Below are positions 1-64,000 of a DNA stretch of 64,000 nt, in pieces. The position numbers were made by a program, and so were the translations under genes. Source of the stretch: Neocallimastix lanati (nom. inval.) (Eukaryota > Neocallimastigomycota > Neocallimastigomycetes > Neocallimastigales > Neocallimastigaceae); NCBI GenBank assembly GCA_016946835.1, contig JACVTC010000033.1, positions 848,001 through 912,000 of the forward strand, in the 5' to 3' direction. The notes under the pieces are model-generated. The model was given only the letters and a program-made list of their open reading frames with translations. It had not been told where the DNA came from and searched no databases. Numbering within the stretch: the stretch's first letter is position 1; every line of letters begins with the position of its first letter.

Positions 1-461
1 ATAAAATTAAAAATACATGCATGAGATATAAATCTACCTGTTCCCAATTTTTGAATTTTTTAGATTATTTTGAGAAAACATTTCTAAATATCTATAATAC
101 AAAATATTGGAATTATTACAATAATATAGACCACATAACAAATAATGCTTCAGAATCTTATAACAGTTATTTAAAAAATTTATTTGTAAAAAAGCCTTCA
201 TTTTATAAATTAATATATACAATACAATTTGAAGAATCCAAATCTTACTATGATTACCATATGAGAATTAAAGGAATTTGGAGAAAAAAGAGCAGAATAT
301 CAGAAAGGGTCGATGACATTAATATTTTAGTTGAATATTATAAAAATATGGAAGCCGAATTAAAAAATATTGGATGTAGTAAAAATGATATCATCGAAAA
401 TTGGTTTAATTGTTTAATTAGATTGAATAATGAAATCATTAATTTTAATAAAACAAAATAA
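1..461 (+). mobile_element. MULE-type DNA transposase, C-terminal part (5' cut by window edge)
   Basis: The reading frame is open from the window edge, with an internal Met at 21, and ends at a TAA at 459-461. The motif TNNASESYNSYLKNLF (about residues 40-55 from that Met), followed by a KPSFYKLIYTIQFEE segment, is the pattern seen after the catalytic core of Mutator-like (MULE) transposases. There the NN..ES.N motif marks the C-terminal part of the transposase fold. The catalytic DDE residues would lie upstream, outside the window. The rest is Asn/Lys/Tyr-rich, as expected from the base composition. No zinc knuckle is visible. Terminal inverted repeats could not be recognised in the following AT-rich DNA. 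It could be a live element or a host gene domesticated from one, and the family call rests on one motif block. Confidence 0.6.
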
Positions 462-1317
462 AAATAATTATTAAAATCCTTTCAAAATCATAATTACAAT
501 TAATTGAAAATTAAATTTTTTTATTTAATAAGAAATTCAATATTTAAATTTATTTAATATTTATTGAAGGGTTAGCTTAAAAATATTAAAAAAAAATTTT
601 TTTTATAAATTTATTTTAAATATTTTTTACTTAATTAAATATTATTAAATAAAATTAAAAGATGTCTTTATTATTATATATTAGTATTATAAAATATTAA
701 AAATATGAATGTATTGCATTTCTCATTATTTTTATTTTATATTGTAGTAAATTAATAAATAAATAAATAATTTTTATAAAATAAACCAATTATTAAATTA
801 ATATATTTTTTAAAAATATATTTAATGTATATTTCATATTTTTAATAAATATTCAAATATACATTTTAAATATATATAATGATATTTAAGTATTATAATA
901 CTTATAAAAGAAAATAATTAATATTTTAAATTATTTCTATCAGGCTTTCTAAAAAAACTTTACTATTTGTAAAAATAGTAATGCTCTTTTTGTTAGTTTA
1001 TTAGATTTGTATAATATAAATATCTAAAATAATTTATTTATTATTTAATAGAAATTTATGTTTAAAAATGTTATTGTTATTATTATTATTACTAAAAAAA
1101 AGTTTTAATTTAATATTTATAATTAAATTTTCAAATAATCTTTCCTTATCAAGTTAAATATAATGCTCCTGAGTAAAAAAGATTTTTGTATTATATAAAA
1201 TTTATTTAAAATATTAGATAAAAAAAATATTAAAAAGGAAATAAGAATTTTAAAAAGAATATTTAAAAATAAAATGAAAAAAATATAGAATGTAATAATA
1301 TAGAAGAATAAGTATAT
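462..1317. other. AT-rich intergenic DNA
   Basis: Almost only A and T with short trinucleotide runs. I see no coding signal, RNA gene or repeat with a defined unit here. Confidence 0.6.
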
Positions 1318-2715
1318 AAAATAAAATAAAATAAAATAAATAGTTGAAATATAAATATAAAGTACAGATTGAATAAAATAAAATAAATAGTTGAAATATA
1401 AATATGAAGTACAGGATGAATAAAATAAAATTAATAGTTGAAATATAAATATAAAGTACAGATTGAATAAAATAAAATAAATAGTTGAAATAAAAATATG
1501 AAGTACAGATTGAATAAAATAAAATAAAATAAAATAAAATAAAATAAAAATAATATAAATAGTTGAAATATAAATATGAAGTACAGAATGAATAAAATAA
1601 AATAAATAGTTGAAATATAAATATGAAGTACAGATTGAATAAAATAAAATAAATAGTTGAAATATAAATATGAAGTACAGAATGAATAAAATAAAATAAA
1701 TAGTTGAAATATAAATATAAAGTACAGATTGAATAAAATAAATAGTTGAAATATAAATATGAAGTACAGAATGAATAAAATAAAATAAATAGTTGGAATA
1801 TAAATATAAAGTACAGATTGAATAAAATAAAATAAATAGTTGAAATATAAATATAAAGTACAGATTGAATAAAATAAATAGTTGAAATATAAATATGAAG
1901 TACAGAATGAATAAAATAAAATAAATAGTTGAAATATAAATATAAAGTACAGATTGAATAAAATAAAATAAATAGTTGAAATATAAATATAAAGTACAGG
2001 ATGAATAAAATAAAATAAATAGTTGAAATATAAATATGAAGTACAGAATGAATAAAATAAAATAAATAGTTGAAATATAAATATAAAGTACAGATTGAAT
2101 AAAATAAAATAAATTGTTGAAATATAAATATGAAGTACAGAATGAATAAAATAAAATAAATAGTTGAAATATAAATATGAAATACAGAATGAATAAAATA
2201 AAATAAATAGTTGAAATATAAATATAAAGTACAGATTGAATAAAATAAAATAAATAGTTGAAATATAAATATGAAATACAGAATGAATAAAATAAAATAA
2301 ATAGTTGAAATATAAATATGAAGTACAGATTGAATAAAATAAAATAAATAGTTGAAATATAAATATGAAATACAGAATGAATAAAATAAAATAAATAGTT
2401 GAAATATAAATATGAAATACAGAATGAATAAAATAAAATAAATAGTTGAAATATAAATATGAAGTACAGATTGAATAAAATAAAATAAAATAAAATAAAA
2501 TAAAATAAAATAAAATAAAATAAAATAAAATAAAATAAAATAAAATAAAATAAAATAAAATAAAATAAAATAAAATAAAATAAAATAAAATAAAATAAAA
2601 TAAAATAAAATAAAATAAATAGTGAAGTAATATAAAGGAATAAAGTATTAATAAAAATAAAATAAAATAAAATAAAATAAAATAAAATAAAATAAAATAA
2701 AATAAAATAAAAAAA
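1318..2715. repeat. Minisatellite array 1, about 46-bp unit, ending in (AAAAT)n
   Basis: About two dozen tandem copies of a unit built from a run of AAAAT pentamers, then AGTTGAAATATAAATAT, then (G/A)AAGTACAGA(T/A)TG. Copies differ by single substitutions (GATTG or GAATG; TATGAA or TATAAA) and by the number of AAAAT pentamers. From about 2473 the array becomes a pure AAAAT pentamer run, broken near 2617-2660 by a different short segment (see the dispersed repeat at 49.1 kb). The array is open on the minus strand only because its unit lacks stops in that frame. The periodic peptide is not a gene. Confidence 0.9.
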
Positions 2716-4165
2716 TTATTTGAATTATAATAAAAATACAAGTATTAATAAAAATAAAATAAAATAAAACAAAATAAATATTTGAATTATAATAAAAATA
2801 CAAGTACTAATAAAATAAAATAAATATGTGAATTATAATAAATTGCAAGTATCAATCGAAATAAAATAAAATAAAATAAAATAAAATAAATATGCAGTGA
2901 AATAATAATATATAATATGATAAAATAAAATAAATAAGATATTGATATGAAATTAATATAAAAACTGAATTTAGCAACAAATAAATTATATAATAAATAA
3001 ATGATATAGCATATTCATATATATTAACATGAATTTTATTATAATTTTTACAGTATTTTAAATTAATGTAAATTATTATATTTCCATATAATAAACAAAC
3101 TTTATAATTAGAAAATAGTATAAAAAGAAATATTAAATATTATTATTAAATAATTAAATGAATAAATTAATAAATAAATAAAAATTTTCAGAATATGGCG
3201 AATGTAAATCATTATTTTTTTTGAAATATATCACATTTTAAATATTTTTAATAATTATTTTTTCAAAGAAATTATATGTGCCATTTTATTTTAATATTTA
3301 AATATTATATTCATAAATAAAAATTTATAAAAAAATAATATAAGCCACATTCCGAAATGAAAATTTATGTAAAAATATTTAAAGCCACATTCCGAAACGC
3401 ACCACCCCCAAAATTACATCTTTAATCATGTGATTGTTCTATGAATTAATGCACAAAGATAGATGTTACACAACATAAAAATATAATAATAAAATATTAA
3501 TATAAGAATATAATATTGATAATTAATATAAGAATATAAAAATAAAAATATAATATTAATAATATAAAAATATAAAATAAAATGTGATTATTTTAACAGA
3601 AATCCTAATTCTTATTATTAATATTACTATTACAAATAATTATATATTATTATTATTATTATTATAAATTATTATTATTATCTTTATTATTATTTAAAAT
3701 ATATATATGTATATATTCCTATTGATTAATGATAAATGTAAGAAATAAAAATCATTTATTTATTTACTCTTCATATAATAAAAATACCGAAAAAAATACT
3801 ATAGAAAAAAAACTTTGTAATTAATACTTTGTAAATGAATACACAATAAATGTTTAGGGTATAACAAAAAAAATATAATAAAAACTAAAATCAAAAATAC
3901 GTAATAATTAAAATATCAATTAAAATATCAATAAGTGTAAATATTTATTAACGGAAGAAAGTTTTGTTAATAGATACATAAACATATTTTATAATAATTA
4001 ATATTAAACGTAATATTAATAAAAAAAAATTATATGAATTAATAAATGAATAAAAAAAAATTTTTTATTCTAATATTAATTTCCATGTGATTCATAATTC
4101 ACAGAACAATATAAATAATAAAACTAATATTTATATATATACTTTTAATTGAAATATTATATTTT
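2716..4165. other. Intergenic DNA between the two inverted minisatellite arrays
   Basis: AT-rich spacer with no gene. It contains a GC-richer island (about 3335-3425) in which the motif AGCCACATTCCGAAA occurs twice (3342-3356 and 3383-3397), followed by a CACCACCCCC stretch. A related motif occurs near 43302. The rest is A/T simple sequence. Confidence 0.55.
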
Positions 4166-4672
4166 GTTAAAGATTAATCTTTTTATTTTATTTTATTTTA
4201 TTTTATTCAATCTGTACTTTATATTCGTATTTCAACTATTTATTTTATCTTATTTTATTCAATCTGTATTTTATATTCATATTCTACTATTTATTTTATT
4301 TTATTTTATTTTATTTTATTCAATCTGTACTTCATATTTATATTCTACTATTTATTTTATTTTATTTTATTTTATTTTATTTTATTTTATTTTATTTTAT
4401 TTTATTTTATTTTATTTTATTTTATTTTATTTTATTTTATTTTATTCAATCTGTACTTTATATTCGTATTTCAACTATTTATCTTATCTTATTTTATTCA
4501 ATCTGTATTTTATATTCATATTCTACTATTTATTTTATTTTATTTTATTTTATTTTATTCTATTTTATTTTATTTTATTTTATTTTATTTTATTTTATTT
4601 TTTATTTTATTTTATTCAATCTGTAATTTATATTTAATATTCTACTATTTATTTTATTTTATTTTATTTTAA
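4166..4672. repeat. Minisatellite array 2, inverted copy of array 1 unit
   Basis: Several copies of CAATCTGTACTTTATATT / CGTATTTCAACTATTTATTT, separated by long TTTTA pentamer runs. This is the reverse complement of the unit of the array at 1.3-2.7 kb. A slightly diverged sub-unit has TTCATATTCTACTATTTATT. The reading frame across it is a by-product of the repeat. Confidence 0.85.
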
Positions 4673-5846
4673 TTTATTTTTTAAAAAAATTATATTAAAA
4701 TTTAAACAATATAATGTTAGAAAAAAAAAGTTTTTTTTTTTTATATTTTATATTAAATTATACATAAATTAATAATTTTTTAATTAATATTAACACATAT
4801 GGGAAGTATTAAAAAAATAATATTCAAGTTATAGAATATATTATTTTCATAATAATAACAATAATAAAAATATTTGCAATAAAAAAAATAACAAAATAAC
4901 GATGGAAATAACAATAAAAGTAACAATATAAATAATGATAATAAAAATAATAACAATATAAATTGATAATTATGTTATCATATATTTATAATGTAATTAA
5001 AATGTACTTTTATTTAAGAATTTAATTTATATAGTTTAAATTTATGTTTTCCTTTTAAATATTTTGTGTAAGTTGTATATGGTCACAAATGAATTCACGT
5101 GATATATATATATACCATCTATCATTGCATGTCCTATTGTTAACAGTAATACTAAATGTATTATAATATTAAATAAATAAACAATAAATACATCAATTAA
5201 CATTTACAATAATAAAAAATAAAAAATATCATTTAAGAAAATAGAACTATATGAAATATAATATATAGGGATTAATTATAAAAATAATAATATTACATTT
5301 ATGTAAAAAAAAAAGAAGTGTCTAATGTTTTTATTACATATAATTGAGATATATAATTTTTTATTTTATAAATAAAAATTAAAAAAATAAAGAAATAAAG
5401 TTTTAATTAAGAATATATAAATATTAAAAATTAATAATAATAAATAATAGAATATTAAATAATAGAATATTAAATAATAGAATAATATTAAATAAATATA
5501 ACTAATAAAATTAAAATTTTAAAAATTATTAATAAAAATAATTAATAATAATAATAATTAATAATAATAATAATTAATAATAATTAATAATACTACTAAT
5601 AATAATTAATAATAATTAATAATACTACTAATAATAATTAATAATAATAATAATAATAACAACAATTTTTTAAAAATAAATAATAATATATAATTAATAT
5701 AATTAAATAATTAAATAATTAAATAATTAAATAGTAAATAATAAAAATAAATTAATATTAGAATAATGAAAGAATTTTAATAATTTAATAATGTAATAAA
5801 TAATAAATTAATATTACAAATAAAAGAATGAAGAAAGGTTTCTTTA

Positions 5847-5880
<34 letters not shown>

Positions 5881-6919
5881 ACTTTTCATTATTAAAAATT
5901 AATAATGAATAATGATATAAATAAAAGTAATGATGATAGATTAGATATAACAATAATAATTTAATTTTTATAATTATTAAATTAATGTAATACTATTAAA
6001 TAATAAGTTGATGTCAACTTTTTATTTAGAAGTATTAAATTTATGTCATTTATGTATTTAATATATTTTAATTATTATTATTATTATTTTTTTTTTACTT
6101 CCATTATATCTAATGTTAATAATTCATAATAATAATATTATAATCATAAAATGCTAATATATATCATTTTATTTTATTTATTAGATATAATAATAAAATA
6201 AAAATAAAAATAAAAATTAAAAAAGGTAATTAAAAGTAAAAACAAACAAACAAACAACCAAATAAACAAACAAACAAGAAAAAATATTAAAAAATTAAAC
6301 TAAAATTTTTATATTAATGGGAAATAATTATGATCATTTTTTTTTTTTCTTCATCTCCCGATCAATTTTTGAAAAGGCAATTATTTGTAAAAGGTTAAAA
6401 ATTATATTATATTATTATAATAAAATATTTCTAGAAATTAAATAAATAAAACGAATAAAAAAAAATATTATAAATAATTATAAAATGAAATGAATTATTT
6501 ATTTATTATTATTTTTTTTTTCATCTTTTATTAATAGATACTATAATTTAAAAACAAAAATTATTTTTTTTTATATAAATTATTAATCTAAAATTTATTA
6601 GAATAATTTTTATTAAAATCTACGATTTTCATTAATTAAAATATAACTGTAAAAGTAATTTTTTTTTTTTCATTAAAAAAAAATAATTATATACTATTAC
6701 AATTATATACATTAAATGAATTAAATGGTCATTAATTGCATTTAATGATAAAGGTGGATCTAAAATATTAAGAATTATACATTTTTTAAGTTTATGCAAC
6801 AAAAATGTTTTTTTTTTTTTTTCTTAAATAAATATGTTTGCCATATCAACTATAATAATTGATATATAAATATAATATTTTTTTTTAAAAAAATAAAAAT
6901 CATAAAATTAATAAAGTTT

Positions 6920-6992
6920 AAATTTTTGATATAACTTTAGCTATTGATAAATAATAATTATAAATTTTTGATATAACATTTAGCTATTGATT
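6920..6992. repeat. Local tandem duplication
   Basis: The segment AAATTTTTGATATAAC followed by TTTAGCTATTGAT occurs at 6920-6949 and again at 6962-6992, with a one-base difference (an extra A in the second copy). Confidence 0.8.
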
Positions 6993-7551
6993 ATAAAAAA
7001 TTATAAAAGTGGATAAAAAATTAAAAAGATAACAAACTAATCATTATTCATAATTACATGTATGTAATTATTAAAATTTATTTTATTTATTTTTTCCTAT
7101 ACGTATGTACTATTTAAGATCATATAATCATTAAAGATAATATTATGATTTTTAATTTTTAAATTTCAATTTTTTTAGTTAATTAGTTAATTTTTAAGGA
7201 GATATTATATATTTTTAATTAATTAAAAAAAAAATGAATACAATTTAATTAATTACAATTAAAATAATAATAAAATTATTAATTATAAAATTTTATTATT
7301 ATTAATATTTAAAAAATAATTAATATAAATTTTTTTATTTATTATATATATATTTTATAATTAATATTAAACTTTACGAAAATAAAGTTTATTAATATAG
7401 CTCTCCTTTATAAATAATGATTATCCTTTTAATTATTTTTTAATTAATGCCACAAAAAATATTAACAAATAAAGAAGTAAAATAAAATAAAAAAAGGTAT
7501 TTTCTTTACACTTTATTATTAATTAAAGTTATTTAATAAACTTTAATATTA

Positions 7552-7576
7552 TATCACAGAATGTCATTCTGTGATA
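7552..7576. repeat. Perfect 12-bp palindrome with 1-nt spacer
   Basis: The arms TATCACAGAATG and CATTCTGTGATA are exact reverse complements around a single T. The arms contain more C and G than the surrounding DNA. Confidence 0.9.
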
Positions 7577-8586
7577 AAATTAATAAAAAAATGATAGATT
7601 TCCGTAAAAGTATATAATTTAAATTATTACATTAATAATAAATTATTTATATATAATTAAATCCTTGTATATATATTATTATAGCCGTTTAAATTTGCCA
7701 TTATATTATGATTATATTAGTGAAAAAAAAATAAAAATAATTAATAAATATTATTTTTTTTTAAAAAAAAAAAAAAGAATAAATAAATGATTGACAAATT
7801 AATGAGAAAAAAAAAGATATTTATATTTAATTAATTAGCTAATAATATAATAATACAAAATTTTATAAATATTATTATTATAAATAATTTTGGGGTTAAA
7901 AAAGGAAATAATTTTTGCAAATTTATAAAAATTACATATTTTTGAAAGTTTATTTTTAATATTTATTTACATTAACATTAGCATTTTTTTTAAAATTATA
8001 AAAACTTATATATAATTTTTATTAATATAATATTAGTAATTTAATCAAAAAAAAAAAAAAATAATATATATATATAATATTAAAATTAAATATAGATTAA
8101 TAAAATATATATATATATATAATTATAAAAGATAAAATTATACTATAGAATAAAATTATACTATAGAATAGTATGCTATAAATAAATATTAAATTTATTT
8201 GTGTTTAGTATTTCATTGAACCAAAAAATATGCGGTAAATTTTTTTTATAAAAAAAAGTAGAATAAAAAAAATTAAAATAAATAGATAAATAATATAAAT
8301 ATTAGATATTAAAATAATAATACAATTAAGGAGAAAATATAATTAGATTTATATTAATAATAAAAATAAAAATAAAAATATTTGGAATTTTTTTTTTTAT
8401 TAAGATGATTAAAATTTTGGATATATTTACTCTAAAATATGTACTTTTAATTATTTATTTTGATTATAATTATTATTGATTAAATAATTTATTCCTTAAA
8501 TATTTATTTTAGTTATAATTATTGTCAATTAAATAATTTATTCATTTATTATTTATTCATTAATGGAATTTATATTTTTCTGCCAT

Positions 8587-8627
<41 letters not shown>

Positions 8628-8784
8628 CGATAAAGATATTAATTATTTCAACTTATTTCAAAATTCAGTAATGTGGAATTTAGATTTATTTTTTAATTTT
8701 ATTGCTTTTTTATTATTATTATTTTTTTTTTTTACAATATATTTCTATTTTATGAAGTGATCAACATGATGTTTACTTATTAAA

Positions 8785-8980
8785 TAATAAATAATAAATA
8801 TTAAATAATATATAAATAATAATAAATAAATAATAATAAATAATAATAAAATAATAATAAATAATGGATAAATAATAAATAATAAATAATAAATAATAAA
8901 TAATAAATAATAAATAAAAAATAATAAATAATAATAAATAATAAATAATAAATAATAAATAATAAGTAATTAAATAATAA
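8785..8980. repeat. Heptanucleotide (AATAATA)n array
   Basis: An imperfect period-7 array (AATAATA, the complement of TTATTAT), mixed with AAT trinucleotides. The same heptamer forms the 1-kb array at 41.9-42.9 kb. Both lie next to a SINE candidate. Confidence 0.8.
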
Positions 8981-9082
8981 AAATAAATAATTGAATAATA
9001 AATAACCATAAATCATAAATCATAATCGTAAGTCATAAAGCATAAAAAATGAATAATGAATATATAAATAAATAAAATTATA

Positions 9083-9240
9083 AAAATAGTCATTCAACCA
9101 ACTTCAGATATAGGGAAAAATCCTATGGGAGAAAATTACGCCATTCGTATTCAGGTGGTAGTCGTGGGGTCGATCCAAAAAACCTTATATGCGTTGATCC
9201 TAAGTACTAACCACCAGGATAAAAACTGGAAAGACTTATT
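9083..9240 (-). mobile_element. tRNA-like SINE candidate, copy A
   Basis: A GC-richer island in pure A/T DNA. Read on the minus strand it has TCCTGGTGGTTAGTACTTAGG (the last 11 bases resemble a Pol III A box), GCATATAAGG, then a B-box-like GGATCGACCCC (plus-strand 9166-9176). A tail follows with TTTTCTCCCATAGG and ATTTTTCCCTATAT. A second copy with the same order of blocks lies at 42945-43085. No intact cloverleaf can be folded (the T-stem does not pair), so this is not a working tRNA gene. The A-to-B spacing is shorter than in tRNAs. No clear target-site duplication was found. Confidence 0.5.
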
Positions 9241-9625
9241 TAAAATCATAAATATACATGTAGCGTAGTATTATAATTTATTATTATTATTTTTTTTTTT
9301 AAATTAATATAATTTTAAAGTTTAGTATTTAAAGTATTATCATAATTTAAAGTGTTTTCTATATTTTAAAGTGCTTAATTAAAATGAATAATTTTTTTTT
9401 AAAAAAATAAAAAATAGATAAGTAAATTTATTTATTCCAATCAAAATTTAAATAATTAATTAAAAAATAATCTTATTTAATATAAAAAAAATACTAAAAA
9501 TTTCTTTTTTAATATTGTTTTTATTTGAAAATTCTGGTTTTTTTTTTTAGTATAATTTTCTGAATAAAAAAAAATTATTATATTTAAAATAATTCTAATA
9601 CTAATACTACTACTACTACTACTAC

Positions 9626-9658
<33 letters not shown>

Positions 9659-12600
9659 ATAATAACCTATTTTTTTTATTAATATTTTTTAAGTATTTTA
9701 TATTGGTTCAACTTTTTTACTTTTTCTCCAATAATACTAAATATTACATTAAAAAATGCTTTAAAATATAAAACATAATAAACTAATATTTAGAAATCAT
9801 AATCAACTATTATTTTATATAAATTATTATTATTTTTTAATAATTCTATTTTTTTTTTTTTTTTTACTTGTGCCCTATTCATCAACTAACATAGATTATA
9901 TAATTAATATTATTTTAAGTAGAAATTCCAATACTATTTATTATTATTTAAGATTTGTAAATTCTTTAGTATTATTATTATTTTTAAAGTTTTTAATTCT
10001 AATTATTAATGTAATTTTTAAGTTTTAAATTAAAAAGTTATATTTTTAAAAATAAAATACAATATTTCAATATTATTGGAGAAAAAAAAATCAAATCATT
10101 TTAATATTTTTTTAATATTCTTATTTCATTTAATTATAAAATAAATATTTATATATACATTAAAGAAAAATAAGAAAAAATTATATTTATTTTTATGAAG
10201 ATCTAATTTTATTCAAAAATATTTATATTCTCTATATATATCTTTATTTTTTATTTTATTTTTTTTAAAAAATGTTGAAGAAAAAAAATTTATAGTAAAA
10301 GATTTTAATCTTCTATATATTTTTAAATTATATAATTTTTTCTTAAATATATTTATGAATTTTATTAAATTGTTATTAGATAATGTAATAATAAATGTTT
10401 TTCAAAAAAAAAAAAAAAATAAAAAAATAAAAATACTTGAATCTATTATCCCAAAAGTTTTGTGATTTTGTGATATTAAATAATATAAACAATTCATTAA
10501 AAAAATTATAAAAATTTTATTTGCTATTAAATTTTAAAGAATAATAAAATAAAAAATGCTAATTAATAGATATTACCTAAAAAGGATAAAATACGTAATA
10601 TCATCAATTAAAATATGATTTTGTCTAGCATAATTTTTTATTTATTTATTAATTTATATTTCTTTTAAAGTTTATAAATTGGAAATTAAAATAATAATTT
10701 ATTTTAAATATTAAGAGATACAAAGAGAGTTTTTTTTTTTATTAAAATGGTTAATTTACATATATAGTATATCATATATTGTAATGTAATTATATAAATA
10801 AAAAATTAAACAATTAATCTATTTATTTGATATTTAATATTGTATATAATTAATTTATTATTAATAAATTACTCTCATAAATTATTATACATTATTAATA
10901 ATTATTTTCTAAATATTTAACAAAGTGGATTTAAAAAATTTTATATAATAGCTTTATTTTATTTTTATCTACAATTTATTTTGAAGAACTTTTCTATTTA
11001 TTTTATTTTACTTTATTTTTTATTTTTTTCTTATCATAGTTATAATATTTTTATAGATATTTAGTGATGGAAGATATTTTCTTATTCTTTTTTTTTTTTA
11101 TTTTTTTATTACTAATCTATTACTCATCTTAAATAAATATGTATTCTATTGTATTTCATGATATTAATTAAAAATATATTTAAATATATTTATATAATTT
11201 AATATAAAAAGTTTGAATTAAGGATGAAATTATAAAAATTAATTTTTTTATATAGAAATTTCATATATACTATATTTTTTATTTTTATTTTTTTCTATAT
11301 AGTTATAAATAATATATATATATAGATATATAGTGAACTGATATAGTTATAAATATTATTCATATTAATTGAATATTATTAATAAGAATTGAAATAGAAT
11401 TACTAACAAAATATTCAAATATTTAGCAAGGAATAATAAAAATTAAAGATTAATTCATATTAAATATTTATTTATTAATTTTATATAAAAATTTTTATTA
11501 TTTAATTAATAAACCATGTTTATGAATCATTTTGACGTCATATTTTATTATATGTAAATTATAATGATATAAAATATATATTATATATAGTAGACCTTTT
11601 TTTTATTAAAACTTTTTAATAAATATATTAATTAATAAATATTAAAAATATTAATATATATTTATTTGTTGTTGTTGTTGTGGTATTATTTATATAATTT
11701 CTATTGTTCTTAATTTTATTAATTACAATATAGGCATAAATTAAATGTGCTAAAGATTACTGCTACATTAAAGTAAATGCTCTATTTTATAAATTTTATT
11801 TATATATTTCTTCATGTAAAAACTTTATTTACTATCATAAAATTTTTTTAAAAAAATTTTTTTTATATATTAAATCGTTAAAAGAATAAAGGTAATATAA
11901 TAGGAAAAAATTTGAACGGAATTTTATTAAATTCATGAGACATTTTTATATTAAACTTTAATTTTACATATTCATTAAAAAAAAAAAAAATCATAATAGA
12001 ATTTTATTCATTTTATTATTAAAATTTTATTTGGAGAAAACAAAAAAACAAAAAAACAAAAAAACAAAAAAACAAAAATTAATATGGATTATTAATGAAT
12101 GATAATAAATCATTTTTGTTTTTAGTTTTTTTTTATAAATATATTAAATATTAAATATTCATAATATATAGGTTTTTTCTTTATATTATATATATATTTT
12201 TTAAAAGATATCTTTTAATTATAATTTTAGATATTTGATTTTGATAGAGTTAGTACTAAAAAAAAAAAAAAAGAGATAAAACTAAAAAATTTGTAGGATT
12301 CATCGTTATTTTTTTTTTTTAAAAAAACGATTATAATATTTTTATATTCATTGACTCAAAAAAATAAAATTTTCTTCTTACTAAATTATAGGTATGAGTA
12401 ATAGATTTTCATCACATTAATAAAAGGTTTTTATTCTCTAATTATTTTATGGATATTATTCAATGAATATTTAAGTAAATAAAGTATCCTCAAGGGATTT
12501 ACAAAAATATTATTCATATTTGTATTTATTATAATGAAGAAAATGCTAATAAAAGAAAATTAATAAGTCAACTTTAAAGTAATAGCCTATTGAAAAACTA

Positions 12601-14771
12601 GTTCTTCATTATCATTAAAATAATTATTTAATTTTACTAAATAATTTAATTATTATAAAGATAGTAATAAAGAAAAATATAAAAAAAAATATGAGACAAA
12701 TTAAAAAAACAATTTTTGTCAAATCTTTTTTCCTAAATATAAAAATTATTATTTTATTTTCCTTTGGTTTATTATATATTTTTTTATTATTTTTTATTTT
12801 ATTATCATTTATTTTTATTTTTATTTTTATTTTTTATTTTGTTTTATTTCTTTTTATAGTACCTTAACTTTTTAAATTTTTTATTGTAATTAATATATTA
12901 ATTCATTTTGATATTTTCTGAAAAAAAAAAAAAATTATAATATTAATTAAGTAAAATCCTAGATAAAAAATTAAAAAATAAAAAATAAGAATTAAAAATA
13001 AAAATTTATGGATTAGGGTTATAATTATGAAATTATGAAATAAATTAGGAAGAGTTAAAAAATATGTATATAATATATATATTTGTATTTCATTTATATT
13101 TATACAGTTTATATTCCGTTCTTCATAATTGAATATTAATATAAATGGTACAAAATTGATTATCTTTTTAATTTAAAATTTAGTATTAATTAAAAAAGCA
13201 ATATAAATCAATATATTGCTTTTTCTATAATATCTAATATAATAACATAATATAAAAAAAAAAATAGGATTTACATAAAAGAAAAGAAAAAAGTATTATA
13301 AAATAAACTATGTTACTCAAAAAAAAATTTAAATAAATATATAATTATAATCTTTAAATTAAATATATTTATATTAATATATACATAAATTAATTTTATA
13401 TTTCTTATTTTCTAGTGAAATATATATGAGATAAATTTAATATATTATAAAAAAATTTTACTTCGTATAAAATATAAAAATGCATTTTATTTTAATATAT
13501 ATTTATATTATAATTTATGCAAAAATAAAAATATATATTTTAATTTATATTACGATTATATATCCTTAATATAATTTTTTTTTTAAATAAATCAATAATA
13601 TTATATTCAAATAATTGTAAAAAATTAAAAATTTTCTATTTCCTTTTTTAATATAATAAAGTGTTATTAATTATAAAGTAATATAATTTATTATAATATA
13701 ATCTATCATATTTTAATATTAAAAAAAAAATTATTTATATATATAAATTTTAACAATATAAAATAAAGGTCTAAATGAATCATTTCTGTATTTTTTTTTA
13801 TTAATTTATTACAATTAACATACCTAGTATTGTTTTTTTTTATTTCATTTTTTATTTTACGAAATGATGAAGAGTAAGAATTAAATTATATAAAAAAAAA
13901 AATAAATATTAATAGTAATTGCAAAAAAAATATGAACAAAAATCAAAAAAAACATTAAGATTCAGTGTTCATAAATAAAAATTAAAAAGAAGAAATGAAG
14001 GTACGGAATACTTAATAATATATTAACTATTTCGTTAAGATATATTAAAAAAAATTAAGTGTATCTCTTGTTTTTAGTAAAGAAAAATATATTTATTTGA
14101 TATATATTTCTTTATATAAATAGATATTAAATAATGAAAATACAATTTATTATTTTTTGTTCCTTGATTATTCTGTTTTAATTTGGATAATAAATTTTAC
14201 TACTATTGCATATGCTATAATTATATTTATGATTAAATAAAATAAAAAAAAATAATTTCTTTCATTTCTTTTTTCTTTTTTTAATATATAATTATATATT
14301 TAGATTTATAAAAGTTGTCATTTAAAGAAAAAAATTATATTCTCACTTTTTTTTTTAATAAGATTCTCTTAATTTAACTCCTTTTTTTTTTATTTTTAAT
14401 TTTTTTTTATTTTAAATATAATTAAGTTTTTTAAAAAAAAAATTTTTTTTTAAATTTTTTTTTTATTTTGTTCCCCCTTTTAAATTTTATTATTATTTTA
14501 TTTTATTTTATTTTTATTTATTTATTTTTTTATAAAATTTATTAATTTCTATTATTATCAATAAATAAATATTTTATACGATTGGTTCTTTCTTTTTTTT
14601 TTTTTTTTTTTCGTATTTTTTCCGTATTTTTTTTTTTAATCGAAGAGAGTTCTGTTCATATACTTAACTTTTGTGTATAGTATTATAGTAAATATTTTAT
14701 TATTAAAATTCTTCAAAGTAATATTTTACCTAAAATATTATACCTAGATATAATTTATTTTAAGGGGAAAA

Positions 14772-15117
14772 GAATACTAAATATAGTTAGATAAAAAGGT
14801 TTATTATACAAAAAAAAATATATATATATATATAAACAGAAACAAAAACAGAAACAAAACAAAAACAAAACGAAATAATATTTCTTTTAAATAATTAATT
14901 TATATGATTGAATCTATTTTTTTTACGAAAAGTTTCGATTCTATAATTAATTTTTATGCATGTTCTTAGGCAAATATGTTTATTTAGGTATTATTCTTTA
15001 TAACAATATTTTTTTTTATAACAATATATATATACATGTAAATTTGATTATTATGAGAAAAAAAATACAAATACTAAATATGGTTAGATCAAAAGGTTTA
15101 TTTACAAAAAAAAAATA
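14772..15117. repeat. Direct repeat pair, about 49 bp, 297 bp apart
   Basis: AATACTAAATATAGTTAGAT plus AAAAAGGTTTATTATAC and an A-run at 14772-14820 recurs at 15069-15117 with only four or so differences. The repeats enclose 250 bp of AT-rich DNA with no gene. Confidence 0.75.
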
Positions 15118-15592
15118 TTATTAATTTTTAATATTAACATAATATTATATAACATTGTTATTAATTAAAATTAAAAAAAGTTTATGAGTAAAATATAAAT
15201 GTTATTAATTACAAAAACTATTAATTATAAACACATAATAATAATTATACATAGCATTTTGTAACTAATTTTGGCTTTTTTTTTTTTTTTTTTTTGATAT
15301 GTATACTTTTCTAATTTGTTATGTCATTTGAAAAAATTATTTTATTAATTAATGAATATATAATATAACATATAATTATAAATGTAATAATGAAATTTAA
15401 TTTTGTCTTTATTATTTAGAATGTTTATAATATGAATAAAAAAAATTAATATATTAAAATGTTAATAATTTTTACTATAATTTTATTTTTTTATTTTTTT
15501 ATTTTTTCTTTATTATTTTTATTTTTTATTTTAAATTATATTAAATTATATTAGTATTCTTTTTGAACATATGATAGACACTCATTTCCATT

Positions 15593-15665
15593 TATATATA
15601 ATATTTATTTATATATATTATCATTTAAATAATATGATAATATATATAAATAAATATTATATATA
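15593..15665. repeat. 32-bp inverted repeat, 9-nt loop
   Basis: The arms 15593-15624 and 15634-15665 are perfect reverse complements and include a non-trivial ATTATCAT/ATGATAAT core next to the loop. The outer part is alternating A/T. Confidence 0.85.
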
Positions 15666-18509
15666 TATCTATGAAAATTGGCATTTTATTTTGTATTAAA
15701 TTAAATGGAGTAAATGTTACAACATCCTAATTTATTATTATTATTTTTTTATATTAAATAATGTTTATGAAAAAAAAATTATTTATATTCAATTAATTTA
15801 AAATTTCATATTAAATATATTTTTAATATATAAAATAATTTATATTTATTGAAATGACTTATCTATAATAAATACAGTCATTTTAATTGTCAATTTTTTT
15901 TTTGTATATTATTAAACATTCAATGCTGAAATTATGAATGGTTTATAATAAATAATTTCTTGTCTTGATCATCTAAGTAATAAGAAGAGACATTATAAGA
16001 TTATAGATTTTTTTTTTTTATTTTTTAAAAGTATATATATAAACTCCTTTGTTTATATGAAATAAATATATAAAAAAATATATTAAAATATTAAAATCAA
16101 TAAATTTGTATAACATATTATTTTTAATAAAAATATGTAAAAGATATTATATATGAAATTCAAAAGAAAAAAGAAAAGTTTAAATATACATAAAAAAATA
16201 TTATTTTTCTACATGGAATATAAATGTAGAACCTCATTAATCAAAGAGTTAATTTTAATTATGTTGTAGAGACATTAATTCAATTAGATAGAGAAAGAGA
16301 GAGAAAACAAACAAGAAACTTAAAAATATGAGTAGGAACTTATCACAAAAGTGATGCTAGCAAACTTTATCAGTTAAAAATTTTTAATATTTTTTTTATA
16401 TATTATAATATATATATATTTTATACTAGAAGATATTAAAATAAATTATTTACATATATTTTATATAAATATTAAATATAAATAATATATATTTTAAATT
16501 TATCCTTAGTAATATATGTTAAATGATTATTATAGAAAATTTGATATTTATTTTCATTTTTTAATTGCTCATTATAATAATATTAATAATGGTATAAATA
16601 TTATAAAAATAATGAAAATAAAACATTTATATAATACTTTTAAGAGTGTTAGTATTGCTAATAATAAGAAATTAGAATCATAATAATAGATAATGAAAAT
16701 CTATAATAAAATTTATAATAGTATTATTAATAAATATATAATAATAAAATATTAACAATAATTAAGTAAGGTGATAATAATATAATAATAAGAAAAATTA
16801 TGACATTGGTAATTTAATAATAAGCAATTATAGTATACCAACTATAATTTAGATAAATAAAATAAAATAAATACAAATATACTTTTTAATTTAATGGCTC
16901 ATCATCTTTTTTCAATTTTGAGTTGAAAGTTTATTTATTATATATTTTAAAATTATAATATTTAAATACATATACTTTTTTATTTTTTTATAATTTATTA
17001 TATAATATCAATAAATATAAAAGTTCAAAAAATTTTTTTTTATATTATACTGGACATGTATATAATTGAATTAATTACATTATATGTAGTATTATTAGAT
17101 ATATTAGAAAATAATAAAAAATTCTTTTTATTCTGGAATGTACATTAAAAAATTAAAAAAACCTTGTGGAATTATTAATTTTTTATTATATAATAGAGTT
17201 AATTAAATAATATTAAAAATTAATTAAATAAAAGTTTATTTAATATCAATAAATTAAAAAGTAAATCATTTATTCGTTCAAATATTACAAAATAAATAAT
17301 AATAAAATTTACTTTTTTATTTAATTAATAATTATACCTTTTTTTTTTTATATATTATTATATTATATATATATTTTTTTAAAAAAAAAGGAATATTAAA
17401 AAAGAAAGCTTAAATATTACCAAAACCGGAGTAAACATTTAATATACTATAATATTTTTTTTTTTAATAAATTATTTAATTTAAATATCTTATTGTTTTT
17501 ATTTTTAATATTTTTTTTTAATTTATAATAGAATAATTTAATAGATTTAAAATATATTATATATATATGTCATTATTTAAATTTATATATTAAATATATT
17601 TCAATAGGTTTATTATACTTTTTTTTTTTATTTACCTATGTAGTTTTTATCATTTATATATTTTTATATAAAGAAAAACTAATTTTTGTATTAAACATTT
17701 ATATTATTAGTTTATACGATTATATATTTACAATCATATATAAAATATAATTATAAATTTTTTCATATTGTTAGTATATTCTATTACACAAAAATTTCCC
17801 TTTTCATTAATAAAATAAATTAAAAATTCTATAATTTTATGTTAATTCCTATATAATCATTTATATTATAAAAATTTTTTTAATAATTTTTTTTTATTTA
17901 TAAGGATGTGATTTCCTCACTTTTTTTGTTTTTCAAATATAATAAAAATTTGTTTTTTGTTAATAATTTTAGAATTAAAAAAAAAAAAAAGTAATTTTAA
18001 ATAAAAAAAAAATTAAATAAAAAAAAGGAAGAGTTTAAAAAAAAAATTTAAAAATAAAAAATTAAAAATAATAAAAAAAAATAAAAATTTTAAAATTTAT
18101 AAGAAAAATAATAAATAAAAAATTATTAAAATTAAAGGTTATATTTTGTATAATTTACTTGAATAAAACTTTTATTTTTGTAAAAATTTAAAGTAATATA
18201 AAATAATTATTTTTTTTAAGTTGATTTTAGAAAAAATAATATATTTTAATAATATTTTAAATTTTTTTTAAAAAAAAATTATTTTATAATTTGTAAAATA
18301 ATAATATAAATAAATAAATTGAATAATTCTTAAAAATTTTAAAATGAATAATTAATAAGAAATTTTTTATAAAAACTATTTTTAAAATAATAATTAAAAC
18401 AATTAATTTTTAAAACAAATAAAAATAATAAAATAAAATTTTTAATAAAATAAATAAATTTAATAAAACTATTTTTAAATATTAATATTTTTTTCTAATA
18501 ATATAAACA

Positions 18510-18609
18510 GTAAGTATTATGATTTTATAAATAATTAAATAAAAAAATATATATTTTAGATTTATATTTATTAATAATATGTTATTTTTATTTAATAATT
18601 TAATTATAG
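18510..18609 (+). other. Probable 5'UTR intron of STE12
   Basis: A textbook fungal donor GTAAGTATT at 18510 and an acceptor TTTAATTATAG ending at 18609 lie directly before ATGATGTCAAAT. If spliced, it removes the in-frame ATG at 18579, so translation would begin at 18612 (or 18615). This decides the start used for STE12. Confidence 0.6.
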
Positions 18610-18611
18610 AA

Positions 18612-20399
18612 ATGATGTCAAATCAAAGTAATATAAATATGCTCGAAGCAGTAAATCAATTAAGATACTTTTTAAGTACAGCCCATTTAAATTGGGCTGT
18701 AAACCAAACTTTAAAACGTTTTCAATTGCCAAATGGTGAAACAATATCATGTGTTTACTGGAAAAATACTTTCTATATTACCGGAACTGATATTGTAAGA
18801 TCCCTCGTCTTTCGTTTTCATGCTTACGGCAGGCCCGTTAAGAACATAAAGAAGTTTGAAGAGGGTATCTTTTCAGATTTAAGAAATTTAAAACCAGGAG
18901 TTGATGCTGTGTTAGAAGAACCAAGATCAGAATTCTTAGAAATGTTATATAAGAATAATTGTATTAGAACTCAAAAGAAGCAAAAAGTTTTCTTTTGGTT
19001 TTCAGTACCTCATGATCGTTTATTCTTAGATGCTTTAGAACGTGATCACAAGAGAGAATCCGAAGGTAAGGAACCATCTACTGTTGCATTACAAAGCGCA
19101 CCACTCCTTGAAGCCATGGCAATGAACCCACAAACAAAAATTCCAGATTCATTAAAACAATATACTGCTTCCAGTAATAATACTCTTCCAACTCAACAAA
19201 ATGTAAATGCTAATAATAATAATTATTATATAAATACAAATGAAAAATCACAATTACAATCAATAAATACTAATATAAATGTTAGTCAAGATAAGACTGT
19301 TAATATGAATTATCCAATGTTACAAACACAAGTAGTTCAAATGGTACAACCATCAGTATATCAACAACAAGTTTACGCTCCAGTACAAACTAACAATACT
19401 CAATATGTTATTACTCAACCACAAACTCAAGTTATGACACCAAATTCCGCTGTTCCAGTTGAACAAATTACTACTCCAACTATGAATAACACTCAACTTG
19501 TTCAAGTTGTTTCAAATAATCAACAAGTTATTTATCAGCAACAACCAACTCAAATTATTACTACACAAGTTGCTCCAATCACCACTTATGCTCAAGAAGG
19601 GCTGGGCCAATCTGAAATTAAGAATGGTGAGTTAGTTAATGTTGCTACTCCAACTATGATTAATGCTCCAATTGTTTACACTACTGTTAGTCCCACCGCT
19701 CAATCTTCTCCTGTATCATTAGATGAAGAAGAAATTGTTTTTGGTGAAGAAGATGATAAAGAAGATTATAAATATGTTTGTGATGTTAAGGGATGTGGAA
19801 GAAAATTTAAGCGTGCTGAAAACTTAAGAAGACACCAACGTTGTCATAAAGGAGATTCTGGATATGGTAAGGAAATGCTTCATCGTCAAGCTAGTGTTAG
19901 TAAAATTCAAACTCAATATGTTATAAAAACTCAAGGACCATACACTCAACAAAATGTTAGTTATAATCCAACTACTGGAATTGTAACTCCAATTTCAGCT
20001 AATCCAGCTACTCAGATGCCATCTCCACCAACAAGTGATATTAGTTATGTTGTTAAACAAGACTTAAGTAATGTTATTAAACCAGTTTCTCCAAGTGAAA
20101 CTTATGTTAGTCCAGTTAGCCAACAAACTTCTCCAATTATTGTTACAACCGCTGGAGCTATTTATACAAATGATATAGCTGTAACCTCATCAGGTCAAAC
20201 TGTAAATGGAAGTATATTATTCCCATCTATTGATGAGAATCAAACTACATATGTTCAAACTTCAGCTATAGTTCCAAATGATTCTACTAGTGTTTGTCAA
20301 ATACCATCACCACCACTTCAATTTCAACCAAATTACACTGAAGTAACTTATCAAACTCAAAATCAACCAGTATATACAACAGTAACTCCAATCTACTAA
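18612..20399 (+). CDS. STE12: Ste12-type transcription factor (STE domain plus one C2H2 finger)
   Basis: A 595-residue protein counted from Met at 18612. Residues about 10-145 are a clear Ste12 homeodomain-like DNA-binding region: LEAVNQLRYFLSTAHLNW, the ISCVYWKNTFYITGTDIVRSL-type core, then KKQKVFFWFSVPHDRLFLDALERD. This fungal family acts at the end of MAPK cascades in mating and filamentous or invasive growth, in the nucleus. The middle is Gln/Asn/Thr-rich and probably disordered or activating. A C2H2 finger lies at 390-412 (C390, C395, H408, H412), preceded by an acidic stretch. Non-yeast Ste12 proteins usually carry two adjacent fingers, but here the second is absent and replaced by GDSGYGKEM and Gln-rich sequence. 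The next gene-like sequence downstream is a LINE fragment. The coding exon is uninterrupted. Identification is firm, but the exact start is inferred from the 5'UTR intron. Confidence 0.93.
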   Translation: MMSNQSNINMLEAVNQLRYFLSTAHLNWAVNQTLKRFQLPNGETISCVYWKNTFYITGTDIVRSLVFRFHAYGRPVKNIKKFEEGIFSDLRNLKPGVDAVLEEPRSEFLEMLYKNNCIRTQKKQKVFFWFSVPHDRLFLDALERDHKRESEGKEPSTVALQSAPLLEAMAMNPQTKIPDSLKQYTASSNNTLPTQQNVNANNNNYYINTNEKSQLQSINTNINVSQDKTVNMNYPMLQTQVVQMVQPSVYQQQVYAPVQTNNTQYVITQPQTQVMTPNSAVPVEQITTPTMNNTQLVQVVSNNQQVIYQQQPTQIITTQVAPITTYAQEGLGQSEIKNGELVNVATPTMINAPIVYTTVSPTAQSSPVSLDEEEIVFGEEDDKEDYKYVCDVKGCGRKFKRAENLRRHQRCHKGDSGYGKEMLHRQASVSKIQTQYVIKTQGPYTQQNVSYNPTTGIVTPISANPATQMPSPPTSDISYVVKQDLSNVIKPVSPSETYVSPVSQQTSPIIVTTAGAIYTNDIAVTSSGQTVNGSILFPSIDENQTTYVQTSAIVPNDSTSVCQIPSPPLQFQPNYTEVTYQTQNQPVYTTVTPIY

Positions 20400-21831
20400 G
20401 TGAAATGAAAACGCATTAATAATTTATATTTATACTTTTTAATTAGATTTAATCAGCAGCATGGAGTTGCTTATATTTATAAATATATTTATTTATAGAA
20501 CTACATTAGTTTAAAATTTAGATAATTATTATTTATATGAAAAATATTTGATTCTATATAACATATTGTATATATCAAATGAATTAAATTTTTTATAAAA
20601 GGAACAATCTCTTAATACCTATACTCATAAATATAATATTTTATATCATAAATAAAATAATTTATTTTTTCTATTCATTTTTTAGTGAAATAAAGTAAAT
20701 CTTTTGACAAGTGGATCTTAGATAAGGATTTATTATTATTTTTTTTAAAAAGAATAGATAAAAGGAAAAATTATTATTATTACTTATTAAAATAAATTAT
20801 TTTATTAATACCATTAATTAATTCAATATTTTATAAAATAAAAGTAAAAAAAGAAAGAGATTTGTTATTTTTATAAAAATAATGAAAAGCTTACTGGTAA
20901 AAGAAGTATATACTTAGTAATTTTGTTATCAAATATTTTTCATAACAAATTGAATATTTATTTTATAAAATGAATATATATTCTTTAATAATTATAATAT
21001 AATCATTAAAAAAAAAACGAAAACACATTAAAAAAATACAAAATACAAAACACAAAACACAAAAATGAAAAAAAAAAAAAAAACGAAAATCATAAATAAT
21101 TAAAAATCATAATTAATTTCAATATTTGTATATATATTGAAAAATTATTTATAATTTTTATTTTAATTTCCCATAATTACATATGCGAAATAAATCATAA
21201 ATTATTTAAAATAATCATAAATAATTTTTTTTATAGAATTAATAATTTTTTTAAAAAAAATATGAAAACAAAAAGCAAAACCAAAATCAAACAAAATCGA
21301 ACAAAATCAAAAAAAATCAAACAAAAAAATTAAATATAAAAGACAAAACAAAAATTTTAAATTAATATTTTATAAAGCAATGATTAAAGTTTTTTAAAGG
21401 AAGGGATAAAAAAATAAAAGAATAAGGAATGAATCTGTTCTTTTATAAATTTTTGTTTCTTTTCTTTTTTTTTTTTTTATATTAAACGTAAATCTAGAAG
21501 TAATTTTAAGTAGATAAATTTTAATTTTATATTTTTAAAAAAGATACACATTAAAAATAGTAATATATAAAGGATAAGGTTAATAAAGAAAATGCAAAAG
21601 GAAACAACGGGAATTATTATGAAGAAAAAATGATAATGTTGATCATGAAATTTTTTCTTTGTAATTTATTTTCATTAATAACTTTCTATTTTTTTTTATA
21701 TATCTTTATATTTTTTATAAATTACTATTTTTTTAGTTAAAAATTTGAAAAAAAACAAAAATGTTGTAGAAAAAAATATAAATAAATTTAAATATTTAAA
21801 ATTTTAAAATAAATTAAAAAAATAGAATTAA

Positions 21832-21869
<38 letters not shown>

Positions 21870-22084
21870 GAAGTAAAATATTTTTAATTTGGTGTGTTTA
21901 TTTTTTATCGTATGAAATATATTTCATATGTATTATTTTTAATATTAATTTCATATATAAAGTGTGAAAGTTTCTTTTTAATATTTGATAAATAATAAAA
22001 TATGGTTAATATTTATCTTTGATATATTGTTAAATTTTTGGTATATTTGAAAGAATTATTGGATTTTAGAGTATTTAGAGTTTA
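20400..22084. other. Intergenic DNA, STE12 to LINE copy 1
   Basis: AT-rich with A/T homopolymers (including a poly(A) near 21840-21868). No gene or RNA is visible. The first 300 bases are presumably the STE12 3'UTR. Confidence 0.5.
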
Positions 22085-23795
22085 TTATTTCTTCAGAATA
22101 TGATTTTTACCGGAAGCAATAAGATAGATGGGCTGAATATTATAAAGATCTAGCTTTTGACCTCAGTCTTAATCGTAACTAAGGAATGAATGCTATTCCT
22201 AAAGTGTCTAGTTATATTTATCTTGGTATTCCTTTTTCTGATGATCTCTTACTAGAACACATTATATCTCACATGCATTTTAAAGTTAGAAAATCCCTTC
22301 TTTCATTTACACATTTCTTCTCAAATAAACTTATCCCTATTGCATACAAGAAAAAAGTTCTTCAATCCTTTGTTATTAGTAAAGTAATTTATTATTCTCC
22401 TTTACTTGGTTCAAACAAATCTAGAACGGCCAGAATTCAAACATTAATTAATACTGGTCTATTTTGGTGTATCGGCTCCTTCTCTAAAAATGGTAAAACA
22501 AGTTCAGAAGACAATGACTATATTAGGCATAATTCTACTATGAGTACTTATGCTTTATCTCGAGATCTAAGCATTCCTCCTATTGCTAGTGTCTGCGCAG
22601 CCTTACAGATTAAATCATTTGCAAAATGGAGTAAATCAAACTGTATTATAAAGGATCTTATTAAATCTATTCCCAAAATGCATTATTATTCCTGGACTAA
22701 AGAATCTAGAACACTGTATAAAAAAATCAAAAAATATAAATGTGAAAAATATGACGATATTTTAGAACGTTACTGGAAATCAGTTGCCAAATTTCAAGGT
22801 ATTAAAGGTCAAAATTACGATTGTAATAAGTTCTCAAACAATAAAGCTATAATTATGCTTAGCTTAAAATATCCCCCAATTCAACTTAGGGTTTTCGTGG
22901 ATTATACGTTTACGCTGTGGCTATAAATACAATACTACTATTGCTATTAGAATGGGTAGAGTTTCAGAAGATTGTCCCAAGTCTTGCCCCTGTTGTGGCG
23001 AAGATAAACAATCTTTTGAACATTGGATTTTTAAATGCGATGCTATTGCATCTTTTAGATGGAATTCTTTAAATTTCATCGATGATCTCTATGTTTTATT
23101 CCTTAGGAAGATTAGAGTGTTTAATCCTCTTTCTTCCTATGACTCTATTTCTGATTTTGAAGATTATATCAATCATTATATATACTTGTTCCTTCTTGGT
23201 GGGACTTTAGTTTTAAATGAGCTACATTTTGATAGTGGGGAATAGAGACAATTGAATGAACTACTTTTCAAAGGTTCATCTGGATCACCTGTTCCAAAAA
23301 TTGTGGGCTTGGCGGAATTCTTAACAAGTGCAATACCTATCATAAGTAGTTCATTTGTGCTATTATTTGATAGGTATTGTAAAATACCAAACTTATCCAA
23401 GAGCGTCGACGTCGTACTGATAAGGTATAATGATAATACAGGATCAGCATCTATTTCTACGAAGGATGAATCTTGCCCTAGTAGTTCAATAAATGATGAA
23501 TCCGGGGAGAGTTTAGTGGACACCATACTATCTCTTTTAAAAGATGTTACTTCTAGGTTTTATTTTATTTTTTTTTTTTTTTTGTTATTTGTTAGGAAGG
23601 GAAAAATTCCCGCATAGTACAACTTGCCGAAATACATAGTATTTTCGAGCTTTTTTTTTTTTTTTTTTTTTTTTTTATTTTTTAAATTTTTTATTTTTAA
23701 TTTCAAATGTACTTTTCACCTACATGTATTTTTTAAAATAAAATTTAATAAAGTTTTGGAAGTGTATTCTCTTCCCTGTCTAAAAAAAAAAAAAA
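22085..23795 (+). mobile_element. LINE retrotransposon copy 1, 5'-truncated
   Basis: The 3' third of a non-LTR retrotransposon, starting after the catalytic RT motifs. The segment from 22186 (VSSYIYLGIPFSDDLLLEHI, SKVIYYSPLLGSNKSRTARI) matches the post-RT region of copy 2 at 27.86-28.1 kb (YTYLGIPF, SKVSYFTPLLGSNKARTNNT). It continues, after a frameshift near 22900, into RLRCGYKYNTTIAIRMG and a zinc-knuckle CPCCGEDKQSFEHWIFKC (C-x2-C-x7-H-x4-C). An in-frame TAG lies at 23243. Then comes a domain with IVGLAEFLTSAIPI and NLSKSVDV that is shared by all three larger copies. The 3'UTR has an ACATGTATTTTTT block and an AATAAAG motif, and ends in a poly(A) at about 23780-23796. The copy is dead by truncation, frameshift and stop. 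The 5' boundary is approximate. Confidence 0.85.
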
Positions 23796-23796
23796 A

Positions 23797-24334
23797 AATA
23801 AAATAACATTATGCGCAATGGTAATGTTATTGGTAAAATTTTTCTGGTGAACATTCACTGCGGAATATAACGGTGCATTTTTGGAACATTGTTAAATAAG
23901 TTACACCCAAGAATAAGTAATACATTTTCATTGTATTTCTATTTTTATGTAGTATTACTATTCTCATGTAAGAATCTATTGTATTCAATTGTATTTCAAC
24001 TATATATTTCATGTATCACGTTGTAAGAGATTGATTCACTCTAAATCTTGTAGTAATTTATTTAACTCTTTACTGATTTTGTGCCATTTTTTATTTCATC
24101 AATTCAATCTTAGTCATTAAATACTTTATGATATTCAATTTAAATAATATACTGAAAAAAGTGCTAAATCAAATTATTTTTCAATCATTCAACAAACTAC
24201 TAATTATCGAAATTATTTACTCCAAAAAGATATAAAATTATTACAATTCTCATTATACTCAAGACTTTATAATAAAAATGGACTTTTATTTTTATTTTTT
24301 TTAGTTTATTAATTTTTAGTTTTTTATTACTATT
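23797..24334 (+). other. Probable 5'UTR/promoter region of LINE copy 2
   Basis: About 540 bp, richer in G and C than ordinary intergenic DNA here, directly between the poly(A) of copy 1 and the first ATG of copy 2. It contains no gene. Position and composition suggest the untranslated leader of copy 2, but no second copy is available in the window for comparison. Confidence 0.4.
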
Positions 24335-25681
24335 ATGGAAATCCAATATATAAGAAATAAGAATTTCATTCTAAGAGGTTCAAGGTGCCACGGTATTCCA
24401 ATGGAGAATACGAAACTACTCTTTATCCGCGGACTTCGATCTTGGCCAGAAATCAAAATGAGAAGACATTTAGAGAAAACTCTGAATGAATTATATAATA
24501 AGGTTTTATCAGTTAAACGTATTGCTAATTTTAATGATGCATTCTTTAAAATTAAAATAGTAGGTAATGAAGAAGAAATAACATCTATTACCGATTGTAT
24601 TGTTAATAGTTTCAAACGTGCTTCAATTAATGTTATTAATTGTAGCAAGAGGAATCATAAATACAGTTTTTCTTCTCTCAAAAGGAAACATTTTGCCTTA
24701 TCAGAAAAAGTGAATTCATCATATAATATCAACTTATTCACTACTTTAAATTCAAATGCAAATTCAAGTCAAAATTCAAATTCTAGTTCAAATACAGATT
24801 CATGTTCAAGTTCAAGTACAAGTTCAAGTACAAGCTCAAGTTCAAGTTCAGGTACAAGTTCAAGTACAAGCTCAAGTTCAAGTTTAAGTACAAGCTCAAG
24901 TTCAAGTTCAAGTACAAGTTCAAGTACTAGTTCAAGCTCAAGTTCAAGTACAAGCTCAAGTATAAGTTCAAGTACAAGTACAAGTTCAAGTTCAAGTTCA
25001 AGTTCAAGTTCAAGTTCAAGTTCAAGTTCAAGTTCAAGTTCAAGTTCAAGTTCAAGTTCAAGTTCAAGTTCAAGTTCAAGTTCAAGTTCAAGTTCAAGTT
25101 CAAGTTCAAGTACAAGTTCAAGTACAAGTTCAAGTACAAGTTCAAGTTCAATTTCAAATTTATGTTTAAATTCAGTTTCAAGTTCAGATTCAAATTCAAA
25201 TTCCAGTTCAATCAATTATAATAATTCCAATAATATTAATAACACTCATATTAATAATAATACAGTTAAAGAATTTTCTCTATGTGTCAGTTGGAATACT
25301 AATGGATGGAACTTTGATAAAAAAGACAGTGTTGAATTCTTTATTTCAATGTACAAACCACTTTTCTTATGCTTTCAAGAAACAGGAAATGGTTCAGGTT
25401 CTAGCAGTAAATATCCTTGTCGAGTTTCATTAAAAAACTATAAACATTTCTTCAAAAAAGCTAATAATGAAATTCCCGGTAAAAGAGGACTTTATATAGG
25501 TTTTCATAATTCTTGTCAAGCCTCTCTTGAAAACAACACTTATGAGTATATTATTTCTTTGTATACTTATAATTTTTGGAATTTCACTAAATGTTCTATT
25601 GGTAATGTGTACGTACCTCATAGTGGCCATAACCTTCATGCTAGAGCTGCTAGAATTGAAATTTTGACGTGGTTAAAATAG
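24335..25681 (+). pseudogene. LINE copy 2: N-terminal domain, serine linker and first half of APE endonuclease
   Basis: The ORF starts at an ATG (MEIQYIRNKNFILRGSRCHG). Residues 1-120 form a folded-looking domain with LFIRGLRSWPEIKMRRHLEK and an alternating FFKIKIVGNEEEIT segment. It could be an RRM-like nucleic-acid-binding fold such as LINE ORF1 products carry, but this is an inference. Residues about 146-289 are a nearly pure Ser/Thr run encoded by AGTTCA/AGTACA hexamers. From about residue 313 the endonuclease begins: CVSWNTNGWN (metal-site Asn), FLCFQETG (catalytic Glu) and NVYVPHSG. The stop at 25679 is a decay product, because the endonuclease continues in another frame downstream (GDFNLS at 25710, SDIDHAI, then SDHKPL at 25905). 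Confidence 0.8.
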
Positions 25682-27511
25682 TCACTCTTCTCATCCTTCA
25701 ATGTTGATTGGTGATTTTAATTTATCTACTGAGAAATTAGGTAATTTGCTCTCTAAATTTAGTAATTGGAAAATTCTTCCCTTATGGATCTCCCCAATTT
25801 CATGGAGTAGAGGTAATAGAGAATCTGATATAGATCATGCGATTGTCAATGATCATATGTTAGATTTACTTTCATAAGTTACTTTTGTTGACTTTCCCCC
25901 CATTTCGGATCATAAACCTTTATTAATAAAAGGTAAATGTTTTTCATCAGTTAATTCAGATAATTCTTTCTCTCTGCCTAAAAAGACAGTTAAATGGGAT
26001 AGATTAAAATGTATAAATGAAAAAGAATCAATTTTTGACAACAACTATTTTAGTGTATTAGAGGAAGTGATTCCAGATCCTAATATTAGTATTGATGATA
26101 TTTCTAAGAAATTTATTTCAACTTCATTCAATATTGCTAAGGAACTAAATATCACGTCAATATCAGATGTTAGAAAATCTTTTTTTCATATGTCACAGAA
26201 TATATTTAATTTGCAAAAACTCAAAATGAAATTATATAAAACCATTAAAAGAAGAGGTTTTTATCATAATTTAGATGAATTTGAAGAATTAATTGAAAAA
26301 TATTATAGAATGTGCAAATTATTCATCATATGTGTAATATTTATAGGAAAACTGAATACTAACATTGGATCAATACAGGATGTGAATATATGAAATCTCA
26401 TAACCCAAAGAAAGCTTGGAAATGGCTTAAAACAACAGTAAAGGACAAAAATGGTAAACTAGCTACTTCTACTAAAGAACAGTTAGAAGTATGGCACAAT
26501 CACTATAAAAAACTTACATCAAGCCATTCTGATATCAATAATGCATTAATCGAATGGTCTAATAAATTTTCCAATGGTACAATTAGGTATACGAGACACA
26601 ATGAATGGGATATAAATCAAAACATCAGTATTGAAGAAATTAAAGAAGCAATTTTAGCTACTCCAAATTATAAAGCTTCAGGCCCGGATGGAATTCCTAT
26701 TGAATTTTATAAAGCTTTAATTTCTCCGGATGGCGAAAATTCAATAAATAATTCTTCTTCTGGTTTAAATTGTTTACAGAAGATATACTCAAGAATTTGG
26801 AATGGAGAATTTCCTACCATATGGAATGAAGCAAGTATTATATCTATTCCTATAAAAGGTGATAATCTATCTGATTGTGACAATTATCGAGGTATCTCTC
26901 TGATTAACAATGGTATAAAACTCATTTCGAAAATAGTCTCCAAAAGAATTTCGGAATATGGACTTAAAAATAATTTTATTAGGCCAGAGCAATTTGGATT
27001 TCGTACTAAAGAAGAATGTGTTAGTTTATTTATTTCAATTCGAGAAATTTGTCAAAGGCGTAAAAATGATAATAAAGAAACTTACCTTGCTTTTCTAGAT
27101 TTAAAAAAGGCATATGATTCTGTTCCAATAGGTAATATTTTATATAAATTAGATGCTTTAGGTATTAGAGGTAAATGTTATTAATTTATAAAAAATCTAT
27201 ATTTGACTTCCAAAGCCAGTGTTAAAATTGATGATCAATATTCGGAATCTTTTAATATTATGAAAGGAGTTAGACAAGGTTGTCCACTATCACCAATCTA
27301 TTTATTAATGACATTTTTAATGATTTTTCAGAACTTGGAATTCCTTTAGGCGAATCTAGATGTTGTGGTGGACTCTTTGCAGATGATATTGTTCTATGCG
27401 CACCGTCAAGAACTAAGTTAAAAAAAAAAAAAAATGCTTAAGAAGGTAAATGAATGGGCTAAATTTAATATGATGAATTTTGGAATTAACAAGTGTGCAA
27501 CGATGGTGATT
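25682..27511 (+). pseudogene. LINE copy 2: rest of endonuclease and reverse transcriptase
   Basis: The second half of the endonuclease (IGDFNLS, SDIDHAIVNDH, ISDHKPLLIKG) is followed by a linker, then the reverse transcriptase. RT blocks, with approximate positions: GPDGIPIEFYKAL (26681), NYRGISLINNGIKLISKIVS (26881), RPEQFGFR (26982), AFLDLKKAYDSVP (27090, catalytic Asp), RQGCPLSP (27272), FADDIVLCAP (27376, catalytic Asp pair). The frame is lost near 26392 and between about 27180 and 27300, and a homopolymer of A at 27420-27433 also disturbs it. The RT is therefore not functional. All signature motifs remain readable, which points to fairly recent decay. Confidence 0.85.
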
Positions 27512-27524
27512 TGACCAGACACAC

Positions 27525-27753
27525 TCGTTGCCTATGAACTTTTTTCTGAATTTATTTATACACTTATTTTTTGATTATTACTTTTTATTTCACGTTACTA
27601 TTTCATTTATTATTATGTTCATATTGGAAAAATAATATTTATTTATTTTATTAATTCTGTGTTTTTTTTTTTTATTTTTATTAAAATTAAAAGTATTCAT
27701 GTATTTTATATTAGAATAAATAAATAAAGATTAAAGTTCGCAATAATTGCGGC

Positions 27754-27784
<31 letters not shown>
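27525..27784 (+). mobile_element. LINE 3'-end fragment nested in copy 2
   Basis: The insert interrupts the coding sequence of copy 2 just after NKCATMVI. It ends in a poly(A) of about 28 and is flanked by a 13-bp target duplication with one mismatch: TGACCAGACACAC (27512-27524) and TGACCAAACACAC (27785-27797). Its 3' part (TTCATGTATTTTAT, AATAAATAAATAAAG, then poly(A)) resembles the 3'UTR of the other LINE copies. It is therefore a severely 5'-truncated copy of the same or a related family, inserted by target-primed reverse transcription. Confidence 0.8.
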
Positions 27785-27797
27785 TGACCAAACACAC

Positions 27798-28742
27798 CTC
27801 TTTTTCAAAATAAAAGAGATCCTACTTTTTATCTTGCTGGTCAACCAATCCCAATAACTAAATGTTATACCTATTTAGGTATACCATTTGATAAAAGCTT
27901 ATCGTTGAACCCTATTATTAAATTACTTAACTTTAAAGTTACTAAAGCTCTCTTTTCTGTTAGTAAATTTCTTTCAAATTCCAAAATTCCTATTCCATTT
28001 AAGAAGATTATAATTAACTCCTATGTACTTAGTAAAGTCTCTTACTTTACACCTTTACTTGGTTCAAATAAAGCGAGAACAAATAATACTCAGAAATTAA
28101 TTAATAAAGGATTAAGATGGATTACAGGTATATAAAAAGCCAAATCATTTATTAATGTATATTCTATTTCAAAAGATTTAAATATTCCTCCATTGTCAGC
28201 TAAGTGTGCTTTGTCTCAAGTCAAATGTCAAATGTTTTAATAAATGGAAAGATTCAAATTGTATTATTTCCTATTTAGTTAATAATATTCCAAAATCTAG
28301 AAAATATACATGGATAAAGGAAAGTAGAACTCTTAAACGTAAACTAGAGAAAAGAGGTAATAACGATAATAAAATCAAGGATTTTTATTGGAAAAGAGAT
28401 ATGAAAATCAATTCTATAAAAGCTGAGTTTTATGACAAAAACAAATTCGAAAAAACATCAAATTTTATAAAACTTTGTTAATTCAACTTTTCGTCAACTG
28501 TTCTGTATTTTGTGGGAATTGCGGAATTTTTAACAAACGTAATACCATTAATTTGTCGATCTTTTAGATTGATGATGAAATGGTATTCCATTGAATCTAC
28601 CGTTGCCAAGAGCGTCGACGTCGAAATGATAAGGCATGGATTTTCACCTCATGGTGAAATGACAGATACAGATTCGATTGATAACACTAATACTGAAATT
28701 ATTATTCGCAATAATGGATGTGGTGTTATTATCGAGGAATGA
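27798..28742 (+). pseudogene. LINE copy 2: post-RT and C-terminal domain
   Basis: It continues the host element after the nested insert. It reads FYLAGQPIPITKCYTYLG, PFKKIIINSYVLSKVSYF and LLGSNKARTNNTQKLINKGL, then KWKDSNCIISYLVNNIPKSR and RKYTWIKESRTLKRKLEKRG. These match copy 1 (KWSKSNCIIKDLIKSIPKMH, YYSWTKESRTLYKKIKKYK). The zinc-knuckle part of copy 1 is missing: sequence jumps from about 28480 to the final domain GIAEFLTNVIPLI... AKSVDVEMIRHG. This indicates an internal deletion. Stops near 28134 and frame changes near 28210 add to the damage. Confidence 0.8.
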
Positions 28743-28925
28743 GAAAAGTTAGAGGCTATTGCTTCTAACTCACTTTTATAATTTTTATAATATATAATAT
28801 TTTATTTCATGTATTTTATTTTATTTTATTTTTTTTTTTTTTTTTCATTTAATTCATGTAATTTTATTATTATTATTATTATAAATTAAATAAAGTTATT
28901 CTCTTACTTTAATCAGATATATAAT

Positions 28926-28958
28926 TTAATTTATAAACCAAAACAAAAAAAAAAAAAA

Positions 28959-28995
<37 letters not shown>

Positions 28996-29014
28996 TATAT
29001 TATTATTTTTTTTT

Positions 29015-29052
<38 letters not shown>

Positions 29053-29519
29053 TTAAAAATTATTGTTTATATTTTCTTTATTTCATTTTTTATTATTTTT
29101 ATTACTATTATTATTATTATTATAAAATGAATAATGAAATAATAAAAAATAAATAATTAATAAAATTAATAATTAAATTTGTTAAGAATATAACTGAAAT
29201 TTCACAATCTCAATTATGATTATTTATAGTTAATATGGCTTTTATTTATTTTATATTTAATTATATGAATATTACATAATAAAGAATATTACAGTTTAAC
29301 AAAATATAATAAATAAGATTTATAATAACTATATTAATAACTATCTAATAACTAATGTATCCATAATGTGGCTAATTGTGGCGTATTGATATTACAGTGT
29401 ATATTGTATAATTATAATGTAGCTAATACTTAACAAAATTTAATATAAATATAAAATAAAAATAAAATAACATAGTAGTCGTATGAATAATTTTATAATA
29501 AAAAACTAAATTAATAAAA

Positions 29520-29551
<32 letters not shown>

Positions 29552-29894
29552 ATTAATAAGTAATATTAGGATTTAAATATTAAAGATATTAAATTAATGA
29601 ATTAATAAATAATAAAGTAAAAAAAATGATATATGAACGAATGAATGAATTAAAAAAAAAAAAAAAAAAAAAATAATTATTTATATATAAGGTTATATTA
29701 TTACGAACTATTAGATAATCATGAATAAACAATAATTTCTATTAAAAATTATTTTTATTATAAATTAATAATGATAATAATAATAATAATAATAATAATA
29801 ATATATATATATATATATCAATATTAAGAACTATAATGTAAAATAACAATATTATTGTTATATCTATTTTATTTTTTAATATTATTGTTATTTC

Positions 29895-29969
<75 letters not shown>

Positions 29970-30014
29970 ATATTGTTATTATTATTACTAAATATTATTA
30001 TTATTATTAATATG

Positions 30015-30051
<37 letters not shown>

Positions 30052-30086
30052 TTTTAAGAAAAATAAACAAATATTTATTTATTATT
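28926..30086. repeat. Simple-repeat intergenic DNA, LINE copy 2 to NIC96
   Basis: Long T and A homopolymers (28959-28990, 29011-29054, 29523-29551, 29651-29673), a (TTA)n tract at about 29897-29968 and an (AT)n tract at about 30013-30047. No gene is visible. NIC96 ends at 30087. Confidence 0.7.
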
Positions 30087-33000
30087 TTATTGCATAACCA
30101 TTTCCATTTCATTTAATTGATCATAGACATCATTTGACATACGTGATTGTATTGTACCAGTGAAAACAATGATCATTCTAGCCATTTTCTTAAAAGTATT
30201 CATTTGAGTTAATTGTTCCTTAGAAGAATTTTCGGACATGAAAACTTCTTTTTGATTTTTAATCATGCGCCAAAGACCATAAATACAACGCATTGTGGTA
30301 GTTAAAAGCTCTGGGAAAAGACGAACAATATTCTTATCTAGATTTTGGAATTCTTCCGCTTTCATCATTACTTTAGTCATATCACCTTCTAATGGAATAA
30401 GATCAAGCTCTTTCATAATACTCAATGCTTCGGCTAAACTATTTCTTTGATAGGCATCCATGAAACGAGTTAATTTAATAAGAATAGCACATGTTTTCTG
30501 TTTTGATTCCAAGCGTCCAAAATTGGATGGTTGTTTAACATAGTTTTGCATGATATTTTGAGCTAAGATAACTGGATGATCCTGAGTAAGAGTGTATTGG
30601 TGACTTGCAAGAGCATCACTTAATTGTTTATTAAGGATATCAACGACGGTTTCGTAGCTTTCAGAAAGATTATAGAGATATACAGCATCAGCTAAACGAC
30701 CTTCATTTTCACAACTACGAGCAGTTGGTTTAATTAAATATTTAATAAAGTGAGAGTGATCATGAATATGAATAAGGTTTTTATACTGTTCTATTTCACT
30801 TAAAGATTGAATACCACCATCAGAATTCACTTTACCAAAGAAGTGTGGGATAGATTCTGATTTTTGAAGAAGAACTAATTCTTGAATATATTTATAGGTT
30901 AATTGAGTGTATTTCTTGGCAATAGTTTTTTCTTCTTCTGAAGAATTTTCTTGAGCTTTTGGAATGAAATCATTCATTTCGCTATTATCGTCTTCTTTTC
31001 CATCTTGATCCAACTCAATACCATATAGACAAATAAAGTAAAGATAGTGAAGGGCAACATCTGGATACTGAGTTGAAAGATTATTGGAATATTGATGAAT
31101 TAATCTAGCAAAGTTGAATTTAGAAATAATACTAGTAATATCATTATCGGTAGTACCTTCTTTTTCAAAACCATATGCATTAGATTTATTTTTATTTGTT
31201 ATAACGTTAAGAGAACTAATGAATGGATTATTTTTTGAAGATTTTGCTAAACTATAACTATTTAATTTTGATCCAAGATTAAAACTGGCACTTTTAATTG
31301 TGGGAGCTGTATATGATGAATCAAAAGAAGAAGAAGTAGCGATAACTGACTTAGTCTTTTTAGCTCTTGTTTCATTAACAAGATATTCAATTGAATATAC
31401 TGAATTTGTAATTCTTAGAAGACCGTAATATGCAAAAGCAATTGCGAAATGAACAGCTTCAACATGATATTGATCTCTAGAGAATAAGAAGTCAACAACA
31501 TTTTCAAACTTTCCACAAATGATTAAAACCATATTCCATATATTTTCTTGATTGAAGTAATTTGGTTCATATTTTAATAAGTTAGTTACCATTTGGTCAT
31601 AGGTATAAGTATCATTATCAAATATTATACTTGGGAAAGTAGTAGAAATAGCTGAGGTTGTAGTACTTATTCTTTGATTATTACCATTTTGAACAAGAGT
31701 TAAATGAACCCATAAATAATCTTCAACTGAAGGAATAACAATTTGATCTGGAATATTTTTAAAGTTAATATCACATCTTCCAATAATTTTATAAAGACAA
31801 TGCTTAAATGGATCACCCTTTATGGTATTTTGATCAATTGAAGAACGAATTCTTTCATTCCAATCATTCTTAATTTCATCACGGTATTTTTTGTTTAATG
31901 TGAATTTGTTATCTATCCATATCTTTATATATTTTATAAACATAAGATCATTCTTATGACTGAAAAGCTTATCGTCAATATCATTAATATAATAAATTGC
32001 TTCAGCAAAATGACCAGAACGAATTAAATAGAAAATACAGGACCATATAGGGAATGAGTTAATTAATTCAAGACTTTGATCCCATTCCCCATATTTTTTT
32101 AATCTAAAGGATATGAATAAAGAAATTGTATCTATAACGGATTGCTTTGAATCATTATTAAATATTTTTCCAGTATTATCTTTAACTTCCTTTTGAATCC
32201 ATTCCCAGAATGTATCTTCAAAATATTTTTTTGATCCATTAATAATTAAAGAATTGAATTCGTTCATATTTGTATCTGGAACATCCTTAGAAGTAGCTCT
32301 TATATTAGTAAATTGCTTTTCTTTTATTAAACTTTCATCTATTTTATTACCAATAGTAGATTCTTTAAAAATATAAGTTAATAATCTCCAAGAATCACTT
32401 ACAGATTGAATAGATGAATTAATTCTTGCTATCTTCAAGCTACATTCATAGAATAAATTGAAAACCTTTGCTGATTTTAATTCATTTCTAATTTGATTAA
32501 TTTTTTTAACAACATTAGCATACTCTTTTACTTGAATTTGCTTTGAACTATCATTGGCCAATTCTTTATTTTATTGTTATTCAAATAATAATAAATTTAA
32601 ATTAATAATTTTATTAATGTTTTCAATTTTTACACTTATATATTTGTAAATTTATAAACCTAAAAATATTACCTGTAAATGGAACTTGTGTGAACATTAA
32701 TGTATTAGCTGTATTATGTAAATCATCTACATATTAATATATATTTTTGAATAAATTTAAATTTAAAATAATGAGGAAAATAGAAACAAAATATTAATAT
32801 TTCATATATATATATATATATATTAATTCAAAGTTTTTAAAAATTTTTAAAATAAATAAAAAAATAATTATTTTTACAAAAAAATCAAATAAATAATTAA
32901 ATAATATAAGCTTTGTAAATTTTTATGTTCTATATATATTTGGGTAAATTAAAATATTGATAATTTATTGTATACACCATTTATTTTAAAATTTAAAAAT

Positions 33001-33682
33001 ATTCATATATTAATATTTAAATATATCAATTTTGAAATTCATTTTTACATTTAATATATTAAATTTTAATTTAAATATAATATAATTTCAAATAAATAAA
33101 ATATAATTAAAAGAATATCTATTATTGGTACTTTTAATTAGCTATTTTAAAAAATTGAAGAAAAATAATAATTTTACTATTTTTATGCTCACCTATTGAA
33201 TTTAATGAAGAATTACTACTAATAACTGTTGAATGCTCTAAATGATCACATAATTTTTGTTTTGTATTTTTCCAGTCTTTATGAATGGATTTTTCAAAGG
33301 AATCATTAAAATCTTTTGTTATTTGATTTTTTCCTTGTTCAATTGTTTTTAATACTATATTTTCTAATTCTAAATTTAAAAATGATTCAATATCAGTATC
33401 AGGTATCGGTTGTAATGGTTCAAATGTTGTAGCTAAAGTTAAAGTATTAAGATTTTCCATAATTTGGGAAACCTGTTCGACCGGAAAACCCCCATTTGCT
33501 AATAAACAACATGCTCCTGTATCAATTATACCATCTCCTGCTCTCAAAGCTTTTGCAGCTAATTTACGTGATTGATTTTCAATTTGATCTAAATCTCTTT
33601 CTAATATTGGTAAACTTGTATTATATATATGACTATTTAACTGTCTTGATTGCTCAAGAAGTTTATTAAATTTTATAGGCAT
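30087..33682 (-). CDS. NIC96: Nuclear pore scaffold protein Nic96/Nup93
   Basis: Three exons rebuilt by frame continuity: 33682-33193, 32726-32673 and 32563-30087, giving 1006 residues. The donors are GTGAGC and GTAATA, and the acceptors are TAG and AAG. Exon 1 carries the typical N-terminal linker-binding helix region of Nic96 (FNKLLEQSRQLNSHIYNTSLP, LPILERDLDQIENQSRKLAAK). The 54-nt exon 2 encodes DLHNTANTLMFTQVPFT. Exon 3 holds the alpha-solenoid ACE1-type scaffold with IRSGHFAEAIYYINDID and the C-terminal helices. The family anchors the inner ring of the nuclear pore by binding Nup188/Nup192 and the Nsp1 subcomplex. The length fits fungal Nic96 with a moderate excess. It is divergently arranged with eIF3h, 1.5 kb away. 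No defect was seen. Confidence 0.93.
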
Positions 33683-35151
33683 TTTAATTATTTTCTTTCT
33701 ATAATTTTCCTTTTTATTGTATTATTACTACGAGTTAATTATTTTTTTATTAAAATTAACACATTTATATAATAAATAAAAATCTATTCAATATTTTTTG
33801 TGTTAAATTTTTTTTATCTTTTATAATTTCTTATAAAAATTACCAATAATAAAAAAAATAATATATTTAATGCTACTTCACAATGCAATAGAAAAATATA
33901 TATGAAACATTAAATAATAATTTAAACTTGAATTGTTAAATTACTTAGGAATTATCAATATTGAAATTATATTTTGTGTTATAAACCAATACTGATTGGT
34001 TATATTCAATGGTTTGTATATAGTTTCTTCATACATAAAAACAAAATTGAGAATTATATAAATAAATAAATAAATAAATAAATAAATATATTATATATAT
34101 AAACAAATTTTTAATTTTTTTTTAAAATTTTTTAAATTTTTTTTAAATCAAATTATAATTAATACATACATTTATATATTTACATACATAATCTATTACA
34201 TTATTATATTATTTAATAGGTATGTTTAAAGAAGTAATAATATATAATGTAATATAATATAAAATAATAAAATAAAATAATATGTTAAATACATTATGAT
34301 TTGGTTTAATCAGCCAATCAATTAAATATATATTATATGTTTATGTTTTATTATATAAAATTATAAAGAAAAAAAAAATATATTAGAATTCTGCACTTTT
34401 ATTATTATAAATTATTTATTATAAAATATTTATATTATTAAATAAGTAAAAAAGTTTGAAGGTATTTAAATTAAATCAATAAATATTAATCTTTATATAA
34501 TATTTGTAGAATATAATAAGGATAAAGAAATATAAATGAATATAATTGTATAAATCGAATAACTTAACATTTCAAAAGGAAAATAAAACAAAAAATTATA
34601 TATTGATAATGGAACAATAACAAATAAAATGATAAAAATCAATACTTCATACCAAAAACAATCTTAAATAAATTATTAAAAGAAATTTATATATATTACT
34701 ATATTAGAAAGAACATATCGAACTATATCGAAATAAATTAAAAAATTAATAATTTTAAAAAAAAAATAGTATTTTTTTGATAATTAGATTTAAAAAGATA
34801 TTAATGTCAATGATATTTAACTAACCCATATTTTATTTTATCTTCATTATTTTGTTATTTTATTATTATTATTATTAATTATTAATTTATTTTTCTATTT
34901 TTCTGTATATATATAAATTATTATTATTACTATTTATTTAAATATAATATTAAAAAAAAAAATAATAAATTATCAAAATTCAACAACAAAACGAAACAAA
35001 CAAACAAAAAAAAATAAAAATAAAAAAAAAATAAATCTTTTTTTTAAAAAAAAATGTTAAATATAATTTTATTGAAATAAAAATATAAATTGATTTTTAA
35101 CTTTAATCTAAATTCAAATAAAATTTAATTCAAATGATGTATATACGATAG
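33683..35151. other. Intergenic DNA between divergent NIC96 and eIF3h
   Basis: A 1.5-kb shared upstream region. It has an AAAT tetramer run at about 34060-34088 and ATT patches near 34860. No recognisable promoter element or gene is seen. The start side of eIF3h is preceded by A-rich, CAAAC-rich leader sequence (34980-35040). Confidence 0.5.
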
Positions 35152-36228
35152 ATGGAAAACTATGAAGAATATTTAGAAACTACTCCAATTAAGGAAATCG
35201 AACTCGATTCTTTAGTTGTTCTTCAAATAGTTAAGCACTGTCAGGAATCATTACCAGCTACTGTTACTGGTCAAATTCTTGGTATTGATATTAAGGACAC
35301 ACTAAAGATTACTTATAGTTTCCCATTCTCTAGTTCAAGTGCTGATAATATGGAAGATCAAAATGCTGGTGCTGACTATCAATTAAGAATGTTAACTAAT
35401 TTAAGAAATATGAATTTTGATGTTAACACTGTTGGTTGGTACAGAACTGCCGACAATAATCTTTGGGATGCTACTTTTATTGAAAATCAATACAATTATC
35501 AAGCAGCTATTCAACAATCTGTTGTTATTGTTTACGATCCAGTTCGTTCATCTCAAGGTAACATTAATCTTCATGCTTACAGACTTACTGATGAATTTAT
35601 GGAAGTTTATAAAGAAAAAGAATTTGATGTAAAAACCTATATGAACAAGAAATTAAATTCTTCTAAGATTTTCGAAAATATTCCAATTAAAATTAAGAAT
35701 AACATTTATGATGACTGTTTAATTAGTCAATATGATGAACTTAATACTTTACCAGTTGATGCTAATTCTGTTCTTACTCAACCATCTCCAAACTTCTTAA
35801 ATAAAAATATTGATTTATTAGTTCCAGAAACTCAATATGATGAAGCTCTTGACTTAGATTTCGAAGATTACCTTATTAAAAAGCTTGAAATATTGAACTT
35901 AGAAATTGATAAGAACAACAGAAACCAAACTACTTTCAACAATTGGTACAAACTTGTTCAGTCTGAACTTAATAAAATTAAATCTGCTAATCAAATGAAG
36001 ATTAAGGAAAACAAAGAACTTGCAAACTTAGGTCAACCACCAAAGTACACTGAAGAAGATCTTCAATTAACTTCACCAAACCTTGAAAAGCTTTACTCTA
36101 ATGGTTCCTTTGAACTTGATATTCCATTAGTTTCTAGAAGAATGGAAATGCACTGTAAACAAATAAAGCAATTTGCTGGTCCAAGTATGACTAAAATGTT
36201 CATGGTTAAAGCTTTACAACGCAAGTAA
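35152..36228 (+). CDS. EIF3H: Eukaryotic translation initiation factor 3 subunit H
   Basis: A single-exon gene encoding 358 residues. The N-terminal MPN domain (about 15-150) reads IELDSLVVLQIVKHCQESLP, TGQILGIDI, then VGWYRTADNNLWDATFIENQ and VVIVYDPVRSSQGNINLHAY. The JAMM metal-binding signature (E, HxH, D) is not kept, as expected for eIF3h, which is a non-catalytic MPN subunit. The C-terminal half is helical with the conserved DLVPETQYDEALDLDFEDYL-like segment and a final helix ending TKMFMVKALQRK. The protein is part of the eIF3 octamer core, which recruits mRNA and the ternary complex to the 40S subunit. Length is close to the usual 340-380. The coding sequence uses more C and G at third positions than its surroundings, which suggests high expression. 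Confidence 0.95.
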   Translation: MENYEEYLETTPIKEIELDSLVVLQIVKHCQESLPATVTGQILGIDIKDTLKITYSFPFSSSSADNMEDQNAGADYQLRMLTNLRNMNFDVNTVGWYRTADNNLWDATFIENQYNYQAAIQQSVVIVYDPVRSSQGNINLHAYRLTDEFMEVYKEKEFDVKTYMNKKLNSSKIFENIPIKIKNNIYDDCLISQYDELNTLPVDANSVLTQPSPNFLNKNIDLLVPETQYDEALDLDFEDYLIKKLEILNLEIDKNNRNQTTFNNWYKLVQSELNKIKSANQMKIKENKELANLGQPPKYTEEDLQLTSPNLEKLYSNGSFELDIPLVSRRMEMHCKQIKQFAGPSMTKMFMVKALQRK

Positions 36229-37185
36229 ATGAATTAAAAATACTATATATATATATTTGTCTTCATTTGTATTATTCATGAAATATTTATAAACACAAAA
36301 AAAAAAAAATTATTTTATTTTGTTATATTCTATTTTATTTATTAATTATTAGAAAAAAAAAAATTGAATGAAATAATTATATATAAAGAAGACTATAATA
36401 TATATATATAAAGAATAATAAAATCATTCTTGATACATTAAATTGTGTATAAAGGGGTTGAATTTTAAACAATTTTTTTTTTAAATATTAAAAATAAAAA
36501 AAAAATAATAAAAAAAATAAATTAATAAAAATATATAAAATATATATATATTTAAATTCAATTAATATATATTAATATATATATATATTTTTTAAAAAAA
36601 AATAATTCAAAAATAAAAAAAATATAATAAAAAAAATTATAAAAAAAAAAAATATATTTTATATATATAATAAATAAACATATATATATATATGACTATA
36701 AAAAAAAAAAGTTCGATAAAGTATATTTATATTTATATAGAAGTACAAAAGAGAGTAATAAATTTACAATAAGTACATAGATTTATATGTCAATTTATTC
36801 AATGTTATTTTTTTTTTTATTTATTTATTCATAATTTTTATTTTTTTGTTTTTATTTTTTTATATTTATTTTTTATTATATTTTTTTTTTTTGTATTTGC
36901 ATTTGTTAAAAATGTAAATGAAATAAATTTCATTTACATTTTATATTATTTTATATTATTTTATTAATTATTTTTGTTTTATTATTATTATTATATTATT
37001 ATTATTATTATTTTTTTTTTTTTTTTTTTTTTATTTTTTATTTTGTCGTTATTTATTTATTTATTTATTATTATTATTATATATTTATTTTATTTTACTT
37101 AATTTTGTCTTTTTTTGTTTTTTTTTTTTGTTTTGCTTAATTTTGATTTTTTGTTTTGAACAAAAACAAGATATTGCTAAAGAAT
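36229..37185. other. Convergent intergenic region, eIF3h to anoctamin
   Basis: Both flanking genes end here, so this holds their 3'UTRs and terminators. It is almost pure A/T with T-homopolymers (37010-37032) and AT-dinucleotide patches. A short inverted repeat built on AAATGTAAATGAAAT / ATTTCATTTACATTT lies at about 36910-36942 and could form a hairpin. Confidence 0.55.
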
Positions 37186-37604
37186 CTATAATTCTTTCTT
37201 TGATTCAGCTTTATTATTATTATTAAATTTTTCGTGAATAACAGCAAGAGCGGTTTCCATAGAAGTGTTATTCTTTGATTGAGATTCAGCAGTCATGGAT
37301 AAATTAATTTGACTACCTTTAATACCAACCTTACGAAGAATTGCGTTCTTAGTTTCCATTTCGGCCTTCTTAAGAATATGATCTCTCTTACCTGGAACAC
37401 ATTCCTTAAAGAAACTAGTAGCAAGAATCTTTACAAGGAAATAAAAGTGTTCAGAAATAATAAGAGTAACAAGAGTAGTAACTAAACCCTTGAAGCTTAT
37501 ACCAGCAACTCTAGTATCTCTTGCCTCCCAGTATCTGAATACAGACACAAACCAAGCATTAGTTAATGAAGAAATCCAAGACATAATAGACTAGAGTTTT
37601 TCAA

Positions 37605-37652
<48 letters not shown>

Positions 37653-40614
37653 TAAACTTTAATTAAAAAAAAAAAAAAGAAATATTAAAATAAAACTTAC
37701 TAAGATATCAATCCAAGGACCAATATTTTCGGATCTTTGTGGATATGGACGACTAAAAAAATTTATTTTTTATTTGAAATTATTAAATTAATAAATTTCA
37801 TAATTATTTATTTAATCAATTTATTCACTAATTAATTTATTAATCATATAATTTTATTATACTATTATTATTATTATCATTATTTATTTATTTACCGGTG
37901 ATTAATACACATTTTGATAGCATCAGATCTTAATTCAATCCAATTATTAATTAAAGAAGTTACAGAACCAAGTGGCCAAACAATTGAGAACAAAGATATA
38001 TAACCAAATTGAACAACCATTTCAGAGTAATCATCCTTGACTTTAAATTAAATATAAAAATATTAAATAATTAATATAAATACAGAGATAATACATAAAA
38101 TTGAATAATTATATAATGTATCCTATATATGTATTTATGTTATTGCAATTCTGTATTAATTATTAAAATAAAAATAATTTTACCATCATAAATTGGAAGT
38201 TCCATTTCTTTTTCAATTTGCTTAATAACTGGGTCAGTACTATTTTCTTTATCATCATTATCTTTTTTTTTATCATCAAAAGCAATGCCAGTAATTTTTC
38301 TACTAATAAATGGAATAATAGTTTCTTGGAATAGATTTAATATTTGAGCATTTAACATAAGATAAACAAAGTTACCAACTAATCTTTCTGGACCTGGAGA
38401 TGGAATTTCAGAAATAAGAGAACCTAATGGAGTTAACTCTAAGATTTCAATAAATTGCTTAGAAAATGGAATATAAGCCCAACCAACAACAATCAATGAC
38501 ATGAAAGAATTTAAGAAATAGAAAACGAAAACTTTCTCGGCGTAACGATTATCATATTCAATCTTTGTGGAATAATTTTCAAAATCATTAAATTTTTTAG
38601 CAAAGCCTAAATAAATTTTGTTTAAGAATGGAATAAAAGTACTATAAATTATAGTTGGAATGTAACACTATATTTTAATTAACATAAAGATGTAATAGTT
38701 ATTTTTTAAAACATTGAATATACAATAAATAAAGTATTTTATATTTTAGTTTTAAATTATTTTCTTTTTATTATAAATATTTATATTTGGTATATATAAA
38801 CGCTTGATCTTACCATGAAAAACTTGAATGGACCTTTGTAAAGATCACGAACCCAGATTTCAATACTAATAACACAGACGAAAACACAAACAGTTAAGAC
38901 AGCACATAAAATAATAAATGGATACGTTAAACAAACACGCTTAACCCATCTCTTCCAATTTGGATAGTATGGAACATATTCATCAGTAACCTTATCTTTT
39001 TCCATTCTTTCAGCTCTAAATTCTGGTCTAATCTTTTCAGTGTTTGTACAATTATTGACATTCCATAAAATAGCAAGTTGTTCAGCATGACGGTTCCACA
39101 AAATAATAAAGAATATACCCCATAAAACCTTAATTCATATTTATTATTATTATTATTATATTATTATTATTATTATATTAATTATTATTGTTTATTATTA
39201 TTTATTATTATTATTCATTATTAATTTTTATTATTTTTTATTCTTTATTATTATTATTATTGTTGTTTTCTGACTAATTTAATTAATATTTAATTATCTA
39301 TTTATTCTTATATTAAATATTTTGAGAAATTATGAAGATGAATTAATAAAAATTAATATTTTAAAACAAATTTTCACTCACAATGAAAATACCATAAACA
39401 ATAGAGAATCTTTTATCAAAGAAAAATGATAATAAACCAACAATTGCTGGTAATATTAAAGACATAAAATATTTTTGTACAAAAGCAAAGTAATAGGCAA
39501 CCTAAAATATAAACATAATAATAACAATATATAATAATAATGAAATTATTATTATTATTATTATCAATCAATTAGAATTTATTATTTTTTAATACATTAG
39601 ATATTTTAATATAAATATTTTTAAAAAAATTGAAAGAAAAAAAAACATACTCTTGAACCAAAATGATTACGAATATCAGTCATATCTTCAGTAGAAAGAG
39701 CCCACTTTTTAGACCAGTATTTAATCCATTTCTATTTATATAAAATATTATATGTTATAAAAAATATTATCATGAAATACTATACATTACATTCATTTAA
39801 ACTTAATAAAGAAAATTAATATACATACATTATTTAATTCCTTGTTATGAAGGGTAAAGAAACTTTCTAAATACATACCACCAGTTTGGTGCCAACCGCC
39901 TTCATTTTCAGTTGAAATACCAACACCACCTTCCCAAGTTGGACGAGTTAATAAATTGTAAATAATGTATAAACGGTCAGAAGTAGCTAATTTTGAAGCA
40001 ATATCTTTTTGAACTTCTGGATTATTAATATCTAAATTGTCGAAATCTGCATTAGCAACACCAACACCATTTAAATATTCTTGAATACTATTTATTATTA
40101 TTAATATTATTGAAATTGTTAATATAATCATTATTATAGATGTTATTGTTGATTATAATAAATTTATTTTAATATGTAATTTATTTAATATTTTCTAAAT
40201 TTATAAAAAACATATATATAATTATACATATAAAAATAATTAAATCATATAATATAAATTATCAAATTACCGGAATTTAAGGTATTCAACAGCTAATACA
40301 TCATCTGGACAATGAACACACAAAGCAAGATAACCATCTTTTAAGGATTTAACTTGGAATTCGAGACCAACTGATAATAACATTTTACATAAATTTTTCC
40401 AATAATATAAAACATATATTTCTCTTTGGTCAAGATTTTTTTCACTTGCAGTGATTTCTTTAATTGCTTTAACAACTTCTTCTTTTTCAATAATGTCCTT
40501 TGATGGTATAACATTTTTTTTAGTATTAAAGATCATAACATAATCAAAGTCATTATCTTTAGAAGATAAAGCTTCCTTTGCAAGAGGACTTTTTAGAGAA
40601 TTCACTTCTTCCAT
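37186..40614 (-). CDS. Anoctamin/TMEM16 family membrane protein, likely Ca2+-dependent scramblase
   Basis: Nine exons with consistent phases: 40614-40271, 40087-39829, 39731-39651, 39501-39382, 39128-38814, 38667-38184, 38040-37896, 37752-37701 and 37590-37186 (734 residues). Translation starts at MEEVNSL; a more upstream ATG (40656) would add a Lys-rich stretch. The cytosolic N domain is followed by about ten membrane segments, e.g. YFMSLILPAIVGLLSFFF and YPFIILCAVLTVCVFVCVIS. The calcium-site residues of fungal TMEM16 scramblases are all present with correct spacing: N484/E488 (LNLFQE), D538/E541 (DDYSEM) and E570/D574 (IELRSD). The family moves phospholipids across membranes or tethers ER to plasma membrane (yeast Ist2). 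The tail has no long Ist2-like linker. It is intact. The choice between channel and scramblase cannot be made from sequence. Confidence 0.92.
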
Positions 40615-40939
40615 TTTCTTTTTTTTTTTTATTTTTATTTTTTTTCTATTATACAATAATTAATATTTATAAGATATTATTAAATACAATTTAAAATTTA
40701 AAATATTAACATTACGCATACAATGATTTTTTTTTTTTTTTTTTTTTTTTTTGAAGTAAAAATAAATAAAATTAATTTTATCATAAATAAGACACTAATA
40801 TATTTACTAAAATTATAATTACTATTATTATTTATTTATTTATATATTTATATATTTATTTATTTATATATTTATTTATTAATTTATTTTTTTTTATTTA
40901 TAATTTTTCATTTCTCAATTGAAACCAAAATAAAATGAA

Positions 40940-40989
<50 letters not shown>

Positions 40990-41880
40990 TATTCAATATA
41001 ATTAGATAATAATGTTATTTGATAAATAATATTTAAAAAGATTATTCATGAAAGTATATAAAGATATAATAATCTAAAATAAATAATACTATTTATAATA
41101 ATTATCTGGAAAAATTAAATATGCCACACAACAAGAATAATTAATTGTTTTAAATTTAAAATTATATTTACCTTTTCTTTAAAGAAAAATACGTAAAGTA
41201 AAGAAAAAGAAAAAGAAAAAAAAAATGTTTATATATATATATATTAAATATTTAATTATTTTTTATGTGTATATAAATAAATAAATTAATAAGAAATAAT
41301 AAATAATAAATAAATTTAATTATTATTGAAAGTCGAAAATCTTTATATATAAAATGTTCATTACAGTATAAATGGATATTTAATTATGATTTTTATTTTT
41401 GTAATTATAAAGAAAATATGTATGATTTAACTTTCACAAAAATAATTAATTTAAAATAAATTACATTAAATAATAGATATATTATTCGAAATATATTATT
41501 TATATTAAACACTTATTTTTAATATATTTACAGAAATAAATGAATTGAATAATTTCAATAAAAAAATTAATTAAAATAAAAATATTTAATATATTTTACA
41601 AATAATAATATATTATATATTTTAAATATATTAAATATATTAATTACTCAGCCTTAATTCTATGGAAATATTACATAATTATACAACATACAAGCCAAAA
41701 ATAAAAATCTTAATTATTAAATTAAATTATAAATCATAATAAAACCATATATCACATGATATACTTAAAGTTATAAAATAATACAATTAACTAACAATTT
41801 AATTATAAAAGTTTTGATATTTTGATAATATTATCATGTGATTCAATGATTAGGCGAAATAAATAATATATAAATTATTA
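40615..41880. other. Intergenic DNA upstream of anoctamin
   Basis: A/T-rich, with a poly(T) near 40730-40752 and a poly(A) of about 41 at 40947-40987. ATTT tetramer patches lie near 40820-40880. No gene is visible. Confidence 0.5.
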
Positions 41881-41884
41881 ATAT

Positions 41885-42870
41885 TCATTATTATTATTTT
41901 ATTATTTATTATTTATTATTTATTATTTATTATTTATTATTTATTATTTATTAACAAATACTCTTTTTATTATTTATTATTTATTATTTATTATTTATTA
42001 ACAAATACTCTTTTTATTATTTATTATTTATTATTTATTATTTATTATTTATTATTTATTATTTATTATTTATTATTTATTATTTATTATTTATTATTTA
42101 TTAACAAATACTCTTTTTATTATTTATTATTTATTATATATTATTTATTATTTATTATTTATTATTTATTATTTATTATTTATTATTTATTATTTATTAT
42201 TTATTATTTATTAACAAATACTCTTTTTATTATTTATTATTTATTATATATTATTTATTATTTATTATTTATTATTTATTATTTATTATTTATTATTTAT
42301 TATTTATTAACAAATACTCTTTTTATTATTTATTATTTATTATATATTATTTATTATTTATTATTTATTATTTATTATTTATTATTTATTATTTATTATT
42401 TATTATTTATTATTTATTATTTATTATTTATTATTTATTATTTATTATTTATTATTTATTATTTATTATTTATTATTTATTATTTATTATTTATTATTTA
42501 TTATTTATTATTTATTATTTATTATTTATTATTTATTATTTATTATTTATTATTTATTATTTATTATTTATTATTTATTATTTATTATTTATTATTTATT
42601 ATTTATTATTTATTATTTATTATTTATTATTTATTATTTATTATTTATTATTTATTATTTATTATTTATTATTTATTATTTATTATTTATTATTTATTAT
42701 TTATTATTTATTATTTATTATTTATTATTTATTATTTATTATTTATTATTTATTATTTATTATTTATTATTTATTATTTATTATTTATTATTTATTATTT
42801 ATTATTTATTATTTATTATTTATTATTTATTATTTATTATTTATTATTTATTATTTATTATTTATTATTT
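41885..42870. repeat. 1-kb heptanucleotide (TTATTAT)n array with interspersed spacer
   Basis: A period-7 array. In its first half the spacer AACAAATACTCTTTTT interrupts it five times (starting at about 41953, 42000, 42103, 42213 and 42309). The last three intervals of about 100-110 bp also share a TATTATATATTATT variant, so a higher-order unit has been duplicated. From about 42355 to 42868 the array is an almost perfect heptamer run of more than 70 copies. Confidence 0.92.
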
Positions 42871-42944
42871 GTTATTTTTAATATATGATTTTAAACTTTT
42901 TTTGATGCATAATATAAATAATTTCATAATAACCATTATACTGT

Positions 42945-43085
42945 TATCAAACCAAGTTCCTTCCTGGTTGTTAGTCAGTGGGGTGGCATATAAAGCTTCT
43001 AGTTCGATCCGTTTGACTATTTTCCAGTTTTTTCTCACAAGAGCTTTTTACGGAATATAGTGGTTAGGGTTACAGTTAAGTTTTT
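42945..43085 (+). mobile_element. tRNA-like SINE candidate, copy B
   Basis: It starts after the heptamer array. The order of blocks is TTCCTGGTTGTTAGTCAGTG, a good A box (TAGTCAGTGGGG, 42972-42983), GCATATAAAGCTTCT, a B box (GTTCGATCC, 43002-43010), TTTGACTATTTTCC, TTTTTTCTCACAAGAG, CTTTTT, then a GATATAGTGG-like tail. It aligns block by block with the minus strand of 9083-9240. The gap between boxes is only about 18 nt and the arms do not form a cloverleaf, so a functional tRNA is excluded. A dispersed Pol III-type SINE is the best reading. Target-site duplications are not identifiable in the repeats. Confidence 0.5.
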
Positions 43086-43254
43086 ATCCCTTATATATAT
43101 TATTATTATTCTAAATCTCATAAATAATATTTATTATTAATTTGACAAATAAATTTTATTTTATTTTTTTATTATTTTAACAAATTAATTTTATATTATT
43201 TTTTATTATTTTAACAAAAAATATTATTAAATATTTATTATCTAATATAATTTT

Positions 43255-43590
43255 AGCTACACATACATAAACGGTTTATTTAAATACGCCATAGTATATT
43301 TAAAGCCACGTTCAAAAATGCTACATATCTAATTAGGTTAGGTTATACTTGTCTTGCTTCAAAGGGAAGTTAGGAACTAGAGAAGCACTCTGAGAAAAGG
43401 CGTACTAAAAAATTCTCTGCAATAATGTACATGTCAATAATTTACATGTCAGAGAGTCAATACTAAATATTCAGTAGGGCCTCCAGCATGGACATTATCC
43501 ACCTCAATATTCCCACTACCACTACTGAGGGGGGGGCTGAAATTAAGGGTGGTATGAACCGAAAATTTTTTTTTTTTTTTAACGGCAGCA
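43255..43590. other. GC-richer island, probable old transposon remnant
   Basis: About 330 bp with many G and C. It includes GCCACGTTCAAAAATGC (related to the AGCCACATTCCGAAA motif at 3342 and 3383), a CATGTCA repeat (ATGTACATGTCAATAA / TTTACATGTCAGAGAG at about 43427 and 43442), and CCACTACCACTACTGAGGGG. No long frame has coding character. It looks like part of an inactive element, but no family is recognised. Confidence 0.4.
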
Positions 43591-44661
43591 AACTTGTTTC
43601 ATCTTTATTAATTAAATATTTGATAAAATATATGTAATAAAATAATAAAAAAAAAAAAGATAAAAAAATAAACAAAAAATAAAACACAAAATAAAATAAA
43701 ATAATGGTATAATATATTCTAGTTTCAATTAATTAATATTTGTAAGACTTCACAAGGGCATTATTATACTGAAGTATAATAATTAATTTTGACTTCGCAA
43801 TGTTAATCATAATTTTAAGGTACAAAATTATGATCTTCATTGGATGAATCGGAAATAAAAAAAAAAAATTACACTATTATTCAAAAATAAATGCATTAAT
43901 TAATGTAGTTAAGATATTTATATATAATATATTTCATTAATTAATCAAACCAAAATATATTTATATTAAAACAATTATATCAATAAATAGAATAATAAGA
44001 AATAAGTTAATTTTTTATTTTTTATATATTATATATAATATTTTTTAATACTTTTTTATTCATATTATTAGTTTTAACATATTATACAATATTTCTTTTA
44101 TTCAAATCTAATATTTTTGTTTATATATATATATATATCAATTTTATAATATTCTACTTAAGAATATATTTATAAAAACGAAATTTTCAGGTATTTATTC
44201 TTAAATACTTTAAAATTTCGTTTTTATAAATTGAATATATATATAAATATTTAAAATTAATTTGGTTATAATTAAAATTAATTTATAATAATTAAATGTT
44301 AATTTAGAATTTATTTTACACAGCATAATTAATTAATTTATAATTTATCATTAATAATTCCATAAATTCCAAAATTTAAATATAGTCACTTCATATTTTT
44401 AATTAAAACTAAAAAAGAAGAGTACAGGGATTCTGCTGTCCTCTTTACTCATTCTCAGTGTAAAAAAAAAAAAAATTAAAAATAATCTAATAACATTTAA
44501 AAGTTTATATATAAATAGATAAATATTGAATAAATTAATATTTTTTAATAAATAAATATTTATATATATATATTGTATAATTAAAATGCTAATGTTTTAC
44601 AGTTATCACTAAAAATTATTATTTTTATTGTAATCTTCTCAATTCTTTATAAATATGAAAA

Positions 44662-44708
<47 letters not shown>

Positions 44709-44906
44709 TTTAAATTATATTAAATTTATTAAATAATATTTAAAAATAAAATTATATTGATATATATAATATGAAAATAATATATTGATAACAAAACAGT
44801 TCAATAATGCATGTTGCTTTTTTTTTTAAAATAATTATTTTTTTTTTATATGCAAAAATATGAAATAAAATTATAGTAAAATTAAAAATTTATTTTATTG
44901 TTTCAT
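43591..44906. other. Intergenic DNA downstream of TSR2
   Basis: A/T-rich, with a 64-bp hairpin (44168-44231), a small GC-richer patch at 44413-44460 and a poly(A) of about 37 at 44666-44702. No gene is visible. Confidence 0.5.
44168..44231. repeat. 64-bp long hairpin
   Basis: Perfect 20-bp outer arms (ATTTATAAAAACGAAATTTT at 44168-44187 and its complement at 44212-44231) enclose an inner 7-bp pair (GTATTTA / TAAATAC) with a 4-nt loop, separated by CAG/TTT internal loops. It lies in the gene-free DNA 3' of TSR2. Confidence 0.9.
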
Positions 44907-45443
44907 TTAACGATGACGACGACGAGAAGTAACAGTTTCCCAACCATCTTCATTAACAATTCTTTTACTTCTTGGTTCACGACAACTAACAGACTGTAGT
45001 TGTGATGATTCATCGTTAATATCCATAGAATCATCACTATCATCACTATCATCTCCTTAAACTTTACTTAATTTTGATGAATTACTTTTTCCTTTAGCTA
45101 TAAGTGCATTATAAACTTGCATGCCTGTATTTTCAATAAATGTTCTCTTGTAAGCATCAACTAATAGCATACCAACTTGTCTTGGGGAACCATCTTCAAC
45201 GTCCATATTAAATATTTCACTAAAAAAATCAACGAAATTATCATTTAAATCAGAAACCTCAACCTGATCTTTGTATACATTAAAAATATTTATTACTTCT
45301 TCATATAAATTTTGATAATATTCATGTGTTTTTAAACCAGCTAATGAATGATCAACAGCTAATTGAAGAGCTGTCCAATTTGAAAAAATAATTTCAACAA
45401 TTTTTTCAAAAATTTTCTGATTACTAAGCTGAGCGACTACCAT
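44907..45443 (-). CDS. TSR2: Pre-rRNA-processing/ribosome-escort protein TSR2, interrupted by an in-frame TAA
   Basis: From ATG 45443, 128 residues are open and match the TSR2 family: FEKIVEIIFSNWTALQLAVD, the conserved WxALQLAV start, a helical middle, and DVEDGSPRQVGMLLVDAYK, equal to the VEDGS..QV block. TSR2 escorts Rps26 into 40S precursors. A TAA at 45059-45057 follows SKLSKV. In the same frame, without any gap, sequence then reads GDDSDDSDDSMDINDESS and ends VNEDGWETVTSRRRHR before a second TAA at 44909-44907. An acidic stretch and a DGWxxV-plus-basic end are the normal C-terminus of TSR2. The stop therefore sits inside the gene (177 coding residues plus the TAA). Possible causes are readthrough, a recent nonsense mutation or a base-call error. 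A 12-nt GT-AG segment spans the stop but is too short for a normal intron. Confidence 0.85.
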
Positions 45444-45777
45444 TTTTTTTTTATTTTAATATATTATATATAAAAATTTAAAATAAAAAAAGAAGTAGTA
45501 GTTTATTTTTTCTTTATATACTAATTTTTTTTTTTTTTTTTTAATATAAGAATTTATTTAGAATTAAAATTAATTATAATTATTTAAAATTTAAAATTTT
45601 TAATAATTTGATTGACTAAAATACTCGATTATATCAAATTTAATAAAAAATTAATTTTAAAATAATATGAATTAAGTTTAATCACTAATTTAAAAAATAA
45701 AATAAAATTTACTATATATTAAATTCCTAATTTATAGTTTCAATTACGAATAAAGAATGTCATAATTTTTATTTTTA

Positions 45778-45816
<39 letters not shown>

Positions 45817-46368
45817 TATATTTTAATAAATAAAACTTATATATATATATATGAATATTTATATGAAACAGAAACATGAATGATTTATTTGATATTACTT
45901 ATAATTTACTAATATAATAGCCTTTTTTTTTTTTTTTTTGATATATATAAATATTAATATTGTTATTATATTAAAAGTTCTTCTACATAATTAAAAAACT
46001 TTATATCACATATTTATAGATAAGAAACATAAGCAATCTAGTAATTCAATATAAATGTATAATAAATATATTATATTTATATTATGCATATAAAATTAAT
46101 ACAAACTAATCTTTTTTTATAATGTTAATTATTGATTTAATACAAAAGGTAATATAGTAGTATTATCTATATTTATTATGAAGTTAAGATAAAGTATTAA
46201 TATTATAATAAGTTGGTACATAATTATATAAATAACTGAATTAGAAACTATCCAAAAATTATTAATAGTTTTTTTTATTTTTTTTATTTTTTTTATTTTT
46301 ATTTTTTTTTATTTTTTATTTTTTTTGTTTTATTTTATTAAATAATAATAATAAAAAAATTTATACAT

Positions 46369-46408
<40 letters not shown>

Positions 46409-46783
46409 ATATAAATATATATAAATATATATATATATATTTAATAGAAAGGAATTTGACAATCTATGATCATAATTATTTTACTTTCGTTTTAAATAAT
46501 ATTTCAGTTAATATAAATCATATTATAAATTATTAATTATCTGTATTTTTTTTTTTTTTTTATTAGGGAAATACAAAATTATTTAATATAAATTTAGGGT
46601 TTATGCTATTTACTTTTTTTTTTTTTATATTTTATTTTTTCTTATTCTTTTATTATTTATTTATTTTTTTTTTTACTTATTTAGTTCTGTTAATATTAAA
46701 AATATAATTATTTTAATAAATATTATATATAATACTTTTTTTTTTTTTTGTACTAATAGAAATAAATCTAATCTATTTGAAAT

Positions 46784-46843
<60 letters not shown>

Positions 46844-47552
46844 ATTTTATTTAGAATACGTAAAATAAGAGAAACAGAAGTTAAATGTGATTCATATGTA
46901 TTGAAACATATTGTAATACTTTTAAAATACAAGCCATACTATATATTAATATAAAAGCATTTAATTTAGAATAGTTAAGTACTTGTAACTCTTTATCAAT
47001 TAAATATATAAATAAAATTGACATAATTATAAACCATAAATTCATGACTTTTAATATATCTATTTTAATTTTGAAATATTATTATAAATTTTAAGGCAAT
47101 TAATAATAACTAGCTAACTAAATAAATAAATAAATACGAAAGGAATATAAATAAATAGAATGTAAATATAAAATTTATACCTTTATTCAGAAAATTTTCA
47201 AATTTTAAATTAAAAATATATATATAATTTAAATGTAATCAATATAATAATATATTTTAGTATAAAAGTATACTAAATAGTTACATATTATTATACTTAC
47301 TATAACTATCAGATATATGCAGCCAATTTATCTGGTGTATGTTTGGTATGATTGATGATACACTCTATTTTTTTGTGAATTTTTAATTATTTATTTAATT
47401 ATTTAATTATTTAATTATTTAATTATTTAATTATTTAATTATTTATTTATTTTATTTATATTTTTTTTTTTTTAAAAAAAATTATTCGTTTGAGATTTTA
47501 AATAAATTAGAATTATAAAAATTTTAAATATTTTTTAAGAAAAAAGTATAAT

Positions 47553-47586
<34 letters not shown>

Positions 47587-47843
47587 AAATATATAAATTT
47601 CTACATGTTAATTATTATTATTATGATAATAATAATTATTTTCCTTAAATATTGATACATATATATATAATAAAGTATTTATATCAAATAAGTAGTGAAA
47701 TCTCATAAGAGATATTATTAATAAAAATATAAATATATATATTGTTCATGAATTGATAATATATGTTTTGATATATTGACTTAATAGAAAAAATAATTAA
47801 TTGAAATGATATAAAAATAAAAAATTGTTTAAAAATATACTAC
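45444..47843. other. Intergenic DNA between TSR2 and the SF3B3 pseudogene
   Basis: 2.4 kb of A/T simple sequence: poly(A) at 45780-45810, poly(T) at 46373-46404, an (AAAT)n tract at about 46788-46846 and an (AATTATTT)n octamer run at about 47385-47440. No coding signal is seen. Confidence 0.6.
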
Positions 47844-48845
47844 TTAAAAGGCTACTCTAACACTCATATCTTCAATCTTTTTAGATACTTCACTAACTGT
47901 TTTATTCAGTTCTTCTGCAATCATGGTTTTTCTTTCATATGGTAATAAATTATATTGTTCATATAAATTTCCATCAATTACATTTTTTACTGGTATATAA
48001 TAAGAACTGTATGCTAAATGATCTCTTCCGCAAAGTAGAGATGCATTTTCTATTAAATGCATCTCTAGATTTTGGAATAAATCAACATCTTCATGATTAA
48101 TAAATAGAATAAATACACCAATTCCTCCTAATATTGTGGTATAACATAAAATTTCTTTTCCACCAGCAATTAATGTAGTTCTATTAATAGAAATTAAAGA
48201 TTCACCAACATGATATTCACATAAAAAATGTGTTACTGTATGTGGTGCACCATGTAAATATCCCTTTTCATATATTTAACGATTACCAGTTGAGTCTTCA
48301 TCAACTTCTTCTGAGGTTGATGCGGGTAAACGATCAACAAAGAAGTTACCAAATTTATCACCACCAACAACTGTATCATAATCTACCATTGTCGTACATG
48401 TTATTCATCTCGGAATGTATCATCAGCAAATATAATAATACGATTTTCACGATTTTTATATGTAGCATAAGTAACGGATTCTTGTATATCACTTACAACA
48501 ATTCTATCACCTTGAGTATGAATAGTATAAATCAAATTTGGAAATTGCTGTTTCAATAATAAATACAATATTAATTATATAATATTATTTATTTTTAATT
48601 AAATTTTTCAATAGTTAAAATTCTAAGAGTATTTCCTGTTATGGCAACAATACCTTCTGGACATTGTTCAGAACAAAAGTTTGAACTATATTCTAAAGTT
48701 TAATAAGATAATGGAATCAAGGTAGTTTTTGATTGATAAGTATAGGTAATCCATGAACAACTAGAAAGTACTAATAAAGCTGGTTCATCTTTAATTTTAA
48801 ATTTTAAATTGATAGAACAATTCCTTTATATTTTGCTAATTGTAA
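47844..48845 (-). pseudogene. RSE1: Decayed C-terminal part of splicing factor SF3B3/Rse1
   Basis: Read on the minus strand, blocks match the SF3B3 C-terminal half in order: [133 protein letters not shown] and LLCGRDHLAYSSYY..PVKNVIDGN, ending VSKKIEDMSVRVAF. SF3B3 is a three-propeller scaffold of the U2 snRNP SF3b complex. This copy is broken: a TAA interrupts LSY-TLEY and another follows STGNR, a frameshift lies in the DDTF region (about 48400), and about 200 residues between TLRILTIEKF and FPNLIYTI are absent. The N-terminal two thirds is missing. The last 130 residues are still clean. A functional copy should exist elsewhere. Confidence 0.88.
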
Positions 48846-49677
48846 CTAATATTTTTTTCTTTTTTTTCTTTTTTTTCTTTTTTTTTTTTTTTTCGTTTTA
48901 AAAAAATAAGGAAAGAAAATCGAAATCATTTAAAAATTTCAATTTAAAAAGTAATAAAATGTTTAAATAAAATAAAAAGTATCATATACAATAATATTAT
49001 TTTATAATTATATAAGTACTTTTTTTTTTATAAATTAACTATGAATTTATAAATTCCTTTTTTTTTTTTTATTAAATCTATTATTTTAAAATAAATAAAA
49101 TAAAATTAAGTAAAATAAATAATGAAGTAATATAATGGACTAAGTATAATAATAAAAATAAAATAAAATATTTTTTATTAAGTCATTTTCATTCAAATTT
49201 TTAATTTAATTTTATTACTATTAAACATACTTCTAAAATCAAAGTTATTTTTTTACATAATAATGATATTCACATGCTATAAATATGAAACATAACATTT
49301 TTATAATTCTGAATGAAAAAAAAAAAAAAAAAAAAAAAAAAACATAATATTATTATATAATTGAACACTAATATTAAAAATTTTTAAAATTTATTTTTAT
49401 ATGATATTTATTATATAAAAATCATTATTATTAAAAATAATATATAGAAATAAGTTTTTATTTTTATCTTTATCTTTATTTTATTTTATTTTTTTTTTTT
49501 AACTATTATTTTTAAATATATTAAATTATTGTATGAATTTATAATTAAATATAGACTACTGAATATGGAATAAATATTATTATCTTTATATAAATTAAAT
49601 TTAAAAAATATATATTCATATTTTAGAATATATTAATATATTAATATATTAATAGATGAATCCTTCTATTAGACCGT
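48846..49677. other. Intergenic DNA with a dispersed repeat copy
   Basis: A C/T-rich TTTTTTTTC run (48848-48895), poly(A) at 49316-49342, and at 49114-49170 a segment AATAATGAAGTAATATAATG with flanking AAAAT pentamers that matches 2617-2670 inside minisatellite array 1. No gene is visible. Confidence 0.55.
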
Positions 49678-50803
49678 TTAGTTCTTTCTCATAAGTAAAT
49701 ATATACATTTTCCTACTTCAATATTTTGTAAATGACGATAATCACCTTCAAGACACATTAAAAGACCACCGTAAGAAACGTAAATTGCACTAAATTTTTA
49801 ATAAATATATATTAACATAAAATAACTAAAATATATACTAAATAAAATATAAAAAAAAATATTTATTATCCTTACACTTTTGAACCGTTAGAATCATCAT
49901 ATTTAAAAACTTTTCCATACATAACATAATCATAATCATCAGCTAAACTACTTTTTGATTGGTCTCTCCAAATTTCAATTTTATCTGTGCCATCAAGAGA
50001 TAAAGAAGAAGCCAACATTAAAGCATATTTTTCACCGATTTCAATTGGGTATATTTCAGTGTTAACATCTAAAGTAAGATCCATTTCATAATTTTCACTT
50101 CTACCTTGGATTCTAGATACTGAAAATTTAATAAAAAATTAAAAATGTCATTTTTATAAAGAAATAATTATTATTTGTCAAAATTATTGATAAAAATAAT
50201 GATTTTGACAATCATTTGAATATTTGAATTACTATTCTATATTTTGTTTATCTTAAAAATATAATTTTTATGAAATTATAATTATTTTTTATTCTTTCAA
50301 GTTTTTTAATAATAAAATTATTTTCCAATAAATTGAACTATTATTTATACTATATATACTTTCAAATAAAATATCGTATTCATTTTATTTTTAATAATAA
50401 AATAAGATTAATGTATTTTGTATTATTTTATATTATATATATTTATATTATAAATTTTAATAATAATATATTTTATAAAAAATTTATAATTATATTTATA
50501 TGTAAAACGTATAAATAATCTTTAAAAATAATTATAAAATTTTTTTTGCTTTACTATAAAGATTATTATCTTATTATTTAAGTTCTAAAAAAAAATTGAA
50601 TACTTCTAAGAACATCTTTTTTTTTTTTTTTTTTTTTTTTTATAACATATATTATATGTAATCTATGAAATAGCCTTATAAAATTTTTATTTGAATTTGT
50701 CTTATATTATTATATCTTTACCTCTATCAAATTTTTTTCCTCCCTTGTCTTTTTCAACAATTTCAAAAACATCAGAAAATAATTTATTATCTTGACTTTC
50801 CAT
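49678..50803 (-). CDS. RPB8: RNA polymerases I/II/III shared subunit RPB8
   Basis: Three exons, 50803-50722, 50119-49876 and 49789-49678, join in frame to 145 residues (yeast Rpb8 has 146). The protein starts [20 protein letters not shown]. Exon 2 has [33 protein letters not shown] and [14 protein letters not shown]. Exon 3 has [16 protein letters not shown] and ends YLLMRKN. These are the hallmark segments of the Rpb8 OB-like fold ([37 protein letters not shown]). The subunit is part of all three nuclear RNA polymerases. The introns have a GTAAAG donor with a TTTCAG acceptor and a GTAAGG donor with a TTTAG acceptor. The gene is intact, in contrast to the SF3B3 remnant 0.8 kb downstream on the same strand. 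Confidence 0.95.
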
Positions 50804-53018
<2,215 letters not shown>

Positions 53019-56000
53019 ATGTCTATAGAAGAAGAACCCAGTACTCTTAATAAAAACGTAAAAAGTGAAGTAGAAGATAATCAAATTGAAGGTAAAGTAA
53101 ATATAAAGCAAATAAAATCAAGTATTTTATCTCCACCAGATACGCCACAAATTAATACAATTAAAAAAGGTAAAGCAATATTATATAATCATAATTAATT
53201 ATTTAATTTAAATCATATTAATAATATTTTTTCTTTATTATTTATTTTTTTTTTTTTAAAAAAACTAAAATATTAAAATTTTTATTTTTATGAAAATAAA
53301 TTAAAATTGAAAAGTTGAAAATGAAACTAAAATAGAAAATAAAAATGATGAAAGTATAGATGAAGAAAAAGAAAATTCTAATGAAAACATAAATTTGGTT
53401 AAAGAAGACCTCAAAATTGTAGATAATAAAATAAATAGTGAAAATGAAAAAAACGCATTAATTAAAAATGTTAATTCGATAAATTATGATGATAAAAATG
53501 AAATTAATGAAAATAGTAGGATAATAATTTCAAATTCTCAAAATCAAAATGTAAAATCAAATGAAAATTCAATAAATAACGGTGATAATATTAAAAATAA
53601 TGAAATTGTTAAAAAACAGAATGAAAATACAGTAATAGAGAATAATAATAAATTAAGTGATGTAATATCTGAAAATGAGAAAATTAGTTCAGAAAAGGAA
53701 AATCCATTAATAAGTACTGATAATTACTTGAAAGAAACAAAAATTAAAATAGATAAAGTAGATGAAATAAATAAACAAAATACAAAAATAGATGTAATAA
53801 ATAAGGAAAATAAGAAAGAGCATGAAAAATCTCATAAAATGACTAGAAGTAATATTAATATTTGTATAAATATAACACACTCATTACAATATCATTCAAG
53901 TGCTATTCCATTTTTAAACCCTGTAGATCCAGAACTTTTAAATATACCGGACTATTTTACTGTGATTAAACATCCTATGGATTTATCTACAATTATGAAA
54001 AAAGTTAAAGGAAATAAATATAGTGATATAAATGATTATATTAGTGATGTAGAATTAATGTTTAATAATTGTTTCACTTATAATCCACCAACTAATCCTG
54101 TTCATATTGCAGGATTAGCATTAAGAGAATATTTTATTGAACAATTAAGAAAATTATCTCCAGAAGTTCAAGCTTTATTAAAGATATTAACAAGGGAAGA
54201 TAATGGTGAATATTTATATGCTAATGGTAAGAGAGCAAAAAGGCAAATTAAAGCGGTTCATCATTTGGAACCAGAGTTGCATATACCAAAAAAAATGAAA
54301 GTTGTACATAAAAGTAACATAGAATCGATAAAGGAAGATAAAATTTCAATTGAAAATAAAAAAATAGAGATTGAAAATATTCCTAATGATAATAAAATCG
54401 TATTTACAAAACAAAATTCATTCGAAAAGGCAAATACCATAAAACCCATTAAAATACAGGAAGAACAAATTAATAGGAAAAATAATGAAAATAAAACGAC
54501 AATAAAAAAATTAATTTCAAATTCACGTGCAAAGAGAATTGTAGATTTAGTACAAGATAAATATAATAAAAACGAACAAATATTAAGAGAGGATGATGAT
54601 GAAGAGGATGAGATTGAAGAAGAGCAAGAAACAGAAGATGATAGTGAAATGATAGAAAATGAAGAGACTACTGAAGAGGAGGAAGTTGACGATTCAAATA
54701 ATTTGAGTCGTAAAACAAAATCCATTATAAGGGCAAGCCAAAAAGTTATATCAAGAATGAAATCAAAAAATACCCATACGAAAATTAGAAATGTTTCAGC
54801 TCATGCTAATAATATAAATAAAAGACCAACAAAATCAAAACTATTAAAAAGTATATCTAAGGTACAAACCTTATCGTCTTTACCAGTAGATCAAGTATAT
54901 CAAGGAAATTCATCTGATATAGTTGAAATGCAAATTAATACTTTAACAATGTGCTTGCAAAAAGTTACGAAACAATTAGAGCTTTTGCAGGTTCAATCAA
55001 AAGCTAGAAAATTAAAGAAAAAAGCAAAACGTTTAGCAAAATCATTAAATATGGAAGATTATGATCTTCAATCGGATTCAGACAGTGTTGAAAATTTATT
55101 ATCTCAAACTTCTTTACTAACGAATAATGCTAATAAAATATTAAAAAGAAAATCAAAAGTGAAAATGTTAAGTAAAAAAGCAAAAGTGAATAAAATAAAA
55201 AATCAAAATAGACGTATTAATAATGAAAATGATGAAGACGAAGAAGAATATGATGAAGGAGAAGAAATATATGAAGATGAAAATTCAAGAATTGTAGATA
55301 AAAAAAAAGAAAAAAATGTTATAAATGAAAAGCAAATAAAAAAAGAAGTTAAACGTCAAAGACAAAAGAATACAAAACAAGAAACAAAGGGTAAAAAAAG
55401 AGTACCAAAAGGTAGTCAGGAAAATTCATATGATATTAAAAGAGTTTGTGAGTATTGTGGTGATACAGATACCCCAATGTGGAGAAGAGGTCCAAATGGA
55501 AAAGGTACACTATGTAATAAATGTGGTGTAAAATGGAAAGGTGGAAAAATCTATCAAGGTGAAGAAATACCAATGAAAAGAAATAAGAATATTACTAATG
55601 AATCAGTAGATAGTCCAGTAATACCACCACCACCTAAAAAAGAAAGGAAAAGAGCTAAAACCAAGGATAAAAAGAAGGAAACAACAAAAGTTAATAAATC
55701 AAAACAACAAAAGGTAACTGAAATAACTTATAATCAGAAGAAAGAACTTAGTGAGATGATAAATTATTTGTCCGAAGAAAAGATTAGCGGTGTAGTTGAT
55801 ATTATTAAAAGTTCTATTCCAGATATAAAAGATACACAAGAAGAGATTGAATTAGATATAGAAACAATTAATCCAGCTACATTATATAAATTATATAATT
55901 ATGTTAAGAAAGTTTCAAAACCAAAAAATGGTAAAAAAAATCAAAATAAGAATGAGGATACTAGTAGTGGTGAGTCAAGTGGTGAATCAAGTGAATCAGA

Positions 56001-56055
56001 AGATGAATCAAGTGATAGTGATAGTGATTCAAATCAATATATGACTGGACGTTAA
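53019..56055 (+). CDS. BET-family bromodomain protein with an embedded GATA zinc finger
   Basis: Two exons, 53019-53169 and 53315-56055 (GTAAAG donor, AAAAG acceptor), give 963 residues. Residues 1-230 are Asn/Lys/Glu-rich and disordered. A bromodomain lies at about 235-335 ([28 protein letters not shown], and [10 protein letters not shown] with the acetyl-lysine-reading Asn307). It is followed by an acidic stretch (about 477-510) and a basic helical region with [20 protein letters not shown]. At 762-787 there is a GATA-type finger: C-x2-[19 protein letters not shown]. Residues about 855-915 form an extra-terminal (NET) domain: [39 protein letters not shown]. The tail ends in a Ser/Glu/Asp SEED-like run. 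BET proteins read acetylated histones and recruit transcription factors via NET. Typical fungal BET proteins have two bromodomains and no GATA finger. The continuous frame makes a gene-model artefact unlikely. Confidence 0.92.
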
Positions 56056-56344
56056 TTTTAAATTATCATTTTTAACACATTAATAAAAAACATATTATAA
56101 TTATAATAATTTTTAATATTTTATATTTTAATCTAATATTTGTTTTAATCATTATTTTATCATATCATATATTACAAATGTTATTATTTAAAATAACAAT
56201 AATATTTTAATTTATTTTTATTTTTATTTTATTGCTTTTTAAATTATTTTTTAATTTTGTCAGAGTTCTTTGTTTTAATTTACTTATTATTAAATAATGA
56301 AGTATCATTATTTACATATAAATAATATGCAAATATCTAAAAAA

Positions 56345-56389
<45 letters not shown>

Positions 56390-56609
56390 CATTAAATATA
56401 CAAAAACCAAACAAATAAACAAAACAAAACAAAATAAAACAAACAAACAAACAAACAAACAAACAAAAAAAAAAAAAAAAAAAAAAAGAAAAAATTAATA
56501 AATAAAAATAATTAACAAAAAACATTAAATGAAAAAAAAAATTAATGTTTAAATTTTTGTTATTAGCTTTATTATTAATAGTTATTAATTATATAATATT
56601 AACATTTAA

Positions 56610-56666
<57 letters not shown>

Positions 56667-56829
56667 AAGAAGTAATGTTATTATTATAATTTCTTTATAA
56701 TCAGAATTTTCTTAAAATGTAATATATTTAAAATTTTATTTAATATAAATAAAAAAATATATATATTATTATTATTATTATTATGCAGTGTGATTTTATT
56801 ATAAAATCGGTTTTATTTATTTATTTATT
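56056..56829. other. Intergenic DNA with long homopolymers
   Basis: Poly(T) at 56350-56389 (about 40) and 56611-56660 (about 50), a (CAAA)n run at 56437-56465 followed by poly(A), and (ATT)n at about 56766-56783. No gene is visible. The first part is the BET-GATA 3'UTR. Confidence 0.6.
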
Positions 56830-57369
56830 AATTCTTCTCTGATTGTTAATGAGAAATCTTTGAAAATTTCTAATGATAAGGGGGAAGATTTTGATGCTAA
56901 TATTAATTTTAATATACTATGTTTCCTTCTTGTAAGAAATGACAAATATGAAATCTTAGAGATCGGTTCGGGGGGAGAGAAGGCAGTTTATTAATAATAT
57001 TTTCAGTCATCTTCGAAAGAGTCTTCTTTTATTTTTTTGTGGGGTTTGCAGAATTCCTTACTAATATTATGCCTATTGTAATTAGTGATTTTTATATTAT
57101 AAATTTGCATATCATTAGACCTACCGTTATCAAGATCGTCGACTTCTATACAATAAAGCAAAGAAGAAACTCTAATTCAGATTCGAATGATATTTTTTAT
57201 CTACATGGAATTAACAACAACGAATAAGAAGAGTTAGAGGTCATTTTATCTTCGAAACTCATAGAATAGTTTTTTAGCATTAATGTAAAAAAATTTCATG
57301 TATTTTATTATGGTGTATTTTTTTTAATTAATATTTTTAAATAAAGTTTATTCCTAGTCTAAAAAAAAA
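56830..57369 (+). mobile_element. LINE retrotransposon copy 3, short 3' fragment
   Basis: It retains the last domain of the LINE family (GFAEFLTNIMPIVISDF, then RPTVIKIVDFYTIKQRR at 57039-57227), matching IVGLAEFLTSAIPI..SKSVDV of copy 1 and GIAEFLTNVIPLI..AKSVDV of copy 2. The 3'UTR has TTTCATGTATTTTATTATGG, an AATAAAG motif and CCTAGTCT before a short poly(A), close to the end of copy 1 (CCCTGTCT). Upstream, ILCFLLVRNDKYEILEIGSG and the following residues resemble YLFLLGGTLVLNELHFDSG of copy 1 with stops and frame loss. It is 5'-truncated and dead. The 5' edge is uncertain. Confidence 0.8.
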
Positions 57370-58199
57370 TTCATTTTATATTATTTTATTTTTATTTTTA
57401 TTAATACTTTGCTTCTTTATTATACTTCAGTATTTATTTTTTCTTATATATTTTTATTCTTATTACACTTATTAATACTTCTTTTATTATACTATACTAT
57501 TATTTTATTTTATTTTTATTTTTAATTTATTTAATTATATATATATAGAATTACAGAGATAATTTTATTTTTTTTAAAAAAAAAAAAAAAATTAATAAAA
57601 TTTGAGGATACAAAAGCAATATTAAATATAAACATTAAAATTTAATATTCAAATATTTCCTTCTGTTATATTATACTTTATATAGAAGTAATGCTAATTA
57701 TGAAATAATATTATAATAAAACTTTATTATATTAAAATCTAATATTTAAATAGTTTATTTTTTTTTATTAAACATAATTATAATACTAATAATAATATTA
57801 TAATAATTATTTGAAAGAATCATAGGTAACATAATATATAATTTAAAAAAAAAAAAAAATTGATTCATTTATAATGTTAATTATATAACTAAATATTTTT
57901 TTATTATTTGATTTAAATAATACTTTATGGATACTAAACTAAATTTAAAATTTTTTTATCTTTTTAAACTTTATTTAATATATATATATAAATTAATTTA
58001 ATATAATATAAAGTTAATAACTATATTTTTTGATTCAGATAATATAAATTGAATAGAATTCTGCTACTGCACACTTTAAGAAAATAGATTTAGATAAAAC
58101 TTAACTTTAGAGATATAAAAAAAAATATTATTTACTATCGATATTTTAGTAAAATAAAAAAAGTTCATATAAGTATATATATTTTATTTATTTTATTTT
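57370..58199. other. Intergenic DNA
   Basis: A/T-rich with no visible gene. The first part has a few CTTATTACACTTATTAATAC-like pieces that suggest weak internal repetition. Confidence 0.5.
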
Positions 58200-58543
58200 T
58201 TTCAAACTGGAAAATGAGAAGAGGGGAAGGGCCTCTAAAATTTTCCCTTTAAAACTTTTCAATTCTTAGAGAGTTGATTACCTTAATGTTTCGGTGATGA
58301 TTTGTTAAAGATTAAATAATAATATATATGATTATATTAAAGGAGATAATAATAGATATGATATAAAATATTCAATTGGTAAAACATTTTTCATTTTTAA
58401 TATTTTATTTGAAATAAGAGGTATTGGAAAAGTTTATGATAATTATGGCTATGAAAGTGATAGCGAAATATTTGATGCTCAAAATATTTCTACAATGATT
58501 ACAAATTTAAAAATAGAAATTATAACAATTAAGGTTATTTAAA
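58200..58543 (+). pseudogene. Coding-like remnant of unknown family
   Basis: GC-richer than its surroundings (AGAGGGGAAGGGCCTC near 58222). From 58305 to the TAA at 58541 one frame is open for about 79 codons without a starting ATG: DYIKGDNNRYDIKYSIGK, FNILFEIRGIGKVYDNYG, YESDSEIFDAQNISTM. The amino-acid mix looks like a real protein rather than random A/T translation. I recognise no family. It may be an exon of an unrecognised gene or a gene relic. Confidence 0.35.
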
Positions 58544-58745
58544 TAATATTTAATATTTAAATATCAGTATTAATAATTTATTGATAAGCTATATAATTTT
58601 AGCAATTTCATTTTCATGCATTATTCTTTTGATACTATAATAATATTATAATATCAAGCATTTTTTAGCTATAATATTTCACAATATTTCATAATAGAAA
58701 AATTATTTAAAAATAATCATATATTTAAATATATATATATATGTA

Positions 58746-58787
<42 letters not shown>

Positions 58788-59081
58788 TTATGCATAATTT
58801 TAATATTATTAAATAATTATTAAATATGTTCTATTTTTCCATATAATTTTTATTATAAACCATAAATTTTTAAAATTTTAATAATTATTATTACTAAATT
58901 ATAATACTTAAACTTTCTTTTTTGTTTATGATAAAATGAATCCGTAGCAATTTATAATAAATTTTTATTTATATTAGGAGCTGTAGTAATAATTTTTATT
59001 ATAATTAATTTAAATCTTATTAAGGTTTATTAAATTATAAATATTTATTAATATATTATAAAAATAATTAAATTTTATTTA

Positions 59082-59126
<45 letters not shown>

Positions 59127-59366
59127 ATAAACTTTAATATCAAAATATTTAATCTATTTTGTTATTATTTTTTTTATAATATATTATTATTATTGTTTTA
59201 TTATTCTTTTTAATATAATTGCTATTGTTATAAGTTTTTTTTTTATATTCATAATTATATATATATGTATAGTTATATATTTTAATGAATCTATAAACAA
59301 AAAATATAATTAATTTTAATAGATTATATAAATATAAATAAAATTAATAAGAGTTCTTTAAATAAA
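58544..59366. other. Intergenic DNA upstream of the TBC gene
   Basis: A/T-rich, with poly(A) at 58755-58782 and 59088-59123. No gene, RNA or regulatory site is recognised. Confidence 0.5.
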
Positions 59367-61244
59367 ATGGATTTTGAGCAAACCTTTAATTTTCCTACTC
59401 AAGATAATTTAAAAAATAATAAAAATTTTATGCGATCTAATTTAACAAGAAAATTAATGAAAACTGATTCTAATAATAATTTAAAAAGCAAAAAAAATAA
59501 AGATTTGTATAGAAAAGATGATGATAATAATCTCTCTTATGGTTCTCTTACAGAAATAACAGAACATATATATGAATTTTCAAGTATAACAGAAAATAAT
59601 CAGGAGGAACTATTTGATGTTCATTTAACCGAAGAAAATCAGAAGCATACTTACAGTAGTAGTAGTTTAGAAAGTATTGATATAAATTCAGAAAGTATTT
59701 CAGAAAAAAGTGAAAAAAGTAATGAGTCCAGCGACCCAAAATATGAAAAACTTAAAGTAGATGAATATGGATTTATAATCAATGATGTATTTCATAAAAA
59801 AACTTATAAGTAAGAATAAAATTAAATTTAAAAATTATTGAATGAATTTATTATCTTCATTTTTTTTTTCTTTACATTGCAAGTATATCATATTAATGAT
59901 TTTTGTAATAATAATTATATATGATATATATATATATATATATATTTTTTTTTTAAATAAGTTTGGATAGTCAAACTAACCAAAAAAAGAAAGAAAGCTC
60001 ATGGATTAGTATGTTTAAGAACTTTTCATTAGGTGGATGGGATAATTCAAAGCCAAAAATAATAGAGGAAAGCTCATGTAATGTTTGTGATAGTCCATCG
60101 AAAGTAATTATATAATTTAATAATTCATTGAAAAACAAATAAGATTATTTTTTCTTAAATAAGAATATGATAAAACAAAAATTATTAATTTAATTCTATT
60201 TAATAAAATTATAATTTCATATATATAAATAAAAATAAAGCTAGAAAAATTTTGTCGAGATGGAATTCCGCAATCATTCAGAGGATATGTGTGGTCAACA
60301 TTGGCTGATACTGAAAATATAAAAAAGAAGAATTTGTTTTATGTAAATATAATATGATATCATAATAAATCAATAATAAATTATTTTTTTCTTAATTATA
60401 TATATACATATAATATTCATTTAATTTAGGAATTATGTAATGCAGATGCTTTACCTATTGATGAAATAATTTTAAAAGATATAACACGATGCTATCCAGG
60501 TATATTAACTACTTTTTATTTATAATAATGTATAAATATTAAATTAGAAATTGATAATATGAGAATATGTTAAAAAAATATATTAATGATTTTTTCTATT
60601 TCATATTAAATAGATCATATAATGTTTAATGATAAAAATTATTATGGGTAAAATTTATATAGATAATTTAATAATATAAATAAATATTAATACATATTGA
60701 TAATAACAATAATATATATATATTTTTACTTTTTGAAATATATTAAAAAAAAAATAATATCTCTTTTATAATTTATTTTTAAAAACAAATATATTGTAAT
60801 GATATAGACAACATAATTTATTTAATGTATTAAAGGCATATTCACGTTATAATCCTTCTATAGGATATTGTCAAGGAATGGGATTTTTAGCTGGAATATT
60901 ATTAATGTTTATTCCTGCTGAAGTAAATATATAAATTTGTTTAAAATATATATATTATTTATTTTTATATATTTAAAAAATACTTTTTAAATTATATTAA
61001 TTAAATCATAAAAAATATTATCTATATATACGTATATATATTAATTTTATAGGATGCATTTTGGTTATTGGTTAGTACTATTGAAAAGTATGGTATTTCT
61101 GGATATTATACTCAAGATCTTGTTAAATTAAAGTCAGATAATGATATATTTACAAAAGTTTTAAAGCAAAAATTACCTCGTATATATAATCATCTAGTTG
61201 ATCTTGAAATTGACACAATATTATTTACAACTGAGGTAATAACA

Positions 61245-61291
<47 letters not shown>

Positions 61292-62226
61292 AAATATAAT
61301 TATTTATATTTTTATTTTTATTATACTATAATGTTTATAATATTAAAATAATTGATTTTTTTTGATATTTTTAGTGGTTCTTATGTTTATATTCTAAAAC
61401 ATTACCATGGCCATGTCTTTTAAGAGTATGGGATTTATTCTATTATTATGGTAAACATATAAAGATTATAAAAAATATATATGATAATTATTTATAATAA
61501 TAATTCATAATAATAAATTTGAAAATATACTTTAAAATATAATATATAAAATATGTTAACATAAAATCGTTCTTTTTATTTTCATTATTATTATTATTAT
61601 TTTATTTTTGTCATATAAATTATCCAGGAAAACCAACTATTATTAAAGCTGGAATAGCATTATTACAATATATAGAAAAACCATTATTAAATAGATGTCA
61701 AGATTTATCAAAAGATGAATGCTTAAATACAACACTTGATATAATTTTACATATTCATGATTATCTATACACAGATAACTATTGTCATTGCTTTGATAAA
61801 AAGATACCCAAAGAAGAGAATATTAAAGTTTATAATAAGTCAATAGCACAAGATATTATTTTAAAATCAGCCGTTTTAGATGATGATGAAAATAATGTTG
61901 AGGAAACAAAAGAAGAAAATAATATTAATATGGGAAAAGATGATGGTTTTGTTGAATCAGGATATCTTATGCCACCACCAAAATTAGCTCATAATCGTGA
62001 GCATCGTTTTAAACAACATCCTTCTGATCATTTTAATTCTACCTTTTACACCTCAATTTCTACAATTAATAATAATAATATAGAAAAAGATAATATAGAT
62101 GATGTGAAGCATGGAAAATGCTCCTCTGATTGTATTTGTATTAATTGTTTCGATATTGAAACATTTTTAAATACAATATTAAGTATTAAAATTAGTCAAA
62201 AACTAGAAGAATCTCTGAATGAATAA
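59367..62226 (+). CDS. TBC-domain Rab GTPase-activating protein
   Basis: Nine exons with matching phases: 59367-59809, 59962-60103, 60241-60342, 60430-60499, 60614-60647, 60808-60922, 61053-61235, 61375-61450 and 61628-62226 (587 residues). The TBC domain spans about 196-430: RDGIPQSFRGYVWSTLADTE, then ILKDITRCYPD with the catalytic arginine finger R249, SIGYCQGMGFLAGILL with the glutamine finger Q286, EDAFWLLVSTIEKYGISGYY, and WPCLLRVWDLFYYYGKPTII. Both fingers are present, so GAP activity toward a Rab is expected. The first 195 residues are acidic, Ser-rich and disordered. The last 150 include a C-x3-C-x4-C-type stretch (CSSDCICINC) of unknown role. Exon 5 is only 34 nt. The substrate Rab cannot be told from sequence. 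Confidence 0.92.
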
Positions 62227-62553
62227 AATAATATATAAGATAGATAGATAGAGAAAAATTATATATATAATATTTGAAGTTTAAATAAAAAAATATATAT
62301 ATTTTAATTTATATATCAAAATGAAAAGATTTTTTTTTATTATTTTACATATGTGTAAATATCATACAGATTTTAAAATTTAAAATTATTTTATTACAAA
62401 TTTTATAATTTATTAGAAATAAATAAATAAATTTAATTATTTATAAATATATTAATTATATAACAATTAAAATATTCATAAAATAACTAAAATTGGAGAA
62501 TAAGTATTAATTATTTAATATTAATAGTAATAATTTTAATAATAATAATAATA

Positions 62554-62584
<31 letters not shown>

Positions 62585-62619
62585 TTAATATTAATAATAA
62601 TAAATAATAATAATAATAA

Positions 62620-62666
<47 letters not shown>

Positions 62667-63190
62667 TAAATAATAATAAATAATATTATAATATTAATAA
62701 TAAATAATAAATAATAATAAATAATATTATAATATTAATAATAAATAACAATAATAACAATAATACTAATAATAATTAATAATAACAATAATACTAATAA
62801 TAATTAATAATAACAATTATATATAATATATAAAATATGAAATAAATTCAATATAATAAATTTTATTATAAATGATTTATGTTTCAATAACTTTATTATT
62901 ATTTATATTTTTTATTGTTTAAAAGAAGATTTAAAGTTAAATTAAATATTTAATAGAAAAGAATATAATATAATTTAAAAAAAAAAATTTTTTTTTTCTT
63001 TAAATTCTTTTTTAAATAATATAATGATAATGATATTAAAGTAAAATTAAAAAGGAAAAAATTAATGAATAGTATTATTTACAAATAAATATATGATATT
63101 TGCTTATAAATAATATCAAAGGTATTTAATATAATTATATAATATATATAGTATATAATATATGAATAAAATTATTTTATTAATAATAAT
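62227..63190. repeat. Convergent intergenic region with AAT-type repeats
   Basis: Between the 3' ends of the TBC and BRE1 genes. An imperfect AAT/AAAT microsatellite block covers about 62520-62815, including a repeated AACAATAATACTAATAATAA segment. No gene is visible. Confidence 0.65.
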
Positions 63191-64000
63191 TTATAGCCAA
63201 ACTTGTTTGATATCATGATTTCCAAAAGATTCTCCACAAGTTGGACATTTTCTTTGACGAGAATCATATCTTGCTTTAATACATTCTTTACAAAATACAT
63301 GCATACATTTTAGCAGTACAGTATCTTTAAAGTTTATATTACATGATGGACATTTTAGTAAAGCTTTATATTCATCTAATTGTTTCTGCAAATTAGAATC
63401 ACCAGCATTTTCATATTTTGAAAGAGTTTCTATCCTCTTTTTTGAAACGCTTATATCCTCCTAAAATATTAAAATTTAAAATTAAAAAAAATAAATAATA
63501 TAAATAAAAATTAATTATTTATTATTTTATATAAAGATTTTTATTTAATTTAATACAATATGGAATATTTATTTATTCATGTATATTAAACAAACCCCTA
63601 ATCTTTTATTTTTTGCTATTTCTGCTTCTAAAGCTGCTGTTTTATCTCTTATAATATTGTTCATCTAATTAAAAATAAAATAAGTTATTAAAAAATAATT
63701 TATATATATATATAATTAAAAAAATAATAAATAATAAAAATAAAATAAAATAAAAATAGATAAATACCTCCAAAAATTTTCTATTTGCTTTTTCTAATTT
63801 ATCTTTTTGGTCATTACATAATTCCGTAAGTTCTAAAGCTTTTCTTTTATGTGATTCTATTAGTGCTAAATTATTTCCTGAATTCTTTTCAGCTATACTC
63901 TGATATTTTATAATATTATTTTTACATTAATAATATTTTTTTTTTTTTAAAAAAAAAAAGAATTCAATAATAAAAATGAACAATAACGATATTTATACTA
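63191..64000 (-). CDS. BRE1: E3 ubiquitin ligase Bre1, C-terminal RING part (gene continues beyond window)
   Basis: Three 3' exons are in the window: 63899-63768, 63664-63596 and 63460-63191. They join in frame; the donor after the middle exon is GTTTGT, weaker than usual. The encoded part is coiled coil (SHKRKALELTELCNDQKDKL, MNNIIRDKTAALEAEIAKNK), followed by a C3HC4 RING at the end: CPSCNINFKDTVLLKCMHVF with CKECI and CPTCG, then SFGNHDIKQVWL. A RING at the extreme C-terminus ending FG..DI..V/I.L is the signature of Bre1/RNF20, which with Rad6 monoubiquitinates histone H2B. The 5' exons lie past 64000. The last bases (63900-64000) read as intron. Confidence 0.9.

What the first reader, a model, noticed from the sequence alone, without database searches (positions are those of the whole stretch)
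53019..56055. BET bromodomain protein fused to a GATA zinc finger
One continuous frame holds a bromodomain (Asn307 kept), a GATA-type C-x2-C...C-x2-C finger with [18 protein letters not shown] (762-787), a NET domain and a SEED-like acidic tail. BET proteins normally find chromatin through bromodomains alone, and fungal ones carry two. Here one bromodomain is missing and a sequence-specific DNA-binding finger sits before NET. That would let a histone-acetylation reader choose GATA sites directly, in effect a reader and transcription factor in one chain. I know of no described family with this order.
Basis: partly seen in the sequence, partly recalled or inferred. Interest (0 to 1): 0.8.

Follow-up and report, generated by a model that had tools for sequence, protein, structure and literature searches.

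The report
Chytrid BET protein with GATA finger
An anaerobic gut fungus carries a gene for a protein that should read acetylated chromatin with one bromodomain and also bears a GATA-type zinc finger, and the same combination recurs in chytrid fungi of several orders, so it is an old, conserved protein type rather than a one-off fusion.

Summary
Window 53019-56055(+) encodes one 963-aa protein (GT-AG intron 53170-53314) with one bromodomain, a GATA-type X18 zinc finger, a NET (BET) domain and an acidic serine-rich tail; all three domains exceed Pfam cut-offs. It is not a one-off: of 205 held proteins, 39 have bromodomain, finger (decayed in one) and NET, all in this order, none with two complete bromodomains. 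Named hosts are Neocallimastigomycota and six orders of Chytridiomycota. Of 121 NET proteins without the finger, 90 have two or more bromodomains; the 31 with one are mostly plant GTEs. The finger is the best-conserved domain in 11 of 11 comparisons. Trees favour an old single-bromodomain BET branch with a BD1-like domain, but an AU test does not reject BD2. 'Reader plus GATA-site transcription factor' is unproven: the finger lacks the tail of classic GATA fingers in this genome, reads CN[K/R]C in 39 of 41, and is modelled, at moderate confidence, with strands where classic fingers have a helix. DNA or nucleosome contact is likely, GATA-site choice only possible. Eight searches of an open-licence library found no description.

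The parts
53019..53169 (+). exon 1, codes residues 1-50 plus one base; holds the [11 protein letters not shown] motif (53124-53156)
53170..53314 (+). intron, GTAAAG...GAAAAG, 145 bases
   Evidence: spliced product matches P0002 at 962 of 963 residues
53315..56055 (+). exon 2 with stop codon, residues 51-963
53866..54108 (+). bromodomain, residues 235-315 (Asn307, Tyr306, Tyr264 kept; WPF shelf reads IPF)
   Evidence: fold match
54229..54276 (+). conserved basic stretch ending in EPE after the bromodomain, residues 356-371
   Evidence: alignments, (R360, E369, P370 conserved)
54916..55041 (+). predicted long helix followed by a Lys-rich run, residues 585-626, in the place of BET motif B (dimerisation helix; name and role recalled)
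   Evidence: helix 583-627
55447..55551 (+). GATA-type zinc finger C-X2-C-X18-C-X2-C plus GVKWKGGKI, residues 762-796
55723..55911 (+). NET (BET) domain, residues 854-916
55951..56052 (+). acidic Ser-rich SEED-like tail, residues 930-963

Best explanation
This is a conserved BET paralogue of Chytridiomycota and Neocallimastigomycota: one bromodomain, motif-B helix, GATA-type X18 finger, NET, acidic tail. Most likely mechanism: the bromodomain binds acetylated histone tails, the motif-B helix dimerises the chain, and the finger does the job of the lost second bromodomain as second chromatin anchor, touching DNA or the nucleosome. NET then recruits transcription and remodelling factors, as in other BET proteins. 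Shown here: the domains, their order, the single bromodomain, the conservation, and two-bromodomain BET loci in the same genome. Inferred: acetyl-lysine binding, dimerisation, finger contact with DNA or nucleosome, NET recruitment. The first two rivals below are sharper forms of the finger step, so the odds overlap.
Against: The AU test does not reject grouping the single bromodomains with BD2 (p 0.397), and their own unity has support of only 74/0. In the bromodomain tree two non-fungal BD1 rows (P0058, P0193) fall among the BD2s, so the BD1/BD2 split is not clean. Both trees rest on few columns (87 and 63), and the NET bootstrap had not settled. No functional data exist here. The WPF-shelf Trp is absent in all five gut-fungus rows of A1, so binding may be altered. 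Quaeritorhiza P0134 keeps only a decayed finger and Irineochytrium P0146 has none, so some lineages dispense with it.
Confidence: 0.55

Rival explanations
1. A true reader-transcription factor: the finger binds GATA-core sites with sequence specificity and steers the acetyl reader to chosen promoters.
For: Four Cys, TPMWRRGP and Asn785 kept; the best PDB matches are GATA-3, GATA-1 and plant GATA18 fingers. The finger is the best-conserved domain.
Against: The tail after the finger is not conserved as basic; 12 of the 14 CNACGL-type fingers read in this genome have RP in their tail (the other two end at a stop in the frame), the BET fingers do not (by eye). CN[K/R]C instead of CNAC in 39 of 41. 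AlphaFold gives strands, not a helix, after CNKC, at moderate confidence.
Confidence: 0.25
2. The finger is a protein-protein or nucleosome-surface module with little DNA sequence choice, appended to a chromatin protein.
For: The same finger subgroup is followed by a NET-like stretch in another protein of this genome (C5/C55), suggesting a chromatin-linked module. Missing tail as above.
Against: The WRRGP and CN.CG core is of the DNA-binding kind. The one PDB match to a chromatin-remodelling-complex subunit, 23cp_S, is not significant (E 0.54).
Confidence: 0.3
3. Gene-model artefact: two neighbouring genes read as one.
For: No RNA data were available here. One Orpsp1 model (P0009) lacks finger and NET.
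Against: Bromodomain, finger and NET lie in one stop-free frame, and the same order recurs in 38 other held proteins.
Confidence: 0.02

Closest known systems
Fungal and animal BET proteins (Bdf1, BRD2/3/4/T)
   Same: Bromodomain, predicted motif-B helix, NET, acidic Ser-rich tail
   Different: One bromodomain instead of two; GATA-type finger between the motif-B helix and NET
Plant GTE proteins and Drosophila tBRD-2/tBRD-3 (single-bromodomain BETs; PMC4177214 and PMC10451976, passages read)
   Same: One bromodomain plus NET
   Different: No finger described in the passages read ('zinc finger' and 'GATA' occur 0 times in PMC10451976); of the 31 held NET proteins with one bromodomain and no finger match, 24 are named plant proteins
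GATA transcription factors (GATA-1/3, AreA, plant GATA18)
   Same: C-X2-C...C-X2-C finger, WR, CN.CG
   Different: CN[K/R]C, no conserved basic tail, strands predicted after the last Cys; joined to a bromodomain and NET

Membership tests
BET family | bromodomain over the family cut-off | tested here: met
   72.3 bits against 21.7
BET family | NET/ET domain over the family cut-off | tested here: met
   76.9 bits against 24.5
BET family (animal and fungal type) | two bromodomains | tested here: not met
   one in P0002; one in each of the 39 held proteins with all three domains, counting two split ones as one
BET family | SEED-like acidic Ser-rich C-terminus | tested here: met
   by inspection of the alignment; no profile was used
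BET family | binds acetylated histones | not testable with these tools
   Asn307 and Tyr306 kept; WPF Trp replaced by Ile
GATA zinc finger | four-Cys finger over Pfam cut-off | tested here: met
   46.8 bits against 26.8
GATA transcription factor | basic tail C-terminal of the finger | tested here: inconclusive
   by eye: tail is [14 protein letters not shown] here and GKIMGDNK.P in Spizellomyces and Geranomyces; not a binding test
GATA transcription factor | recognition helix from the third Cys on | tested here: inconclusive
   two models give strands, pLDDT about 57-73
GATA transcription factor | binds HGATAR sites | not testable with these tools
   needs a binding assay

The most novel reading that the evidence does not exclude
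An ancient chytrid lineage of BET proteins exchanged its second acetyl reader for a sequence-reading zinc finger, so that one dimeric chain reads acetylation state and DNA sequence together: a hybrid of BET co-activator and GATA transcription factor kept across Chytridiomycota and Neocallimastigomycota, with a modified GATA code set by Met at loop position 7 (37 of 41 fingers) and Lys/Arg in CN[K/R]C (39 of 41).
Probability: 0.22. Interest if true: 0.75.

Novelty: new variant of a known kind. Interest (0 to 1): 0.52.

Why it matters
BET proteins are described as finding chromatin through bromodomains and partners. A conserved branch with its own DNA-binding-type finger would be a natural case in which acetyl reading and a DNA or nucleosome contact sit in one chain, and lets one ask directly what the second bromodomain does and what can replace it. 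It also gives a marker for BET evolution in early fungi.

Tried and rejected
The search for related loci in genome contigs gave 59 pattern matches but no relative; that collection is bacterial and archaeal. NCBIfam gave nothing useful. The 50 rows shown by Foldseek and by VIA-align are all bromodomains and say nothing on finger or NET; GATA structures not appearing there is no evidence. The idea that the finger sits exactly where BD2 was is not right: it lies after the motif-B helix. The gain of the finger was not dated. Absence of the architecture outside chytrids and gut fungi rests on three searches that each scored only about 8000 candidates, and of the 177 hits only 120 were listed, so it is not proof. 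Unnamed hits (e.g. P0137, P0155, P0162, P0195) have the finger too, and their hosts are unknown. Ten weaker own-genome GATA hits were not read.

The 1997 AreA loop-residue-7 paper could not be read; only its title in a reference list was seen, and its Leu/Val/Met details are recalled. Also recalled: the GATA-1 helix and tail, the name and role of motif B, NET partner recruitment. Paper searches: ten in all; eight aimed at this architecture or at unusual BETs, 53 at AreA and 61 at SNF5-GATA. None showed a description, but the library holds open-licence papers only. Passages were read of PMC4246892, PMC4177214, PMC10451976 and PMC11878562; the other listed papers were seen as listings only. Tree rows: 92 bromodomains and 54 NETs were chosen from the held proteins and the own genome, not all of them; partial and near-duplicate rows were left out.

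Full report
What is there. The gene runs 53019-56055 on the + strand. Exon 1 (53019-53169) and exon 2 (53315-56055) are parted by a 145-base GT-AG intron and give 963 residues. The product differs at one residue from a deposited hypothetical protein of Neocallimastix sp. 'constans', P0002, which places the window in an anaerobic gut fungus; its assembly has 199 Mb in 762 contigs. Pfam finds a bromodomain (residues 235-315), a GATA finger (762-792) and a BET/NET domain (854-916), all far over their cut-offs. Between bromodomain and finger lie a basic stretch ending in EPE and a long predicted helix followed by a Lys-rich run, in the place of BET motif B. The tail is acidic and Ser-rich.

Is it one protein? 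Bromodomain, finger and NET share one stop-free frame. Exon 1 carries [11 protein letters not shown], found in the same place in P0003, P0007 (Piromyces finnis) and P0009 (Orpsp1). A similar SPP[S/T] motif stands near the N-terminus in all seven chytrid rows of alignment A1, but not in the three P0010-type gut-fungus rows. No RNA data were available.

Is it unique? No. Three protein searches (one search listed 120 of its 177 hits) gave 204 proteins, 205 with the exon-1 fragment. Scored with three HMMs built from these sequences, 39 have bromodomain, finger and NET. All 39 keep the order and none has two complete bromodomains; P0158 and P0162 show one domain in two largely complementary pieces. 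P0134, counted among the 39, has only a decayed finger (17 bits), and Pfam does not see it. Two more have bromodomain and finger without NET (P0152, P0195), and two have finger and NET without bromodomain (P0008, P0130). Of 121 NET proteins without the finger, 88 have two bromodomains, two have three and 31 have one; 24 of these 31 are named plant proteins, six are unnamed and one is Irineochytrium P0146. Hosts with names are gut fungi and chytrids. Look-ups place them in Neocallimastigales and in six chytrid orders: Spizellomycetales, Rhizophlyctidales, Rhizophydiales, Chytridiales, Cladochytriales and Polychytriales. Boothiomyces P0044, Homolaphlyctis P0039 and Chytriomyces P0140 gave two-bromodomain BETs without finger; whether they also own a finger-bearing one was not tested.

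History. In the window's genome two other loci, C110 and C113, have bromodomain, finger and NET in line, the NET in another frame, presumably past an intron. C445 holds a decayed copy with several stops and one zinc Cys lost. C18, C223 and C20 have two bromodomains and a NET in pieces. A NET tree sets 30 two-bromodomain BETs apart from the finger-bearing and single-bromodomain ones at 91/91, with few columns and an unsettled bootstrap. A bromodomain tree groups the single bromodomains with fungal BD1 at 100/99*, and their length of 84 (22 of 24) is that of BD1 (22 of 32), not the 87 of BD2 (28 of 34). Against this, an AU test does not reject joining them to BD2 (p 0.397), their unity as one clade has support of only 74/0, and two non-fungal BD1 rows fall among the BD2s. 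So one old paralogue that lost one bromodomain, probably BD2, and gained a finger is favoured but not proven.

The finger. It is the most conserved domain in 11 of 11 comparisons: against Spizellomyces P0021 26 of 33 residues are equal, bromodomain 45 of 84, NET 33 of 63. It keeps four Cys, WRRGP and CN.CG. Among 41 fingers with a bromodomain, 39 read CN[K/R]C, and 37 have Met at loop position 7 of an 18-residue loop. Of 20 own-genome GATA loci read (30 hits), 14 have CNACGL, 12 with a 17-residue and two with an 18-residue loop, and 12 of the 14 show RP in the tail; the other two end at a stop in the frame. The other six have GVKWKxGK[I/L]: three BETs, C5, C55 and C24. Both AlphaFold models, of this protein and of Thoreauomyces P0024, place strands at KW[K/R] and KI, with pLDDT of only about 57-73. 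So the finger is a separate subgroup, and GATA-site recognition cannot simply be taken over from GATA-1 or AreA.

Mechanism. The most likely reading is a two-anchor chromatin reader: bromodomain on acetylated tails, finger on DNA or nucleosome, NET as recruiting face, dimerisation by motif B. Only the anatomy and its conservation are shown.

Novelty. Single-bromodomain BETs are known in plants and Drosophila (PMC4177214, PMC10451976, passages read). A BET with a GATA-type finger was not found in eight searches of an open-licence library, which is not proof of absence. The protein database already marks the three Pfam domains on these proteins, so the architecture is visible but, as far as these searches show, not discussed. 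I rate it a new variant of a known kind.

Noticed in passing
L045 (G000 C5:518000-527500) ORF 2-5953 and L046 (C55): A large low-complexity protein ends in a GVKWKRGKIL-type finger followed by a NET-like stretch (Pfam BET 18.6 bits, below cut-off; hhalign probability 94.7; 23.1 bits against a best of 7.4 in 2000 shuffles): a second pairing of this finger type with NET.
   Followed up: partly
L039 (G000 C445:1962000-1967500), minus strand: Decayed copy of the window gene with several stops and one zinc Cys changed to Tyr.
   Followed up: partly
P0134 Quaeritorhiza haematococci, residues 533-566: Single-bromodomain BET whose finger keeps four Cys but lost the TP.W core: finger decay in one chytrid.
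   Followed up: partly
53124-53156 (residues 36-46) and N-termini of chytrid homologues: Short SPP[S/D/T] motif near the N-terminus, in P0002/P0007 and all seven chytrid rows of A1 but not in the three P0010-type rows; possibly a phosphorylation or docking motif.
   Followed up: no
P0158, P0162, P0144 bromodomains: Extra residues inside the bromodomain split or lengthen it; unread introns or true inserts.
   Followed up: no
P0124 Thoreauomyces humboldtii, residues 446-589: Two NET matches in a row after the finger.
   Followed up: no
18543-20399 (+): STE12-like transcription factor with a C2H2 match below cut-off.
   Followed up: no
22183-27184 (+): Pieces that look like a broken retrotransposon: reverse transcriptase domain in 26363-27184; a long poly-Ser stretch in 24320-25681.
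   Followed up: no
30087-32570 (-), 35152-36228 (+), 38140-38667 (-): Nup93/Nic96, eIF3h and an anoctamin piece: ordinary genes.
   Followed up: no
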